NCBI GenBank assembly: GCA_030523325.1
Contig: JAUNIS010000005.1
Span: forward strand, 1-64,000
Direction: 5' to 3'
Source: Phascolarctobacterium sp.
Lineage (GTDB): Bacteria > Bacillota > Negativicutes > Acidaminococcales > Acidaminococcaceae
DNA length: 64,000 nucleotides
The translations under genes and the position numbers were made by a program. Each line of letters starts with the position of its first letter. The first letter of the stretch is position 1. Below, piece by piece: positions 1 through 64,000 of this stretch. The notes beneath the pieces were generated by a model. That model saw only the letters and a program-made list of their open reading frames with translations, had not been told where the DNA came from and made no database searches.

Positions 1-130
1 CATATGTTTACTTTTTGGACAAAATATAATACAATAGATAGACAAGATTTTTAAATCTGCTACTAAAACACTAATAAAATTTTACAATATTTATTTAACC
101 AATTAATATTGCAACAATAAGGAGATTTTC
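1..130 (+). promoter_or_regulatory. Leader and possible promoter of the suf operon
   Basis: AT-rich non-coding stretch at the window edge. A weak promoter-like pair is visible: TTTACT at 7-12 and TACAAT at 30-35, 17 bases apart. A ribosome binding site AAGGAG (119-124) precedes the sufC ATG at 131. Any upstream regulator gene lies outside the window. Confidence 0.35.
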
Positions 131-934
131 ATGTTAAGAATAGAACACCTATCAGTTTCCGTTAAAGGTAAACCTATTTTAACAGACATTAACTTACATA
201 TCGCTCCTGGTGAAGTACATGTTCTCTTCGGGCCTAATGGTACAGGCAAGAGCACACTTATCGGCACCATTATGGGTTTTGAAAGATATGAAGTTACTGC
301 TGGCAAAATTTATTTTAAAGGACAAGACATTACCGAAGCTCCCTGCTTTGAAAGAGCAAAACTTGGCATCGGCATGATGATTCAACGTCCCCCGACGATC
401 CGCGGGCTTTCCCTACGCAAAATGGTAGAGATTTGCGGAGCAACTCCTGAAGAAGTTAATCAAATGGCTGAATGGATGGGCATGAGTGACTTCTTAGATC
501 GCAGTGTTAACGAAGGTTTCTCTGGTGGCGAATTAAAACGCAGCGAGCTTTTGCAATTAATGGCACAAAAACCTGACCTCTTGCTTTTAGACGAACCGGA
601 AAGCGGCGTCGACGTTGAAAACATCGCCTTAGTTGGTCGCGCATCCAATTACATTCTACAGCACGGGAAAAAACAAACCTGCGATAAAGCTTGCTGTAAT
701 TTAGCAAATTGCCATGCACAAAATCCTTTGGCCGAGAGTCAAAATGCAGGACTTGTCATCACTCACCTCGGACATATTTTAAAATACGTACCTGCAACTC
801 ACGCACATATTCTTTTCGAAGGCAAATTAACCTGTCAAGAAGGTGAACCCTTGCAAGTATTAAATTGCATCTCTCATAATGGTTATGAAAGCTGTGTACG
901 AGGAGCATGCAAAGGAGGTTGTAAAAATGGATAA
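131..934 (+). CDS. sufC: SUF system ABC-type ATPase SufC, cysteine-rich variant
   Basis: ATPase that energises the SufB/D scaffold during Fe-S cluster assembly in the cytoplasm. The 267-residue product has a Walker A (GPNGTGKS, 34-41), ABC signature (FSGGE, 130-134), Walker B (LLLLDEP, 150-156), D-loop (SGVD) and the switch His212. It is slightly longer than usual (about 250) because of an insertion after the D-loop that carries Cys184, 188, 189 and 194; a C-terminal tail adds Cys235, 246, 255, 260 and 264. Such cysteine clusters are not part of the canonical SufC fold and may bind metal or a cluster (inference). Its end overlaps the next gene by 8 bases, so the two are translationally linked. 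No sufS, sufU or sufE is adjacent, as in the two-gene SUF systems of strict anaerobes. Confidence 0.9.
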   Translation: MLRIEHLSVSVKGKPILTDINLHIAPGEVHVLFGPNGTGKSTLIGTIMGFERYEVTAGKIYFKGQDITEAPCFERAKLGIGMMIQRPPTIRGLSLRKMVEICGATPEEVNQMAEWMGMSDFLDRSVNEGFSGGELKRSELLQLMAQKPDLLLLDEPESGVDVENIALVGRASNYILQHGKKQTCDKACCNLANCHAQNPLAESQNAGLVITHLGHILKYVPATHAHILFEGKLTCQEGEPLQVLNCISHNGYESCVRGACKGGCKNG

Positions 935-2171
935 AAATTTATACGTTGCATCCTCCCCTATCGACTTTGCGCAAGCAGACGAGCTTCTTGCTAAGAAAGC
1001 AGCTTTTGGTAGTGATATCGACCTTACTCAATACGACAATAACAACGACATTCATGTCAATTCTACCGATGAACTTGCCAAAGAAGATAAAGCGAAGCTA
1101 GAAAAGGTTGGCGTCGACTTAACTGAAAAAACTCGAAGCGCAAGCTATGTGCAAGTTGATAACAAAGCCGTCGAGGCAAATGTTAAGCCTAACACTCCTC
1201 TCGTATTAATGAGTACTGGTGCTGCTGCCAAAAAATATCCTGAGCTTGTAAAAAAATATTGGTGGAAAGCAGTTAAGCCTGACACCGATAAATACACGGC
1301 CGTAACTGCACTTGAAGAAGAGCAAGGCTATTTCATTTGGGTACAAGCAGGCAAAAAAATTTCTGTCCCCTTACAAGCCTGTGTTTTCATCAATCATGAA
1401 AACCAAATGCAAAGAGTCCATAATGTTGTAATCATCGAAGAAGGTGCTGAGTTAAATATTATTAGTGGCTGTTCTTCTAGCGAGCATGTAACTGAAGGCG
1501 TTCACCTTGGCATAAGCGAAATGTTTGTAGAAAAAAATGCTAAGCTTTCTTTCACCATGATTCATGAATGGGGCGAAAACGTAAAGGTTCGTCCTCGTAC
1601 GGTAACTATAGTCGATGAAGGCGGTCAATACGTTTCTAATTATTTCTGCATGAATAAAGTTAAGGATATTCAAATGTATCCGACTGTTAGGTTACGTGGT
1701 GTGGGCGCGGTCGCTCGATTAAATTCTGTACTCGTTGCGCCTGAAGGCAGCTATCTCGATATTGGCGGCAAAACTATTCACGAGGTTATGGGAACCCGTA
1801 GTGAAATTGTTACCCGCAGCATCTCTACTGGTGGCATCATTATTAATCGTGGCAACTTAACAGGCATGGCTGAAGAAATCAAAGCTCACCTCGAATGTCA
1901 CGGCTTGATGCTAGCAAAACAAGGACAAATTTTAGCAATTCCCGAGCTCGATGCACATGTAGGTAACGCAGAGCTTTCTCATGAGGCTGCAGTCGGTCGT
2001 ATTGCGCCAGAAGAAATTGAATATCTCATGGCACGTGGCATGGATGAAGATGAAGCAACGGCTACAATTGTACGTGGCTTCTTAAATGTAAATATCGAAG
2101 GCCTGCCTCAAAGTCTCGTGAAAAAAATCGAAGAGACCTTGGATACCTTCAAAGTAAATAAAGGCATGTAA
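927..2171 (+). CDS. sufB: SufB/SufD-family Fe-S scaffold protein
   Basis: Scaffold partner of SufC; the SUF core beta-helix binds nascent clusters. The product is 414 residues from the ATG at 927, chosen because AAAGGAGG at 911-918 precedes it; an in-frame upstream start at 879 lacks such a site. The C-terminal half shows the family hallmarks: a cysteine-containing strand (HLECHG), the AELSHEAAVGR motif with the conserved His-Glu pair, and the closing acidic helix before a GFL segment. SufB and SufD cannot be told apart with confidence; one gene appears to serve for both, as in minimal systems. Transcription ends at a hairpin at 2186-2213. Function in cluster assembly is well supported by family and pairing; the exact SufB/D label is uncertain. 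Confidence 0.87.
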   Translation: MDKNLYVASSPIDFAQADELLAKKAAFGSDIDLTQYDNNNDIHVNSTDELAKEDKAKLEKVGVDLTEKTRSASYVQVDNKAVEANVKPNTPLVLMSTGAAAKKYPELVKKYWWKAVKPDTDKYTAVTALEEEQGYFIWVQAGKKISVPLQACVFINHENQMQRVHNVVIIEEGAELNIISGCSSSEHVTEGVHLGISEMFVEKNAKLSFTMIHEWGENVKVRPRTVTIVDEGGQYVSNYFCMNKVKDIQMYPTVRLRGVGAVARLNSVLVAPEGSYLDIGGKTIHEVMGTRSEIVTRSISTGGIIINRGNLTGMAEEIKAHLECHGLMLAKQGQILAIPELDAHVGNAELSHEAAVGRIAPEEIEYLMARGMDEDEATATIVRGFLNVNIEGLPQSLVKKIEETLDTFKVNKGM

Positions 2172-2183
2172 AAAAATATTTTT

Positions 2184-2219
2184 AAATAGAGCGAGTCGAA
2201 TGACTTGCTCTATTTTTTT
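2184..2219 (+). terminator. Terminator of the suf operon
   Basis: Hairpin of 12 pairs (2186-2197 with 2202-2213, one G-U pair, loop GAAT) followed by a T-run, 15 bases after the sufB-like stop. Confidence 0.85.
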
Positions 2220-2263
2220 ATTTATAAATAAGTTGAATAAAAATATTCTATAGGGACTAATCA

Positions 2264-2301
2264 TGTCCATAGTGGACAGTTTTCGTTTGAAGTGATATAA
2301 T
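2264..2301 (+). promoter_or_regulatory. Promoter with overlapping palindromic operator-like site
   Basis: TGGACA (2273-2278) and a perfect TATAAT (2296-2301) are 17 bases apart. The -35 hexamer is also the right arm of a perfect inverted repeat, TGTCCA-TAG-TGGACA (2264-2278). That arrangement suits a repressor that blocks polymerase. The promoter points at the three small ORFs that follow. Confidence 0.7.
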
Positions 2302-2333
2302 AAAGTCAACTTGAAGAAAGAAGGTTAAAGTTT

Positions 2334-2393
2334 ATGACTTACGAAAAATTTTTACAAACTCTTTGTAATTTTGGTTGGTATTACATTCATTAA
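2334..2393 (+). CDS. Small ORF 1, 19 residues, unknown
   Basis: The 19-residue peptide begins MTYEKFLQ and ends in GWYYIH. It lies 32 bases after a strong -10 box and has a purine-rich but weak ribosome binding site (AAGAAGG). It is not a recognised family. The last residues (aromatic-aromatic-Ile-His) match the end of small ORF 2, and the DNA around the two stop codons is near-identical, which suggests duplication. Too short for any domain; a signalling peptide, leader peptide or short toxin are all possible. Translation is not proven. Confidence 0.45.
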   Translation: MTYEKFLQTLCNFGWYYIH

Positions 2394-2432
2394 TTTTTTG
2401 TTAATGACATGAATAATTTAGGAGGCAAAAAA

Positions 2433-2489
2433 ATGTTAGAATCCATCGTTAAAGCTTTGTACAAAGTTCAATTCTATTATGTTCATTAA
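2433..2489 (+). CDS. Small ORF 2, 18 residues, unknown
   Basis: The 18-residue peptide begins MLESIVKAL and ends in QFYYVH. It has a perfect AGGAGG at 2420-2425, seven bases before the ATG, the strongest argument that it is translated. The N-terminal half could form a short amphipathic helix; the tail repeats the YY-(I/V)-H ending of ORF 1. No family is recognised. It shares one promoter and terminator with ORFs 1 and 3. Confidence 0.55.
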   Translation: MLESIVKALYKVQFYYVH

Positions 2490-2510
2490 TTTTTAATTGA
2501 GGAGCAAAGC

Positions 2511-2534
2511 ATGAAAACTAAATACAAAATATAA
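2511..2534 (+). CDS. Small ORF 3, 7 residues, unknown
   Basis: Seven codons (MKTKYKI) after a good GAGGAG site (2499-2504). Its stop codon (2532-2534) overlaps the first bases of the terminator stem, so a ribosome finishing here would cover the left arm of the hairpin. It could be a regulatory leader rather than a functional peptide. Confidence 0.3.
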   Translation: MKTKYKI

Positions 2535-2580
2535 AAGCAGTTATTCAAAAAAGTCATTGAATAACTGCTTTTTGTATTTT
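2533..2580 (+). terminator. Terminator of the small-ORF unit
   Basis: Perfect 16-pair stem (2533-2548 with 2557-2572), 8-base loop, then T-rich sequence. It closes a transcript of about 270 bases. Confidence 0.88.
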
Positions 2581-2592
2581 TAAAAATATTTT

Positions 2593-2624
2593 GAGTACGA
2601 CTACAAGGTCGTGCTCATTTTTTA
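2593..2624. terminator. Bidirectional terminator after abrB-like gene
   Basis: Nine-pair stem (2593-2601 with 2608-2616, one G-U) with A-rich sequence on the left and T-rich on the right. It abuts the stop of the minus-strand AbrB-type gene and separates convergent units. Confidence 0.7.
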
Positions 2625-3677
2625 TGCCTGAATTTTTTTATTTTTTCTTTTGAAATACCAGACTAAAAATGCCGGCATGACTGCATTCATAATTATCAAG
2701 CGAATTAATTGATAGCTCAAAATTATGGAAACATCTTCGCCCATACTCATGCCAGCTAAAGCCATCTCAGCAATTCCTCCTGGAGCCATAGCCAAGAAGC
2801 CAGTGACGAGAGAAAATTCATACCAAGAGGAAAAATATCGAGCTATTATATAAGTCACCCATAAGATTACGACAGAGGCAACTATTGTTAGCACAAAAAT
2901 ATTTTTTATTTTAGCAATGCGAACAGGATCCATCATCATTCCCATAAAAAGGCCGATGGATAATTGTGCGGGAGCCATGATTAAAGCATGAACCGGTTGA
3001 ACTGTTCCGCAAGTGATGGAAAAGATTGCTGTAGCTAAAACAGGTCCTAAGAGCCTTGGTGTTGGCAAATTAACCTTTTCACCGATAAAAGCACCCGCCA
3101 AAGATAAGGGAATAAAAATCAGCCAATGATAGCCTCCTTTATTTGCCATAGTCAAGCCAGTGCTTGTTACCTGAGCATCTAAAAGATAGACCACTAAAAA
3201 TGGAACGAAAATAACCACCGCAAATAGTCTGAGTATTTGCATAACCATGACTACATTTGGATCTAGGCTGTCATCGTCGTCACACATTAGCATGGCAACC
3301 GTCATTCCTCCAGGCAAGAAGCCAATGCAACAGCTTTGCATATCTGTTTTAGTAAGCTTGGCGATGATCATCGCTAAAATCATGCAAGCACCAATGCTAA
3401 GAACCGTTGAACCTAACACGCCCGTCGTTTGCCCCAACAAATAATTCCAAGCCGTGATATCAAAGCTTGAACCAATGCCATAGCCCGCAACTAAAAGCGC
3501 AACCTCACGCAAGGGCTTGGTCCAAGTAATCCCATATTTTGCAAAGAAAATCTTCGAACACATAGCTGTAAGCATGCCGCCCAAAATAAAAGGAATGGGA
3601 ATATGAAATTTCGCAAGTATGGCACCTACACAGCCGGCAATAACTATAAGGATTACTCTGCCAAGCCAAATGTTCAA
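2622..3677 (-). CDS. AbrB-family integral membrane protein
   Basis: The 351-residue product is almost entirely hydrophobic helices, with the repeated AbrB/AbrB-duplication pattern (a GIGSSFD segment near residue 90 and a MAPGGIAEMA segment near residue 300). The family is often misnamed ammonia monooxygenase; E. coli AbrB was linked to regulation of aidB, but transport is as likely. The start codon is TTG at 3677 with AAGGTGA a few bases upstream; no ATG fits the frame better. It follows engB by 28 bases and is probably the last gene of the lon-engB unit. Substrate unknown. Confidence 0.75.
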   Translation of the reverse strand: MNIWLGRVILIVIAGCVGAILAKFHIPIPFILGGMLTAMCSKIFFAKYGITWTKPLREVALLVAGYGIGSSFDITAWNYLLGQTTGVLGSTVLSIGACMILAMIIAKLTKTDMQSCCIGFLPGGMTVAMLMCDDDDSLDPNVVMVMQILRLFAVVIFVPFLVVYLLDAQVTSTGLTMANKGGYHWLIFIPLSLAGAFIGEKVNLPTPRLLGPVLATAIFSITCGTVQPVHALIMAPAQLSIGLFMGMMMDPVRIAKIKNIFVLTIVASVVILWVTYIIARYFSSWYEFSLVTGFLAMAPGGIAEMALAGMSMGEDVSIILSYQLIRLIIMNAVMPAFLVWYFKRKNKKIQA

Positions 3678-3705
3678 TTACTTCACCTTCAAAACAAATA
3701 AAATA

Positions 3706-4341
3706 TTATTCAGCCGTCTCTTCTAAAACAGCCATTATACGGTTAATTAATACTCCACGCATACCATGTTGAGTAGAAGAATAAGCTAAAATATTTTCAT
3801 TAGCTAAACCAAAAGCATTTTGGTATAAATTCACTTGTGTCATTACTGCACTCTTCGAAAGTTTGTCGGCTTTAGTAAGAATAACGAAGACGCGCAAACC
3901 GTTTTGTTTAAGCCAATTAAAACACTCAATGTCACTTTCCATGGGTTTGTGCCGAATATCTACCAATTGACATACAAGACCAAGGTTTGGACTCTCCGAC
4001 AAATATCTGGCAATAAAGCCCGACCATTGTTCCTTATTTGACTTGTTCGTGCGAGCAAAGCCGTATCCCGGCAGGTCTACAAGATAAAACTTAGCTCTTT
4101 CTTCCATGCCTTCATCAGAACGTTTCGCATCTAATTCGTAGAAATTAATTGTTTGCGTTTTGCCAGGCGTAGAAGAAACGCGAGCGAGACCATTGCGTCT
4201 GCACAAAGAATTAATCAAAGAAGATTTACCAACATTGGAGCGACCAATAAAAGCAGCCTCAATCATTTTTGTTGCAGGATATTGCTCCGAACGAACTGCA
4301 GACGCAGCATATTTTGCTTTAATGATATCCCAATTTGCCAT
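3706..4341 (-). CDS. engB: Ribosome biogenesis GTPase EngB (YsxC/YihA)
   Basis: Cytoplasmic GTPase needed for assembly of the large ribosomal subunit. All G motifs are visible in the 211 residues: G1 GRSNVGKS (33-40), the G2 Thr in STPGKTQ, G3 DLPGYG (89-94), G4 TKAD (156-159) and a G5-like YSST. Length is typical. The ATG at 4341 follows the lon stop by one base, and its GGAGG lies within the end of lon, so the two are coupled. lon-engB adjacency is common in Firmicutes. Confidence 0.96.
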   Translation of the reverse strand: MANWDIIKAKYAASAVRSEQYPATKMIEAAFIGRSNVGKSSLINSLCRRNGLARVSSTPGKTQTINFYELDAKRSDEGMEERAKFYLVDLPGYGFARTNKSNKEQWSGFIARYLSESPNLGLVCQLVDIRHKPMESDIECFNWLKQNGLRVFVILTKADKLSKSAVMTQVNLYQNAFGLANENILAYSSTQHGMRGVLINRIMAVLEETAE

Positions 4342-4342
4342 G

Positions 4343-6667
4343 TTAATCCTCCAATGCCAATTCCAAAACCTCGTCTAAATGACGAACTGGAATAAATCTC
4401 ATCTCGGCCTTAACATTTTCAGGCAGCTCGTCAAGATCTTGCATATTGCGTGCAGGCAAAAGCACAGTCTTCACACCATAACGGTAAGCAGCTAATGCTT
4501 TTTCCTTGACACCACCAATAGGAAGCACACGTCCAGACAAAGTGATTTCGCCAGTCATCGCTAATTTGCCTTTAACCTTGCGACCTGTTAATGCACTCAC
4601 CATCGCAGTAACGATTGTTACGCCTGCGCTCGGGCCATCCTTGGGCACGGCACCTTCGGGGAAGTGAATGTGTAAATCGAGCTTTTCAGAAAAATCTTCA
4701 GGGATACCCAAGGCTTCAGAACGATTACGAATATAAGTAAAACCAGCTTGAGCTGATTCTTTCATGACATCTCCCAAAGAACCTGTAAGAATTAAGTTGC
4801 CCTTGCCTTTAAATGTTAGCACTTCCGCTTTAAGCAACTCGCCACCCACACTTGTCCAAGCAAGACCATTAACAATACCAACAGCAGATTCTAAATGACT
4901 GTCTTCTTCCAAAAAGATAATTGGTCCCAAAAATTTTTCCAAATTTTTATCTGTTACTTGCACTTTATCCAACTCGCCGCTAACAATTTTATAAGCGATC
5001 TTACGATAAATGCTAGCAAGCTTGCGTTCTAAATTACGCACGCCAGCCTCACGCGTGTACTCGCGAATGATGCGGCGAAGGGCTTTTTCACTCACGGAAA
5101 CTTTATAATCGGCGAGGCCATTCGCTGCTTTTTCTTTTGGCATGAGGTGGAGCTTGGCGATTTTTACTTTTTCTTCATCAGTGTAGCTAGGAAGTTCAAT
5201 TACCTCCATGCGATCTAAAAGTGCCGGAGGAATTGTATCCGTACTATTTGCCGTAACAATCCAGAAAACGTTGGATAAATCAAATGCAAATTCAATAAAG
5301 TGATCGCTAAAAGCATTGTTTTGCTCTGGGTCAAGAGCTTCAAGAAGTGCAGAAGCCGGGTCACCACGAAAATCGGCAGCCATTTTATCTACTTCATCAA
5401 GAAGGAACAAAGGATTCATACAGCCAACCTGTTGCATGCCATGAATAATGCGTCCAGGCAACGCGCCGATATAAGTGCGACGATGACCACGAATTTCTGC
5501 TTCGTCGCGTACGCCGCCTAAGGATACGCGGGTAAATTTACGACCGATAGCTCGTGCAACGGAACTTGCTAAAGAAGTTTTACCAACACCCGGAGGACCA
5601 ACTAAACAAAGGATTGGTCCCTTAGTCGTTTGCGAGAGTGCACGCACAGCCAAAAACTCGAGAATGCGTTCCTTAACTTTTTTCAAGCCATAGTGGTCGT
5701 GGTCGAGAACTTTTTCTGCTTTCTTAATATCAAAGTTTTCTTCGGACATAATTCCCCAGGGCAAGGAAAGTAAAGTTTCGATATAAGTGCGAATCACTGC
5801 ACCCTCTGGAGTCATAGGAGGCATTTTAACTAAGCGACCCAATTCTTTATTGATTTTTTCTACAACATTGTCGGGCAAAGCAAGGCCCAACATTTTCTCT
5901 TTATATTCAGCAATTTCTGCTTGGACGTCTTCGCCCTCACCCAGCTCTTTAGAAATTGCTTTGATTTGCTCGCGCAAATAATATTCTTTTTGATTTTGCT
6001 CAACCTGTTCATGAACCTGTTGAGAAATATTTTTAGAAACGTTGGCTATTTCCAACTCGCGCACAAGAATTTCATAAACGGATTTCATACGCTTGGAGAT
6101 GGAAACAGTTTCTAAAAGTCCTTGTTTCTCATCTTGATCTATATTCAAATATGAAGTGATAAGATCAGCCACGCGGCCATTGTCTGGCTCTGTCTTAAAG
6201 CTTTGCAACACGTCGCCGTTAACTTTTTTAGTAACAAGCACCCATTGCTCGAAGCTCTCGATAAGTAAGCGACGCAATGCTTCGCCTTCAGGAGAAATAT
6301 TTTCGTGACAATCTAAAATTTCACCATACCCAATAAAACTAGCAGGACTTTTTATATCGTCGACTCTTGTTAATTTAACACGTTCGATTCCTTCCACGAG
6401 GACGCGTAAAGCACCATTAGGCAAGGTCAGTTGTTGTTTAACATTTGCCAAAATACCAACTTGATACAAATCTTCCACGCCGATATCAGCTTTATTGGGA
6501 TCCTTTTGGGTAACCAAAAGGATTTGTTTATCATTTTTCATTACTGCTTTGATGGCATTCATAGATCTTTCACGGCCCACATCGATATTGATGATCATAC
6601 CCGGAAAGACCATAAGCCCACGTAAAGCAAGTAATGGTTTTACAATTTCGCCAATGAGATTAGACAT
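4343..6667 (-). CDS. lon: ATP-dependent protease Lon
   Basis: Hexameric cytoplasmic AAA+ serine protease that degrades misfolded and regulatory proteins. The 774 residues have the full architecture: N-terminal LON substrate domain (about 1-200), coiled region (200-260), AAA+ module with Walker A GPPGVGKT (357-364) and Walker B FLLDEVDK (421-428), and protease domain with the catalytic dyad Ser680 (in KDGPSAG) and Lys723. Length matches LonA. It lies downstream of clpX, separated by a hairpin, and is coupled to engB. No heat-shock operator was recognised in the 90-base gap before it. Confidence 0.97.
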   Translation of the reverse strand: MSNLIGEIVKPLLALRGLMVFPGMIINIDVGRERSMNAIKAVMKNDKQILLVTQKDPNKADIGVEDLYQVGILANVKQQLTLPNGALRVLVEGIERVKLTRVDDIKSPASFIGYGEILDCHENISPEGEALRRLLIESFEQWVLVTKKVNGDVLQSFKTEPDNGRVADLITSYLNIDQDEKQGLLETVSISKRMKSVYEILVRELEIANVSKNISQQVHEQVEQNQKEYYLREQIKAISKELGEGEDVQAEIAEYKEKMLGLALPDNVVEKINKELGRLVKMPPMTPEGAVIRTYIETLLSLPWGIMSEENFDIKKAEKVLDHDHYGLKKVKERILEFLAVRALSQTTKGPILCLVGPPGVGKTSLASSVARAIGRKFTRVSLGGVRDEAEIRGHRRTYIGALPGRIIHGMQQVGCMNPLFLLDEVDKMAADFRGDPASALLEALDPEQNNAFSDHFIEFAFDLSNVFWIVTANSTDTIPPALLDRMEVIELPSYTDEEKVKIAKLHLMPKEKAANGLADYKVSVSEKALRRIIREYTREAGVRNLERKLASIYRKIAYKIVSGELDKVQVTDKNLEKFLGPIIFLEEDSHLESAVGIVNGLAWTSVGGELLKAEVLTFKGKGNLILTGSLGDVMKESAQAGFTYIRNRSEALGIPEDFSEKLDLHIHFPEGAVPKDGPSAGVTIVTAMVSALTGRKVKGKLAMTGEITLSGRVLPIGGVKEKALAAYRYGVKTVLLPARNMQDLDELPENVKAEMRFIPVRHLDEVLELALED

Positions 6668-6721
6668 ATTTGAGTAACCTCCTACATTTATAAGAAAAAC
6701 TAATCCTATATATAACGCAAA

Positions 6722-6752
6722 TAAAGGGAAAGGCTCCAGCCTTCCCCTTATT
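6722..6752 (-). terminator. Hairpin between clpX and lon
   Basis: A 12-pair stem with a two-base loop lies just after the clpX stop on the minus strand; the T-run is poor, so it may be a partial terminator or RNA-stabilising structure. Confidence 0.55.
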
Positions 6753-6757
6753 TACAA

Positions 6758-8014
6758 TTATTCAGTAACCATTTCAGGTTCTGCACCTTCACGTACGCTA
6801 GCTTCAGTAACGATACATTTAGTAACATCGTCGCGAGAAGGAACTTCATACATCACGTTACGCATAACGGATTCAATAATTGCCCTAAGGCCACGCGCAC
6901 CTGTATTACGTTTCAAAGCCTCTTCGGCAATCGCACTTAGAGCTGGTTCATCGAATTCTAGCTTAACTCCGTCCATCGCTAAAAATTGTTGGTATTGCTT
7001 AACAAGTGCATTACGGGGTTCAGTAAGAATTCTAACGAGAGCTGCCTCGTTTAGGGATTCCAAGGTGACAACAACAGGCAAACGACCAGCAAATTCAGGA
7101 ATGATACCAAATTGCATGATATCTTCCGGTAAAACTTTGCCGAACACCTCGTCGTTGTTCATCTCTTCTTTTTTGCGAACATCGGCACCGAAGCCAAGAT
7201 TTTTCTTACCAATACGTGCATTGATAATATGTTCGAGACCTGCGAATGCGCCACCGCAAATGAAAAGAATATTGGTTGTATCAATGTTGATTAATTCTTG
7301 TTGCGGATGCTTACGTCCACCTTTAGGAGGAACAGAAGCAATGGTTCCTTCCAAAATTTTCAGGAGAGCTTGTTGTACGCCTTCACCTGATACATCTCGA
7401 GTGATGGAAACATTTTCCGCTTTACGAGAAATCTTGTCAATTTCGTCGATATAAATGATGCCACGTTCCGCACGTTGAATATCGTAATCAGCATTAACGA
7501 TGAGTTTCAAAAGAATATTCTCTACGTCTTCACCAACATAACCTGCTTCAGTTAAGGTTGTTGCATCGGCCATAGCAAAAGGAACGTCAAGAATTCTCGC
7601 CAATGTTTGCGCAAGCAAGGTTTTGCCACTGCCCGTAGGCCCAAGCATGAGAATGTTGGACTTTTGCAGTTCAACCTCAGTCTTTGCTTCAGGATTAGCA
7701 AACTCATAGCCAATTCTTTTATAATGATTGTAAACGGCAACGGACAAGGATTTTTTTGCCTCGTCCTGACCGATTACATATTCATCTAAAATTGCTTTTA
7801 TTTCTTGAGGCTTAGGTAATTCAGTAACCTCAAAATTTTCCCCACTAGCCTTTTTCTCCGTCATTTTTTCTTCAGCGAGCATCTCATTGCAGAAATGAAT
7901 GCAGTCAGTGCAAATCGCTACGTGGGGACCGGTAAACATTCTTTCTACTTGGCTAGCGAATTTACCGCAGAAAGAACAACGTTGTTCACCATTTCGACTT
8001 TCGTTATTACTCAT
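6758..8014 (-). CDS. clpX: ATP-dependent Clp protease ATP-binding subunit ClpX
   Basis: AAA+ unfoldase that feeds substrates to ClpP. The 418-residue protein has the N-terminal zinc-binding domain (Cys13, 16, 35, 38), Walker A GPTGSGKT (125-132), Walker B (186-191) and an LGF loop (273-275), which docks ClpP, and the C-terminal small AAA domain. Length is typical. The gene follows clpP by 12 bases and has its own ribosome binding site (AAGGAGAA). The set tig-clpP-clpX-lon is a standard protein-quality block. Confidence 0.98.
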
Positions 8015-8026
8015 TAATTATTCTCC

Positions 8027-8620
8027 TTATTTATCGGCCTTGCTACGAGTAATAACTTCGTCAATTAAGCCATACTCCTGTGCTTGAGTGCTGGTCATAT
8101 AATTGTCACGTTCTGTATCGTGAGCAATAGTCTCCACGGTTTGACCTGTATGTTTAGCCAAAACATGATTCATCTCTTCACGGATACGCAAAATTTCACG
8201 AGCATGGATTTCAATATCCGTTGCTTGACCTTCGGCACCGCCAAGAGGTTGATGAATCATTACGCGGGAATTAGGCAGAGCGTAACGTTTACCAGGTGCA
8301 CCAGCTGCCAAAAGTACAGAAGCCATGGAAGCTGCCATACCCATGCAAATGGTGGATACATCTGGTTTAATGTATTGCATAGTATCATAAATTGCCATAC
8401 CGGAAGAAATTACACCACCCGGGCTATTGATGTAGAGATGAATGTCTTTGTCAGGATCTTCAGATTCCAAGAAAAGAAGCTGAGCGATAACTGCGTTAGC
8501 CATCATATCATCAATGGGACCTGTTACGAATACAATGCGGTCTTTCAAAAGGCGAGAATAAATATCGTAAGAACGCTCGCCACGGCTAGACTGTTCAATG
8601 ACAATAGGAACGTAATTCAT
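8027..8620 (-). CDS. clpP: ATP-dependent Clp protease proteolytic subunit ClpP
   Basis: Barrel-forming serine protease. The 197-residue product carries the triad Ser98 (GMAASMAS), His123 (MIHQP) and Asp172 (in ERDNYMT), all at the canonical numbering, so it is expected to be active. It lies 38 bases after tig, with AAGGAG before the ATG, and is followed by clpX. A single clpP copy is seen in the window. Confidence 0.98.
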
Positions 8621-8658
8621 AGTTTATGCACTCCTTCCTATTCATAGGGCAGCCAAAA

Positions 8659-9942
8659 TTATTTTGCGCTGTCCAAAATAACATGAGCAGCTTTACGGCG
8701 AAGAATATTTGCCAAAAGAAGGCCCATGCTTCCGTTATCACGGATAATTTTCTTAACTTCATCAACAGATGCGCCATGTTGAGTAGAAATTGCTGCGATT
8801 TCAGCGTCTACATCAGCCATGTCGACTTGGATTTCTTCTGCTTTAGCAATAGCGTCAAGAACAAGGTCGGTCTTAACGTTTTCAACAGCAGCTTCTTTTT
8901 GGTTTTCGCGGATTTGTTCCATGGAAAGACCAGTATATTTCATGTAAAGGTCCATGGTCATCTTACGGCTTTCCAAACTCATCTTCATTTCGTCAATCAT
9001 TTGGGTTACACGATCTTCGATCATGATGTCAGGAACGGTGAATTTAGCATTAGCTACAGCAAGATCGATGAGAGCACGTTCGTAAGCGTTCTTAGAGTTT
9101 TGGTCTGCGGAAGCTTGCATACGTTCCTTGTAAGAAGCACGCAGTTCTTCGACAGTTTTGCATTCACTATTAGCTGCAACGTATTCGTCGTTCAGTTCAG
9201 GAAGAACTTTACGTTTAACGTCTTGTACGTTAACTTTGAACTTAGCTTCTTTGCCAGCCAATTCTTTTGCGAAATAATCTTCTGGGAAGGTTACTTCTAC
9301 ATCAGTAGAATCGCCCTTTTGAAGACCAACGAGTTGATCTTCAAAGCCAGGGATAAAGGTTTCAGAACCAACTTCCAAAGGATAGCCCTTACCTTCGCCA
9401 CCGGAGAACGGTTCACCATCAACTGTACCAGCAAAATCGATGATTGCGAAGTCACCTTTTTCGATGATAGCGCCTTCTTCTGCAACTACCATCTTAGCAT
9501 TGCGGTTCAGCAAATCCTTAACTTGTTCTTCAACTTGTTCGTCAGTAATAACAACTTCTTCTTTATCTACGTGAAGGCCTTTGTATTCGCCCAACTCCGG
9601 TTCAGGTTTCAAGGTTACTTCAACGGTAATATCCATATCCTTGCCTTCTTCGAAAACAGTATCGGTTACTTTCGGATCAGAAACCGGTTGAAGTTTTTCA
9701 GATTGCAAAGCTTGAGTGTATGCTTTGTTAGCAGCGATTTCGAAAGCTTCAGCTTTGATAGTGTCTTTACCATAATGCATTTCGATAATTTTGCGAGGAG
9801 CTTTACCTTTGCGGAAGCCCGGAATGTTTACGCTATTAGCGATCTTTGCAACTGCTTGTTTGAATGCAGCATTAACATCAGAAGCAGGAGCGGTAATTTT
9901 CAGAGTAGCGTTGTTTTCAACTCTTTCAACAGTTACGTTCAT
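8659..9942 (-). CDS. tig: Trigger factor, ribosome-associated chaperone and peptidyl-prolyl isomerase
   Basis: The 427-residue protein binds the ribosome exit tunnel and nascent chains. The order is an N-terminal ribosome-binding domain with a GFRKGKAPRK signature near residue 40-50, a central FKBP-type isomerase domain, and a helical C-terminal chaperone domain. The ATG at 9942 is chosen because AGGGAGGACA precedes it; the reading frame stays open upstream to 10164 but that extension runs through the tRNA gene and is not coding. It heads the tig-clpP-clpX block, with a promoter at 10042-10070. Confidence 0.97.
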   Translation of the reverse strand: MNVTVERVENNATLKITAPASDVNAAFKQAVAKIANSVNIPGFRKGKAPRKIIEMHYGKDTIKAEAFEIAANKAYTQALQSEKLQPVSDPKVTDTVFEEGKDMDITVEVTLKPEPELGEYKGLHVDKEEVVITDEQVEEQVKDLLNRNAKMVVAEEGAIIEKGDFAIIDFAGTVDGEPFSGGEGKGYPLEVGSETFIPGFEDQLVGLQKGDSTDVEVTFPEDYFAKELAGKEAKFKVNVQDVKRKVLPELNDEYVAANSECKTVEELRASYKERMQASADQNSKNAYERALIDLAVANAKFTVPDIMIEDRVTQMIDEMKMSLESRKMTMDLYMKYTGLSMEQIRENQKEAAVENVKTDLVLDAIAKAEEIQVDMADVDAEIAAISTQHGASVDEVKKIIRDNGSMGLLLANILRRKAAHVILDSAK

Positions 9943-9997
9943 TTTAATAATGTCCTCCCTTAATATATAGTGGAAAAAATATTTATATCGGATTAAA

Positions 9998-10011
9998 TTG
10001 CCAGCTGGCAA
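9998..10011. promoter_or_regulatory. Perfect 14-bp palindrome in the tig leader
   Basis: TTGCCAGCTGGCAA lies between the predicted tig promoter and the tig start, about 30 bases after the -10 box. It could be an operator or a small RNA hairpin. It does not match the CIRCE or CtsR consensus sites. Confidence 0.4.
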
Positions 10012-10041
10012 GATAAAGTGCTGACACAAATCGCTCATAAT

Positions 10042-10070
10042 ATCATAGCACAAAAAGACGCATAGCACAA
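10042..10070 (-). promoter_or_regulatory. Predicted promoter of tig
   Basis: On the minus strand TTGTGC and TATGAT are 17 bases apart, placed just after the tRNA terminator. The motif TTGTGCTATG and a close copy TGTGCTATG occur in tandem across the two hexamers. Confidence 0.55.
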
Positions 10071-10108
10071 GGAAAAATAAAAAAGCCTGATAGAAAAATC
10101 TACCAGGC
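10070..10108 (-). terminator. Terminator after tRNA-Gly
   Basis: Minus-strand hairpin GCCTGGTAGA/TCTATCAGGC with one wobble pair, followed by six T residues and more T-rich sequence, 12 bases beyond the tRNA. Confidence 0.85.
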
Positions 10109-10119
10109 GATGAAACAAG

Positions 10120-10194
<75 letters not shown>

Positions 10195-10215
10195 ATTGCG
10201 TCAGCAACAATAAGT

Positions 10216-10244
10216 ATTATACTCGCAACGAAGAAGGTTGTCAA
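10216..10244 (-). promoter_or_regulatory. Consensus promoter of tRNA-Gly
   Basis: Perfect TTGACA (10239-10244) and TATAAT (10216-10221) with a 17-base spacer on the minus strand, 22 bases before the tRNA 5' end. Confidence 0.88.
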
Positions 10245-10270
10245 TAAAAATTTTTATTTTTTTTAATATT

Positions 10271-10555
10271 TTAGCCAAGCCCGTTGCATCTTGCTAAATC
10301 GTTGTAAACTAATAAGGCAAGTTTTTTGATGAGCATCTCATTATGAGAGCAAAGCTCAGTCTCAGCAAGCAATGCTTCTAATTTTGTTTTGTTACAGAGC
10401 ATGCAGCAACAAGGCATAATAATATCCGCAATCATGCTTGCACATGTAGTCATGAGCATGCTATCTACAAGTAAGCTGCCGTCACTTGCTTTAGCTTTGA
10501 AGACAGCCACACGTGTATCAATAGCTCGCACTAAATTTTTTTCTAAAACTCCCAT
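10271..10555 (-). CDS. Hypothetical protein, 94 residues
   Basis: The start is placed at 10555, four bases after the stop of the preceding gene, which implies coupling; an upstream in-frame start at 10615 would overlap it by over 50 bases. No family is recognised. The product is a small mostly helical protein with a central Met/Cys-rich stretch (a CCCMLCNK motif near residue 53) that could bind metal or simply be a buried helix. Nothing links it to the symporter upstream except strand. Confidence 0.6.
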   Translation of the reverse strand: MGVLEKNLVRAIDTRVAVFKAKASDGSLLVDSMLMTTCASMIADIIMPCCCMLCNKTKLEALLAETELCSHNEMLIKKLALLVYNDLARCNGLG

Positions 10556-10559
10556 CGTC

Positions 10560-10997
10560 TTAACGCATATTTTCGATGAAATCCTCGAAAGCATTAAGCA
10601 GAACAGGATGACCATAAACCTTTAAGTCAAGAAGAATTGTGCCGTAAGAATTATAAGGTTTATCAGCCAATTCCATACGCAGACCTTCTTTTTTATATTC
10701 ATCCATCATTTTTAAGATGAAACGATTAACCTCACCAGCAGCATTAACATTCAAAGGAATGACACGCTCTTCTCCTTCATAAGACTCAACAACAACCTTC
10801 CAGCCACCAGGAATGGGCGGGAGACGAGTTGCGATAATATAATAATTGTCCGGAGAGAAGCCTACATAACCATCCATCTTATTGTAGAGTTTAGCTTTGT
10901 ATAAGGGGAAACCGTTGTTATTACCCCATTTAACGATTTCAGCAGACACTTCATTATTATGAATAACACTAGAGAAAGTAGTTTCAGCTAAAGACAT
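10560..10997 (-). CDS. Hypothetical protein, 145 residues
   Basis: The ATG at 10997 has GGAGGAAAAA before it. The sequence is soluble and mixed alpha/beta, with a tryptophan/glycine-rich central segment (PPIPGGWKVVVES) and a helical C-terminal half ending in an acidic helix. No signal peptide, membrane segment or catalytic motif is visible, and no family is recognised. It forms a two-gene unit with the 94-residue ORF that follows. Confidence 0.75.
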   Translation of the reverse strand: MSLAETTFSSVIHNNEVSAEIVKWGNNNGFPLYKAKLYNKMDGYVGFSPDNYYIIATRLPPIPGGWKVVVESYEGEERVIPLNVNAAGEVNRFILKMMDEYKKEGLRMELADKPYNSYGTILLDLKVYGHPVLLNAFEDFIENMR

Positions 10998-11089
10998 GAT
11001 TTTTCCTCCTAAAAGTAAATTTTATCTTATCTTCTTTATTTTACTATTTCCCTTTCTTTTTTTCAATGCAAATCTTCGCTTTATTTTCA

Positions 11090-11126
11090 AATAAAAACTG
11101 CGTCCCTCATATGAAGAACGCAGTTA
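11090..11126 (-). terminator. Terminator of the alanine/glycine symporter gene
   Basis: Stem AACTGCGT/ACGCAGTT (11096-11103 with 11118-11125) followed on the minus strand by a T-run. Confidence 0.8.
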
Positions 11127-11141
11127 AAATTCCGAAAGTGA

Positions 11142-12485
11142 TTATTGTTTTTCTTCTTGTAAATGTTTCATATATGCCTTAGTTTCGGCTACAACAACAC
11201 CCGATAAGCCAAGAAGAGCTATGAGGTTAGGAATAGCCATTAAACCATTTACAATATCCGCAAGAGCCCAAATCTCTTCTAGTTTGAGGAAAGGCGCACT
11301 AGCAATTATAAGAATGAAAATAATTCGATAGGGCAAAATAACTCTTGTGCCAAAAACATATTCTGCACAACGTTCACCATAATAATTCCAACCCAAGGAG
11401 GTTGTGAAAGCGAAAAGCACGAGGCCAACCATCAAAAGAACTTTACCAAAAGTCGGATAGCCCAAAGCAAATGCAGAAGCTGTCATAGCCGCGCCCTTTG
11501 TATCTCCGCACCAAACACCGGTCACAATAAGGCATAAACCAGTCAAGGTACAAATGATAATAGTATCGATAAAAGTACCTGTCATGGAAACAAGACCTTG
11601 TTCAGCAGGCCATTTAGTTTTTGCGGCAGCAGCGGCGATTGGTGCAGAGCCTAAACCAGATTCATTAGAGAATACACCGCGAGCCACACCACTACGCATA
11701 GCCAACATTACTGTTGCTCCAAGGAAGCCACCTTGAGCTGCTGTAGGAGAAAAAGCTCCAGAAATAACAGCGCTAATAGCACCTGGCAATTGATCAGAGA
11801 ACATGATAAGTATACCAACAGTACAAACAAAATAAATAGCAGCCATGCCAGGAACAATCATTTCAGCAACTGCAGCAATAGATTTAAGACCGCCAATGGT
11901 TACAACTGCAATTAAAACAGTTAAGATTGCACTGGTAATAATAACATCAGTACCCAAGGTAATATTTACGATATCAACTATGGAATTAACTTGCGCAAAG
12001 GAACCGATACCAAAATATGCACACATAACGCCACAAACAGCAAAGGCAGTTGCTAATGGTTTATATTTCTTACCTAAGCCAAGTTCTATATAATGCATTG
12101 GTCCACCGGCTATGTTGCCATTTTTATCAACAGTACGATATTTTACAGCCAACAAGCATTCTGCATATTTTGTAGCCATTCCGAAGAATGCAGCCATCCA
12201 CATCCAAAATAATGCACCCGGCCCACCAGCTTTGATAGCAGTAGCTACGCCAACAATATTGCCTGTACCAACTGTTGCTGCCAAGGCAGTGCAAAGTGCT
12301 TTAAAACTAGAAACATCTCCCTCACCATCACTCTTAGCTGAAAAAATCAGTTTCAAAGCCATAGGAAGCTTTAATACTTGGATAAGTCCCAAGCGGATGG
12401 TTAGCAAAATACCAGTACCAACCAAAAGAATTAACATAGGCGGACCCCACACGAGGTCATCGATTGCGTTTAAGATGTCTAACAT
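11142..12485 (-). CDS. Sodium:alanine/glycine symporter (AGCS family)
   Basis: Inner-membrane importer of alanine or glycine driven by Na+ (or H+). The 447-residue product has about ten to eleven hydrophobic helices and the family signatures GGPMHYIELGLG (about residues 127-138) and NESGLGSAP (about 270-280). Length is typical of AlsT/AgcS/DagA. The gene is preceded by a tandem glycine riboswitch and an intrinsic terminator, which points strongly to glycine as a controlling ligand and probably a substrate. It appears monocistronic, with a terminator beyond the stop. Confidence 0.93.
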   Translation of the reverse strand: MLDILNAIDDLVWGPPMLILLVGTGILLTIRLGLIQVLKLPMALKLIFSAKSDGEGDVSSFKALCTALAATVGTGNIVGVATAIKAGGPGALFWMWMAAFFGMATKYAECLLAVKYRTVDKNGNIAGGPMHYIELGLGKKYKPLATAFAVCGVMCAYFGIGSFAQVNSIVDIVNITLGTDVIITSAILTVLIAVVTIGGLKSIAAVAEMIVPGMAAIYFVCTVGILIMFSDQLPGAISAVISGAFSPTAAQGGFLGATVMLAMRSGVARGVFSNESGLGSAPIAAAAAKTKWPAEQGLVSMTGTFIDTIIICTLTGLCLIVTGVWCGDTKGAAMTASAFALGYPTFGKVLLMVGLVLFAFTTSLGWNYYGERCAEYVFGTRVILPYRIIFILIIASAPFLKLEEIWALADIVNGLMAIPNLIALLGLSGVVVAETKAYMKHLQEEKQ

Positions 12486-12529
12486 TTTTATATCTCCCTA
12501 ATAAAAAAATTTTTAAACATCGGGCGGAA

Positions 12530-12561
12530 TAAAAAAATCCGAAGCATAAAATACTCCGGAT
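12530..12561 (-). terminator. Riboswitch-controlled terminator
   Basis: On the minus strand, ten-pair stem (12537-12546 with 12552-12561, two wobble pairs), five-base loop and seven U residues. It sits between the aptamers and the symporter start, where ligand binding could favour read-through. Confidence 0.8.
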
Positions 12562-12607
12562 CAATTATTTACCAAAACTATACTAAACAACGCGAAATTA
12601 GTTAGTT

Positions 12608-12775
12608 TTTTACTCTGTCCTTTGGCCTGAGAGATTAAAAAAGAAAACTTTTTTTTACACCTTCGGCGCCCATACGGAACTCTCCAGAGTTGTGTCCATG
12701 TACGGTCTCGTCTTAAAGCAAGGCACCTGAAATAATTAATTCTTCGGCGGAAACAATTCCTTCTCCCGTACATTT
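12608..12775 (-). promoter_or_regulatory. Tandem glycine riboswitch (gcvT type)
   Basis: Two aptamers are visible on the minus strand. The first opens GTACGGGAGAAGG, holds CCGCCGAAG and closes with the pairing arm CCGTAC. The second holds TCTGGAGAG, GGCGCCGAAGG and the hallmark CTCAGGCCAAAGGACAGAG. The two are separated by only a few bases, as in cooperative glycine sensors. It precedes a terminator and the AGCS symporter. Glycine aptamers upstream of such transporters are well known. Confidence 0.93.
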
Positions 12776-12803
12776 CTTCCACCTAATATTTAATTGCTTG
12801 TAC

Positions 12804-12832
12804 ATTATAACACTTATATATACCACTGTCTA
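12804..12832 (-). promoter_or_regulatory. Promoter of the glycine riboswitch transcript
   Basis: TAGACA (12827-12832) and TATAAT (12804-12809) are 17 bases apart on the minus strand and lie about 30 bases before the first aptamer. Confidence 0.75.
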
Positions 12833-12981
12833 CTGTAACAAGACTGTTTTCTTTTTCTATAAATTAAATTTATTGTAATGTTTTCCTTTGCAATTTGAAT
12901 ATTCCCGTAAATTTATTTGTTTCTAACATTTGTTTTCTTTTATTAAAATATATTATTTTTCTTGGTATAACGTTCATTAAA
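12833..12981. other. AT-rich intergenic spacer
   Basis: Part of the gene-free stretch between the symporter and the aldolase operon. Beyond the flanking promoter and terminator I see no ORF with a ribosome binding site, RNA motif or repeat in it. Confidence 0.6.
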
Positions 12982-13016
12982 TTCAAAAAAATCCCTTGCT
13001 AGAAGCAAGGGATTTT
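12982..13016 (-). terminator. Terminator of the DhaL-DhaK-aldolase operon
   Basis: Stem AAATCCCTTGCT/AGCAAGGGATTT with a three-base loop; on the minus strand it is followed by a T-run. Confidence 0.85.
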
Positions 13017-13083
13017 CAGAGAAAAATTTTTTTGCCAAACCACTATTAAATTCTAACGACTAATTTTTTTGCAACTGCTCAAA

Positions 13084-13407
13084 TTATTTTTCTTCGTACA
13101 ATTCGATGAGAGCATCGTCCTTGATAATGAAAGCAAGACGAACTGTGTCGCTTAAAACTTCCGGACCAAAAACTACACGGTCAGCATCAGCAATATAGGG
13201 ATCAGCATTGTCAACTTTGTAAGCAACATGAGGAACCTTGGAAAGAATTTCTGGGAAACGAGTTCCTTCTTCGAACTTAAGATACTCGATTTTATAATCG
13301 TAAGCGTCTACAGATTCATTAACCCAAAACTTGCCCCATTCGTTATAAACCATGCCAGGTTTTTTATTTAAGACAGGGATACCGATGTGCATGTATTCAG
13401 CAGACAT
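13084..13407 (-). CDS. Small VOC/glyoxalase-like protein
   Basis: The 107-residue product opens with HIGIPV and has VPHVAYKVDN in the middle and an IELYEE end. The pattern of a His near the N-terminus, a mid-chain His and a C-terminal acidic strand resembles one half of a vicinal-oxygen-chelate (glyoxalase-like) domain, so metal-dependent chemistry on a sugar phosphate or dicarbonyl is possible (inference). It starts after a clear AAAGGAG, 15 bases past the aldolase stop, as the last gene of the operon. Assignment is tentative. Confidence 0.6.
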   Translation of the reverse strand: MSAEYMHIGIPVLNKKPGMVYNEWGKFWVNESVDAYDYKIEYLKFEEGTRFPEILSKVPHVAYKVDNADPYIADADRVVFGPEVLSDTVRLAFIIKDDALIELYEEK

Positions 13408-13422
13408 GTTTTTCTCCTTTCG

Positions 13423-14307
13423 TTACTTGTTGATTTCGTTCAGAAAAAATTCGTAAGCTTCTTTATCGGTGAATTTTTCATGGACAACCTTAGCAACTGC
13501 TTGGCACATTGCAATAGGATGTTCGCTTTGGAAAATGTTGCGGCCCATATCAACTCCGCGAGCACCTGATTGAATTGCTTGATAAGCCATAGTCAGTGCT
13601 TCGCTTTCAGGCAATTTTTTACCGCCAGCAATTACAATAGGAACAGGGCAGCCTGCAACAACCTTTTCAAAGTCGTCGCAATAATAGGTTTTGATGATGC
13701 TTGCGCCAAGTTCAGCCAAAAGACGAGTAGCCAAGAGGAAATATTGTGTGGTGCGAGCCATCTCTTTACCGACAGCAGTTACACCCATAATAGGTACGCC
13801 ATATCTATAACCTGCGTCACATGCACGACACAACACTTCGAGAGAATCTCTCTCGCCCTTTTCTGAGCCAACAAAACATTGTACGGCAAGAGCCGAAGCA
13901 TTCATACGTAAAGCATCTTCTAAATCGAGACCAAGACCAGAGCCACAAGACATATCATCAAATAAAACGGATGCGTCATGTGTTGCACGCAGACAAATAG
14001 CCTTGCTAGTTGTAGGAGGAATTGCCGCACGGATTGCTCCACGTGTTCCCATCAAAACATCAGCATAATTTGCTAGGGGAGCAATATTGAGGTCGATACG
14101 TTCGAGACCCGAGGTACAACCAACAATGTAACCGTGATCAAAAGCCAGCATCACAGTGTTACCGGACTTAGGATTGAAAATACGAGAGAGACGATTCTTC
14201 ATTCCCCAATCAGTATTGTTCATTCCTTTTACAAAAAATGGTTCTTGAATAACAGGAATGGCTAAGCCATAATCCTTTGCTCTTTTGTTTCCATCTGCAT
14301 CAGCCAT
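13423..14307 (-). CDS. Class I (DhnA/LsrF-type) aldolase or thiolase
   Basis: TIM-barrel Schiff-base enzyme of 294 residues. It resembles LsrF, the thiolase that splits phosphorylated autoinducer-2 product in enterobacteria: the Schiff-base Lys206 sits in IIKTYY, followed by AGCPVPIVIAGGKKLPE and GVDMGRNIFQS, all characteristic. There is no lsr transporter, LsrK or LsrG nearby; instead the partners are dihydroxyacetone-kinase-like subunits. It may therefore cleave or condense a ketose phosphate produced by them. The start has AAGGAG; it lies nine bases from the DhaK stop. Confidence 0.85.
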   Translation of the reverse strand: MADADGNKRAKDYGLAIPVIQEPFFVKGMNNTDWGMKNRLSRIFNPKSGNTVMLAFDHGYIVGCTSGLERIDLNIAPLANYADVLMGTRGAIRAAIPPTTSKAICLRATHDASVLFDDMSCGSGLGLDLEDALRMNASALAVQCFVGSEKGERDSLEVLCRACDAGYRYGVPIMGVTAVGKEMARTTQYFLLATRLLAELGASIIKTYYCDDFEKVVAGCPVPIVIAGGKKLPESEALTMAYQAIQSGARGVDMGRNIFQSEHPIAMCQAVAKVVHEKFTDKEAYEFFLNEINK

Positions 14308-14315
14308 AATTTATT

Positions 14316-15314
14316 TTACTCCTTAAAGAAAACCGGGGTATGAACCGGAGTATTCCAGAGACGCAAGGTTTCGTCGTCCCATTTAGCAAGATTAAGTTGG
14401 AAGCCAGCTTGCTCTTGAACGGTTAAAACTTCACCAACCATATTAGCAACAACTTGGATGCCTTTGCTTTCCAAATATTTTACGCAATCTTTGTAGCAAA
14501 TGAGCATTTCCATCATAGTAGTAGCGCCAGAGCCATTAACCATCACGAAGCATTTATCTCCAGCAGCTAAAGGAATATCTTTAACGAGAGCATCAGCCAT
14601 GATTTCGATAGTTTCTTTAGCGGTCTTCATAGGCATACGACCGCCACCGCCTTCACCATGTTGACCCATACCGATTTCCATATCGATATCGCCAAGGTCA
14701 CCAAAGGGTGCGCCAGTTTGCGGATGAGTTGCACATTTAGCTGCTACGGCAATAGTTGCCATGCTATCGGCATATTTATGAGCAATTGCCGCACATTCGT
14801 CTAAGTTTTTGCCTTCACGAGCTGCTGCCGCAACAATGTGATACATAGGAACAGCACCAGCTAAACCGCGACGATTTTCTCCATCGCTACGCGGTGCATT
14901 GGAAATATCTTCCTGGGTAACAACCTTGCGAACATTGAGGCCTGCTTTAGCAACCATCTTCATAACCATGTTGCCGCACAGCATATCGCCTGCATGATTC
15001 AAAACGAGAAGTAAAACGCCATGACCCTTGTCGGCCATCTTAACTGCTTCAAAAACCAATTTCGGATTCGGTGCCGCAAAAATATCGCCAACACATTGAA
15101 TGTCAAGAGATCCTTCGCCAACATACATACATTGAGCAGGTTCATGTCCGGAGCCACCGAAGGTAACAATGGTAACACGGTCAGCGTTTGCCAGGCCCTT
15201 GTTAATTACGAGATGACCTTGAACGTCAACTAAATCAGCATGGGATAGAGCCAGACCTTCTAACAATTCGTCAGTTAAAGTTTCGGGATTGTTGATGAAT
15301 TTTTTCATTGCCAT
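14316..15314 (-). CDS. dhaK: Dihydroxyacetone kinase-like subunit DhaK
   Basis: Substrate-binding subunit of a Dha-type kinase, 332 residues. The fold markers VTIVTFGGSGHEPAQ (near residue 50), VLNHAGD and EIGMGQHGEGGGG are present; the His of that last motif is the residue that covalently binds the ketone substrate. Whether the substrate is dihydroxyacetone or a longer ketose (many DhaK homologues act on erythrulose or similar) cannot be read from sequence. The gene follows dhaL by 34 bases with GGAGG before its ATG. Confidence 0.9.
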   Translation of the reverse strand: MAMKKFINNPETLTDELLEGLALSHADLVDVQGHLVINKGLANADRVTIVTFGGSGHEPAQCMYVGEGSLDIQCVGDIFAAPNPKLVFEAVKMADKGHGVLLLVLNHAGDMLCGNMVMKMVAKAGLNVRKVVTQEDISNAPRSDGENRRGLAGAVPMYHIVAAAAREGKNLDECAAIAHKYADSMATIAVAAKCATHPQTGAPFGDLGDIDMEIGMGQHGEGGGGRMPMKTAKETIEIMADALVKDIPLAAGDKCFVMVNGSGATTMMEMLICYKDCVKYLESKGIQVVANMVGEVLTVQEQAGFQLNLAKWDDETLRLWNTPVHTPVFFKE

Positions 15315-15348
15315 GATAAGATTCCTCCAAAATTAAAATTTTTAAAAT

Positions 15349-15957
15349 TTATTTCTCTGCTAAACCAACAAAGAAATATTTCATACTTACCGCACCAGCG
15401 TCGGGAGTGCCAAGAGTTTGTTCGCCGTAGCTTCTTGCTCTACCAAATTTAGAAACAAAATTTTTACTCGCTTCTGCGCCTTCAGTCGCTGCCTCTGCCG
15501 CAACCTTGAACAGTCCTTCTATGTTGCCCTCGTAACCTTGCATGGCCTCTACAGCCGGAATGAGTGCGTCCATCATAGTCTTGTCGCCAACCTTAGCCTT
15601 GGAGATAGCAGCTAAATCGTTGTAAGCGCTTGCGAATAATTCTTTTACTTCGTCAAGTGACAAAGAGTCTTTAGCGGGAGCATTGTCCTCGAAACCGCTC
15701 ATCCAAGCAGCCCAAAGCTGACTGGAACTACCTCCGTTAATCATCATTACTTCCATAGAAATATTGCTGAACATTTCGTCAAAGGTAGCAGCGTCTTCTT
15801 CCATAGAGGTTATGATGGCTTTGGCAACCTTTTCCATGGTAATGCCATGATCCGCATCACCAAAACGCGAATCGATATCTGTCAGTTCATCCTTGGCAGC
15901 TAAGACAGTGTTGCAAGCATTTTTTAAGCGAGCCTTAAACTCTTCCATAGAAATCAT
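15349..15957 (-). CDS. dhaL: Dihydroxyacetone kinase-like subunit DhaL
   Basis: Nucleotide-binding subunit of the kinase, 202 residues. It has the DhaL metal/nucleotide signature FGDADHG (about 32-38) with Asp residues that bind two Mg2+ ions, GGSSSQLW (about 74-81), and GDKTMMD. Length is typical. No DhaM phosphotransferase or PTS gene is adjacent, so an ATP-dependent mode is more likely. First gene of the four-gene operon, with AAAGGAG before the ATG and a promoter at 16011-16039. Confidence 0.9.
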   Translation of the reverse strand: MISMEEFKARLKNACNTVLAAKDELTDIDSRFGDADHGITMEKVAKAIITSMEEDAATFDEMFSNISMEVMMINGGSSSQLWAAWMSGFEDNAPAKDSLSLDEVKELFASAYNDLAAISKAKVGDKTMMDALIPAVEAMQGYEGNIEGLFKVAAEAATEGAEASKNFVSKFGRARSYGEQTLGTPDAGAVSMKYFFVGLAEK

Positions 15958-16010
15958 AATTAAAAATCTCCTTTATCTTAAATTAAAAATCCATATAAAT
16001 TCTTAAGTTG

Positions 16011-16039
16011 ATTTTAGAATTTGTATAACATATTTACAA
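16011..16039 (-). promoter_or_regulatory. Promoter of the dhaL operon
   Basis: TTGTAA and TAAAAT are 17 bases apart on the minus strand. The -35 region lies in an imperfect palindrome (TTGTA-N9-TACAA, 16021-16039) that could be an operator. Confidence 0.6.
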
Positions 16040-16094
16040 TTAGAAATTCGACATGGTGTACACTACTTCCTGCTTAGATTGAGCATTTAATTTT

Positions 16095-16122
16095 AAAAAA
16101 GAGGACCGCTACAAGGTCCTCT
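16095..16122 (-). terminator. Terminator after tag
   Basis: Seven-pair stem GAGGACC/GGTCCTC with a seven-base loop, followed on the minus strand by six T residues. Confidence 0.8.
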
Positions 16123-16126
16123 TAGT

Positions 16127-16696
16127 TCATCTATTTGCGAAAATTTTTTTAAAGCAATCACAGTTTGGTAAATGACCGAAGATTACACCAATTGCTTGCA
16201 GGTAAGAATAAATTACCGTGGACCCAACAAATTTCATACCCCTTTTTTTTAAATCCTTGGAGATTGTATCTGACAAGGGCGATGTCGTCCTTAAATCACA
16301 GGGCTCTTGTATGACTGCTCCGTTTGTAAACTTCCAAATATAAGCATCAAAGCTGCCAAACTCTTTTTGTATGTCTAGAAAAATTTTTGCGTTATTAACG
16401 GCAGCCTTAATTTTCAAACGATTGCGAATAATTCCGGAGTTTTGCAAAAGCTCTTCAATTTTCGCGTCATCATATTTGCTAATTTTTTCGGCGTTAAAAT
16501 CGTCGAAGGCTAGACAAAAAGCTGCTCGCTTATTTAAAATGCATTCCCAGGATAAGCCTGCTTGGAAAAATTCTAAGACAAGCATTTCAAAAAGCACCTT
16601 GTCGTTATGTTGAGGAACTCCCCATTCCTTGTCGTGGTATTTTAAATAAAGAGGATTCTTTGGATTAGCCCAAAAGCAACGGTTAATTATTGTCAT
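16127..16696 (-). CDS. tag: DNA-3-methyladenine glycosylase I
   Basis: Base-excision repair enzyme that removes 3-methyladenine. The 189-residue product has the Tag hallmarks: RCFWAN at the N-terminus, YHDKEWGVP (about 21-29), FQAGLSWECIL (about 44-54) and a C-terminal HLPNCDC zinc-binding end. The ATG at 16696 is preferred since AGGAG lies seven bases upstream; an earlier GTG at 16702 overlaps the HD gene stop. The gene is coupled to the HD-domain gene before it. Confidence 0.94.
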   Translation of the reverse strand: MTIINRCFWANPKNPLYLKYHDKEWGVPQHNDKVLFEMLVLEFFQAGLSWECILNKRAAFCLAFDDFNAEKISKYDDAKIEELLQNSGIIRNRLKIKAAVNNAKIFLDIQKEFGSFDAYIWKFTNGAVIQEPCDLRTTSPLSDTISKDLKKRGMKFVGSTVIYSYLQAIGVIFGHLPNCDCFKKIFANR

Positions 16697-16698
16697 CT

Positions 16699-17508
16699 TC
16701 ACTCTCCTAAATTTACCGGCAAATCATTGGTCGCACATTTTATATCTACGTATGTATTCAAACGCTCCACACCTTGTTTTACCATTTCGTTGTCGGGCAA
16801 TGAGCTAATAATCTTACAAATGAAACCTCTATCTCTAATTCTTTGCAAGGTCCAGCTAAAGTTTACGTCATAAACCCACATGAGGCGCACTAGCTTTCTA
16901 TCGTTTTGGGTTTCGATAAGACGGTAGTCCACCTGCTCCCCATTGACAAATTTTTCTAAAAAGCCGGCGGCAAAGCGATCTTCATGTGTCGCCGGACTAA
17001 ATTTCAGTTTCAGGCCAAACTCTTTAGTTGCGTCTAAGTAAGGTTCTAGCACCCGGTAGATGTCAAGCTTGTCCGCATCACGAATAATTTTTGCAAAAAG
17101 AAGCTTTTTAGCGGATTTTGTTTTGACTATTTCCTTTTTGTTATGATTACCAATGGCAAAAAGCAAAAGCTCTTGGTCTTTAGCAGCAAGCAATTTATAA
17201 AATGGTAAATCGACGATAACCTTAAGTCCTAGATTTGCATGGTCCTCGGAGTCTCCATCCACAAATGTGTGATACACCTGCCATTGACGAAAACGTCCGA
17301 TATCGTGTAAGAGACCAATCAATTCGGCTAGTTGCACGTCGTGCTCGTTTAAATGAAGATGCTCCGCTAGGTCGCGACAATTTTTGGTCACATAACCAGT
17401 ATGCTCTTCCTTAGTCGCGATACCGAGCATTTCGTCTTTATCGTCAGAATAAAATGTCTTAACGTATTCATTCATGTAATTGTAAGCAAGCTCTAAAATT
17501 TTTTTCAT
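16699..17508 (-). CDS. HD-domain phosphohydrolase
   Basis: The 269-residue protein carries an HD superfamily metal-binding signature, with LLHDIGRFRQW at about residues 67-77 and further His/Asp residues (IGNHN near 118, IRDADKLD near 138). Such proteins hydrolyse nucleotides, cyclic nucleotides or other phosphoesters; the substrate is unknown. Length and lack of other domains are ordinary. The ATG at 17508 has GGAGGAG before it, and its stop overlaps the leader of tag, so both are probably co-transcribed. Confidence 0.85.
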   Translation of the reverse strand: MKKILELAYNYMNEYVKTFYSDDKDEMLGIATKEEHTGYVTKNCRDLAEHLHLNEHDVQLAELIGLLHDIGRFRQWQVYHTFVDGDSEDHANLGLKVIVDLPFYKLLAAKDQELLLFAIGNHNKKEIVKTKSAKKLLFAKIIRDADKLDIYRVLEPYLDATKEFGLKLKFSPATHEDRFAAGFLEKFVNGEQVDYRLIETQNDRKLVRLMWVYDVNFSWTLQRIRDRGFICKIISSLPDNEMVKQGVERLNTYVDIKCATNDLPVNLGE

Positions 17509-17598
17509 CTCCTCCTCCTAAAGCAAGGAATCTTTCTTATGATATTTTATCATTTTCTGAATGCTATGAGCAAATTTTTTTGGTATCTTCTCCCTAAT

Positions 17599-17627
17599 TT
17601 GCTAAAGGAATTTCAGAATGATATAAT
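17599..17627 (+). promoter_or_regulatory. Promoter of the PP-loop ATPase gene
   Basis: TTGCTA and TATAAT, 17 bases apart, about 35 bases before the gene start. Confidence 0.7.
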
Positions 17628-17661
17628 TTCTTAGAAAAAAATTTATTTAAGGATGATTTAC

Positions 17662-18795
17662 ATGCAAGATTTTCTCAATAAATACGACGCCGTAGCTTTA
17701 ATGAGCGGTGGTCTAGATAGCATCCTCGCTATGAGAATCGTTATGGAGCAGGGACTGAAGGTCTTGGGTTTGCATTTCTATTCCCCTTTCTTCGGTCACC
17801 CAGAACTTATCAAACACTGGGAAAAAATTTACGGTGTTGAACTAAAAGCCATTGACATCACAAAAGAACAAATCGCATTAATCAAAAATAAACCTAAGCA
17901 TGGTTTTGGTTCTGTTTTAAATCCTTGCACGGACTGTCATGCCCTCATGGTAAGTAAAGCCAAAAAAATCATGGAAGAAATTCATGCTAAGTTTATTATT
18001 TCTGGCGAGGTGCTTTGGCAAAGACCCATGAGCCAAAGACCGGACAGCATGAACATCGTACAAAGAGATTCAAAAACAAAAGGAATTTTATTGCGTCCCC
18101 TTTCTGCCTTATGGTTAGAACCTACGGACCCGGAGATTAATGGCTTGGTAGATAGAAACAGATTACTGAAGTTATCGGGCAGGGGACGTACCGAACAACT
18201 AGAACTAGCGAAAAAATACGGATTTAGTGAAATCCCCATGCCAGGTGGTGGATGCCTCCTCACAGAACGAAAGAGCAGTGCTCGCTTTTGGATAATTTTA
18301 AATGAGCTAACAAACCCCACTGCCGAAGATTTTTTGCTTGCTCAAGCAGGTCGTTTCTTTTACCATGCCCATAATATTCTTGCCATCAGCAAAAATGTTA
18401 GCGACGCAAATCTTTTAGAAAATTGTCAAAAGCCCAACGATTACGCAATGGAACTCGTCGATTATGGTGGTCCTCTAGCACTTGGTCGCGGGGAAAGTAC
18501 GTGGACGGATGCAGAAATCGAAGACGCTGCCTCTCTTATGGCGAGTTACGCAACCAAGGTTACACGAGAATTTCCTAAAGACACTCCTTTAAGAGTAAAA
18601 ATAATTCATGCTGGCACGAGTGAAATAATCTCGGTAATACCCAAACGCCAAACTATTTTTAAAGAAACCAACTGGGAAGAAACCGAACAAAAAATCAAAA
18701 TCATCAACAAACAAATCCGAGAAGCAAGAGAAGCTTATAAGCGAGAAAAATTTCTCACCTGGATTCCCCGCAAGAACCGAAATAAAAATCAATAA
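17662..18795 (+). CDS. PP-loop ATPase, MnmA/ThiI-related
   Basis: Predicted adenylating enzyme, probably of tRNA or sulfur metabolism. From the ATG at 17662 (AAGGATG upstream) it has 377 residues. The PP-loop SGGLDS is at 15-20, a NPCTDC motif at 87-92 and a conserved Cys198 in MPGGGCLL. These cysteines resemble the sulfur-handling residues of tRNA thiolases, but the protein lacks the THUMP/rhodanese domains of ThiI and the usual MnmA ending. The C-terminal third (about 280 on) is a domain I do not recognise, ending in a highly basic tail that could bind RNA. It stands alone between its promoter and a strong terminator. Confidence 0.75.
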   Translation: MQDFLNKYDAVALMSGGLDSILAMRIVMEQGLKVLGLHFYSPFFGHPELIKHWEKIYGVELKAIDITKEQIALIKNKPKHGFGSVLNPCTDCHALMVSKAKKIMEEIHAKFIISGEVLWQRPMSQRPDSMNIVQRDSKTKGILLRPLSALWLEPTDPEINGLVDRNRLLKLSGRGRTEQLELAKKYGFSEIPMPGGGCLLTERKSSARFWIILNELTNPTAEDFLLAQAGRFFYHAHNILAISKNVSDANLLENCQKPNDYAMELVDYGGPLALGRGESTWTDAEIEDAASLMASYATKVTREFPKDTPLRVKIIHAGTSEIISVIPKRQTIFKETNWEETEQKIKIINKQIREAREAYKREKFLTWIPRKNRNKNQ

Positions 18796-18818
18796 GCAAG
18801 CTTTCAAATTGCAAAAAA

Positions 18819-18878
18819 GTACCGACCTTTTATGGTTAGATTTCACAGCTAACCTTTACTGGTCGGTACATTTTTTTA
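18819..18878 (+). terminator. Terminator after the PP-loop gene
   Basis: Long hairpin with outer arms GTACCGACC/GGTCGGTAC and inner arms GGTTAG/CTAACC, then seven T residues. Confidence 0.85.
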
Positions 18879-18924
18879 TAATTTCAGTCGATAAAAATTT
18901 TCAACAAATGCGTCAATATTAATC

Positions 18925-18973
18925 TAAAAAATTAAAAACACACCTTTCGCTGAATAACCCAGCAAAAGGTGTG
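18925..18973 (-). terminator. Terminator after the lyase gene
   Basis: Minus-strand stem built from 18939-18952 and 18960-18973 with one internal mismatch, followed by a T-rich tract. Confidence 0.75.
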
Positions 18974-18995
18974 AAAAAATATTTTAGTCGTTTGA

Positions 18996-20351
18996 TTATG
19001 CTTGATATTTTTCCAAGACACGGTCAACGAATTCCGGAGCATAGCCAATGTAACTATGAGGATCCATCATTTTGTCAATTTCTTCCTCTGTGAAGACCTC
19101 CATGACCTGAGGCTCTGCTTTCAAAACATCTCCCAGGAATGTTTCTGATTCGTAAGCCTTCATAGAAGTTTTGTAAACTATATCATGAGCTGTAAGACGT
19201 CCCAGTCTTGGCGCGAGATGCATCATGACACACTCGCTCATCATTAACCCGTGGAGCTTACGTAAATTTTGTTCCATATGCTCAGGATAAACAATAAGAT
19301 TTTCTAAAACGTCTTTGGACTTTTCTAAAGCTTGACCAAGTAAGTGGCATTGACGAGGAATGCCTTCCCATTCACTCAAGAGGCAGCCCCAGTCACGTTC
19401 GTTTTCGCAGAACATAGCCTCTACGATAGAGGGTGCAATGCTGCGCACGTTGCGACAAACTGCGATAATTCCTTCAACTACTTGAGGATTTCTTTTATGA
19501 GGCATTGTGGAGGAACCAACCTTTCCCATAAAGAAGGGTTCTTCAAGTTCCAAAGTTTCGCTACGTTGCAGAGTAAGAATTTCATGTGCGATGCGTGCAA
19601 GAGTACCAGCACAAATTGCTAAAGTACTGGAAAATTCTGCCTGACTATCACGAGCAACATGCCAGGAAATAGTAGGTTGCTTTAAGCCAAGAATTTCCAT
19701 CATCCTTTTTTGAACTTCCAGACCTTTACCAGTATCCTTTAAGGAAGCCAAGGTACCAACTGCTCCCGATAATTGTCCAACAAAAACTCGCTCGGACATT
19801 TCTTCCAAACGAGCAATGTCACGACCTAACTCATCAGCCCAAATCGCAATTTTATAACCCAAGGTAATGGGAACCGCATGAATTACATGGGTACGTCCGC
19901 ACATAGCTTGATTGCGCCATTTTTTTGCTAAGTTTAGGCAATGCCGCAAGCAAATCTTCATATCACGAAGAATAACATTGTAAGCTTTCTTTTCTAAGAG
20001 AATGAGGCCGGTATCAACAATATCTTGACTTGTAGCACCCCAATGCAAATATTCGCCTGCGTCACTAGGAAGCAACATTTTTTGATAAGCTTTTACCAAG
20101 GGAACGATGGTAATAGAACTTTTATACGCTTCGCCGATGGATGCGATATCTAATTTGGAAGCATCGGTGTGAGCATTGATCTCGTCAGCCTTATCTTGAG
20201 GAATGATACCTAATTCTCCTTGAGCCTTAGCAAGAGCTGCCTCAATATCAACCCAAGCCTGTGCTAAAGAAATGTCACTGAAAATATCGCGCATTTCATC
20301 AGTGCTAAATAAACAACCGTGGATTTGACTGTCAATAGATGTGGAAGCCAT
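18996..20351 (-). CDS. Adenylosuccinate lyase-family protein (fumarase/aspartase superfamily)
   Basis: Beta-elimination enzyme of 451 residues from the ATG at 20351 (AAAGGAG upstream). The superfamily signature SSTMPHKRNP lies near residue 285-294, and GRTHVIHAVP and GATSQDIVDTG give the other two active-site regions. The C-terminal part has the adenylosuccinate-lyase extension. The purine enzyme PurB and 3-carboxy-muconate cycloisomerases share this build. A LysR regulator directly upstream and no purine gene nearby argue for a catabolic lyase rather than PurB (inference). Probably monocistronic, with its own terminator. Confidence 0.82.
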   Translation of the reverse strand: MASTSIDSQIHGCLFSTDEMRDIFSDISLAQAWVDIEAALAKAQGELGIIPQDKADEINAHTDASKLDIASIGEAYKSSITIVPLVKAYQKMLLPSDAGEYLHWGATSQDIVDTGLILLEKKAYNVILRDMKICLRHCLNLAKKWRNQAMCGRTHVIHAVPITLGYKIAIWADELGRDIARLEEMSERVFVGQLSGAVGTLASLKDTGKGLEVQKRMMEILGLKQPTISWHVARDSQAEFSSTLAICAGTLARIAHEILTLQRSETLELEEPFFMGKVGSSTMPHKRNPQVVEGIIAVCRNVRSIAPSIVEAMFCENERDWGCLLSEWEGIPRQCHLLGQALEKSKDVLENLIVYPEHMEQNLRKLHGLMMSECVMMHLAPRLGRLTAHDIVYKTSMKAYESETFLGDVLKAEPQVMEVFTEEEIDKMMDPHSYIGYAPEFVDRVLEKYQA

Positions 20352-20433
20352 GATTATCTCCTTTAAATTCATATTTGATGGTTCTAATATATCAGAAAAA
20401 TAATCCTCTGTATAATACCAAATATCTTTAGTA

Positions 20434-21318
20434 TTATAGTTTAAAACTATTGTAAAAATAATTTAAAAGCTTTCTAGCCCCAGCTGATAAATGACGATCC
20501 TTTTTCCAGAAGAAGCCGCAACTGAATTTGATAGGACTCGTAAAAGGCTTGGTGCAGAGAAGAGAATTGTTGTCGATGAGCGTAGTTTTATCAAGCACTA
20601 CCGCTGCACCAATATTTTGAGCAACTAAATTAAAAACCGTCGCTTGCTCCTTCACATATTGAATTTCTACATTAATATTATTGCTTGCTATTTCTTGCAA
20701 AAACAATTGCTCTGTTATTGAGGAACCCTTTTTATACATGATGATACGCTTACCTTCCAGCGCGTGAATATCAATCCGTTCTCCTTGAGAAAGAGGGTCA
20801 TGAATATTTAATAAAAGCTTTAAATTGTCGTGAGAGAGTGTTTCGGAGACAATTTCCGGGCTGCTATTGTAATCTATTACGCCATAGCCAATCTCCAATT
20901 CATCATTGTCAATGCGTTCTATGATCTCACGAGTACTTAAATCTTCAATTTGCAGCTTTACCTCTGGATGTGATTGAGAAAAATCGTTCAATAACACAGG
21001 CCAAAGCCATGCTCCAATAGTAGACGGGAAAGCAATTTTTAACGGTTTATGCTCTGTCTCTCTAAACTCCTCCATAACCATTTCCAGATGAGAAAATTGT
21101 TTGAGCACATTATTGCACTCAGTGAGAAAAACAGAACCAGCAATCGTGAGTAAAACTTTTTTGTTATCCCTAACGAGCAGCTGCGTGTCTAGTTCTTCTT
21201 CAAGTTTTTTGATGGCCACACTTAAAGATGGTTGAGCGATGTGTAAAAGTTCGGCTGCTTTTGTATAGTTTTTAGTTTCACATAAAGTTTTGAAATACTC
21301 TATTTGTTTGATATCCAT
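20434..21318 (-). CDS. LysR-family transcriptional regulator
   Basis: The 294-residue product begins with the winged helix-turn-helix (AAELLHIAQPSLSVAIKKLE, about 19-38) and continues with a substrate-binding effector domain. The ATG at 21318 is preferred over a GTG three codons earlier because AGGTG lies at proper spacing. It is transcribed in the same direction as, and 82 bases upstream of, the lyase gene, which it probably regulates. Effector unknown. Confidence 0.88.
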   Translation of the reverse strand: MDIKQIEYFKTLCETKNYTKAAELLHIAQPSLSVAIKKLEEELDTQLLVRDNKKVLLTIAGSVFLTECNNVLKQFSHLEMVMEEFRETEHKPLKIAFPSTIGAWLWPVLLNDFSQSHPEVKLQIEDLSTREIIERIDNDELEIGYGVIDYNSSPEIVSETLSHDNLKLLLNIHDPLSQGERIDIHALEGKRIIMYKKGSSITEQLFLQEIASNNINVEIQYVKEQATVFNLVAQNIGAAVVLDKTTLIDNNSLLCTKPFTSPIKFSCGFFWKKDRHLSAGARKLLNYFYNSFKL

Positions 21319-21439
21319 GCGTATCACCTAAAATTTATTATAATAATTATCTATGAATAAATTATAACACGAACATGTTAAAAGAGAAAAGCAGCTTGTG
21401 AATGTTATCTCAAGAACATTTGCAAAAGCAAAATTTTAC

Positions 21440-21475
21440 AGAAAAAATGTCCAGAACTAAAAAGCTCTGGACGAA
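21440..21475 (-). terminator. Terminator after bioB
   Basis: Stem GTCCAGA/TCTGGAC with a ten-base loop and T residues on the minus strand. Confidence 0.8.
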
Positions 21476-21488
21476 AATTTTTTAAGCA

Positions 21489-22466
21489 TCAGTCTTTATT
21501 TGTCTGTCCGTTGTCTGCTAAAATTTGCAAATCGCCTTTAATAGTTGTTCCGCTCGTTGTCAACATATCGCCTGTAATAGTTGCAGAAGCACCACTCTTA
21601 AATGCAAGGGAGCCAAAGCCCGGCAAAATTTTTCTACCAGCTGCCAAGCGAATATTTGCTTCCGGATTGATAAAACGGAAAATCGCAATAGAACGCATCG
21701 CCTCATCCGCGGAAATTTGTTTTTGATTTTCTAAAGGTGTTCCTGGAATAGGAATCAAGAAATTAATAGGAATGGATTTGATATCAAGTTCACTTAGCTC
21801 CAATGCCATATCGATGCGATCTTCAAAGGTTTCACCCATACCCAAAATACCACCAGAGCATACTGTGAGACCAGCAGCTTGCGCCGCTTTAATTGTAGCA
21901 ACCTTTTGATCAAAGGTATGAGTCGTGCAAATATTAGGGAAATTTCTACGGCTAGTCTCAAGATTATTGTGATATCTCGTAACACCAACATCTACCAATC
22001 GTTGAAATTGTTCATGAGAAATCAATCCCATAGACGCGCACAAGCCTAATTTAGTAGTCGCACGCATTTCCTTGTAGCATTCGATAGCCTTTTCAAAATC
22101 CGCACCAGTAAGACTACGACCAGCAGTAACGATAGCTACTCTATTTACACCTGCCGTTTCATTAGCTTGCGCTTGAGATACGATTTCTTCTTTAGGAAGA
22201 AAGTCATAAATCTCACAAGGTGTTTTGTGGTGAGCCGATTGAGCGCAATATTTACAATTTTCGGGACAACGACCGCTCTTACCATTAATAATAGTGCAAA
22301 GTTCTACATGATTTTGACGATATTTTTCTTGAATTTTTCCTGCCGCCTCTTCTAAATCTTTTAAGGAAGCTGTTAATAAGAAAGATAAATCATCCTTTCT
22401 CGTCAGACGATAACCATTTATAATTTGTTCAGCAATTTCTTGAACTGATAAACCCGCAATATTCAT
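21489..22466 (-). CDS. bioB: Biotin synthase
   Basis: Radical SAM enzyme that inserts sulfur into dethiobiotin. The 325-residue product has the radical SAM cluster motif C-x3-C-x2-C (Cys67, 71, 74, CPENCKYC) and the YNHNLETS-like region (RYHNNLETS near 152) typical of BioB. The start at 22466 is set by GGAGGATT. It stands alone, without bioF, bioA or bioD, under a BirA-type operator. Biotin is needed for the carboxyltransferase system in the propionate operon. Confidence 0.96.
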   Translation of the reverse strand: MNIAGLSVQEIAEQIINGYRLTRKDDLSFLLTASLKDLEEAAGKIQEKYRQNHVELCTIINGKSGRCPENCKYCAQSAHHKTPCEIYDFLPKEEIVSQAQANETAGVNRVAIVTAGRSLTGADFEKAIECYKEMRATTKLGLCASMGLISHEQFQRLVDVGVTRYHNNLETSRRNFPNICTTHTFDQKVATIKAAQAAGLTVCSGGILGMGETFEDRIDMALELSELDIKSIPINFLIPIPGTPLENQKQISADEAMRSIAIFRFINPEANIRLAAGRKILPGFGSLAFKSGASATITGDMLTTSGTTIKGDLQILADNGQTNKD

Positions 22467-22494
22467 AATAATCCTCCAAGTTTTTTCGAAAAAA

Positions 22495-22526
22495 TTGTTA
22501 ACTGTAATAATTTTAAAAGTTAACAA
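22495..22526. promoter_or_regulatory. BirA-type biotin operator
   Basis: Perfect inverted repeat TTGTTAACT-N14-AGTTAACAA, the layout of a biotin repressor site. It covers the -10 box of the bioB promoter, so biotin-loaded BirA would block bioB. A second, degenerate copy (22532-22562) lies next to it. Confidence 0.85.
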
Positions 22527-22538
22527 AAATTTTGTCAA
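22510..22538 (-). promoter_or_regulatory. Promoter of bioB
   Basis: Perfect TTGACA (22533-22538) and TAAAAT (22510-22515), 17 bases apart on the minus strand, overlapping the BirA operator. Confidence 0.82.
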
Positions 22539-22684
22539 CTATTTTTTGTTTCAAGTTAACCTGTCGTGATTTTTTTGCTTGCAAATAATTTTCTCCCATT
22601 TTTTTGCAACAAGTTTTTCAAGAAAAATTTTTGCGAAATTAATTTAGTAATTCATTTTACAATTTAAGATATTTTTTATTAGTG

Positions 22685-22713
22685 TTGGTAAGCAAAAAAA
22701 ATAGTGCTATAAT
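22685..22713 (+). promoter_or_regulatory. Promoter of the DUF1638-like gene
   Basis: TTGGTA and TATAAT, 17 bases apart, 70 bases before the gene start. Confidence 0.7.
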
Positions 22714-22782
22714 TGACTCAAACAAAACTATAAAAATTTAACGCAGCTTTTTAGATTATTAAAGTGATATATGGAGGTTAAA

Positions 22783-23451
22783 ATGAAAAGCGTCATTATT
22801 TCTTGCCCAACCTTGCAATACGAATTAAAAACAGCACTTCAAGAAGCTGGTAATGACACGCCTATCAAATTCATTCCCCAAAGATTGCATGCTGTTCCCC
22901 AAGAATTGCATACGCATTTGCAAACCGTTATCGACAGCATTACCGATGTGGATAGAATTTATATTTGCATCTCTTCCTGCGGTGGCAGTACTTTAGGCTT
23001 AAAAGCAACTACTGCTGAGTTAGTTATTCCCCGAACTCGTGACTGTGTCGATATTTTACTCTCTCAAAAAGAAAAACATATCGAAGACATCGACCGACCC
23101 TTCGACGGTTGCTTGTTTACCAAGGGCTGGGCCGATTTTAACGAAAACTCTGAAGATTCTTTGAAAAATTTAACCAAGCGAAAAGGCAAAGAGTATGCTG
23201 AATCCTATATGCGCAAATTATACGGCTCTTTTAACAAGTTCTATTATATTGACACGGGTCTCGGTCATATGGAAGATATCGAAACACGCATGGAACCCAT
23301 GGTAAAAGTTTTAGACGGCTCAACCTGTAAGATCTGCGGCGGCTTTGGTGTTTTAAGAAAGATTGCTACAGGTAATATCGATAGTGATTTCATTGTTGTG
23401 CCCAAGGGCGAAACTGTAGAAAATGTCGATTTCTTGCAATGGGTTTTCTAA
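22783..23451 (+). CDS. DUF1638-like protein
   Basis: The 222-residue product begins at 22783, where ATGGAGGT gives the binding site; an earlier ATG at 22771 overlaps it. The sequence looks like DUF1638, an uncharacterised family of anaerobes and methanogens often found near corrinoid or methyltransferase genes: an early SCPTLQYEL, a central CISSCGGSTLGL, a HMEDIETRMEP segment and a late CKICGGFGVLRK. Cysteines at these sites could bind a metal or corrinoid-related ligand. The nearest cobalamin gene here is the mutase B12 subunit 8 kb away. Function unknown. Confidence 0.72.
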   Translation: MKSVIISCPTLQYELKTALQEAGNDTPIKFIPQRLHAVPQELHTHLQTVIDSITDVDRIYICISSCGGSTLGLKATTAELVIPRTRDCVDILLSQKEKHIEDIDRPFDGCLFTKGWADFNENSEDSLKNLTKRKGKEYAESYMRKLYGSFNKFYYIDTGLGHMEDIETRMEPMVKVLDGSTCKICGGFGVLRKIATGNIDSDFIVVPKGETVENVDFLQWVF

Positions 23452-23524
23452 AAAGCAAGTAGAAATTAGTCATAGTTTGCAAATGTTCTATTAAATGATT
23501 TAAAAATTCCTAGCAAAGCATAAA

Positions 23525-23560
23525 AATAACGTCCGAAGTTTTTCGCTTCGGACGCTTTAC
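23525..23560. terminator. Shared terminator of convergent genes
   Basis: Nine-pair stem CGTCCGAAG/CTTCGGACG with seven-base loop, flanked by A- and T-rich sequence on both sides. Confidence 0.75.
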
Positions 23561-23562
23561 TT

Positions 23563-24660
23563 TTAGTAGCCTAAAATAATTTCTTTGACTAACTGACCAG
23601 ATTTAATTAAATCGTCAACAAAAATATTCTCGTTAACTGTGTGATTATCACCATAGCCAGTGGAAAGTCCAACCATTTTTATGCCTGCTTTATTTAAAAG
23701 ATTGGCATCTAAACCGCCATTACCATTTTCTACGGAAGGATTGATACCAAGCTTTTTTAAGGCTTTGCTTGCAAGCAAGACACCTTCGCTAGTTTTTTCT
23801 ACGCGAAAGGCCGGGTATTTAACAACAGCCTTAGGCTCTACAGTACAGCCAGTTTCTTGAGCAACAGCTTCGCAAACCTTAAGATAATTTTCCGTGTAAT
23901 TCTCACGAATTTTATCGTTACGGCTCAGCACAAAAGCCTCAGCATGAACACGACCTGGAACAGTGTTAGGCCTAGTTAATGATTCTAAGTAAGACCAATT
24001 AACAGCAGTTTCTTCATCAACGCGACCGTCTTCGATTTGACTTAAGATTTTAATGGCAGCTCTCAGGGCACTCTTACCTTTTTCTGGATAAGCACAGTGA
24101 GCTTCTTTACCATAAACATCTAGATAAAGCTCGTTCTTACCCATAGCGCTAACAATAATGCGTCCAATTCTTCCAGGAGAATCAAGCACATAACCAAATT
24201 TAGAATGCAAGCGCTTTGCATCCAAATAGTAACTACCTCGAAGTCCGATTTCCTCGCATACTGTAAAAAGAATCTCCAATTTAGGAAATTTTTTACCAGA
24301 AGCAAGAACTTGACGCAAGCCGTCTAAAATCGCAACCACCCCAGCCAAATCATCGGCGGCCAAAATAGTCGTGCCATCGGAAACAAGCTTGCCGTCTTGA
24401 ATGGTCGGTTTTATGCCGTAACCATTTTGCACCCGATCCATATGCGCGCAAAAAAGCAAGGAACCAGCCAAGCCTCCGTCAATTGTAGCGATAATATTGC
24501 CAGCTGTTGCCCCATCAATATTATTTAGCACCTCATCCTCAAAAACTTTGCAACCAAGCTCCTTTAGTTTTCTTTTCAAAGTATCGCAGATAGCTCTTTC
24601 CTTACGAGAAATCGTATCAATTTGGGCTAATTCAATAAATTCTTCAACAATCTTTTCCAT
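23563..24660 (-). CDS. M20/PepT-like metallopeptidase
   Basis: Predicted zinc peptidase, 365 residues from the ATG at 24660. Metal and catalytic motifs typical of the M20 tri/dipeptidase group are visible: FCAHMDRV (His near residue 72), LAADDLAGVVA (Asp near 103), TVCEEIGLRGS (Glu near 137) and HTVNENI at the end. It is closest in look to PepT-like aminotripeptidases. The start lies immediately after the stop of the ArsC-like gene, without a strong separate ribosome binding site, so it is coupled to it. Confidence 0.85.
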   Translation of the reverse strand: MEKIVEEFIELAQIDTISRKERAICDTLKRKLKELGCKVFEDEVLNNIDGATAGNIIATIDGGLAGSLLFCAHMDRVQNGYGIKPTIQDGKLVSDGTTILAADDLAGVVAILDGLRQVLASGKKFPKLEILFTVCEEIGLRGSYYLDAKRLHSKFGYVLDSPGRIGRIIVSAMGKNELYLDVYGKEAHCAYPEKGKSALRAAIKILSQIEDGRVDEETAVNWSYLESLTRPNTVPGRVHAEAFVLSRNDKIRENYTENYLKVCEAVAQETGCTVEPKAVVKYPAFRVEKTSEGVLLASKALKKLGINPSVENGNGGLDANLLNKAGIKMVGLSTGYGDNHTVNENIFVDDLIKSGQLVKEIILGY

Positions 24661-24661
24661 C

Positions 24662-25015
24662 TTATTTACCCAAAGCCTCTGCGTATTCACTTTCTTTAAA
24701 ACCAACAAGAACTTTTTCTTCTATAACGAGGATGGGACGTTTGACAAGCATGCCGTTTGTCGCTAAAAGTTGTAACTGTTCTTCTTCACTCATTGTTGGT
24801 AATTTATCCTTCAGTTTATTTTCCTTGTAGAGCAAACCGCTGGTATTGAAAAATTTTTTCAAAGGCAAGCCGCTTTGAACGTACCATTTTTTCAATTCAT
24901 CATAAGAAGGATTATTAACTGCAATATCGCGATAGTCATATTCAACGCCTTGTGCATCGAGCCACTTTCTTGCTTTTTGGCAGGTACCACATTTAGGATA
25001 GCAGACAAATAACAT
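24662..25015 (-). CDS. ArsC/Spx-family thioredoxin-fold protein
   Basis: The 117-residue product has the family redox site near the start, CGTC at 9-12, followed by KARKWLD, and a late RPILVIEEK segment that includes the cis-Pro. Members act as arsenate reductases or as regulators of RNA polymerase (Spx). A CxxC with no nearby arsenic genes fits an Spx/MgsR-like or general thiol-reductase role as well. Middle gene of an operon between an EamA protein and a peptidase. Confidence 0.82.
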   Translation of the reverse strand: MLFVCYPKCGTCQKARKWLDAQGVEYDYRDIAVNNPSYDELKKWYVQSGLPLKKFFNTSGLLYKENKLKDKLPTMSEEEQLQLLATNGMLVKRPILVIEEKVLVGFKESEYAEALGK

Positions 25016-25049
25016 GTTTATTCCACCTTTCGAAATTACTCTACTAAGA

Positions 25050-25463
25050 TTATAACACCATAATCAAGGTTCCGATAGTGATAAGTACAGAACCTACAGC
25101 TGCTTTCCAGGTGAATTGTTCTCCAAGCACAACGAATGCTAAAATCAAAGTCAATACGATACTCAGCTTATCGATGGGAACAACTTTAGAAGCTTCGCCC
25201 AATTGTAATGCTTTGTAATAACATAACCAGGATGCTCCGGTAGCAAGACCGGATAAAATCAAAAACTGCCAGCTTCTTTTAGAAATATCCCAGATTCCCC
25301 CTTGTTGATTGGTCACAAGAACCATAGCCAAAGCCATAAAAACTACAACTATCGTTCTAATCAAAGTTGCAAGGTTAGAGGACACACCCTCAATACCTAT
25401 TTTGGCTAAGATAGAAGTCAATGCTGCAAACACTGAGGATAAAATAGCTAAAATCAACCACAT
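25050..25463 (-). CDS. Half-size EamA/DMT membrane protein
   Basis: The 137-residue product holds about five transmembrane helices, one EamA repeat; full DMT transporters have two. It ends with the motif VVLGEQFTWKAAVG and a final helix, typical of an EamA half, so it probably works as a dimer. Substrate unknown. It starts the three-gene minus-strand unit with the ArsC-like protein and peptidase. Confidence 0.8.
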   Translation of the reverse strand: MWLILAILSSVFAALTSILAKIGIEGVSSNLATLIRTIVVVFMALAMVLVTNQQGGIWDISKRSWQFLILSGLATGASWLCYYKALQLGEASKVVPIDKLSIVLTLILAFVVLGEQFTWKAAVGSVLITIGTLIMVL

Positions 25464-25634
25464 GATGACATATTCTCCTTTACCTTCGAAAAAAATAGGA
25501 TTAAAATATTGTCATATTATACATCCAAAAACTTAAGTATAAATGAATTATTTAAATTTTTTTCAGGAAGTGCAATTACTCCTAGATATCGAGTTCCGGA
25601 TGAAACAAGAAGGAAAAATCATCTACCTAACTTA

Positions 25635-25675
25635 AAAATAAAGCGCTCAGAACAAAAAATTCTGAACGCTTTATA
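25635..25675 (-). terminator. Terminator after LysR gene
   Basis: Stem AAAGCG-x-TCAGAA/TTCTGA-x-CGCTTT with one mismatch, followed on the minus strand by a T-run. Confidence 0.75.
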
Positions 25676-25679
25676 TTTT

Positions 25680-26561
25680 TTACACCATTTTAGAATAGTA
25701 ATTAAGGAAGGTCTTAGCAATTGTTGACAGTGGCCTATCCTTGACGGTAATCAAAGCTTTATCTAAATACAATCTCTCGTCTTTAATGTCGAAAGTTTTA
25801 ACATTTTCTCCAAATGTTTCTGTGTATGACGCAGGAATAATAGCAACTCCTGCATCGACTTCAGCCCAGGCCACCGCAGACATTTTTGTAGTATTCTCAC
25901 TCATGACTAAGGGAAAAATTTTAGAATCATAACAAGTGTTCAAAAAAAGTTCTGAACACCCTCTTGATAAACAAATAGGAGCTTCTTCTAGTTCCTCGAG
26001 CAAAACTGAACTGCGATTGAATTCTAAAAAGCGAGAATGTTTGTTACATACTGCCACTAATTTTTCTTTTCTGCTAAATACAACCTCGAATCTTTGAGGT
26101 TGTAACAAAGGAGCATTGGCGATTCCAATTTCTGTTTGACCGCTCAAAAGTTGTTCCGTTAGTTCTTTAATCGGAACTTCATACAATTCGTAATTAATGT
26201 CTGGATACTCTCGACTAAATCTCCCTAAAAAGTTTCGGATAAAATCTATTGAAGTGGACGGAGATAGACTCATCGCCAAGGTACCACTAAATCCGGCATT
26301 ATAATCTTTAATTTCTCTTATTGTTGCTTCTTCTGTAGAACATATATATTTAGCTTTGTTGTACAGGATAGCACCGGCAGGAGTAAGGTCCAGACTATGC
26401 CCACCTCGTTTCGTATTTAAAAGAGGTGCACCGAATTTCTGTTGTAAAATTTTAACCTGGTTGCTCAATGCAGGCTGTGCAATGGCTATTTTTTTAGCAG
26501 CACCAGATATACTTCCACATTCAACTATGGTAATAAAATTACGGTAGTATTCGATATCCAT
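25680..26561 (-). CDS. LysR-family regulator, divergent from the propionate operon
   Basis: The 293-residue product has the N-terminal helix-turn-helix (AAKKIAIAQPALSNQVKILQ, about 20-39) and an effector-binding domain. It is transcribed away from the CoA-transferase gene, with 417 bases between the two coding regions, the classic arrangement for a LysR activator of the neighbour. The intergenic hairpin at 26601-26627 lies in its leader. It likely senses a metabolite of the succinate/propionate pathway (inference). Confidence 0.87.
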   Translation of the reverse strand: MDIEYYRNFITIVECGSISGAAKKIAIAQPALSNQVKILQQKFGAPLLNTKRGGHSLDLTPAGAILYNKAKYICSTEEATIREIKDYNAGFSGTLAMSLSPSTSIDFIRNFLGRFSREYPDINYELYEVPIKELTEQLLSGQTEIGIANAPLLQPQRFEVVFSRKEKLVAVCNKHSRFLEFNRSSVLLEELEEAPICLSRGCSELFLNTCYDSKIFPLVMSENTTKMSAVAWAEVDAGVAIIPASYTETFGENVKTFDIKDERLYLDKALITVKDRPLSTIAKTFLNYYSKMV

Positions 26562-26978
26562 ATACTTCCCTCCCTACTCGAAACTAGATGTAATCGGCAA
26601 ATGCTTTTCAGGGGTGTTGAAAAGCATGTACATCATTATCGCCAACCTTATTAACATATATACTAGTTATATATATTATAACATTTACATATATATTTGC
26701 ATCATATTCACCCCCTCTAATATAGATTAAACATATATGTCTTATCGTTTTTGATTATATTATTTTTGAGTGCAACTTTACAATTTTATAAAATAATATC
26801 TTTTATTGAAGAATCTTTGACCAAAAGTTTACGTTTTAGTAAATTTTCGGTCTTATTTTTTTGCTCACATACATATTTTTTTTATATTTCAAAGCAAATA
26901 TCCGTATTTTTTTTATAAGACAAAAACAAATATTATATGCTTAAGGATTTAAAAAAATCCAGAAAGGAGAAGAAAATC
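26562..26978. other. Long divergent regulatory region before the propionate operon
   Basis: No ORF here has a ribosome binding site except the CoA-transferase start itself. A perfect 10-7-10 inverted repeat (26601-26627, ATGCTTTTCA/TGAAAAGCAT) lies 40 bases before the LysR start. Several ACATATAT-type motifs follow (about 26655, 26688 and a perfect ACATATATGT palindrome at 26731-26740), which could be regulator sites. I cannot assign a clear -35/-10 pair for the plus strand. Confidence 0.55.
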
Positions 26979-28484
26979 ATGCTAGATCAAACAAGATTAC
27001 GTCATCCGTCTTTATTCAACAAGATCGTAACTCCAGAAGAAGCTTCTGAGTACATTAAAGATGGAATGAACGTAGGCGTAAGTGGTTTCACACCGTCAGG
27101 GTACCCCAAAAAAACCACTATGGCTTTAGCAAAAGCAATTAAAGCTGGCAAGCAATGTCGCATCAATCTTTGGACGGGAGCGTCAGTAGGTCCAGAAATT
27201 GAAGAAGAACTTGCAAGTGTTGGTGGTATCAAGAGTCGTATGCCCTATTATGCAGCCAGCAATAAATCGATGCGTACGGGTATCAATAATGGGGAGATTG
27301 ACTATATCGATCAACATCTTAGTCACTTTGCACAACATATCGACTACGGGTTCTTTGGCGATGTGGACGTAGCAATAGTTGAAGCCGCAGCCATCACAGA
27401 GGACGGAAAAATCGTACTTGGTCCTGGTGTAGGCAATACTCCTATGCTAGTTAAACATGCTAAACACGTTATCGTGGAAGTTAACACCACTATTCCCTTA
27501 TCAATTGAGGGTATGCACGACATCTATATCTGTGCTAAACCACCACTACGCAGAGAAATTCCTATTTATAGTGCAAACGATCGTATAGGTTCTCCTTATA
27601 TGGAATGTGGTTTAGACAGAATCGATTGCATCGTCGAATCTGACATTATCGATCATGTAAGAAATTTAGCAGACCCGGACGAATACAGTATCAAGATTGC
27701 TGAAAACCTTGTAGAGTTTCTTGAAAACGAACAGCGTATGGGAAGACTTCCTAAAGATCAAATGTTACCTATGCAATCCGGTGTAGGCAGCATTGCTAAT
27801 GCAGTACTCCTGGGCTTAGCTAAATCTAAATTTGAAAACCTCACCATGTATTCAGAAATACTTCAAGACTCCGTTTTCAGTTTAATAAAAATGGGCAAAA
27901 TCGTAAGTGCTTCTGGATGCGCATTTACACCTTCTCCTAAAGTATGGAAGATGTACAAGGAAGACCCGGATCTTTATCGCAAAACTATTACGTTAAGACC
28001 TTTGGATATTTCTAATCACCCTGAAGTAATTCGCAGGCTGGGAGTTATCGCTATGAATACTCCAATCGAATTCGATATCTATGGACAAGCTAATTCCACT
28101 CATGTTTTTGGCAATAGCATGATGAATGGTATCGGTGGCAGTGGAGATTACATGAGAAATGGCTTCCTAACGATTTTCTCAACACCTTCCACGGCTAAGG
28201 GTGGTTCTATTTCCAGTATCGTTCCCATGGTAACTCACGCTGACCATACCGAACACGACACTATGGTCTTTATTACTGAACAAGGTGTAGCCGATATTCG
28301 CGGTCTCAGTCCCATTAAGAGAGCAAAACTAATTATCGAAAAATGTGCTCACCCCGATTTCAAAGAACCTCTTTACGATTATTTAAAACTTTCGCAAAGA
28401 AAAAACGGACATATGCCTGTAGATCTTAATCACGCTTTCGATATGCAGGCTCAGTTCGCACGCACGGGTTCTATGAAAAAATAA
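26979..28484 (+). CDS. Acetyl-CoA hydrolase/transferase-family CoA-transferase
   Basis: Cytoplasmic class I CoA-transferase of 501 residues, likely propionyl-CoA (or acetyl-CoA):succinate CoA-transferase. The active-site segment PIEFDIYGQANSTHV (about 365-379) contains the catalytic Glu, and GIGGSGDYMRNG follows, both typical of the Cat1/Ach1 group. The start at 26979 has AAAGGAG upstream; an in-frame ATG at 26937 lacks one. First gene of the propionate operon, whose succinyl-CoA product is the substrate of the mutase encoded next. Exact donor and acceptor are inferred from context. Confidence 0.9.
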   Translation: MLDQTRLRHPSLFNKIVTPEEASEYIKDGMNVGVSGFTPSGYPKKTTMALAKAIKAGKQCRINLWTGASVGPEIEEELASVGGIKSRMPYYAASNKSMRTGINNGEIDYIDQHLSHFAQHIDYGFFGDVDVAIVEAAAITEDGKIVLGPGVGNTPMLVKHAKHVIVEVNTTIPLSIEGMHDIYICAKPPLRREIPIYSANDRIGSPYMECGLDRIDCIVESDIIDHVRNLADPDEYSIKIAENLVEFLENEQRMGRLPKDQMLPMQSGVGSIANAVLLGLAKSKFENLTMYSEILQDSVFSLIKMGKIVSASGCAFTPSPKVWKMYKEDPDLYRKTITLRPLDISNHPEVIRRLGVIAMNTPIEFDIYGQANSTHVFGNSMMNGIGGSGDYMRNGFLTIFSTPSTAKGGSISSIVPMVTHADHTEHDTMVFITEQGVADIRGLSPIKRAKLIIEKCAHPDFKEPLYDYLKLSQRKNGHMPVDLNHAFDMQAQFARTGSMKK

Positions 28485-28519
28485 GCACTTTATTGAAGAG
28501 GATTTTAGGAGGATAAAAA

Positions 28520-30178
28520 ATGTTAGAAAATAAAGAAGCACTAGAAAAAGGTTTAGCAGCTTACAATGCCAAGGTAGAAAAAGCTATTGCAAAATTCCCA
28601 GAAAGAAAAGAATTTACCGAAAAACGTCTTTACACCCCATTGGACGTAGACGAAAACTTTGATTATGACAAAAAACTTGGTTACCCTGGTCAATATCCTT
28701 TCACTCGTGGTGTCCAACCGACAATGTATCGTGGCCGTCTTTGGACTATGAGAGCGTATGCCGGCTTCTCTACGGCTGAAGAATCCAACAAGCGTTATAA
28801 ATTTTTACTCAACGCAGGTCAAACAGGTTTATCAGTTGCATTAGATTTACCTACCCAAATCGGTTTAGACAGTGATGCAGAATTATCTCACGGCGAAGTT
28901 GGTAAGGTTGGCGTAGCTATCGATTCTTTAGCTGACATGGAACAACTTTTCGACGGCATTCCTTTAGATAAAGTTAGTACATCTATGACTATAAACGGTC
29001 CTGCAGCAGTTCTTTTGGCTATGTACGTAGCTGTTGCTGAAAAACAAGGTGTTAAACCAGAACAATTAAAAGGAACTATTCAAAACGACGTATTAAAAGA
29101 ATACATCGCTCGTGGCACTTATATTTTCCCGCCTCGTCCTTCCATGAGACTTATTACCGACACCTTCGAATATTGTTCTAAAAATATTCCTAAATGGAAT
29201 ACTATTAGCGTAGGTGCGTATCATATTCGCGAAGCAGGTGCAAGTGAAGTTCAAGAAGTAGCCTTCGCTTTTGCAAATGCAATCGCATACATTGACGCCG
29301 CTATTAAAGCTGGTCAAAAGGTTGACGAATTTGCTCCTGGTATCAGCTGGATTTTTACAGCTGGTCTTGATTTCTTCTCGGAAGTTGCAAAATTCAGAGC
29401 AGCTCGTAGACTTTGGGCTCGCATTATGAAAGAACGCTATGGTGCGACGGTACCTAAAGCACAAATGCTTCGTGTACATGTTCATACTGCCGGAAGTGTT
29501 CTTACAGCACAACAACCCTTAAATAATGTTGTCCGTATTACCTGGCAAGCTCTTTCCGCAGTATTAGCTGGTATTCAATCCATGGCATGCTGTGCATATG
29601 ATGAAGCTATTGCCCTTCCCACCGAAGAAAGTGCAACCTTAGCACTGAGAACCCAACAACTTATCGCTTATGAAAGTGGCGCAGCAGATACCATTGATCC
29701 TATGGCTGGTTCTTACTACGTAGAAGCACTCACCGATAAATTCGAGAAAGAAGCTATGGAGTACATCCAAAAAATTGACGAAATGGGCGGTGCAGTCGCA
29801 GCAATTGAAAATGGTTACATGCAAGGTGAAATGGCCCTTCATGCTTACGAATATCAAACAGAAATAGAACGAAATGAACGTACTGTTATTGGCGTAAATA
29901 AGTTCGCAGATAACAAAGAAATTAAAACTAACGACGTTCTCACAGCAGACTTAAGCGTAGCTGAAAGACAAATTAACAAAGTCAACGCAATGAAAGCCAA
30001 GAGAGATCAAGAAGCTGTCAACGAAGCATTGGCAAAACTGAAAGCAGCTGCCGAAGGCGAAGAGAATCTGATGCCATATCTGATTGAAGCTGTTAAGACC
30101 TATGCGACCTTAGGTGAAATCTGCGGTATTCTTCGCGAAGTATTTGGTGAATATCAACAAGATGGCTCCATGTTCTAA
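28520..30178 (+). CDS. Methylmalonyl-CoA mutase, large (catalytic) subunit
   Basis: Interconverts succinyl-CoA and methylmalonyl-CoA with adenosylcobalamin. The 552 residues cover the CoA-binding TIM barrel only: [14 protein letters not shown] and [29 protein letters not shown], and a long central barrel to [16 protein letters not shown]. It ends before the cobalamin-binding domain, which is a separate gene 1.4 kb downstream. This split organisation occurs in archaea and several anaerobic Firmicutes. GGAGG lies before the ATG, 35 bases after the CoA-transferase stop. Confidence 0.96.
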
Positions 30179-30206
30179 TTAATTTTGTGTAAAAAAGGAG
30201 ATTTCA

Positions 30207-31580
30207 ATGAGTACCAAAACGTTAGCAAGTTTTACTTCAAAAATCACCTACGAACAACTAAGTGACCATTCAAAAATGATCGCCAAAAAATGTATCCTCG
30301 ATTGGCTTGGAGTTTCTATTCGTGGATCCCAAGAAATTCCTGCAAAAATTTTAAAGGCTACTATATTAGGTGAAGGTGATTGTCCTAACGGTCAAGCGAC
30401 TATCCTTGCTGGGAGCACCCAAAAAACTACAACTCTGCAGGCCGCTATGTTCAATGGCGCGTCCTCCCACACTTTGGATTTCGACGATTTGCACAATCCT
30501 TCGATTATCCATCTAGCTTGTGTAGTTATCCCTGGCGTTCTTTCTTTAGCAGAAGCTAATCATAAAAACGGCAAAGAAATGATTGCTGCAGTATGTGCTG
30601 GTTATGAAGCTGGCGCTCGCATAGGCGAGTCTGTAATCCCAGAGTCATATTTTTTCTGGCACACCACAGGTACAGCCGGTACTTTTGGCGCCGCAGCCGC
30701 AGCCGCTAACATCTTAGGCTTGAACGAACAAGAAACGCTCATGTGTTACGGCAGTGCCGGAACGCAAACCGCTGGTTTATGGGAATTTTTGAAGGAAGGA
30801 GCTATGAGTAAAGCCCTCCATGTAGGCAAGGCCTGCTACGCGGGAGTTCTCTCAGCATTACTCGCAAAAAATGGTTTTACCGGAGCTAGTCAAATCTGTG
30901 AAGGCGAAAAAGGTTTTTGTAGGGCGATGGTTGCCAATCCTCATCTCGAAAAATTAACCGAGAACCTCGATATTAACGATTTAAAAATCGATCATAATTC
31001 TTTCAAACCATATGCTTGCTGCAAACATTCACACGCTTCTAATTATGCAGTACAAACAATTTGCAAAGAAAATTCTATCAAAATCTCTGATATCAAAGGC
31101 ATTAAGCTTTTCGTTAACAACGTAACCAACTTTTTGATCAATAATCCCAATCCACAGAATCCTTATGGATGTAAATTCAGCATTCAATACTGTGTTTCAG
31201 CATGTGCTAAACACGGAGTTGTTGGCATTGAACAATTTTCTCCCGAGGCCATCAATGATCCTGAAGTAAGAGCGTTAATGTCTAATGTAGAGGTTATCCA
31301 AGACCCTGAAGAGGAAGCAATATTCCAAGCGGATGCTTCTAAGCTTGCATCTAAAGTTACCATCATATTAAAAAATGGCAAGGAATATACTATGCAAGTT
31401 GATTATCCTAAAGGAGATCCTGATAATACTCTCACCTGGCAAGAGACAGAAGAAAAATTTATGCATTTAGCAACACCTGTATATGGTGAGCTTAAAGCTC
31501 GTAAGCTTTGTACTCTAATTAAAAATTTAGAAACTTGCACAGACTTTGCTAAAGATTTAGCGATGTGTCTTGAAAATTGA
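30207..31580 (+). CDS. MmgE/PrpD-family protein
   Basis: The 457-residue product matches the MmgE/PrpD fold: [13 protein letters not shown] (about 28-40), [20 protein letters not shown] (about 84-103), and a [16 protein letters not shown] catalytic stretch near 270-285. Known members dehydrate 2-methylcitrate (PrpD) or handle related tricarboxylates, but others isomerise or decarboxylate itaconate and aconitate. No methylcitrate synthase or lyase is adjacent, so the name is family-level. It sits between the two mutase subunits, with tight spacing, which suggests a role tied to the same CoA esters or acids. Confidence 0.87.
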
Positions 31581-31593
31581 GGAGGAAAATAAA

Positions 31594-31980
31594 ATGGCAA
31601 ATATTAAAGTATTAGTAGCTAAACCCGGTCTTGATGGTCATGACCGTGGTGCAAAAGTTGTTGCACGCGCACTTCGTGATGCGGGCTTTGAAGTAATATA
31701 TACTGGCATTCGTCTAACACCAGAGCAAATCGCCAAAGCAGCTCTCCAAGACGACGTTCAAGTAGTAGCATTATCCCTTCTATCCGGAGCTCATAACACT
31801 TTGTTCCCTAAAGTAGTAGAACTGCTTAAAGCCGAAGGTTTGGATAATGTACTCGTTATCGGTGGCGGTGTTATTCCCGATACAGATATTCCTGGCCTCA
31901 AGGCTGCTGGCATTGCCGAAGTATTTACCCCTGGCACCCCTACATCTGCCATCGTAGACTTCATCAATGCCAACATTTAA
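31594..31980 (+). CDS. Methylmalonyl-CoA mutase, cobalamin-binding subunit
   Basis: Small 128-residue subunit that carries adenosylcobalamin for the catalytic subunit. The B12 motif D-x-H-x2-G is Asp14/His16/Gly19 in [10 protein letters not shown], and the later [13 protein letters not shown] and [11 protein letters not shown] segments complete the Rossmann-like domain. The start at 31594 follows GGAGGAAAAT. Length fits a stand-alone B12 domain. It is co-transcribed 13 bases after the PrpD-like gene. Confidence 0.96.
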
Positions 31981-32009
31981 TAATAAAAAAACGAAAGGAG
32001 GAAAATATT

Positions 32010-33536
32010 TTGTCGACACAAGAAAGAATTGAGAAAATGATCAAAAAATCTGAAGCGATCCTCGCCGGCGGCGGTGAGAAACGAGTTGCCAAACAACATG
32101 AACAAGGCAAATTAACTGCAAGAGAAAGAATTAATCTCTTGCTGGACCCTGGTTCTTTTGTAGAATTAGATCGTTTCGTAAAGCATCGTTGCTATAATTT
32201 TGGACAAGAAAAGAAAGAGTGCCCAGGTGAAGGCGTAACTACCGGTTACGGAACTGTAGATGGTCGTTTAGTTTATGTTTTTGCTCAAGATTTTACAGTT
32301 GAAGGTGGTTCTCTTGGCGAGATGCATGCTAATAAAATCGTCAAAGTTCAACGTCTCGCTCTGAAAATGGGTGCTCCTTGCGTTGGTATGAATGATTCTG
32401 GCGGCGCTCGCATTCAAGAAGCGACTGACGCGTTAGGTGGTTATGGAAAAATTTTCTTTGAAAACACTAGTGCGTCCGGTGTAGTACCACAAATTTCTGC
32501 AATCATGGGACCTTCTGCAGGCGGTGCTGTTTATAGCCCTGCTCTTACAGACTTCATTTACATGGTTAAGAATACTTCTCAAATGTTCATTACCGGACCT
32601 GAAGTTGTTAAAACAGTAACCGGGGAAACCGTAACCAAAGAAGCTCTCGGTGGTGCTATGACTCATAACACTAAATCTGGTGTAGCACACTTCGCTGCAG
32701 AAAATGACGAAGATTGCATTAACCAAATTCGTTATCTCTTGAGTTTCTTGCCGTCCAATAATATGGAACCTGCCCCTGTCGTAGAAACAGGTGATAGTCC
32801 CATGCGTATCGACGATGGCTTGAACACTTTGCTTCCAGATAATTCTAATGCTGCATACAATATGTATGATGTCATTACATCTATTGTTGATAATGGCGAA
32901 TATTATGAATCACAAAAATTCTTCGCAACTAATGTCATTACATGTTTTGCACGAATGAATGGTTCAACAGTAGGCATCATCGCTAACCAACCTAAAGTTA
33001 TGGCTGGTTGTCTCGACATCAATGCATCCGACAAAGCAGCTCGTTTCATTAGATTTTGCGACGCATTCAACATCCCGTTGTTAAATATCGTTGACGTACC
33101 TGGATTCTTACCCGGCACTCACCAAGAATATGGCGGTATTATTCGACATGGTGCAAAAATGCTTTATGCATATTCTGAAGCAACCGTTCCTAAAATCACG
33201 CTTGTAACACGCAAAGCTTACGGCGGTTCTTACATTGCAATGTGTGCGCAAGAATTGGGTGCTGACCAAGTAATCGCTTGGCCAACTGCTGAAATCGCAG
33301 TTATGGGTCCTTCTGGTGCGGCTAACATCATCTTTAAGAAAGACCCTGATAAAGATGTTCGCACCGCTGAATATATCCAAAACTTTGCTTCTCCATATTA
33401 TGCTGCTCAACATCAAATGGTTGATCGCATAATCGAACCAAAGAACACTCGTCCTGAAATTTGCAACGCATTACAAATGCTTGTAAGCAAGAGAGAAGTT
33501 CGTCCTGCAAAACGTCATGGCAACATTCCGCTCTAG
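32010..33536 (+). CDS. mmdA: Methylmalonyl-CoA decarboxylase alpha subunit / biotin-dependent carboxyltransferase
   Basis: The 508-residue carboxyltransferase moves CO2 between methylmalonyl-CoA and biotin; with membrane partners it forms the Na+-pumping decarboxylase. Two crotonase-like halves are visible, with the oxyanion and CoA-site segments [28 protein letters not shown] and [13 protein letters not shown], typical of MmdA/PCC beta. The start codon is TTG at 32010, eight bases after AAAGGAGG; the first ATG lies nine codons inside and lacks a site. The beta, gamma (biotin carrier) and delta subunits are not in this window, so decarboxylase versus carboxylase is inferred from the operon. 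Confidence 0.92.
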
Positions 33537-33569
33537 TTTTTTCGAAAGTGAATCTTCGAAAAAATTTTT
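33537..33569 (+). terminator. Hairpin after mmdA (possible partial terminator)
   Basis: Perfect ten-pair arms TTTTTTCGAA/TTCGAAAAAA with an eight-base loop and a short T-run, one base after the mmdA stop. It may reduce transcription into the thioesterase gene. Confidence 0.6.
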
Positions 33570-33624
33570 CAACAATTTATTTAATCACGTAATTCAACAA
33601 ATAATAACGTGGAGGTATTCTCTT

Positions 33625-34065
33625 ATGTCCGCAGATGAAATTACGACTATCATCAAAGAAATATACGAGCATAATGCTTTTATGAAACATTGTGGTATTG
33701 AAATTATCTCTCTGACATGCGGAGAAGCAACTGTTGGCCTCACTATTGATGCAAATAAACACACCAACATCAATAACAAGCCTCACGGAGGTCTTATTAT
33801 GACTCTTATGGACAATGCCACTGGCTTAGCAGCTGCAACAGTTGGCAAAAGAGTCGTAACCATGTCAACGACCGTTAATTTTGTCAAAAGTGCTAACGTA
33901 GGTGATTACATCGAGGCTACAGCCTATGTTGAAAGCATGGACGAAAACAATTTAATTTATTTGCGTATGGAAGTACGCAACAAAAGTAATAATCAATTGA
34001 TGGCAACAGCAATTTCAAGTATGCTGTCCATCGCGAACTTTGGAACAATTCCTGAAAAGTGGTAA
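33625..34065 (+). CDS. PaaI-type hotdog-fold thioesterase
   Basis: The 146-residue product (ATG at 33625 after GTGGAGG) has the PaaI motif NNKPHGGLIMTLMDNATGLA near 50-68, with the His-Gly-Gly and Asp residues of the hotdog active site, and the TVNFVKSANVGD strand. Such enzymes hydrolyse acyl-CoA esters. As last gene of the propionate operon it may free CoA from dead-end or surplus acyl-CoA. An in-frame open extension to 33517 overlaps mmdA and is rejected. Confidence 0.87.
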   Translation: MSADEITTIIKEIYEHNAFMKHCGIEIISLTCGEATVGLTIDANKHTNINNKPHGGLIMTLMDNATGLAAATVGKRVVTMSTTVNFVKSANVGDYIEATAYVESMDENNLIYLRMEVRNKSNNQLMATAISSMLSIANFGTIPEKW

Positions 34066-34149
34066 ATCTTTTTTATTCATGAGCTGCGACCACAATAAGT
34101 AGACAAGCGGTCAAAGCAAAAAATCTTACAATCATTCTGATACTCCATC

Positions 34150-34195
34150 ATAAACCCTCAATTCCATCTTACACCGGAATTGAGGGTATTTTCCT
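34150..34195 (+). terminator. Terminator of the propionate operon
   Basis: Perfect 12-pair stem ACCCTCAATTCC/GGAATTGAGGGT with ten-base loop, then a T-rich tract. Confidence 0.88.
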
Positions 34196-34262
34196 AAATG
34201 CAAAAACAATTGTTTAAATGAGCAATATTTACTTTTTTCTTAAATTTCGCGAGCAAATTCTA

Positions 34263-34291
34263 TTGAATTAATAATAAAAGCACGATATACT
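34263..34291 (+). promoter_or_regulatory. Promoter of the DMT transporter gene
   Basis: TTGAAT and TATACT, 17 bases apart, about 40 bases before the ATG. Confidence 0.6.
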
Positions 34292-34329
34292 AATTAAATT
34301 AAAGACAATTAAGTGAGGCCCCACATTCT

Positions 34330-35190
34330 ATGAACTTAGAACTAACCGTAAAACAATCCACAATATTTTTAGCAATCTTGATCGTTGCGAGGAGCACGTC
34401 TTTTCTTTTTTCCAAACTGCTCATCACCAGCATGGATATTCATAGTATCCTGAGTTTTCGTTTTCTCTTAGCATTTTTAATTTTACTAATTATTTTTCGC
34501 AAGGAGCTGCCTGCCTTAAGCAAAAAAATAATTTTTTACGGAATGGTCATCGGAACATTTTTTTCTGCGACCATGGTTTCAGAATTAATTTGCTTGCAAA
34601 AATGTTCAACCGGTACAGCAGCTTTTCTTGAAAATTCTGCTGTTGTGATAGTGCCCTTGCTGAACGCATGCATCATGAAAAAATTTCCTGAGCGTAAAAT
34701 AATTATCAGCAGCTGCATTGCTCTCGTAGGCCTTGCACTCTTAACATTATTTAATACAGCGCAAAGCTTTAATTACTATCTTTTATTCGGGCTTGCTTCA
34801 GCAATTTTTTATTCCTTGGCCATCTTGTGTATGGGGTTCTTTTCTCAAAAAGAAAATCCTCTTTTAATAGGCATCATCCAGGTAGGAGCAATTGGTTTGT
34901 ATTCACTAATCATTGCCCTTGTAAATGGCAACCTACAGTGGGTTACAAGCTCTACGAATTATCTTTATTTGTTATACCTGACAATCATTCCCTCGACGAT
35001 AGGCTTTACCTTTCAGCCCCTGTGTCAAAAGAAGGTTCCCTCCAACATCGCTGGTTTATTCTGTGCATTAAGTCCTTGCTCTTGCACAATTCTAGGCTTT
35101 CTCTTCTTAGGAGAAACACTTACACCAATTGCTGCACTAGGCTGCATCCTCATTCTTTCCGGCATCATCATTCCCAATATGAAAAAATAG
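34330..35190 (+). CDS. EamA-family drug/metabolite transporter
   Basis: The 286-residue integral membrane protein has about ten transmembrane helices arranged as two EamA repeats, the second ending with FLFLGETLTPIAALG. Length and pattern are typical of RhaT/YdcZ-like exporters of amino acids or metabolites. Substrate cannot be inferred. A short leader without a clear GGAGG (GAGGCCCC) precedes the ATG, so translation may be modest. Closed by a strong hairpin. Confidence 0.87.
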   Translation: MNLELTVKQSTIFLAILIVARSTSFLFSKLLITSMDIHSILSFRFLLAFLILLIIFRKELPALSKKIIFYGMVIGTFFSATMVSELICLQKCSTGTAAFLENSAVVIVPLLNACIMKKFPERKIIISSCIALVGLALLTLFNTAQSFNYYLLFGLASAIFYSLAILCMGFFSQKENPLLIGIIQVGAIGLYSLIIALVNGNLQWVTSSTNYLYLLYLTIIPSTIGFTFQPLCQKKVPSNIAGLFCALSPCSCTILGFLFLGETLTPIAALGCILILSGIIIPNMKK

Positions 35191-35236
35191 TATTAAAAAT
35201 TCCGTTGGGGCATTTCGGTTCAACGGAATTTTTTGT
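35191..35236 (+). terminator. Terminator after the DMT transporter
   Basis: Arms AAAATTCCGTTG/CAACGGAATTTT followed by T residues, just after the stop. Confidence 0.85.
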
Positions 35237-35243
35237 TTATATG

Positions 35244-35289
35244 AAAAACGGTCCTTGCAAAACCAAAGGCAGTGCTGGACCGTTTTGTT
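35244..35289 (-). terminator. Terminator after the flavodoxin gene
   Basis: Ten-pair arms AAAACGGTCC/GGACCGTTTT (35245-35254 with 35277-35286), T-rich on the minus strand. Confidence 0.75.
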
Positions 35290-35320
35290 ATGAAGACCCG
35301 TTATATTCTTTTTGATTCAA

Positions 35321-35797
35321 TTACAAATATTTTTCAGCCCAAGCTTTTAGTTCGGACGCTTTCGCGCCTGCGCCAAATCGCTTGCCTTCTTTTAAGATTG
35401 CACCCTTGCAGGAAGGAGCAAGCTCTTTATTGGTGTTGCCCATCCCAGAGGAACCAGAGGTTGCAAAAGGAACGACAACCTTCCCTGCTAGGCTTTGTTG
35501 TTCTAAGAAAGTATTGACGATAGTCGGAGCCACATACCACCAAATAGGAAAGCCTACGAAAATAACATCGTATTGATTCATATCAGCAACTTTATTAGCT
35601 ACTGCGGGACGAAAAGTCTTGTCCGCCATCTCGACAGAGCTTCTAGATTTTTTGTTCATCCAGTTCAGATCCGCGTCGGTGTAAATTTGTTCCGGAATAA
35701 TTTCGTGCACATCCGCACCTATTTGTGCAGCCAATTCCTTGGCTAATTTTTTTGTTGTGCCACTCGCACTAAAAAAAGCGACTAATACTTTGCTCAT
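35321..35797 (-). CDS. Flavodoxin-like protein
   Basis: Predicted FMN-binding electron carrier of 158 residues. The phosphate-binding loop FSASGTTKKLA (about 9-19) is at the usual place, and GFPIWWYVAPTIVNTF (about 81-96) and TSGSSGMGNT (about 113-122) form the other FMN loops. The length and extended GFPIWW motif fit the flavodoxin_4 group, often NAD(P)H-dependent reductases of quinones or aldehydes. Monocistronic, AAGGAG upstream. Confidence 0.9.
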   Translation of the reverse strand: MSKVLVAFFSASGTTKKLAKELAAQIGADVHEIIPEQIYTDADLNWMNKKSRSSVEMADKTFRPAVANKVADMNQYDVIFVGFPIWWYVAPTIVNTFLEQQSLAGKVVVPFATSGSSGMGNTNKELAPSCKGAILKEGKRFGAGAKASELKAWAEKYL

Positions 35798-35972
35798 TTT
35801 TAATTCTCCTTTGTGTTATGCTTTTAACCATGCTGCAAGATTGTGAAAATCTTCAGTTTCATTCTACAACTTTGAGCGTACTCTAAGTCAAGTTCCTTCT
35901 CTAAAATTTTATGACATTTGTTACAGCTTTGCATAGTAAAACCGCCAATAAAAAAGTCGAGGAATAAGACTA

Positions 35973-36845
35973 TTAAATTTTTTCACTCAGCTCATTGATT
36001 AAAAGCTCTCCAATAGGTGTGAAGACTTGATGCTTTTTCCAAATAATATACATTTTCGTTGCTAACGGCGGATCCAAAGGAATAAAAACAAGTTCCGAAT
36101 CCTTGCTAGTATCGACAAGTTTATCAAAAACCAAAAGACAGCCTAAGCCCTCTTTAGCAAAAACTGCACCATTGTAACAAAGATTAATGGAGCCTGCATA
36201 TTTAAAGGAATCGGCTATTTCTCCGCACCAGCGTGGCATATCAGCTTTTTGTGACTGTCTTGAACAGATTATTTCGTACGGCAATAAATCCTGAGGTGTT
36301 ATTTTTTCTTTTGTAGCAAGTGGATGGTCTGTTCGCACAACCGCTCCCCAAGTATCTACTCCGGGCAAAATTAAATAATTGTAGCGCGCAAGATTGGGTG
36401 GCTCGCAAATCACTGCAAAATCTAAAAGCCCTCGGTCTAGTAAATCTGCAACAATTTCTGTATCTCCGCTTGTAAGATGAAAGCGTAAGTCTGGGTATTC
36501 CCTTTTGAAATCTTTAATAACTCTTGCAATATGTTTTACTAAATACGATTCTCCAAGACCAATACGAACATCCCCGCCGGTAATTTTATCGAGCCCTTGA
36601 AATTCTTCCGTAGTTTTATCAACTAATCCTAAAATATCTTCTGCTCTTTTACGCAAAAGCATGCCCTCATCCGTAAGCTTTATATTATAGTTCCCGCGAA
36701 CGAAAAGCTTCTTCCCTAATTCTATTTCCAAATCTTTTAACTGTTTGGACAAGGTTGGTTGCGAGATATGTAGTTTTTGTGCCGCACGGGTGATGCTTGC
36801 TTCACGTGCGACTTCTAAAAAATATCTTAATACTCTAATTTCCAT
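35973..36845 (-). CDS. LysR-family regulator, divergent from the hydrolase unit
   Basis: The 290-residue product (ATG at 36845 after TTGGAGG) carries a helix-turn-helix (AAQKLHISQPTLSKQLKDLE, about 18-37) and an effector domain. It faces away from a two-gene unit (78-residue protein and secreted hydrolase), 127 bases apart, and is the likely regulator of it. It resembles the many LysR proteins that recognise aromatic or small acid ligands; the ligand is unknown. Confidence 0.87.
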   Translation of the reverse strand: MEIRVLRYFLEVAREASITRAAQKLHISQPTLSKQLKDLEIELGKKLFVRGNYNIKLTDEGMLLRKRAEDILGLVDKTTEEFQGLDKITGGDVRIGLGESYLVKHIARVIKDFKREYPDLRFHLTSGDTEIVADLLDRGLLDFAVICEPPNLARYNYLILPGVDTWGAVVRTDHPLATKEKITPQDLLPYEIICSRQSQKADMPRWCGEIADSFKYAGSINLCYNGAVFAKEGLGCLLVFDKLVDTSKDSELVFIPLDPPLATKMYIIWKKHQVFTPIGELLINELSEKI

Positions 36846-36924
36846 ATAAACCTCCAACAATTAATTTAATCATACACCTTTCAGTAATTCTTTTCAAGAA
36901 TATCTAATTATAGAAAGTAAGTAT

Positions 36925-36953
36925 TTGCTATTACTCGTATTGAAAATTATAAT
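36925..36953 (+). promoter_or_regulatory. Promoter of the small-protein/hydrolase unit
   Basis: TTGCTA and TATAAT with a 17-base spacer, 18 bases before the ATG of the 78-residue gene. It lies in the gap shared with the divergent LysR gene. Confidence 0.7.
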
Positions 36954-36971
36954 TATTATGGAGGTTGTGAT

Positions 36972-37208
36972 ATGGCAAAAGTTTGCGATAAAAAGGCTAT
37001 CCTCAGCGAGAGTTTAAAAGATATCGGGTGCGAGGAAAATTTCATTGCTTGCTGCCGAAATCTAATGGATGAGAAAAATCAAGAAGCGCTTATCCAAGAA
37101 TTAATGTCGCTCAGGAAAATTATTCTCAATAATATTCATAGCGAAGAATTCAAATTGGATTGCTTGGATGTTCTCATCTATAAACTCCAGAAGAAGAATT
37201 TGATTTAG
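36972..37208 (+). CDS. Hypothetical protein, 78 residues
   Basis: Small helical, charged protein with four cysteines (one near residue 5, one at GCEEN, a CC pair, and one at LDCLD). A strong GGAGG precedes the ATG and a secreted hydrolase gene follows nine bases after its stop. No family is recognised; the divergent LysR neighbour suggests an accessory role in the same response. Confidence 0.72.
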   Translation: MAKVCDKKAILSESLKDIGCEENFIACCRNLMDEKNQEALIQELMSLRKIILNNIHSEEFKLDCLDVLIYKLQKKNLI

Positions 37209-37217
37209 GAGGATCTC

Positions 37218-38267
37218 ATGAAAAAATCTTTATTAGTAGCAGGCCTGCTTATGATGTGTACCTTGGGAGCAAGCGCTGCGGAAAAAACTGTTGAACAAGG
37301 AGTAAAAGTTATGAAAGCAAAATATGATGGTTATACCTTCCAATTAAACGACAAGGTTACTAGAACGAAAGTTGAATTTCATAACCGTTATGGCATTAAA
37401 TTAGTCGGCGATTTATATATGCCCAAAAATGCTAAGGGCCAAATGCCTGCTATCGCTATTTCCGGTCCCTTCGGTGCCGTAAAGGAACAATGTTCAGGTC
37501 TTTACGCTGACGAGCTTGCTAAACGCGGGTTCGTTACCTTGGCCTTTGATCCATCCTTTACCGGTGAAAGTGGCGGCGAAGTAAGAAATGTTGCTTCTCC
37601 CGATATCAATACCGAAGATTTTTCTGCAGCTATTGACTACCTTGTAAATCAAAAATATATTAATCCAGAAAAGGTTGGTATCCTAGGTATTTGTGGTTGG
37701 GGCGGTATGGCACTGAATGCTGCGGCTATGGACACCCGCATCAAAGCAACTGTTGCTTCTACCATGTATGATATGACTCGCGTGAATGCTAACGGTTATT
37801 TTGACAGTGCTAATTCACCAGAAGCTCGCTACGAATTAAAGAAAGCTTTAAACATGCAGCGTACCGAGGATTACAAAAATAATTCTTACAAGAGAGCTGG
37901 CGGCGTACCCGATGTACTTCCTGAAGATGCACCTTGGTTTGTCAAAGATTATTTTGCCTATTACAAGACTGAACGCGGCTATTCTGAACGTTCCTTGAAT
38001 TCAAATGCGGGCTGGAACACAACAAGCTCCTTAAGCTTCATTAACATGCCTATTTTACAATACGCTGATGAAATTACCAGTGCAGTTCTTTTGATTCATG
38101 GCGAAAAAGCACACTCCGCTTATTTCTCTAAGGATGCTTTCAAAAAATTAAAAGGCGCCAACAAGGAACTGCTGCTCATACCTAATGCAGTTCACACCGA
38201 CCTTTACGACCAAAAAAATATTATTCCCTTTGACAAAATCGAAGACTTCTACAAAAAGAATATGTAA
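37218..38267 (+). CDS. Secreted alpha/beta hydrolase (dienelactone-hydrolase-like)
   Basis: The 349-residue precursor has a clear signal peptide (KKSLL...LGASAA, cleavage near residue 20), so it acts in the periplasm. The mature part has an alpha/beta hydrolase core: a GPFGAVKEQCSGLYADELAKRG region, FDPSFTGESGG, and the nucleophile-elbow position reads GICGWGG, with Cys where Ser is usual, as in dienelactone hydrolases. A late LIHGEKAHSAY and NAVHTDLYD supply Asp/His candidates. Substrate unknown. Strong GGAGG, coupled to the 78-residue gene. Confidence 0.85.
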   Translation: MKKSLLVAGLLMMCTLGASAAEKTVEQGVKVMKAKYDGYTFQLNDKVTRTKVEFHNRYGIKLVGDLYMPKNAKGQMPAIAISGPFGAVKEQCSGLYADELAKRGFVTLAFDPSFTGESGGEVRNVASPDINTEDFSAAIDYLVNQKYINPEKVGILGICGWGGMALNAAAMDTRIKATVASTMYDMTRVNANGYFDSANSPEARYELKKALNMQRTEDYKNNSYKRAGGVPDVLPEDAPWFVKDYFAYYKTERGYSERSLNSNAGWNTTSSLSFINMPILQYADEITSAVLLIHGEKAHSAYFSKDAFKKLKGANKELLLIPNAVHTDLYDQKNIIPFDKIEDFYKKNM

Positions 38268-38286
38268 TTTAAATTTCGTAGCATAA

Positions 38287-38347
38287 TTTAAAATCCTCTG
38301 ATTACAGTTAGCCTTCAAGCGCAGCTATAATCAGAGGATTTCTTTTT
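38287..38347. terminator. Bidirectional terminator between hydrolase and nfo
   Basis: Perfect 14-pair arms AAATCCTCTGATTA/TAATCAGAGGATTT (38291-38304 with 38328-38341) with T residues after and A-rich sequence before. Confidence 0.85.
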
Positions 38348-38357
38348 TATACGAATT

Positions 38358-39194
38358 TTATTCTACTTTATAGAGCGACCTCATCAAAGCAATTTCTTCG
38401 GCGTATCCAGGCAATTCGTTGGGCGTCTCAAGATAAAATGGTAAATTTTTTAGACGAGGATCGTTAATAATATTCGTCAATGCATCTAGACCAATGTTCC
38501 CCTTGCCTATGCATGCGTGTCTATCCTTATGACTTCCACAAATATTTAAGCTGTCGTTAAGGTGAATTGCTTTTAGTCTCTCTAGGCCTATACAAGCGTC
38601 GAATTCTTTTAAAACTCCGTCTAAATCGTCCTGAATATTGTAGCCCCCGTCCCAAATATGACATGTATCCAAGCAAACCCCAAGTTTCTCGTTAAGTTCG
38701 ACCTTCTCAATGATTGTCTCCAGCTCCTCAAAAGTGCGACCAACCTCACTGCCCTTGCCAGCCATAGTTTCGAGCAGCACGATGGTATTTTGTTTTTTGA
38801 AAAGCACTTGATTGAGAATATCCGCAATTTTTTCAATGCCAACCTCTGCCCCTTGTTTAACATGGCTGCCAGGATGAAAATTGTACATCGCTCCCGGGAT
38901 TAATTCCAGCACCTTTAAGTCATCGCTAAAAACTTCCTTCGCAAAGCTTCTGAGTTTTTCGTCTGCGGCACAAGGATTAACCGTATAGGGTGCGTGAGCA
39001 AGAATGGGTGCGAAATTATTGTCCTGTAAAATTTTATTCATCGCCTCAATGTCAGCTAGGTTGACTTCCTTGGCCTTGCCACCACGAGGGTTGCGTGTAA
39101 AAAACTGAAATGTATTTGCTCCTATGGACAGAGCAACCTTAGCCATTGCCTCATAACCTTTAGAGCTTGATAAGTGACAACCTATATTAAGCAT
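38358..39194 (-). CDS. nfo: Endonuclease IV (AP endonuclease)
   Basis: Zinc-dependent repair enzyme that cleaves at abasic sites. The 278-residue product (ATG at 39194, GAAGGAG upstream) has GCHLSSSKG at the start, [12 protein letters not shown], and metal-binding motifs [28 protein letters not shown] and DRHACIGKG, all in order and complete. The open frame continues upstream to 39347 through a 125-bp repeat, but no start there has a ribosome site. Monocistronic. Confidence 0.96.
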
Positions 39195-39261
39195 AAAAAA
39201 TTCTCCTTCGCAAAAATTTCTACAATAATATTCGGCAACCAAAATTTTAATCCTGCTAAAT

Positions 39262-39386
39262 TTTTTTCTCTTGCTTTTGCAAGGAACAAAATGATATAAA
39301 TCAACCAAAATTTTCCCCCACAGACATAGATAAAATTTAACGCCCAAAACCTCTTTTAGAAGTTCTGGGCGTTTGAAATTTTAAAA
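39262..39386. repeat. Left copy of a perfect 125-bp direct repeat
   Basis: Identical by eye, base for base, to 43254-43378. It holds a terminator-like hairpin (39339-39373, arms AACGCCCA/TGGGCGTT). It sits between nfo and the end of the TonB receptor gene, for which it can serve as the terminator. Confidence 0.95.
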
Positions 39387-39455
39387 ATACTCTTAGTTTA
39401 TTTCTTCAACAAAAGATAACTGGCTATGATTTTCCGCACAAATTATAATCGCACA

Positions 39456-41261
39456 TTAGAATGTGTAGGTATAAGTTAGCAGAGCACTACGATTAGGGAA
39501 TTGGCAACCAACACGATAGTTGCCGTCGTCATTAGCAATATTAATAATTTTTAGAGCAAATTCACTATGAGCATCAGGAGTATAACTTAAATTGGTATTG
39601 AAACCAACTGCTGTTCCGTCAGTTTTACTAGCTTGTTTCGCATAAAGATTGCTGTAGAGATTTGCCTTAAATTTATTAATTCTGTAATGAAGTCCCAAAT
39701 TCGCTCCAATTTTATAGTCGGATTGAGCCCATGCGCCATTTTCTTTTCTTTCTTTAGGCGAAGCATAAGTTGCTCCCAAAGAATAACTGAATTTATCGCT
39801 AACCTTTTGGTCAAAAACGAATTCAATGCCTTTATTTTCGAATTCTGCCATGTTGCGATAGGTTTTGGTGGTGTCTCTATCAATTCTATCGTCAATTTTC
39901 ATGAAGAACGCTGCTAATTTCAAAGAACTATCACCCATAACCTTTTTATAGCCAAATTCCCCAATCCAACCAGTTTCTGGACGAAGATCCAAATTACCAG
40001 CATATCCATGAGCTGGATTACCGAAAAGTTCTTCAGCCAAGGGAGCTCTGAAGGCTTTGTTAACGTTAAGGAACAAACTTTGATTAGTGTTTAATTTATG
40101 TAAAACATTAAATTGGGGACAGAACTTGCTTCCTAAATCAGAAATCCAAACTTCACGGCCGCCTAAGCTTATAGTGGTTTTCTCTCCAACCGGCATTTCG
40201 GCTAAAGCGTATATTGCTTTAGTCTTTTGATTTCTGCTATATTTACCCATGGACATATCCATATTTTCGTTTTCGAAGTTTGCGCCAACATAGATACTGC
40301 CTTTACCAAATTTAAACTTATTGTTGATATCTATTCCGAATGCACGACTGCTATTATCGGTAGTTTGCTTCTTAATTCCTTTGGAAGTCGTATCAATTCC
40401 TAAGCCATAATCCTTATAATATGTGTTAATCTTAAAATCTTTATTTTTATAAGTGAAACTTGCTAATCTAGATGTTGCATCTGGGTCATTATAATCCTTG
40501 TTAGCATTCTTGTAATAATAATCATTGGAATATTTTTTATCCATATAGAACACATCGAAATGTTCATCAGGCGCGTATCTCGCAAAGATACTTCTCCTGT
40601 CGTAATCTCCACCGTATCTGTGTCTATCCGGTGTTGAGCCTAAGCCGAGAATATCATGATGACCACGTTCATTAATATGGTCATAGCTATATGCAAAATT
40701 AAAATCTCCCAACTGCAATGCAACGTCGCCTACTCTTTTACCATGTGGTCCATATCCTACAGTGATACGATTTTTCATTTTCTTTTTTAAAATAATATTA
40801 ACCATACCATCCAATGCATCCGTACCATAGAGAACAGAACCGCCACCATTAACAATTTCGATACGTTCGATTAAACTAGTTGGAATAGCAGAAATATCTG
40901 ACCTTCCCTGCACGTTAACCGGGACACCGTTAATCATAACGAGAGCAGAAGTTCTCATTCTACTGGTAGAGCCGGTACCTCTAAAATGGATACCGTTTTT
41001 TGCTGGTGCAGTTGTATCTAGAACCTCGGCGCCTACAGTATATTGCATGAACTCCATGACATCTCTTGCGCCAGACTCTTCGATTTTTTTAGCGTCATAA
41101 ATCTGAGTCATCGCGGGAACTTCCACATCTCTTTTAGGTGTTACAGTAGCAGTTACAATCAGCTCGTCCAAATTAAAAGTTTCTGCCTTTACTTCTTCCG
41201 CGTGACAAGATCCTGCAGCAATCAAAGAAAGCATAATTCCAAGCACTAAAGATTTTTTCAT
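39456..41261 (-). CDS. TonB-dependent outer-membrane receptor
   Basis: Outer-membrane beta-barrel for energy-dependent uptake of iron chelates, heme or cobalamin. The 601-residue precursor (ATG at 41261, AAAGGAG upstream) has a signal peptide (to about residue 22, SCHAEE), a TonB box-like LDELIVTATV (about 30-39), a plug domain with MINGVP and GGGSVLYGTDALDGMVNIILKK, and a 22-strand-type barrel ending in the required aromatic (TYTYTF). The ligand is unknown. It is five-fold to a lipoprotein substrate-binding gene, 14 bases upstream, but no inner-membrane permease or ATPase lies nearby. Its presence proves a diderm envelope. Confidence 0.93.
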   Translation of the reverse strand: MKKSLVLGIMLSLIAAGSCHAEEVKAETFNLDELIVTATVTPKRDVEVPAMTQIYDAKKIEESGARDVMEFMQYTVGAEVLDTTAPAKNGIHFRGTGSTSRMRTSALVMINGVPVNVQGRSDISAIPTSLIERIEIVNGGGSVLYGTDALDGMVNIILKKKMKNRITVGYGPHGKRVGDVALQLGDFNFAYSYDHINERGHHDILGLGSTPDRHRYGGDYDRRSIFARYAPDEHFDVFYMDKKYSNDYYYKNANKDYNDPDATSRLASFTYKNKDFKINTYYKDYGLGIDTTSKGIKKQTTDNSSRAFGIDINNKFKFGKGSIYVGANFENENMDMSMGKYSRNQKTKAIYALAEMPVGEKTTISLGGREVWISDLGSKFCPQFNVLHKLNTNQSLFLNVNKAFRAPLAEELFGNPAHGYAGNLDLRPETGWIGEFGYKKVMGDSSLKLAAFFMKIDDRIDRDTTKTYRNMAEFENKGIEFVFDQKVSDKFSYSLGATYASPKERKENGAWAQSDYKIGANLGLHYRINKFKANLYSNLYAKQASKTDGTAVGFNTNLSYTPDAHSEFALKIINIANDDGNYRVGCQFPNRSALLTYTYTF

Positions 41262-41275
41262 AATACACACTCCTT

Positions 41276-42229
41276 TTATTTTTTACCGTATACAGCGTCA
41301 GCTATATTAACAATATTTTTGGCAATATAATGACTAAAACAAATCGTAGAACGCATAGGGACTAAAACAATATTTTTATTTTTGATTGCCTTAACTGTAC
41401 TTAAAGCCGGATCATTTATGACTTCACTCTTAAATTTATCGTCACCGTTCTTAATATCTTGATAGTTATAGTCGATTAATAAAATTAAATCTGGATTGGC
41501 TTTAACTATCTGTTCTTTTGATAATCTTGCCTTAGCCTGTTTAGGCAAATCTAATTCAACATCTGCTGTTGCATTTTTTATTTGTGCGTATTTAAAAATT
41601 TCATCAACAATAGAACCTTTTAAACTAGATGCACCTAATTTGCCGAAGACCATCGCTCGATATTGTTTATCAGAGGGCACTTTATATTTTTCCGCAACCT
41701 TTTTGATTTCCGAACGCATTGCAGAAACTAATTGGTCGCCTTTTTCTTTTTCTCCAACTGCCGCAGCCATTTGTTTGACGAATTTAGCAACACCTTCGAT
41801 ATCAACAGGATTGCTCGTCACGAAAACCTTGATATTGGCGTTTTCCAATCCTTCGATAGTTTCTTTTCGATAGTTTTCCCGAATAAAAACTAAATCCACT
41901 TTATTGCTAATCATAAATTCCGCATTATCCTGAGCTATGGTTTTAATTACATTAGCTCTGTCGGGAATATTGCAGAGAGCTGGTTCATGAGCAGATTTAC
42001 TTAACGCTGCGATTCTAGACGCATCTACCAAATCCAAAAGTATTTCGTCTGTAGAATAATGCAGTGTAGCAATACGACTAGGTTTTTTATCAAATACTAT
42101 AGTCTTGCCTCTCCCATCGACCACTGAATAAGAATTGATAGTTTTCTTTCCTCCGTTATTTTGGTTGCCACAACCTACAATTGCAATAATAGTAAATAAA
42201 CAAACGATTGCATAGAGAATTTTTTTCAT
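41276..42229 (-). CDS. Iron-chelate/cobalamin-type ABC substrate-binding lipoprotein
   Basis: The 317-residue precursor has a lipobox (IAIVGC, lipidated Cys near residue 20) and a class III periplasmic binding fold of the BtuF/FhuD/FepB group: PSRIATLHYSTDEILLDL near residue 50, a KVDLVFI strand, a long connecting helix, and the late NPDLILLIDYNY. It delivers a chelate or corrinoid to an ABC importer encoded elsewhere. It is the first gene of the cassette operon, ahead of the TonB receptor, from the promoter at 42270-42297. The start at 42229 is chosen for AGGGTG spacing; earlier GTG/ATG codons are possible. Confidence 0.88.
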   Translation of the reverse strand: MKKILYAIVCLFTIIAIVGCGNQNNGGKKTINSYSVVDGRGKTIVFDKKPSRIATLHYSTDEILLDLVDASRIAALSKSAHEPALCNIPDRANVIKTIAQDNAEFMISNKVDLVFIRENYRKETIEGLENANIKVFVTSNPVDIEGVAKFVKQMAAAVGEKEKGDQLVSAMRSEIKKVAEKYKVPSDKQYRAMVFGKLGASSLKGSIVDEIFKYAQIKNATADVELDLPKQAKARLSKEQIVKANPDLILLIDYNYQDIKNGDDKFKSEVINDPALSTVKAIKNKNIVLVPMRSTICFSHYIAKNIVNIADAVYGKK

Positions 42230-42269
42230 AAGCATCACCCTAATAACTAAACTTATTGTAAAAAATATT

Positions 42270-42297
42270 ATTATATGATAAATTATATCATATACAA
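42270..42297 (-). promoter_or_regulatory. Promoter with palindrome, SBP-TonB operon
   Basis: On the minus strand TTGTAT and TATAAT are 16 bases apart. A perfect inverted repeat TATATGATA-N5-TATCATATA (42272-42294) fills the space between them. Its core TGATAAATTATATCA resembles a degenerate Fur box. This fits repression by a Fur-type protein or control by the divergent LysR regulator. Confidence 0.6.
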
Positions 42298-42359
42298 TAT
42301 ATAAACATAATTGATTAATAAGTTATATGTTTATCACTTTTAGTTATAGGTTAAGGCAT

Positions 42360-43253
42360 ATGCAAATTCAACAAATAAAATATTTTCTCGCCATAGTTAA
42401 ATACGGAAGCATGAATAAAGCTACTAAACAACTATTTGTATCTCAACCGGCATTGAGTAAACAAATTCACCTTTTGGAAGAAGAAATAGGCATGCCACTT
42501 TTTATCAGGGATGGAAAGCGATTAATTCTTACGGAGGCTGGAAATACATTGCTCGAATATAGCAATCAAATAGATAGTATTATCAATTCCGCCTCATCTA
42601 GATTGACAGATTTACGTCATGGTTATCGGCACACCTTGTCCATTGGCATATGTAAAAGAAGCAGTATAGAATTTCTTCCTTTTTGGATTCGTGAATTTAT
42701 CGAACAAGAACCAAATATTAGATTCAAAATTTACAACGAGGACATCGATACTCTAATACATATGTTAAACAACAGGGATATCGATCTTATCTTTACTAGA
42801 AATTTACCAAGATCAAATAATAACATGGATCAAAATAACATAATGGAAATGAGAAAGGACCAAATACTAGCCTTGATTCCAGAATGTGATCCACTAGCAA
42901 ACAAAACAGTCATTTCCTTAAAGGATTTCAACACAAAGGACCTTATTTTAAGAATAAACCTTGAAAAAAATATTATGGAACGTTGCCATAAAATTGAATC
43001 TTATCCAAGAATACGTTGTCTTTGCAATGACGTTATGACAACCTTGTTACTCGTATCCCAAAATGTTGGCATAGGACTTATCCCAGAGTCTTGTTCCTCT
43101 ATGATGGGCTCGCTTCCCGTCGTAACAAAAGAAATTGAAGAACTAAACGTATATAAAAAGTGCTATGCAATATATAAGGATAAATCGAGTGGTATCAGCA
43201 AAGAATTTTTAAAGCTTATAATAAAAAATCAGGAAATTGATACAATCTTATAA
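42360..43253 (+). CDS. LysR-family regulator of the TonB cassette
   Basis: The 297-residue product has the N-terminal helix-turn-helix (ATKQLFVSQPALSKQIHLLE, about 21-40) and an effector domain. Divergent from the SBP-TonB genes across 130 bases, it is their probable regulator. The ATG at 42360 is preferred to one at 42327 because it aligns with the family start. Its stop codon lies directly against the right repeat copy. The sequence is notably AT-rich. LysR control of a TonB system is unusual compared with Fur or sigma/anti-sigma control. Confidence 0.85.
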   Translation: MQIQQIKYFLAIVKYGSMNKATKQLFVSQPALSKQIHLLEEEIGMPLFIRDGKRLILTEAGNTLLEYSNQIDSIINSASSRLTDLRHGYRHTLSIGICKRSSIEFLPFWIREFIEQEPNIRFKIYNEDIDTLIHMLNNRDIDLIFTRNLPRSNNNMDQNNIMEMRKDQILALIPECDPLANKTVISLKDFNTKDLILRINLEKNIMERCHKIESYPRIRCLCNDVMTTLLLVSQNVGIGLIPESCSSMMGSLPVVTKEIEELNVYKKCYAIYKDKSSGISKEFLKLIIKNQEIDTIL

Positions 43254-43378
43254 TTTTTTCTCTTGCTTTTGCAAGGAACAAAATGATATAAATCAACCAA
43301 AATTTTCCCCCACAGACATAGATAAAATTTAACGCCCAAAACCTCTTTTAGAAGTTCTGGGCGTTTGAAATTTTAAAA
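43254..43378. repeat. Right copy of the 125-bp direct repeat
   Basis: Identical to 39262-39386 at an offset of 3992 bases. It starts at the base after the LysR stop codon and ends 30 bases before the stop of the symporter gene, whose terminator hairpin (43331-43365) it contains. Confidence 0.95.
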
Positions 43379-43408
43379 TGTATTTTCGTAAGAATAAATC
43401 AAATTTTT

Positions 43409-44689
43409 TTACTCCAATGTTCCCTTGAGGTCATGGTCAGTCATGGCACAAACACAAGAGTCGGACCAAACATTTTCTGCAGTCTCGATCATATCGATAA
43501 CAGCATAGATAGGAAGAATGATACCCATTACACCTACGGGAGCGCCCATAGAGGAAACAAGTGATAAGGTAAGGAAATAGCAACCCATGGGAACACCTGC
43601 ATTACCAATGGCCGCGATAACGGAAATTGCAAGCCAGGTAATCATTGTTCCCATAGTCAGTTCAAAGCCAGAGTTTTGCAGCACAAACAAAGATGTAACC
43701 AAAATAAAAGCTGCGCATCCATTCATATTAATGGTGGTGCAAATAGGCAATACGAAACGAGAAACCTTGGGATTGACCTTAACATTTTGTTCTGCGGAAG
43801 CCAAGGTTACAGGTAAAGTTGCAGCAGAACTCTTTGTGAATAAAGCAACGGCTAATGCAGGAGACATTTCCTTGAAAATTTTAAGAGGATTCAAACCACG
43901 ACATACTAAGAACAAAGGCAACACGATAAATATTTGAATGAAGTTCCCACCCATAACGACTAGCATATATTGTCCCAAGGAACCAACAATCACGCCTGCC
44001 TCGATTTGTGCCGAGAGTTGAGCCGCGAAAGCAACAATGCCAACGGGCAGCACAGTCATGAGACCACGGATCAATGTAAAGATAAGTTCTTGCGCGCCAA
44101 GAATAACCTTCATCAAGGCCGCATGATTTTCTGTTTTAGGCATAAAAGCTAAAGACATGCCCACGCTACCAGCAATGAACAAAACGGAAAGGACGTTGCC
44201 TTGCAGGAAAGGATTCAAAATATTATTCGGAACAATAGAGAGAAAATGATCATAGTAAGACAGCTTGCCTAAATTTTTTGGCACGTCCTTAACAGCAGCA
44301 CCAACAATATCTGCTGGAAGATTACCAGGGGCAACGAGCATATACAACACCAAGGCTACAGCAGAAGCTGCTACAGTAGTAAGTAATGTGTAAGTAATGG
44401 TACGACCAAAAATTCTTCCCGTATCCTTTTCTGCACCTAACGAAGCCAATGTTGTAATTATGGCCAGAGAAATCGTCGGCACGGCTATAAATTGGAATAA
44501 GCGGGTAAAAACTGTTGCAACAAAATTAAAAAATTCATTAAGACCACTATTGCCAAGAGCACCTAGCACGCCACCTAATACCAACGCAGCAAGCCAAATA
44601 AAAATCTGCTTATTGCCGCCTTGTTTTCGGTGTTCTTCCAAAGCATTTTGCGCTTTGTTTTTGACATCATCATTTACTTTTTTTGACAT
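43409..44689 (-). CDS. Dicarboxylate/amino acid:cation symporter (DAACS family)
   Basis: Inner-membrane importer with eight helices and two re-entrant loops, 426 residues. Family motifs are visible: AVPTISLAIITTLASLG (about 69-85), a serine-rich loop region (SSAATLPVTL, about 290), and the motif MNGCAAFI (about 319), a variant of the MDGTA sequence of glutamate carriers. The changed MNGCA suggests serine/threonine or another small neutral amino acid rather than glutamate (inference). GGGGAG precedes the ATG. It stands alone and faces away from the MetA-like operon. Confidence 0.88.
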   Translation of the reverse strand: MSKKVNDDVKNKAQNALEEHRKQGGNKQIFIWLAALVLGGVLGALGNSGLNEFFNFVATVFTRLFQFIAVPTISLAIITTLASLGAEKDTGRIFGRTITYTLLTTVAASAVALVLYMLVAPGNLPADIVGAAVKDVPKNLGKLSYYDHFLSIVPNNILNPFLQGNVLSVLFIAGSVGMSLAFMPKTENHAALMKVILGAQELIFTLIRGLMTVLPVGIVAFAAQLSAQIEAGVIVGSLGQYMLVVMGGNFIQIFIVLPLFLVCRGLNPLKIFKEMSPALAVALFTKSSAATLPVTLASAEQNVKVNPKVSRFVLPICTTINMNGCAAFILVTSLFVLQNSGFELTMGTMITWLAISVIAAIGNAGVPMGCYFLTLSLVSSMGAPVGVMGIILPIYAVIDMIETAENVWSDSCVCAMTDHDLKGTLE

Positions 44690-45020
44690 AAAAATTCTCC
44701 CCTTTGTTTAGAAATGTATCCTAACATTTCTTTTATATTCCCCTCTAATTAATTAACAAAAATATTTTATTTATTTTCTTTCCTAAAATATACTAAAAAT
44801 AATTATAAAAAGCAAGCAATACTTAAAAGCGCTAAACATAAAATCAAAATAACGATTTTATGATTGACTCTCTCAAAATATAAACACATGTACATCGTGT
44901 GCAATATTGAAGAATTTTAGAGTTTAGAGTATAATATTGTTTGATGTAATTTACGTTAGTTGTAATAGGTTTAAGCAATCAAACGTATAATTTGCAAAAT
45001 TGTAAATGTGAGGGGAACAT
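44690..45020. other. Divergent intergenic region before the MetA-like operon
   Basis: A gene-free AT-rich stretch. It holds the promoter at 44907-44935 and a weak stem-forming pair GTTTGAT/ATCAAAC in the 5' leader of the MetA-like gene. I do not recognise a SAM or other riboswitch, nor any ORF with a ribosome binding site. Confidence 0.55.
44907..44935 (+). promoter_or_regulatory. Promoter of the MetA-like operon
   Basis: TTGAAG and a perfect TATAAT with a 17-base spacer, leaving an 80-base leader before the first gene. Confidence 0.8.
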
Positions 45021-45908
45021 ATGTCGATAATGTTTGATACACGCCTTGAAGCTGCGAAAGTCCTAGCTAGTGAAGGCATTGAAGTTGTAGATAAATTTTC
45101 CGAAAAGGCAAAAAAACTAAATCCTATTAAAATTTGTATCTTTAATTTGTTGCCAGAAAAACCTGCTGCCGAGACTCAATGGTTGCGTGGTCTATCTTTT
45201 TCTGAATACGATATTGAAGTTACCTTTGCTATGCTAGAAAGCCACAAGCCAACTCATACTTCTCAAGAATATCTTGACACATTTTATACAAACCTTACTA
45301 AATTGCAAAATGAATTTTATGATGGTTTGATCATTACTGGAGCCGACGCAGAAAAATATGAGTTTGAAAAGGTTAAATATTGGCCGGAGATGGAAAAAAT
45401 TTTTGCTTGGGCAGATACTCATGTAAAATCCTGTTATTTTTCCTGTTGGGGATGCATGGCTGCTTTATATCATTATTATGGTATTGATAAGCATCTTATC
45501 GGTCCTAAGCTTTCAGGTATTTACGCCCATACTAAACCTAATCCAGAACATATTCTGTTAACTAATCAACCAGCGACTATTTATGTGCCTCATAGCAGAA
45601 TCAGTGGTTATGATCATGAAGAACTTAGAAATTGCAAGGAAGTCACCGTACTTGCTGATGCAGATGGTAGAGTTGGTCCTACTTTGAGTTGCTGTGATGC
45701 TAAAAAACATGTTTATGTCATTGCTCATTGGGAGTACGAGCCTGAGGTTCTGCAAAGCCAATACATTCGCGACACCTCTAAAGGCTTTGACATGCAAAAA
45801 CCAGAAAATTATTTTGATGAGAACGACAACATTCGTCAGGACCAAGATTGGATAAGCCAATTCCATACGATGATGGCTAACTGGGTTCGTTATTATATTG
45901 TAGGTTAA
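45021..45908 (+). CDS. MetA-family acyltransferase (homoserine O-acyltransferase-like)
   Basis: Glutamine-amidotransferase-like fold enzyme of 295 residues. MetA transfers an acyl group to homoserine. The catalytic residues align at E. coli-like numbering: Lys47, Cys142 (in CWG), His236 and Glu238 (AHWEYE). Position 111 is Glu, the state that in B. cereus MetA gives acetyl- rather than succinyl-CoA use. Some motifs differ from standard MetA (AHWEYE for GHPEY, LLPEKPAAETQ for MPTKIETE), and the neighbours are not methionine genes. So the acceptor may be another amino acid (inference). First gene of the operon. Confidence 0.82.
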   Translation: MSIMFDTRLEAAKVLASEGIEVVDKFSEKAKKLNPIKICIFNLLPEKPAAETQWLRGLSFSEYDIEVTFAMLESHKPTHTSQEYLDTFYTNLTKLQNEFYDGLIITGADAEKYEFEKVKYWPEMEKIFAWADTHVKSCYFSCWGCMAALYHYYGIDKHLIGPKLSGIYAHTKPNPEHILLTNQPATIYVPHSRISGYDHEELRNCKEVTVLADADGRVGPTLSCCDAKKHVYVIAHWEYEPEVLQSQYIRDTSKGFDMQKPENYFDENDNIRQDQDWISQFHTMMANWVRYYIVG

Positions 45909-45929
45909 TTATATATAGGAGGAAAAAAT

Positions 45930-46664
45930 ATGAAACTTTGGGAACAATTCTCTGATTGGAAAAAAAATTGTAAATGGGTAGAGCTTAGCCGCGAGGTTAG
46001 TCCCGACACAGTTCACTGGGCAGGCTTTCCTGCTATGGAAGAAAAGAAAATTTTTGACGTTGTAGAACATGGCTTTGATGTATATGTTCATAGTCTTGTT
46101 GGCCAATATGGTACCCATGCAGATGCTCCCAGCCATTTTGTTGCTGGCGCACAAACCTTAGAAAGCTTTACTGCTGGTGATATGGTTATGCCTTTGTGTG
46201 TAATCGATGCTTCCGCTAAGTGTGCAGAAAATCCTGATTACGCTTTAGCTATCGAAGATATTTTAGCTTGGGAAGAAAAACACGGCCGCATTCCTGAGGG
46301 TGCTTTTGTCGCTTTCCGTTCTGACTGGTATAAAAGAGGCGGTATGGCTGAGATGCAAAATGCTGATGCTGAAGGCAAAGCCCATTATCCTGGCTGGGCT
46401 GTAGAAACTATCAAATTCTTGGTTGAAGAACGTAATATCGCAAGTATCGGTCACGAAGCAAGTGATACCGACCCAGCTGCTATCGGTCCTGTTGCAGGAT
46501 ATCCTGGTGAATATTATATTTTAAGCCAGAAACGTTTCCAAATCGAACTGTTAATTAATTTGGACCAAGTTCCCGAAGTCGGTGCTATCATCTTCTGCAC
46601 CTTCCCGAAGGTTAGAGGCGGTGCAGGTTTTACTGCTCGTTGCTTTGCTTTATGCGAAAAATAA
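45930..46664 (+). CDS. Cyclase-family metal hydrolase (kynurenine formamidase-like)
   Basis: The 244-residue product matches the cyclase family (PF04199 type), metal-dependent amide or ester hydrolases. The metal motif HxGTHxDxPxH is present with a substitution: it reads QYGTHADAPSH at 59-69, with Gln for the first His. A later SIGHEASDTD and a closing FPKVRGGAGFTARCFAL complete the fold. GGAGG precedes the ATG 21 bases after the MetA-like gene. In this operon it may remove an acyl or formyl group from an amino-acid derivative. Confidence 0.87.
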   Translation: MKLWEQFSDWKKNCKWVELSREVSPDTVHWAGFPAMEEKKIFDVVEHGFDVYVHSLVGQYGTHADAPSHFVAGAQTLESFTAGDMVMPLCVIDASAKCAENPDYALAIEDILAWEEKHGRIPEGAFVAFRSDWYKRGGMAEMQNADAEGKAHYPGWAVETIKFLVEERNIASIGHEASDTDPAAIGPVAGYPGEYYILSQKRFQIELLINLDQVPEVGAIIFCTFPKVRGGAGFTARCFALCEK

Positions 46665-46681
46665 AAGAGAGGTAAAAGAAA

Positions 46682-47881
46682 ATGTCTTTACGTTTTGCTG
46701 AGCGTATGCTTGGAGAAAAATCCAACGTTGTAAAGGAAGCATTAAAATTAACAGCTCAACCTGATATCATTTCCTTTGCTGGTGGCTTGCCTGCACCAGA
46801 ATCTTTTCCTATTAATGAAATAGAGCTTGCTTCCGCAAAGCTTTTTGTAGAAAAAGGTACTAGCGCTGTTCAATATAATTGTATGGAAGGTTTACCTGCC
46901 TTGAGAAATAAAATCGCTGAACGTATGACTAGTTGTCATAACATTAATTGCACTGCTGATGAGATTATGATTACTAGCGGCTCTCAACAAGGCATCGACA
47001 TGTCCGGTCGTATTTTCTTAAATCCCGGAGACTATGTTGTTTGTGAAAGCCCAACCTATACTGCTGCGGTTACAACTTATAAAAATTATCAAGCCAACTT
47101 CCTGGCTATTGATACAGATGACGAGGGCATGATCATCGAGGACTTGGCAGCTAAACTTGCAACTTGTCCCAACGCCAAACTCATCTACGTTATTCCTAAC
47201 TACCAAAATCCTTCTGGAAAAACTTGGTCTGTAGAACGTCGTAAAGCTTTGTTGCAATACGCAGAACAATATAATATTCCTATCGTAGAAGATAATCCTT
47301 ATGGTGAATTACGCTACGAGGGCGAAGAATTACCTTCCATTAAAAGTATGGATACGAAGGGCTTGGTTCTCTATATGGGTTCCTTCTCCAAGGTTTTATG
47401 TCCTGGCTTCCGTGTAGGCTATATCATCAGCAGCCCTGAGATTATGGATATGCTTTGTCAAGTTAAGCAATCAACCGATTTACAATCGAGCACCTTTACG
47501 CAAATGGTGATCTTCCAATATTTAACCGATAATGATATTGACAAACATATCTTAGAGTTGCGTGCAATTTATAAGCATAAACGTGACTTAATGCTTGGAA
47601 CTATGGAAAAATGTTTCCCCAAGGAAGCTAAGTTTACTTATCCTCATGGTGGCATGTTTACATGGGTCGAGTTGCCTAAGGAAATTGATACGCAAGAATT
47701 GTTCCCCAAAGCTATCGCTAAAAAAGTTGCTTATATTCCCGGCGCAACCTTCTTCCCCAATGGCGGAGTTAATAATTGCTTACGTATGAGCTATTCCAGT
47801 TCTAGCGATGAACAAATCATCAAAGGCATTACTGCTTTAGGCGAATTATTTACAGAAGCTGTCGCTGCTTTGAAAAAATAG
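46682..47881 (+). CDS. PLP-dependent aminotransferase (class I/II, 2-aminoadipate/aromatic type)
   Basis: Fold-type I transaminase, 399 residues. The start shows the DIISFAGGLPAPESFP motif of the LysN/ARO8-like group. GSQQGIDMSGRIFLNPGD, VIPNYQNPSGKTWS and the PLP lysine in GSFSKVLCPGFRVGY are all present and complete. Substrate range of this group is wide (aminoadipate, aromatic, methionine-derived acids). It lies 17 bases after the cyclase gene and 11 before the cupin, so it is co-transcribed and likely acts on the same compound. Confidence 0.93.
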   Translation: MSLRFAERMLGEKSNVVKEALKLTAQPDIISFAGGLPAPESFPINEIELASAKLFVEKGTSAVQYNCMEGLPALRNKIAERMTSCHNINCTADEIMITSGSQQGIDMSGRIFLNPGDYVVCESPTYTAAVTTYKNYQANFLAIDTDDEGMIIEDLAAKLATCPNAKLIYVIPNYQNPSGKTWSVERRKALLQYAEQYNIPIVEDNPYGELRYEGEELPSIKSMDTKGLVLYMGSFSKVLCPGFRVGYIISSPEIMDMLCQVKQSTDLQSSTFTQMVIFQYLTDNDIDKHILELRAIYKHKRDLMLGTMEKCFPKEAKFTYPHGGMFTWVELPKEIDTQELFPKAIAKKVAYIPGATFFPNGGVNNCLRMSYSSSSDEQIIKGITALGELFTEAVAALKK

Positions 47882-47892
47882 GAGTTATAAAA

Positions 47893-48228
47893 ATGTTTGG
47901 TATTAGAGATGAAGCGATTGAAGAGTACCCGCTTCCTGGAGTGACTCGTCGCATTTTAACTTATAATAAATATTTAATGGTTATGGAAGGCCATTTAGCT
48001 AAGGGCACAGTCGTTGACCACGCGCATCCTCATACTCAGATCACTTACGTTGTATCTGGTGAGATGGAAGTTACTGCTGAAGGAGAAAAGCGTCATTTAA
48101 AAGCTGGTGACTGTGTTGTCGCAGAACCCAATGTTCATCATCTTGTAGTCGCTTTGACTGATGTTGTTCTGATTGATACCTTTAATCCCTGTCGCGAGGA
48201 TTATATTCCCGAGCGTGACAAAAAATAA
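47893..48228 (+). CDS. Single-domain cupin protein
   Basis: The 111-residue product has the two cupin metal motifs: HAHPHTQITYVVSGE (about 38-52) with its His and Glu residues, and GDCVVAEPNVHHLV (about 75-88). Small cupins bind a metal and act as isomerases, dioxygenases or ligand sensors. In an anaerobe an isomerase or binding role is more probable. Last gene of the MetA-like operon, followed by a strong terminator. Confidence 0.88.
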   Translation: MFGIRDEAIEEYPLPGVTRRILTYNKYLMVMEGHLAKGTVVDHAHPHTQITYVVSGEMEVTAEGEKRHLKAGDCVVAEPNVHHLVVALTDVVLIDTFNPCREDYIPERDKK

Positions 48229-48257
48229 TTTAGTTTAATTATATAAAAATTTAAAGA

Positions 48258-48303
48258 AACTAAAACGGACCTGGTGAAATTAACACTAGGTCCGTTTCTT
48301 TAT
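48258..48303 (+). terminator. Terminator of the MetA-like operon
   Basis: Fourteen-pair stem (48262-48275 with 48284-48297, one wobble) and T-rich end. Confidence 0.85.
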
Positions 48304-48341
48304 GACGATGTTTAGCATCGCTTTAACTTTTCGTGATTATT

Positions 48342-50279
48342 TTATTCTTCTTCAAAATGATATGCGTAATTGAATCCATCTAAGATAGCTTCAGTAATTC
48401 TACCTGCTTTAGAGCAATCGCCAAGTTCAAAAACACGCATGCCTTCAGTTTCTAATTCATCTGCAAGTTTTGTGTTAGGTCTAACTCCGAGAGCGAGAAC
48501 AATTTTGTCGCAGTCAATGGCTGCACTACCATTTTCCTTCTTGACAATAATACCTGTCTCGGTTACCTCTGCCAACGCGGTATTTGTATTTAAAGCAACT
48601 CCTAATTTTTCCAGACGATTAACGATATCATTTTTAATGACAGGGAAAAGCCCAGGAGCAATAGCCCCTTGCATTTCATAGACTGCAACCTCACAGCCAT
48701 GCTCTGCGAGTAATTCGGCAGTTTCCAGCCCGGTTAGTCCACTGCCAACGACAGCAACCTTGCCGGAAATATTTTGACAGGATGTGCGAATAACATCTTC
48801 AGCCAAAATGACTTTAGGACTATTGATGCCTTTTAAAGGTGGGACAATAGGCTTGGAACCACAAGCTAAGAAAACACCTTCAGGTTGAAGGTCTTTAAGC
48901 ATAGACGCAGTAACAGAAGTATTCGTCTTGATTTGCACTCCTGCTTGCTTGAGCTCTGCAATCATGCATTCTTTAAGACCAGTAAGCTTTTCTTTAAAGC
49001 TAGGCTTTTCAGCAAGATTTAATGTTCCACCAAGCTTGTCGTCTTTCTCTAAAAGTGTTACAGCAAAATTACGCTCTGCAAGAGTAATAGCTGCCTGCAT
49101 ACCTGCAGGGCCAGCGCCAACAACACAAACCGGACGCTTATTACCATTTTTTGTTAAAGAAGGATATTCTGTTTCCCGTCCCATACGGGGATTAACCGTG
49201 CAATGAACAGACAAGCCGCCAATTAAACGTTCACGACAATGCATGCAACCAATACATTTTCTCAAAGGCATGCCTGTAGCTTGAGTTTTGTTCATGAATT
49301 CCGGGTCAGCAAATTGTGAACGTCCAAGGGCAACAAAGTCGCAGACGTTTTCTTGTAAAAGTTGTTCAGCCCACTCTGGATCCTTAACTGTATTGGTCGC
49401 GATGATGGGAACATTTACTGCTGCTTTAATATCGGCAGCGACATGTTTCTTCCATCCAGGTTGATAAGAATAAGGATCGCAATTGGCATTAGCATTGAAT
49501 GCGTTGCCGTTAGAAACATTGATATAATCGAAGCCGATAGCAGCAAATTCTTTGGCTATGGCAATGCCGTCCTCTTTGTTCAAGGTGCCGCTGACATGAG
49601 GTGTCATTTCATCACCGCTGAAACGGATACCTACAAGATAGGCAGGACCAACAGCCTTACGAACTGCTTGATATATTTCCGAGAAAATACGCAGACGATT
49701 CTCAAAGCTACCTCCGTAACAATCGGTACGATTATTATAATACGGAGCTAAAAACTCACCTAAAAGATATGCGTGAGCAGCGTGAAGCTCTACACCATCA
49801 AAGCCTGCTTGTTTAGCACGCAATGCACAATCAACAAATTCTTGAATAACAACATGAACTTCTTCAGTTGTCATGGCATGAGGCGGCTGGGTTACAGACA
49901 CAAAAGGAATCTCACTCACGCCCCATGGCTTTGAACCATCGGGCATAGGACCAGAGGCTGCGCCTGGATGAATCATTTGCAGGACTATTTTGGTGCCGTA
50001 GGCATGTACGCCACGCACAAGCTTTTCAAAAGCTACAAGATTAATTTTATCTGCTAGAGCCAATCTATTAGGACCAGAATTACAATGTGTTCGAGCTATG
50101 TCTGTGCCTTCAACGATAATTAAGCCAATGCCCCCACGAGCTCTTTCGGAATAATATTTAATCACAGCTTCACTGGGACTACCATCACGTAGTGCTTGAT
50201 TAATTACCATAGGAGACATGACGGCTCTATTTTTTAATTTTAAACGGCCCAACCTAGCGGGCTGCAATAATAAACTCAC
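48342..50279 (-). CDS. Old-yellow-enzyme/2,4-dienoyl-CoA reductase-type flavoenzyme
   Basis: Three-cofactor oxidoreductase of 645 residues. The N-terminal FMN TIM barrel (about 1-330) has GFDGVELHAAHAYLLGEFL. A [4Fe-4S] site follows (CIGCMHCRERLIGG, with a further Cys near HCTVNP), then an FAD/NAD(P)-binding region with GAGPAGMQAA and VAVVGSGLTGLETAE. This is the FadH/trimethylamine-dehydrogenase build, here probably reducing an enoate or enoyl-CoA. The start is GTG at 50279 with GGAGGG before it. Monocistronic, no regulator adjacent. Confidence 0.92.
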   Translation of the reverse strand: MSLLLQPARLGRLKLKNRAVMSPMVINQALRDGSPSEAVIKYYSERARGGIGLIIVEGTDIARTHCNSGPNRLALADKINLVAFEKLVRGVHAYGTKIVLQMIHPGAASGPMPDGSKPWGVSEIPFVSVTQPPHAMTTEEVHVVIQEFVDCALRAKQAGFDGVELHAAHAYLLGEFLAPYYNNRTDCYGGSFENRLRIFSEIYQAVRKAVGPAYLVGIRFSGDEMTPHVSGTLNKEDGIAIAKEFAAIGFDYINVSNGNAFNANANCDPYSYQPGWKKHVAADIKAAVNVPIIATNTVKDPEWAEQLLQENVCDFVALGRSQFADPEFMNKTQATGMPLRKCIGCMHCRERLIGGLSVHCTVNPRMGRETEYPSLTKNGNKRPVCVVGAGPAGMQAAITLAERNFAVTLLEKDDKLGGTLNLAEKPSFKEKLTGLKECMIAELKQAGVQIKTNTSVTASMLKDLQPEGVFLACGSKPIVPPLKGINSPKVILAEDVIRTSCQNISGKVAVVGSGLTGLETAELLAEHGCEVAVYEMQGAIAPGLFPVIKNDIVNRLEKLGVALNTNTALAEVTETGIIVKKENGSAAIDCDKIVLALGVRPNTKLADELETEGMRVFELGDCSKAGRITEAILDGFNYAYHFEEE

Positions 50280-50405
50280 GAGTTATCCCTCCAAATATTA
50301 TTATAGTAATTTTAATTATAACATATTAAGCTTACGAATTCCATTGCGGTCTAGCTCCTGAACATTTGGGAAAAAATAATCTTCTTTAAACTGAACCCAT
50401 CATAT

Positions 50406-50452
50406 AAAAAAACTCTAGAAATTTTGCATTTAAAAATTCTAGAGGTTTTTTA
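50406..50452 (-). terminator. Terminator after rlmH
   Basis: Stem of AAACTCTAGAA-type arms around 50410-50450, with T-runs on both strands; placed downstream of rlmH on the minus strand. Confidence 0.8.
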
Positions 50453-50544
50453 ATAAACATTTTGTTATTTGAAAGGTTAAACAAGGGACGTTAATTTTTA
50501 AACTGACCTAATGTATCTCTTGCTATCGGACAAGTTAAAAAATT

Positions 50545-51024
50545 TTACCAATGATATTTTCTGCCGCTCGAAATCATGAAAGCTCGATAGATTTGTTCGA
50601 CCAGGAGTAGCCTAATCATTTGGTGGGTGAACGTCATTTTAGAGAAGGAAAGGGCGAAATCCGCTCGCTTACGCAAAGCATCGGTGTAGCCGAAGGCTCC
50701 ACCGATGACGAAGGTAATGTGACTTGTTCCAGAAAGAGTGAGCGCGTCAACTTTTTCTGCAAGCTCGGGGCTTGAGATTTGCTTGCCAATGACATCAAGC
50801 AAAATCACGTAAGAATTTTCTGGAATGATTGCTATGAGACGCTTTGTTTCCTTATCGAGCACCAGTTCTTTTTCTGCTGGCGAAGGATTGTCCGGCATTC
50901 TTTCTTCATTAATACTCAAGGTCTCGAGTTTACAAAAAGGGGTTAACCTTTTTGTAAACTCATCGATGCCTTGGGTTAAATATTTTTCTTTAATTTTGCC
51001 TACACAGGCGATGGTAATTTTCAC
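50545..51024 (-). CDS. rlmH: 23S rRNA (pseudouridine1915-N3)-methyltransferase RlmH
   Basis: SPOUT-class methyltransferase that acts on helix 69 of 23S rRNA. The 159-residue protein has the family marks: KITIACVGKIKEKYL at the start, LLDVIGKQ, the SAM-knot FVIGGAFGYTD and the C-terminal MTFTHQMIRLLLVEQIYRA. Length is typical. It begins three bases before the htrA stop region ends, so it is coupled to it; htrA-rlmH linkage is standard in Firmicutes. Confidence 0.97.
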   Translation of the reverse strand: MKITIACVGKIKEKYLTQGIDEFTKRLTPFCKLETLSINEERMPDNPSPAEKELVLDKETKRLIAIIPENSYVILLDVIGKQISSPELAEKVDALTLSGTSHITFVIGGAFGYTDALRKRADFALSFSKMTFTHQMIRLLLVEQIYRAFMISSGRKYHW

Positions 51025-51027
51025 TTG

Positions 51028-52116
51028 TTAATTTTCCTGAGGAACTTCACCCAAGGTGACCGTTCTGTTTACACGTGCACCATTGTGCATGATAACAAGC
51101 TCAACCTTATCACCAGGTTTGAGTTTTTCAAGAGCTGCGCTAACATCCTTAGCCTTTTCAGTTTTCTTGCCATTTACTTCGAGAATGATATCGCCACTTA
51201 CAAGGCCGGCTCTTGCAGCTCCGGAACCAGGAACAACCTTAGCCAGGAAAACACCGCCATGAAGATCCATTTCAAAGCCTTGACGAGCAAGCACTTCTTT
51301 ATCTGCCAAATAGACGCCAAGATATGGACGAGCTACACGACCACTGCTAGCCAATTGCTCGATGATGGGTTTTGCTTCATTAATAGGAATGGCGAAGCCT
51401 AAGCCTTCGATACCGGAAGAACTGAGTTTTACAGTATTGATGCCAATAACCTCACCATCAGCATTAGCGAGAGCACCACCAGAGTTACCAGGATTAATAG
51501 CTGCATCCGTTTGGATAAGTTTCATTTCCTTGTCGCCAATAGGAATGGTTCTCTTCAAAGCAGAAATTACGCCAGCGGATACAGAACCTTCCATGCCCAT
51601 CGGATTACCGATAGCAATTGCAGGTTCGCCTACTTGCAAGTCGTCGCTATCACCAAAAGCTGCAACAGTTAAATCCTTAGCGTCAATTTTAATTACTGCA
51701 AGGTCGGATTTCGCATCCGCACCTAAAAGCTTCGCGTTAAAGCTACGGCCATCACTTAAATTAACCATAAGCTCTTTAGCTCCGGATACAACGTGATTGT
51801 TTGTAACGATTAAGCCTTTTGCGTCATAAATAACGCCAGAGCCAGCACCTTGTTGTTCAAATTGTCTGCCGAAGAAATCTCTTGCGGTAGTTTTCACTTG
51901 AATACTAACAACTGCCGGAGCCAATTTCTTAACTGCGGCTACAATCGGAGTAACGCGAGCACTGCCAACCTTTTGTTCAACCTTGACAGCCGGTTTTGTT
52001 TCTTCAGGCTTTGCTGCACTAGTTTTTTTAGCAGAGCAACCGGTTAAAATGATGGTTGCACCTAAAATTCCACAAATAACTAAATTGCCTAATTTTTTTA
52101 ACCCATATTTTTTCAT
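51028..52116 (-). CDS. htrA: HtrA/DegP-type serine protease, predicted lipoprotein
   Basis: Envelope quality-control protease, 362 residues. A lipobox (ILTGC, Cys27) predicts lipid anchoring rather than the membrane helix of Gram-positive HtrA or the free form of DegP. The triad is His108 (TNNHVV), Asp138 (SDLAVIKID) and Ser212 (NPGNSGGA). One C-terminal PDZ domain (about 270-355, with GLVSGDIILEVNG) follows. GGAGG precedes the ATG. It is in the walJ-htrA-rlmH order, but no WalRK two-component genes accompany it. Confidence 0.94.
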   Translation of the reverse strand: MKKYGLKKLGNLVICGILGATIILTGCSAKKTSAAKPEETKPAVKVEQKVGSARVTPIVAAVKKLAPAVVSIQVKTTARDFFGRQFEQQGAGSGVIYDAKGLIVTNNHVVSGAKELMVNLSDGRSFNAKLLGADAKSDLAVIKIDAKDLTVAAFGDSDDLQVGEPAIAIGNPMGMEGSVSAGVISALKRTIPIGDKEMKLIQTDAAINPGNSGGALANADGEVIGINTVKLSSSGIEGLGFAIPINEAKPIIEQLASSGRVARPYLGVYLADKEVLARQGFEMDLHGGVFLAKVVPGSGAARAGLVSGDIILEVNGKKTEKAKDVSAALEKLKPGDKVELVIMHNGARVNRTVTLGEVPQEN

Positions 52117-52160
52117 TAAAAAATCCTCCTTAGAGTTATGAAAAAAGTTTTTAATAAAAT

Positions 52161-52961
52161 TTAAAAAATACTTAATTGGTCTGCGCTTAAAATGGAGCCG
52201 ACTATTTCCCCCTGAGAGGCAACGAGAAAATTCCCCTCCTTGCCAGATTTCGCTAAAATGTTTTTTACTGTCTCTAAAGCAAGCTCAGGACGATTATTTT
52301 CTTGACTTAAATGCGCTAAAATTATCTGCTCAGGTAAAACATCTAGTTCAGCCAAAAAATTGCCCGCGCTTTCATTCGACAAGTGGCCTAAGGTACTCAG
52401 AATGCGTCGCTTGAGTTCGTAAGGATACGAACCTGTTTTGAGCATATCCACGTCGTGATTTGTCTCAAGGATTAGGGACGTTGTCCCTTGCACAACTTTT
52501 TTGAGTGTCTTAGTAATATGACCGACATCTGTAAGATAAGTGCACTTCTCACCATTTGGGCTCGTAAAATAATAGCCGTGGGGATCTGTCGCATCGTGAG
52601 GAATGGAAAAGCTTGTAATCTTTACCTCACCTATTGAAAATTCATCGGAAATAGTATACAAATTATCTCTTCTGATATTTTTCAAACGATTGACGATTAC
52701 CCGCCAGGTATTTTCTGAAGAATATAAAGGCACGGAAAATTTTTTTGTAAATGTTTCTAATCCTTTAATATGATCAATATGCTCATGAGTAATAAAAACC
52801 CCCTTGAGCTCATCAGGAGAAACGCCCACCTTTTCAAGGCGCTTTGTTAATTCTCGGCAAGAGAGTCCCATATCAACGAGAAAATACACCTCTCCAGCTT
52901 TAATTAATGCCGAATTGCCCTTGCTTCCACTTGCTAGCATAGCAATCTTAAAATAACTCAT
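52161..52961 (-). CDS. Metallo-beta-lactamase-fold protein WalJ/YycJ
   Basis: The 266-residue product is a metallo-beta-lactamase-fold hydrolase: SGSKGNSALI at the start, the metal motif THEHIDH at 58-64, and later SFSIPHDATDPHGY and ETNHDVD for other ligands. In Firmicutes its orthologue lies next to walRK-htrA and affects DNA repair or cell-wall coordination; it probably acts as a nuclease or phosphodiesterase. Own ribosome site (AGGAG). Confidence 0.9.
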   Translation of the reverse strand: MSYFKIAMLASGSKGNSALIKAGEVYFLVDMGLSCRELTKRLEKVGVSPDELKGVFITHEHIDHIKGLETFTKKFSVPLYSSENTWRVIVNRLKNIRRDNLYTISDEFSIGEVKITSFSIPHDATDPHGYYFTSPNGEKCTYLTDVGHITKTLKKVVQGTTSLILETNHDVDMLKTGSYPYELKRRILSTLGHLSNESAGNFLAELDVLPEQIILAHLSQENNRPELALETVKNILAKSGKEGNFLVASQGEIVGSILSADQLSIF

Positions 52962-53041
52962 GAAAACACTCCTACCTTTACGGTTAATATGATACTAATA
53001 AAATATGATAATTTTATGTTTTTCTAAAAATTATTTGAAAA

Positions 53042-53078
53042 ATTTAAGCGTACTCACTAAAGGCAAGTACGCTTATTA
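53042..53078 (-). terminator. Terminator after the Fur-family gene
   Basis: Arms AAGCGTACT/AGTACGCTT flanking an 11-base loop, T-rich on the minus strand. Confidence 0.7.
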
Positions 53079-53079
53079 A

Positions 53080-53514
53080 TTAATGTTTTTCAAGAGCACT
53101 CTTGCGACAGGCAGGACAAATACCAAAGAAATATAATTCCTTACTGGTAATTGTGTATTCGGTTTCGGTCTCCACCTTGCGAGTCAACTCGTCCTTGTCA
53201 AACCATATATCTGCAATTGCGTTGCAGATAGTACATTGACAATGTGCGTGATCAGAAATATCACCATCGTAACGAAGACTCGCTTCAGGAGTATTAAGAA
53301 CGCGAATAACATGAACATTGTATAAAATCTCCATGGTTTTATACACAGTTGCGAGACTCATTGCCGGATATTTTTCTTTTACTCTTTCGTAAAGCATTTC
53401 TGCACTCGGATGCCATGCTTCTTTAGTTAATTCTTCATAAACGGCGAGTCTTTGCGGCGTTACTTTATAACCTGAATTTCGTAAAACGCGAGTGAGTTCT
53501 AGACTAGTTAACAT
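53080..53514 (-). CDS. Fur/PerR-family metalloregulator
   Basis: The 144-residue product has the winged helix (YKVTPQRLAVYEEL, about 15-28; SLATVYKTMEIL, about 54-65) and dimerisation domain with two CxxC pairs (CTIC and CPAC) that hold structural zinc. The RYDGD and DHAHCQC segments provide regulatory metal ligands. The Asp in RYDGD is like PerR (peroxide sensor), so PerR is somewhat favoured over Fur. The ATG begins three bases after the fakA stop, with GGAGT before it, an unusual operon for a Fur-type gene. Confidence 0.9.
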   Translation of the reverse strand: MLTSLELTRVLRNSGYKVTPQRLAVYEELTKEAWHPSAEMLYERVKEKYPAMSLATVYKTMEILYNVHVIRVLNTPEASLRYDGDISDHAHCQCTICNAIADIWFDKDELTRKVETETEYTITSKELYFFGICPACRKSALEKH

Positions 53515-53517
53515 TTT

Positions 53518-55143
53518 TTACTCCATAGACATCAACAAAGGATAAAGAGGTTGCCCTCCGAAGAAGGTTTCAACTTCCCAATCTTCATTAATCTCTTCTA
53601 ATTGCTCAGCGAGCTCTTCAGCAGTTTCTTGATCCAATTCATCGCCGTAATACAAGCTTACGATTTCATAATCACCATCTGCTAAAACAGCTTTGATTGC
53701 CTCTATCATATCTTTGCTAGAAGCAACGATTCTATCGTTAAGAATACCAAGAAATTCGTCCTTATAAACTTCCATTCCATGAACAACACTGTCTCTAACT
53801 GCTCTCGTGATTGCACCACTTACAGCCTGCTTGGCTTCATTACTCATAATTGCTACGTTATCTTCCAGACTGCGTGTTGCATCAAAATGCAGAAGAGCAG
53901 CAAGACCTTGAGCTAGATTAGTTGTAGGAATAAAAGCAACTCGAGAATTGCCTAATAATTTTCTTACTTGCTCAGCTGCTAAAATAATATTTTTATTATT
54001 CGGAAGAATAATATATTGCTCGTAGGAACCTGCTTCGATAGCTTTGACAAAATCTTCTACAGGTGGGTTCATGCTTTGACCACCGCTAATAATCTCAGCA
54101 GCGCCGTATTCATGCATAATTTTTGCAATGCCCTCGCCTGCAGCAACTGTCAAAACACCAATACCATTCTTAACAACCGGTGCAATTGTTTCTTCACCAA
54201 CGAAAAGACGATTTTCGTGTTGGTCGACCATGTTTTCAACCTTGATATCGTGTAGAGTACCCCATTGTTGAGCTGTGTTTAAAGCATTACCAGGATTCTT
54301 CGTATGAATATGAACCTTAACGATGTCATCAACGACTGCCACAATCATGGAATTGCCAAAGCCAGTCAAGGCATCACACACGGTTTGTTTATCTACGCTT
54401 GCACCTTTAACGATAAATTCCGTGCAATAAGGAAATTCTAAATCGAGAGGCTCTACGTTTTGAGCACGACTAATTGTTTTAGTTCCTTTCTCGATAGGAA
54501 GAACCTCACAGTCCTTACCCTGAATACCAGCAACGCAACCTTCCAAGAAAACTATCAAGCCTTGACCGCCTGCATCTACTACCCCAGCAGCTTTAAGTGC
54601 AGGAAGCATCTCAGGGGTATGCTTTAAATATTCCTTGCCGTTTTCGATTGCAGCCTCGAGGATTTCTACAAAGGTGCTGTTTTCCCCACGGATTTTACTG
54701 TATGTTCCTTTAGCCATGCCACGTGCAACGGTTAAAATTGTGCCCTCGACAGGAGTTGATACGCTGCGATAAGCATAAAGAACGCCATATTGGAAAGCTT
54801 TGCCGAACTCGGTATGAGTGAGAACCTTTTTACCTGCAGTTCCCTTACCAATGCCACGCAAAAGCTGAGAAAGAATAACTCCTGAGTTACCTCGCGCACC
54901 CATAATCGCTGCGCGACCAGCAACAGTACCAACCTCCCCTGCGTCACATGTATCGGGCATCGCACTAATTTCTTTGGCAACACTTGCCAAGGTATGCATC
55001 ATGTTTGTACCAGTATCACCGTCAGGAACAGGGAATACGTTCAAGTCATTAATACTTTCATAATTCTTTTCAAAACTATGATAAGCACCCAGAAGCATAT
55101 CCTTAAATTGCTTACCGGTGATAAATCTTGCTTCTTGATCCAT
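53518..55143 (-). CDS. fakA: DAK2-domain fatty acid kinase FakA (YloV family)
   Basis: Cytoplasmic kinase that phosphorylates fatty acids held by FakB. The 541-residue protein begins with the DhaL-like nucleotide domain (PDGDTGTNM, about 40-48, and MGARGNSGVILSQLLRG, about 79-95), then a middle domain and a C-terminal DegV-like part. Length is typical. It directly follows a DegV-family (FakB) gene, as expected for the pair. Confidence 0.93.
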   Translation of the reverse strand: MDQEARFITGKQFKDMLLGAYHSFEKNYESINDLNVFPVPDGDTGTNMMHTLASVAKEISAMPDTCDAGEVGTVAGRAAIMGARGNSGVILSQLLRGIGKGTAGKKVLTHTEFGKAFQYGVLYAYRSVSTPVEGTILTVARGMAKGTYSKIRGENSTFVEILEAAIENGKEYLKHTPEMLPALKAAGVVDAGGQGLIVFLEGCVAGIQGKDCEVLPIEKGTKTISRAQNVEPLDLEFPYCTEFIVKGASVDKQTVCDALTGFGNSMIVAVVDDIVKVHIHTKNPGNALNTAQQWGTLHDIKVENMVDQHENRLFVGEETIAPVVKNGIGVLTVAAGEGIAKIMHEYGAAEIISGGQSMNPPVEDFVKAIEAGSYEQYIILPNNKNIILAAEQVRKLLGNSRVAFIPTTNLAQGLAALLHFDATRSLEDNVAIMSNEAKQAVSGAITRAVRDSVVHGMEVYKDEFLGILNDRIVASSKDMIEAIKAVLADGDYEIVSLYYGDELDQETAEELAEQLEEINEDWEVETFFGGQPLYPLLMSME

Positions 55144-55160
55144 CTAATACAATCCTTTCT

Positions 55161-56021
55161 TTAGGACTTGCGTCTTCTTACAAAACAACCAATACAGCCA
55201 GGTCCTAGATGTGCAGCTAATACAGAGCCAATTTTACTTTGCATGAAAGGAACACCAGGGAATTGCTCTTTCATTTGGTTGAGAAGATTATCAGCATCCT
55301 CTTGGCATCCTCCATTAGCAACATAGATTTCTTCTATGGGAGCGCAAGCACAACTTAATTCGATGATGCGCTTTAAGGATTTCTTGCGTGAGCGACATTT
55401 GTCGGCAACTTCCAGAACACCATTTTCGTCAGTATGGATAATAGGACGGATACCAAAAATATTACCGAAGAGAACACCAATCTTACCAATGCGTCCGCCC
55501 TTGTGCAAATATTCTAAAGTATCAACGGTAAAATATGTTTCTGTTCTGTCTACACAATCGTTAGCGTATGCTTCTACCTCATCGATAGTCGTGCCTTTTT
55601 CGATTTCTTCTAAAACACATTTAGCAATACCAACAATAGGAACAGAACATGTCTTGCAGTCGACTACTCGCACGTCATTACTTTTACGAGCCTTGTTCAC
55701 ATCTTTAGCGGCCATGCAAGCAGTCGCGTAGGTACCGCTCAAGGTGCTGTCACACATTAACATGATTACTTTTTTGCCTGCGTCAGTAAGCCTGGTGAGC
55801 AACTCTATCATCTCGCCAATGGACGGCTGACTGGTTTTGGGAAGCACACCGGTTTTTTCGATCATTTCGAAAAGCTCGTCCTCGCTCTTATCACCATCAC
55901 GCCATTCTAAATCGCCGTGTCTAGTCACTAAGCGAAGCACATCGATTCTCGGGTCATCTTTCCACTCTGTATCTAAAACGGAAGATACACTGTCTAAAAC
56001 TACTTGTATATCGTCAAACAT
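55161..56021 (-). CDS. DegV-family fatty-acid-binding protein (FakB type)
   Basis: The 286-residue product has the DegV pattern: KTSQPSIGEMIELLTRL (about 57-73), MCDSTLSGTYATA (about 89-101), a VDTLEYLHKGGRIGK segment (about 157-171) and a C-terminal HLGPGCIG. The Ser/Thr loop and the KGGR motif bind the fatty acid and FakA. The N-terminal part is more divergent than usual (no SDSTAD), so the first strand may be replaced. Sits 17 bases upstream of fakA. Confidence 0.88.
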   Translation of the reverse strand: MFDDIQVVLDSVSSVLDTEWKDDPRIDVLRLVTRHGDLEWRDGDKSEDELFEMIEKTGVLPKTSQPSIGEMIELLTRLTDAGKKVIMLMCDSTLSGTYATACMAAKDVNKARKSNDVRVVDCKTCSVPIVGIAKCVLEEIEKGTTIDEVEAYANDCVDRTETYFTVDTLEYLHKGGRIGKIGVLFGNIFGIRPIIHTDENGVLEVADKCRSRKKSLKRIIELSCACAPIEEIYVANGGCQEDADNLLNQMKEQFPGVPFMQSKIGSVLAAHLGPGCIGCFVRRRKS

Positions 56022-56169
56022 GACTTCCTCCTATAATGTCTTAAAACACTTTTCCAAATTCCATTATAGCATAAAACAAATTCTATTACCATTCTTTATT
56101 GAGATATTTAATTATAAAAATAAATTTTATACGAATAAGTGAGCGAATGAGAAATTTTTTTTGGTAAAA

Positions 56170-56222
56170 ATATAAAACAGGATTGAAGTCAGCACGCAAG
56201 TACAAACCTCAATCCTGTTTAA
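56170..56222 (-). terminator. Terminator of the TAXI-TRAP operon
   Basis: Twelve-pair arms AAACAGGATTGA/TCAATCCTGTTT (56175-56186 with 56209-56220) with a T-rich end on the minus strand. Confidence 0.8.
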
Positions 56223-56248
56223 TTACAAAAATATTAATCGCCTAAAAT

Positions 56249-57259
56249 TTATTTTAGCACACCAATTTCTTTGTAGTATTTAGCAGCGCCCGGATGCAAC
56301 GGCATATTGGAAATATCTTTAACAGCATCTTCAGGTTTTAAACCTTTAAGATTCTTCTGAGCTTTACCAAGCTTATCGATATTGGTCCAGAAAGATTTAG
56401 TCAAATCGTAGATAACTTGTTCAGGAAGATCGCCACGGCAGAACATAACCATTTTAATTGCAGAAGTCTTAACATCTTCTTTTTGGTTAGGATAAGTGCC
56501 GGCTTTAATTGTGTAAGGAGCATACCAAGGATATTTTTTCTTCAGATTAGCCATGGTAGCATCATCAATGCTAATGAGATGGCATTTAGAAGCAAGAGCT
56601 TGAGATACAGCAGCTGCCGGAGCACCAGACATAATCCAAGCACCGTCGATGGTGCCGTTTTGTAATTGGTCAGCTGCAGCAGCAAAGCCGATGAGTTGTG
56701 CGTTCAAATCATCAGGGAATTTCATGCCGACAGTAGTCAAGTGAGCTTGTGCTTCATTATATACGGAAGAACCAGCAGCTGCTACAGCAAATTTTTTGCC
56801 TTTGATATCTGCCAATGTTTTGATGCCAGATTTATCAGTGGCAACAATTTGGTTCGGATTCATATAAAGACCAGCAATAGCTTTCAAATCCTTGTAAGCA
56901 TGGTCTTTAAAGCTATCAGTACCGTTCAAGCATTGATAAGCGTTGGAAGAGATTGCGATAGAAATTTGTGCTTCGCCATCAGAAACCATACCGAGATTTG
57001 CAATACCGCCAGCAGATGCTTGAGAAGAAGCATTAACAGAGGGAACTGTTTGGTTCCAATTATTAGTAATAGCTGCACCTACAGCATAGAGTGCACCAGC
57101 TGCACCAGCAGTCGGGAAATTGATTTTCAATTTTTGACCAGCTGCAGCCGGTTTAGCTTTGGGTTCTTCTTTTTTCTTTTCACCACCGCAACCTGCTAAG
57201 CAACCAATTGCGAGAGAAGCGATAACGCCTGCTACTAAAAATTTTTTCATTAATTTCAT
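56249..57259 (-). CDS. TAXI-family TRAP transporter substrate-binding lipoprotein
   Basis: The 336-residue precursor has a lipobox (CLAGC, Cys near residue 24) and a TAXI-type periplasmic binding domain: FPTAGAAGALYAVGAAITN, QASAGGIANLGMV and the LKGLKPEDAVKDIS end. It hands a dicarboxylate, glutamate or similar ligand to the fused permease encoded upstream. Two ATG codons are possible; 57259 is preferred since AGGAAG lies six bases before it. The gap to the permease gene is 48 bases. Confidence 0.92.
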   Translation of the reverse strand: MKLMKKFLVAGVIASLAIGCLAGCGGEKKKEEPKAKPAAAGQKLKINFPTAGAAGALYAVGAAITNNWNQTVPSVNASSQASAGGIANLGMVSDGEAQISIAISSNAYQCLNGTDSFKDHAYKDLKAIAGLYMNPNQIVATDKSGIKTLADIKGKKFAVAAAGSSVYNEAQAHLTTVGMKFPDDLNAQLIGFAAAADQLQNGTIDGAWIMSGAPAAAVSQALASKCHLISIDDATMANLKKKYPWYAPYTIKAGTYPNQKEDVKTSAIKMVMFCRGDLPEQVIYDLTKSFWTNIDKLGKAQKNLKGLKPEDAVKDISNMPLHPGAAKYYKEIGVLK

Positions 57260-57306
57260 TTTCATCTTCCTTTCCTGTTATGAAAATTAAATAATAAATT
57301 TATTTA

Positions 57307-59274
57307 TTAAACCGCAACACTGCCTTTGCGATTCATAAACTGATAAACTACAACAACTGCAAAGCATGCAAAACCAATTGCATCGGTCATGGTGCCTGCA
57401 TGTAAAAGAAGAGGACAAGCCACTGCTAAAAGAACTCGTTCCATAACGCTGGCGTTTTTTAGAACCCAACCCTCGAGCGCTGCGACCAAAGCGATCGTTC
57501 CAAGGCTTGCTGTAAAAATAGTCCAACCACTTTGAGCTATGGAAGCTGCTTTATCAACGCCAACTAGTAGCACTGGATTATCCAAGAAGAAGAAGGGAAT
57601 AATAAATCCGATAAGGCCAAGTCTTACAGCCCAAATACCCGTCTTCGTTTGATCAGACCCAGCTATGCCCGCGGCCACGTAGGCACTCATCGCAACAGGA
57701 GGCGTGATATTAGAAAGACACGCATAGATTAAACAGAAAAGATGAGCTGTAATAGGAAGAGTACCTGCATCGATAAGCACAGGAACCGCAACAGCTTGAA
57801 CGATTACGTAAGCAGCTACACCTGGAACACCCATACCAAGAATGGTGGACATAATCATAACAAAAAGACCTGTAAGATAAATATTGTTATTATCCACAAT
57901 AGAGAGGATTAGGTAACCCATATTAAGTCCAATGGATGAAAGAGTTACCGTACCGATGATTACACCGATAACTACGCAGCAAACACCAACGCTAATTGCA
58001 CTACGTGCGCCCTCAATGGTAGCTGCAAGAATTTTATCAAGCCCCATGCGTGTTTCTTTACGAAACCAGCTAGCAATGATCGTCGCAAAAATACTTACGA
58101 CTGCACTATAAAGAGGCGTGTAACCTGCAAGCATTAATCCGATTAGAGTTACAAGAGGAATAACTAAATGACCTTGCTCTTTTAAAACCTTCATGGCGTC
58201 AGGAATATTTTCTTTAGAAAGACCTGTCAGTCCCAAGCGTTTTGCCTCAAAATGTACGGAAAATAAAAGACCAAGGTAATACAAAAATGCCGGCACGAAA
58301 GCAGCTAGCATAACTGCAGTATAACCAATGCCTAAAAATTCTGCCATGACAAAGCCAACTGCACCCATAATCGGAGGACAAAATTGTCCGCCCGTTGATG
58401 CAACAGCCTCTACTGCACCAGCAAATTCTTTTTTATAGCCCGTGCGTTTCATCAGGGGAATGGTAATGGTGCCCGTTGTCGCTACGTTAGCGATGGCTGA
58501 GCCGTTAATCATGCCTAATAAAGCAGATGCGACAACTGCAACCTTTGCTGGGCCACCAGATGTTTGACCGACTAAAGTTAGAGAAAAATTATTGATAAAA
58601 TCGGAGAAACCACTATGCTTTAAGAAAGCACCAAAAACCACGAATAAGAAAATATAAGTTGCAGATACACCGATACCAGTACCGAGCACACCCTGCGTTC
58701 CCCAGAACTGCGTAATCAAAACACGTTTTAAAGTAAAACCATTGTGTCCGAGTAAACCCGGCAGGTAAGCGCCAAACCAATTATACGCCAAGAAAATTAA
58801 CGCAAGGAACATTAAATTACCTGACGCTCTACGAGCTGCTTCAAAAACCAAGAACAAAGCAACAGCTGCTATGCCTAATTCAAACTGATCGACTCGCCCG
58901 CCCATAGCAGCTATGCGAGTATAATTCATAATAAGATAGCCGAACGTTCCCACTGATAAAACAATGCATAGGATATCCCAAACGGGAGGCAAAATTCTTA
59001 CGCGTTTTTCTTTTTTATAAGCAGGAAAAAGCAAGAAAGTAAATACCAAAAGAAAAATACAGTGAAAAGCTCTCAGGTTAATGGCACTGATAGAGCCAAT
59101 CGTCGTGTAATACAATTGAAATACTGTCCAAATGCAAAGCAGAACTGCAATTGCTTTCCCCATGAAGCCTGTATATGTTCTCATACGAGAATCGGCTTCC
59201 TTTTCTTCGAGCATGGCCTGAGCTTTTTTCTCTAGCTCAGTGTCAGCTACGAATGTTTCTTTTTTATCCGTCAA
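57307..59274 (-). CDS. TRAP transporter fused permease (DctQM type)
   Basis: Large inner-membrane permease with about 16-18 helices; the small DctQ-like part (about 40-200) is fused to the DctM part (from about 220). Typical DctM segments are GSAIANVATTGTITIPLMKRTGY, GGQFCPPIMGAVGFVMAEF and GMGVPGVAAYVIVQAVAVP. Transport is driven by Na+ or H+. The predicted start is TTG at 59274, giving 655 residues, because GAGGTGA lies just before it; an ATG at 59292 is an alternative without a clear site. It is the first gene of the TAXI-TRAP pair. Confidence 0.9.
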   Translation of the reverse strand: MTDKKETFVADTELEKKAQAMLEEKEADSRMRTYTGFMGKAIAVLLCIWTVFQLYYTTIGSISAINLRAFHCIFLLVFTFLLFPAYKKEKRVRILPPVWDILCIVLSVGTFGYLIMNYTRIAAMGGRVDQFELGIAAVALFLVFEAARRASGNLMFLALIFLAYNWFGAYLPGLLGHNGFTLKRVLITQFWGTQGVLGTGIGVSATYIFLFVVFGAFLKHSGFSDFINNFSLTLVGQTSGGPAKVAVVASALLGMINGSAIANVATTGTITIPLMKRTGYKKEFAGAVEAVASTGGQFCPPIMGAVGFVMAEFLGIGYTAVMLAAFVPAFLYYLGLLFSVHFEAKRLGLTGLSKENIPDAMKVLKEQGHLVIPLVTLIGLMLAGYTPLYSAVVSIFATIIASWFRKETRMGLDKILAATIEGARSAISVGVCCVVIGVIIGTVTLSSIGLNMGYLILSIVDNNNIYLTGLFVMIMSTILGMGVPGVAAYVIVQAVAVPVLIDAGTLPITAHLFCLIYACLSNITPPVAMSAYVAAGIAGSDQTKTGIWAVRLGLIGFIIPFFFLDNPVLLVGVDKAASIAQSGWTIFTASLGTIALVAALEGWVLKNASVMERVLLAVACPLLLHAGTMTDAIGFACFAVVVVYQFMNRKGSVAV

Positions 59275-59421
59275 GAGACTCACCTCAAACATTAACAAAT
59301 TTTTAGAATTGATAATTATTTATTATATCATATTAAAGGTTTAAATGGTATACAACATTAAACAAATATATCACAATAATTTCAAATTATTGCAGATTAT
59401 ATTTTTCTTCAAGAGAATCCC

Positions 59422-59443
59422 CTGTGTTTTGCAAAATTCACAG
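59422..59443. promoter_or_regulatory. Rex-like palindrome upstream of the hydrogenase gene
   Basis: CTGTG-TTTTGCAAAATT-CACAG resembles a Rex (NADH sensor) site, TTGTGA-N-TCACAA, but with imperfect inner bases. It lies just upstream of the predicted hydrogenase promoter. Confidence 0.4.
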
Positions 59444-59464
59444 ATAATTATTTTTTATCTGCAA

Positions 59465-59493
59465 TGGACTTTTTTGAAAAAATGAGATATATT
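59465..59493 (+). promoter_or_regulatory. Predicted promoter of the hydrogenase gene
   Basis: TGGACT and TATATT, 17 bases apart, 72 bases before the ATG. A perfect 9-base inverted repeat (59389-59397 with 59457-59465) spans the upstream area. Confidence 0.5.
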
Positions 59494-59565
59494 TAAAGTG
59501 TGGAATTCTGTGAAAAAATATGTTGCGGCTTTATATATTTTTATTATTGAACAGGAGGAAAGTTT

Positions 59566-61023
59566 ATGGAATTAACTGCTACCGCTAAGCTTCGTCGTAT
59601 GGTTCTTGAACACATTTCTCGTTACACCTGGAACGATGCCTTAATCGACCATGTTTATGACATTTTACAAGAAGTGCAAGACGATACTCCTCGTTATCGT
59701 TGCTGTGTATATAAAGAAAGAGCAGTTTTAAAGAATCGCATCGATATGGCTCTCGGTCAAACAACCGATCAAAATATTATCGAGGCTTCCAAAAAGACTC
59801 TCTTTAACCCCGAGCGCAAGGATCTTCCCCTTATCGATGTGCTTCCTGCAGCTTGTGACCAATGTCCTATTGAAAAATATTACGTAACGGATATGTGCCG
59901 TCACTGCATCACTCATAAATGTATGGATAATTGCCCTAAGCATGCTATCTCTCGTATTCAAGATCGTGCTTTTATTAATAGAGACTTGTGTGTTGAATGT
60001 GGTCGTTGTAAGCAAAGCTGTCCTTACGGTGCAATTATTGAAATCAGTCGTCCATGCGTACGTGCTTGTGCAATGGGTGCAATTTCTATCGGAGAAAATC
60101 GCAAAGCAGTCATCGATCATGAAAAATGTGTTACCTGTGGTGCTTGCCGTGATGCTTGTCCCTTCGGCGCAATAGATGAACGCAGCAATATCGTCCGTGT
60201 TATTAAAGCCATCAAAAGTTCTCGCAAGGTTATCGCTATGGTAGCTCCTTCCATCATCGGTCAATACGGTTTTAAAATTAAACCCGGTCAAGTTTACGCA
60301 GCTCTGAAAAAAGTTGGCTTCGATGAAATCGTCGAGGTTGGCGTGGGCGCAGATATTACAGCTAAAGTAGAAGCTCTCGAGTACCTAGAAAAAGTTCCCG
60401 AAGAAATTAAATTTATGACGAGCTCCTGCTGTCCTGCCTTCGTAAAAATGATCAAGACTCATTTGCCCGAAGCCGCTTGTCATATTTCACAAGCCCCTTC
60501 CCCCATGGTTTCTACTGCTCTTATGGTTAAGCATGAACATCCTCACGCAATCACTGTCTTCATCGGTCCTTGCATTGCAAAAAAAGGCGAGGCTCATGAG
60601 CATAGCGATTTAATCGATTACGTTTTAACCTTTGAAGAAGCTCAATGCATGTGTGAAGGCAAGGATATTTATATTGCTGAGATGGATCCTAGCGAATATG
60701 AGCGTGATGCATCAAAGCTCGGTCTCGGCTTTGCTCTCACAGCCGGTGTAAGTGCGGCTGTTGAAGATACAGTTGCGGCTGTTGGCGGTCACGTAAGACT
60801 AGGTCATTACGCATCTGGCTTAGACAAATGCTTGCGTGACTTAAAGGATGTTTGTGCCGGCAAGCTCGACTGCAGTTATTTTGAAGGCATGGCTTGCCCT
60901 AACGGTTGCATCGATGGTCCTGGTACTGTTGGCGATTTCCGTCTCACGAAGGTTGCTCTTACTAATTATGCTAAGGCAGCTCCTAACCAAGTATGTCTTG
61001 CAGATAAACACACAAAAGAATAA
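59566..61023 (+). CDS. Single-subunit [FeFe] hydrogenase (group B-like)
   Basis: Ferredoxin-linked hydrogenase of 485 residues. The N-terminal half binds several [4Fe-4S] clusters: C-x2-C-x4-C-x3-C at 111-123, then ferredoxin-type sets at 142-152 and 188-198, with extra Cys at 97, 100, 164 and 168. The H-cluster motifs follow: TSSCCPAF (Cys288/289), GPCIAKK (Cys336) and EGMACPNGC (Cys444, 448). All four H-cluster Cys are present; the usual Met before PC is Gly, and GG is NG, features of divergent (group B) enzymes. It may reoxidise ferredoxin or take up H2. GGAGG precedes the ATG. Maturases HydEFG are not in the window. Confidence 0.9.
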   Translation: MELTATAKLRRMVLEHISRYTWNDALIDHVYDILQEVQDDTPRYRCCVYKERAVLKNRIDMALGQTTDQNIIEASKKTLFNPERKDLPLIDVLPAACDQCPIEKYYVTDMCRHCITHKCMDNCPKHAISRIQDRAFINRDLCVECGRCKQSCPYGAIIEISRPCVRACAMGAISIGENRKAVIDHEKCVTCGACRDACPFGAIDERSNIVRVIKAIKSSRKVIAMVAPSIIGQYGFKIKPGQVYAALKKVGFDEIVEVGVGADITAKVEALEYLEKVPEEIKFMTSSCCPAFVKMIKTHLPEAACHISQAPSPMVSTALMVKHEHPHAITVFIGPCIAKKGEAHEHSDLIDYVLTFEEAQCMCEGKDIYIAEMDPSEYERDASKLGLGFALTAGVSAAVEDTVAAVGGHVRLGHYASGLDKCLRDLKDVCAGKLDCSYFEGMACPNGCIDGPGTVGDFRLTKVALTNYAKAAPNQVCLADKHTKE

Positions 61024-61043
61024 AGTTCACTGTAAAAAACACA

Positions 61044-61080
61044 GAAAATCAGCTCAATACATTTTGGGCTGATTTTTTTA
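61044..61080 (+). terminator. Terminator after the hydrogenase gene
   Basis: Stem AAAATCAGC/GCTGATTTT with a loop of about 12 bases and a run of T. Confidence 0.82.
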
Positions 61081-61120
61081 TAATTTTTCAGTATTTTTAC
61101 TCCTTGAAAACCTAAAACTA

Positions 61121-61149
61121 TTGCGATAACACGACTTTTCAAGTAAAAT
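61121..61149 (+). promoter_or_regulatory. Promoter of the ispE operon
   Basis: TTGCGA and TAAAAT, 17 bases apart, 44 bases before the ispE ATG. Confidence 0.65.
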
Positions 61150-61193
61150 ATTATCGGATAACTTTTTGTATACAAAAAACAAGAGGTGAAAAT

Positions 61194-62060
61194 ATGAAAT
61201 CCATTAGAGAAAATGCCTACGCAAAAATAAATCTTGGCTTGAATATCTTAGGCAAGCGCGAGGATGGTTACCATGAGGTAAACATGCTCATGCAAACCGT
61301 CAGTTTAAAAGATACTGTTACTATTACAGAAGCCAAAGAGCTTGGCATTAAAATTAAAACAAATATCCCGGGACTTTCCTGTGGTCAAGATAATCTTGCT
61401 TACAAGGCGGCCAAGCTCTTGGCAGATTATGCAAAAATATCTCCAAGCATTTCCATTAGCTTAAATAAAAAAATTTTCATGGCTGCAGGTCTTGCAGGAG
61501 GAAGTGCTGATGCAGCTGCCGTGTTAAGAGGCTTAAACAGGTTATGGAATTTAAATCTAACTATTGAGCAATTGGAAAAGCTTTCCGCAAAGCTCGGCTC
61601 TGACATTCCTTTCTGCATTGAAGGCGGCACCATGCAAGCAAAAGGACGAGGAGAAATATTAACAAAGCTAGACGATATTCCTGAAGCGCTTGTTGTTTTA
61701 GCCAAGCCAAAAGGTCTTGAGGTTTCTACAGCTTGGGTTTATAAAAATTACAATCCAAGAAGAGTTATCAAAACTCCAGACATCGTCCAATTAAAACGAA
61801 ATTTAGCAAAGGGCATGCACGCTTGCACCCCATACATGAGTAATGTTCTCGAAACAGTTACCATACCAAGCAACCCAATAATTGCACAAATCAAAGCAAC
61901 CATGCTGAGCGCTGGTGCATACTTTGCTTTAATGAGCGGCAGCGGTCCTACAGTCTTCGCTTTCTGTGACGACGAAGCCATTGCACAAAATATAATTAAC
62001 GCTTTAACTGATTTCAATTTGGAAACAGCTATCGTAAAAACCTTAGGGAGGAAGAAATAA
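61194..62060 (+). CDS. ispE: 4-diphosphocytidyl-2-C-methyl-D-erythritol kinase
   Basis: GHMP kinase of the MEP isoprenoid pathway, 288 residues. The start has AYAKINLGLNILGKREDGYHE; the ATP-binding loop AAGLAGGSADAAA is at about 97-109; and MSGSGPTVFA lies near the C-terminus. Length is typical. First gene of a tight plus-strand operon with a GntR regulator (2-base gap), a nucleotidyltransferase and glmU, an order common in Firmicutes with variation in the middle genes. Confidence 0.97.
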   Translation: MKSIRENAYAKINLGLNILGKREDGYHEVNMLMQTVSLKDTVTITEAKELGIKIKTNIPGLSCGQDNLAYKAAKLLADYAKISPSISISLNKKIFMAAGLAGGSADAAAVLRGLNRLWNLNLTIEQLEKLSAKLGSDIPFCIEGGTMQAKGRGEILTKLDDIPEALVVLAKPKGLEVSTAWVYKNYNPRRVIKTPDIVQLKRNLAKGMHACTPYMSNVLETVTIPSNPIIAQIKATMLSAGAYFALMSGSGPTVFAFCDDEAIAQNIINALTDFNLETAIVKTLGRKK

Positions 62061-62062
62061 TT

Positions 62063-62749
62063 ATGGCAGGTCATTTACAACCCATCAAGCTCGACAGCTA
62101 CAAACCACTACGCGAACTAGTTTGTGAAACTATTCGTCAAGCAATTATCTCCGGTACCTTCAGTCCTGGTGAACGCCTTATGGAAATTCAACTGGCTGAT
62201 GAGATGGGCGTAAGCCGTACTCCGGTTCGTGAAGCAATCCGCAAGTTGGAACAAGAAGGCTTTGTTGTTATGATTCCTCGCCGCGGCACTTACGTTGCCG
62301 ATATTTCAATCAAGGATATTGCTGAAATTTACGAAATCCGCACTTCTCTCGACATGCTTGCCGCAGGTCTTGCTGCTGAACGTATTACTCCTGAAGAATT
62401 AGCAACTATGAATAAATACCTTGTTGATATTAACAAGGCGGCTATCATTATGGATATGGATAGAATTGTTGAACTTGACACTGCCTTCCACGACGTTCTT
62501 TATACAGCAAGCCGTAACGAAAGATTACACGGCATTATCTATAATCTACGTGACCAACTGACGAGTATCCGTGGTCGTTCCATGAGCTATCCCGGTCGTA
62601 TGGCAGAGACAATGGACGAGCATCGCGCGTTAGTCGATAGCATTGCTGCTCGTGACGTTGAAAGGGCTCAACGAGCTGCTCGCGTGCATATGGAAAACGC
62701 TGAACGTACCCTAATGCGTTCCTTAGCTGAAGCTAAGAAGGAGTTCTGA
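62063..62749 (+). CDS. GntR-family (FadR-like) transcriptional regulator
   Basis: The 228-residue protein has a GntR winged helix (ERLMEIQLADEMGVSRTPVREAIRKLEQEGFV, about 33-64) and a helical FCD effector domain with Asp/His residues (DTAFHDVLY, about 148) that bind a metal-linked ligand. In FadR-type regulators the ligand is a small organic acid. The start is two bases after ispE. The placement between ispE and glmU is typical of Negativicutes genomes as far as I recall; targets unknown. Confidence 0.92.
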   Translation: MAGHLQPIKLDSYKPLRELVCETIRQAIISGTFSPGERLMEIQLADEMGVSRTPVREAIRKLEQEGFVVMIPRRGTYVADISIKDIAEIYEIRTSLDMLAAGLAAERITPEELATMNKYLVDINKAAIIMDMDRIVELDTAFHDVLYTASRNERLHGIIYNLRDQLTSIRGRSMSYPGRMAETMDEHRALVDSIAARDVERAQRAARVHMENAERTLMRSLAEAKKEF

Positions 62750-63507
62750 TGCAATACGATGCCCTAATCGCTGGAGGCGGACACGCACCCTGGCTTAAAG
62801 AATACGCAGGTACTGATATTAGACTCCTAGCTAAGATCAAAGGAAGACGCTTTGTCGACTATATCATTGAAGCCTTAAAGGCAAGCGGTTACATTAACAA
62901 GATTTGTATTTGTGTTCCTGCTGAAGCCGTCGAAGAGCTTGCCAAAACTACTCCCAATTATTGTGAGGTTAGAGAAGCCGGCAAAGGACTTCCTCATACT
63001 TGCTTGGTGGGCAGTGAAAATATTGGCAAGGAAAATCCTCAAGTACTCGTCGTATGTGATGATATTCCTATGCTCACCGGCGAGGCTGTTGCCGATTTCC
63101 TTAAGCAATGTGCAGCCTTTCCCCACGGCGAATTAATATATCCCATAAATAAACAAGAGGTCTGCCTAAAAAAATTTCCCGACGCAACACGCACCTACGG
63201 TAAATCTAGCCACGGTTCTTATACTGGCGGCAATATGATGCTTGTTGATAAAAGAGTCATGCCACGCGGACAAGTTAAAGCTAACGAAATTTTCGCAAGA
63301 AGAAAAAATCCCTTCAGCCTTGCCTCTTGGCTTGGCTGGAGCTTCATTTTTAAGCTTGTTATGCATAAGCTTTCCGTTGCCGATGTTGAAAAGCGTGTGA
63401 CAGAGCTTATGGAAATGGAGTCTCATGCAATTTTCTCCGATTATCCTGAAATCGGTATGGATGTCGACAAGCCAGCAGATTTTGCGCTTGCCGAAAAATA
63501 TTTATAA
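62749..63507 (+). CDS. MobA-like nucleotidyltransferase-fold protein
   Basis: The 252-residue product has an N-terminal glycosyltransferase A/NTP-transferase fold: ALIAGGGHAPWL in place of the usual LAGG loop, a KIKGRRFVDYIIEALKASG segment, and VVCDDIPMLTG, the metal-binding DxP motif. Related enzymes transfer CMP, GMP or UMP to a phosphorylated acceptor. The C-terminal half is unusual, with long hydrophobic helix (SWLGWSFIFKLV). It overlaps the GntR stop codon by one base (ATGA). Substrate unknown; the glmU neighbour suggests envelope sugar chemistry. Confidence 0.83.
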   Translation: MQYDALIAGGGHAPWLKEYAGTDIRLLAKIKGRRFVDYIIEALKASGYINKICICVPAEAVEELAKTTPNYCEVREAGKGLPHTCLVGSENIGKENPQVLVVCDDIPMLTGEAVADFLKQCAAFPHGELIYPINKQEVCLKKFPDATRTYGKSSHGSYTGGNMMLVDKRVMPRGQVKANEIFARRKNPFSLASWLGWSFIFKLVMHKLSVADVEKRVTELMEMESHAIFSDYPEIGMDVDKPADFALAEKYL

Positions 63508-63526
63508 TTCAGTGAGGTAATTTTTT

Positions 63527-64000
63527 ATGTCTAGTTTAGTTGCTATTATTTTAGCTGCTGGCAAAGGAACTCGTATGCGCAGCAAATTACCTAAAGTTTT
63601 GCACAAGGTTGGCGGCAAAGCTATGCTCCAACATGTTATCGATGCATCTACTGCAGCTGGTGCGAATGAAAAAGTTGTCATCATCGGTCATGGAGCTGAG
63701 CTTGTAGAAGAAATGGTTGCGGGTCAAGCAAAGACAGCTTTGCAGGCTGAGCAGCTCGGTACTGGCCATGCAGTTTTGCAAACGAAAGAAGCTTTAAAAA
63801 ATTTTGTTGGCACTGCCATGATTTTATGCGGTGACACGCCTCTCTTAGACGGTGAGGAATTGAAAAAATTTTACGAAGCTCACAAGGCTTCTGGTGCAGC
63901 TGCAACTGTTATGACTGCCATCATGGATAATCCCACCGGTTATGGTCGTATTATCCGCGATGCTGTTGGCGATGTTTTTGGTATTGTAGAACAAAAAGAT
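63527..64000 (+). CDS. glmU: GlmU, N-terminal part (runs off the window)
   Basis: Bifunctional N-acetylglucosamine-1-phosphate uridyltransferase/glucosamine-1-phosphate acetyltransferase, cut at the right edge after 158 codons. The start ATG at 63527 follows GTGAGG. The uridyltransferase loop LAAGKGTRM (9-17) with SKLPKVLHKVGGKAM, the AEQLGTGHAV segment and the GDTPLL metal site are present. The acetyltransferase half is beyond the window. Last visible gene of the ispE operon. Confidence 0.95.
   Translation, partial: MSSLVAIILAAGKGTRMRSKLPKVLHKVGGKAMLQHVIDASTAAGANEKVVIIGHGAELVEEMVAGQAKTALQAEQLGTGHAVLQTKEALKNFVGTAMILCGDTPLLDGEELKKFYEAHKASGAAATVMTAIMDNPTGYGRIIRDAVGDVFGIVEQKD

Follow-up and report, generated by a model that had tools for sequence, protein, structure and literature searches.

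The closest described relatives of the locus reported here are known from single enzymes and short routes. In E. coli MetA, the substitution Q64E leads to resistance to feedback by methionine and SAM (PMC10963904). O-Acylhomoserine can be turned into 2-oxobutyrate by E. coli MetB (PMC7476758), an underground MetA-MetB route in which the acyl group is shed in a one-step elimination. Among the PF04199 hydrolases, a characterised Gln-type enzyme is a metal-dependent carboxylesterase in which both His are replaced by Gln, and the same altered motif has been reported for a trans-dienelactone hydrolase (PMC5341072). In the cupin KdgF, which opens the ring of 4,5-unsaturated uronates, the Asp of a DTFxPxRxD motif is the catalytic acid-base, acting with a catalytic Arg (PMC11381880). 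All five enzyme families of the present locus are known, and their combination is new. In the literature searched, no description was found of this combination, of a MetA clade outside methionine synthesis or of the restriction of such a cassette to two genomes.

The window, that is, the whole stretch of DNA analysed, comprises 64,000 nucleotides of Phascolarctobacterium sp. contig JAUNIS010000005.1 (genome G000). Four genes lie on its forward strand as intact ORFs, at exactly the positions (45021-48228) given in a preliminary description of this DNA. They encode a MetA-like acyltransferase of 295 aa (45021..45908), a cyclase-family metal hydrolase of 244 aa (PF04199; 45930..46664), a fold-type I PLP aminotransferase of 399 aa resembling LysN, alpha-aminoadipate and kynurenine aminotransferases (46682..47881), and a KdgF-like cupin of 111 aa (47893..48228). 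The Pfam E-values are 3e-83 (HTS/MetA), 2e-33 (Cyclase), 3e-41 (Aminotran_1_2) and 1e-13 (Cupin_2). Gaps of 21, 17 and 11 bases separate the ORFs, and ahead of every ORF lies a ribosome-binding stretch rich in purines. The four-gene operon of the preliminary description is therefore present, but the unit extends further: a flavin ene-reductase of the OYE/2,4-dienoyl-CoA reductase type (645 aa; 48342..50279, reverse strand), overlooked there, converges on the operon and is co-inherited with it.

Between the convergent genes lies a terminator, a 35-base near-perfect inverted repeat (48263..48297) with a fold of -23.8 kcal/mol (z = -7.7). The hairpin, almost a palindrome, could also serve the ene-reductase gene. 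The operon had been credited with a strong promoter as well as a strong terminator. The terminator stands, but the promoter is not established, because promoter-like matches in the region are as many as in shuffled sequence (20 found, 19.7 expected). The candidate upstream of the operon, TTGAAG-17-TATAAT (44907..44935, forward strand), was recognised by consensus only and matches 10 of 12 consensus positions. No regulatory RNA or riboswitch linking the operon to an amino acid was found in the upstream sequence. The cassette is flanked by an SDF symporter gene on one side and by rlmH-htrA on the other. Methylmalonyl-CoA genes of the succinate-propionate route are present elsewhere in the window.

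The complete five-gene cassette was seen in one other genome (G034), a Phascolarctobacterium MAG from horse faeces (JAKSOJ010000032.1; contig G034:C162), so that two draft genomes carry it, 92.6% and 73% complete for the window genome and the MAG, respectively. Gene order and orientation are identical in the two, and the proteins of the MAG share 78% (MetA-like), 83% (cyclase), 80% (aminotransferase), 84% (cupin) and 72% (ene-reductase) identity with those of the window. The flanks differ. In the MAG the order is asd, lysC, dapA, a terminator, then the metA-like, cyclase, aminotransferase and cupin genes, the convergent ene-reductase gene and an HU gene. Because the five genes are kept together while their flanks change, they belong together as a unit, which Phascolarctobacterium would acquire or lose as a whole. 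The idea of a coherent pathway matching no textbook route is borne out to this extent, and the recommended search for the gene set elsewhere yielded this one further genome, with the convergent ene-reductase as the added gene. The divergent DAACS symporter, proposed as importer of the substrate, is not conserved with the cassette. In a codon comparison between the two genomes, dN is 0.11-0.22 for the five genes with dS from 1.4 to saturated; for the four operon genes dN is 0.11-0.14 against dS of at least 1.4, that of the metA-like gene being saturated. Since dN is far below dS, all five proteins are under purifying selection.

Of 59 Acidaminococcaceae genomes, these two alone hold all five genes. 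The MetA-like clade is present in 2 of the 59, and the ene-reductase in the identical two, its next-best match reaching 36%. With the sensitivity that the peptide patterns afforded, a search of 84,980 species genomes gave the horse-faeces MAG as the only close relative. No other MetA exceeding 39% identity to the MetA-like protein was found in 380 genomes of the class, and none above 37.4% in the plasmid search. A viral origin of the gene was considered and rejected, no relative being found in viral contigs. The surroundings of the cassette contain no convincing repeats that would mark the ends of a mobile element, and its GC content is near that of its neighbours. For the aminotransferase and the cupin, the closest relatives on plasmids stand among unrelated genes.

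The MetA-like protein matches canonical MetA (PF04204) over its full length and passes the test of domain plus Cys-His-Glu triad. The active site can be read directly in the alignment, which confirms the earlier reading of Cys142, His236 and Glu238 as the triad and of Glu111; Lys47, Arg250 and the PHSR motif are shared as well. Unlike canonical MetA, it is only 33-39% identical to the canonical MetAs found, lies in a different operon, and falls below both equivalog cut-offs, with 272.1 of 460.5 bits for NF047918 and 261.4 of 495 bits for TIGR01001. When the two MetA-like copies were aligned with 40 canonical MetAs (29 found by searching the family, 10 in the class and 1 plasmid-borne actinobacterial sequence), they formed a separate clade (support 1.0) whose stem measures 1.15 substitutions per site. 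Both copies retain 40 of the 61 positions that are invariant across the canonical proteins, among them Lys47, Cys142, Trp143, Ser192, Arg193, His236, Glu238 and Arg250. Eighteen of the 61 are altered in both copies: M44L, L57G, N60F, Q64D, P109D, A145C, G182N, F183Q/M, D184P, G235A, E247Q, P266D, P274D, L283T, N290R, V293I, Y294V/K and Q295G.

Two of these changes may bear on function. Because Q64E is the feedback-resistance change in E. coli MetA, the aspartate at position 64 may abolish control by methionine and SAM. In MetA, Glu246/247 lies in the active site on the side where homoserine is bound, and the Gln at 247, where 40 of 40 canonical MetAs have Glu, may mean a different acceptor. 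The alignment thus suggests an enzyme that retains acyltransfer chemistry and is altered in acceptor or control. In some lactic acid bacteria, serine is O-acylated by a MetA-family enzyme. The acetyl-type Glu111 and the altered acceptor-side residues would also suit an enzyme that acylates serine for cysteine synthesis. We consider this very improbable, as the cassette contains no cysteine synthase or sulfur gene and the other four genes would be left unexplained.

Whether the cassette could serve ordinary methionine synthesis depends on the rest of the pathway. The MetA-like protein is the sole MetA homologue in the window genome, and the comparison with a true MetA of the same genome, proposed earlier, finds no such MetA to compare. 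Both cassette genomes encode homoserine dehydrogenase, and both have an S-methyltransferase domain of the MetH type. These observations, along with the retained triad, Lys47 and Arg250, would fit an enzyme acting as the homoserine O-acetyltransferase of the genome, with its neighbours there by chance. The preliminary description had named the absence of a second MetA as part of what would speak for that explanation. A second MetA is indeed absent, but so are the enzymes that should follow. In a Cys_Met_Meta_PP search of the two drafts (92.55% and 73% complete), no MetB/MetC/MetY-type enzyme was found. The best matches are weak and partial (46 bits at most), as other PLP enzymes give, whereas genuine enzymes of the family in relatives score 395-477 bits. 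An overlooked MetB or MetY gene is possible but unlikely, because the two drafts show the identical gap. In three other species of the genus (G035, G036 and G038), a canonical metA adjoins a Cys_Met_Meta_PP gene. Ordinary methionine synthesis is unlikely, since the genome lacks a MetB/MetC/MetY enzyme; the 18 altered residues and the two failed equivalog cut-offs also count against it, and the neighbours are not a matter of chance, being kept together between different flanks.

The cyclase exceeds the Pfam cut-off for PF04199 (116.3 bits against 23.1) and has the GTHxDxPxH core and the overall length of isatin hydrolase, KynB and the PF04199 esterases. Its motif reads QYGTHADAPSHF, with Gln at the position of the first metal His. 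The preliminary description had seen this Gln correctly. It occurs in 12 of 12 aligned members of the subfamily (the window's cyclase included), with the motif Q[YFW]GTHxDxPxH, and is therefore a subfamily trait rather than a loss. In the characterised Gln-type esterase both His are changed, while here only the first is. The protein fails the isatin hydrolase signature (HxG[T/A]HxDxPxH plus GLQC/GLAS), having Q for the first H and QIEL at the signature site, and also the equivalog of kynurenine formamidase KynB (arylformamidase, TIGR03035; 22.7 of 223.05 bits). At the position of Gln219 in isatin hydrolase A it has Glu, like KynB. The nearest solved structure is 8f9x, followed by isatin hydrolases. 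Hydrolysis of an ester, a lactone or an amide would all be compatible with this site.

The aminotransferase is nearest to archaeal multi-substrate or LysN-type enzymes and to kynurenine-aminoadipate aminotransferases, and it fails the equivalog of the DAP aminotransferase DapL (TIGR03540; 115.7 of 593 bits). The cupin aligns over its full length with the KdgF structures 5fpx, 5fpz and 5fq0 (E 1e-18 to 1e-13) and retains both the DTFxPxRxD motif, with the catalytic Asp and Arg, and the metal ligands HxHx3Q...H. Unlike KdgF, it sits among amino-acid enzymes, and no uronate, pectin or alginate genes were found in or beside the cassette in either genome. The ene-reductase has the architecture of 2,4-dienoyl-CoA reductase, with 1ps9 as the nearest solved structure. 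It shares with that enzyme, BaiCD and the long bilirubin reductase an OYE domain joined to FeS and pyridine-nucleotide domains, including the Cys-rich cluster motif. It differs in reaching only about half the bits that the models demand for BaiCD (425 of 825), bilirubin reductase (407 of 750) and mycofactocin OYE (447 of 793).

With an acyltransferase, an aminotransferase and a hydrolase side by side, all three activity types are present for a protective N-acylation of the acyl-DAP or acyl-ornithine kind, in which the amino acid would be N-acylated, transaminated and deacylated by the cyclase. The position of the cassette 3' of asd-lysC-dapA in the MAG and the KynB-type Glu of the cyclase, from a site that acts on a linear amide, are in keeping with such a route. 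However, a terminator and a fresh promoter-like stretch, read from the sequence, part dapA from the cassette in the MAG, and in the window genome the cassette lies elsewhere. DapH_N is absent from 11 of 11 family genomes, cassette-free ones included, so that the cassette does not replace DapH. Known MetA enzymes acylate oxygen and not nitrogen, and the chemistry of the ene-reductase and the KdgF-like cupin would be left unused. We regard this route as improbable. The broader reading in the preliminary description, of an N- or O-acylated amino acid that is later deacylated and transaminated, is possible but likewise gives the ene-reductase and the KdgF-like cupin no part. A role in lysine or DAP synthesis was rejected as the main reading, given the terminator in the MAG and the different flank in the window genome; DapH and a DapL above its cut-off are missing from cassette-bearing and cassette-free genomes alike.

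Part of the cassette recurs in a distant genome. In Vescimonas fastidiosa (Oscillospiraceae), a gut bacterium of the Clostridia and the top match in the plasmid collection for the ene-reductase and the cyclase, genes for an aminotransferase, an ene-reductase, a cyclase, an AhpD-like protein and a class V PLP enzyme stand in a row, the first three being 40, 46 and 52% identical, respectively, to their counterparts in the window. Since the three are consecutive there, they probably form one set outside Phascolarctobacterium too. The metA-like and cupin genes are absent beside this trio and may be Phascolarctobacterium additions to a core. Such a core could degrade a compound supplied by the host or the diet, such as a lactam, an unsaturated cyclic acid or a kynurenine-like molecule, with the MetA-like enzyme and the cupin added for a special substrate. 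Both cassette hosts are gut anaerobes, and the aminotransferase is related to kynurenine aminotransferase, as the cyclase is to the formamidase. That relation is at family level only (22.7 of 223 bits for arylformamidase), and conservation of the cassette does not extend to a dedicated transporter. This explanation is possible, though we hold it to be rather doubtful.

The reading that we prefer, tentatively and at a confidence short of even, is that the cassette processes an amino acid, or its ring or ester form, through acyl activation, transamination, elimination or tautomerisation and ene-reduction, and that it does not make methionine. The sequence shows the five genes, their joint inheritance, the active site of the MetA-like protein and the absence of the customary methionine partner enzymes; the chemistry and every substrate in this scheme are what we infer from the enzyme families. 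The MetA-like enzyme, with its triad, would acylate the hydroxyl in the side chain of homoserine or of a close analogue, and Glu111 points to acetyl as the group transferred. Next, the aminotransferase would convert the alpha-amino acid to the 2-oxo acid, in which the acyloxy group would be a good leaving group. The metal cupin, with its KdgF-like acid-base Asp, would drive elimination of the acyloxy group, or else ring-opening or tautomerisation of the product, and the flavin ene-reductase would reduce the resulting alpha,beta-unsaturated carbonyl. The cyclase-family hydrolase would act at the entry or the exit, where it would either hydrolyse an ester or set the amino acid free from a lactone, a lactam or an amide. 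In a specific version of this scheme, which we consider unlikely, homoserine would be O-acylated, transaminated, deacylated by the cupin to 2-oxo-3-butenoate and ene-reduced to 2-oxobutyrate, an anaerobic route that is undescribed. The role of the cyclase is forced in this homoserine version. As in the underground MetA-MetB route, O-acylhomoserine would shed its acyl group on the way to 2-oxobutyrate; the aminotransferase, cupin and ene-reductase would here do what MetB does in one step.

Automatic annotation and metabolic models commonly treat MetA as a marker gene of methionine synthesis. A clade of the family that is present without the rest of the pathway, and is tied to another set of genes, could make such models wrongly call a strain a methionine producer. 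The cassette also offers a small, testable pathway in gut anaerobes that would combine acyl transfer, transamination and ene-reduction in five expressible enzymes. If the route from homoserine to 2-oxobutyrate were true, it would be a case of a MetA drawn by evolution out of methionine synthesis.

A short MetE-like methyltransferase gene adjoins or lies close to relatives of the cyclase, the cyclase-family metal hydrolase of the cassette, in other Bacillota (loci L052, L055 and L080). At L080, on the Pediococcus plasmid NZ_CP015919.1, an APC permease separates the two genes. This is another recurring pairing in which members of the hydrolase subfamily accompany a methionine-type enzyme, here a MetE-like one. 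A relative of the ene-reductase (36%; locus L104, G008:C140:8793-10718) carries one in-frame TGA, which may reflect a pseudogene, an assembly error or recoding.

Elsewhere in the window, genes of the succinate-propionate route, encoding a CoA-transferase, methylmalonyl-CoA mutase and carboxyltransferase, occupy 26937-33536 (+), with an MmgE/PrpD-family gene (30207-31580) in their midst. A glycine riboswitch aptamer (12605-12697, -; 59.6 bits) is found immediately upstream of a Na+/alanine-type symporter gene (11142-12485, -). The gene at 59566-61023 (+) encodes a monomeric group B1 [FeFe] hydrogenase, scoring above the cut-off at 537 bits, and is adjoined by a TRAP-TAXI transporter pair (56249-59298).

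Neither MetA, MetB/MetY nor the cassette was found in two further draft genomes of the same genus, G033 and G037 (79% and 60% complete, respectively). Considering these results, the ability to make methionine de novo may often have been lost in the genus Phascolarctobacterium.
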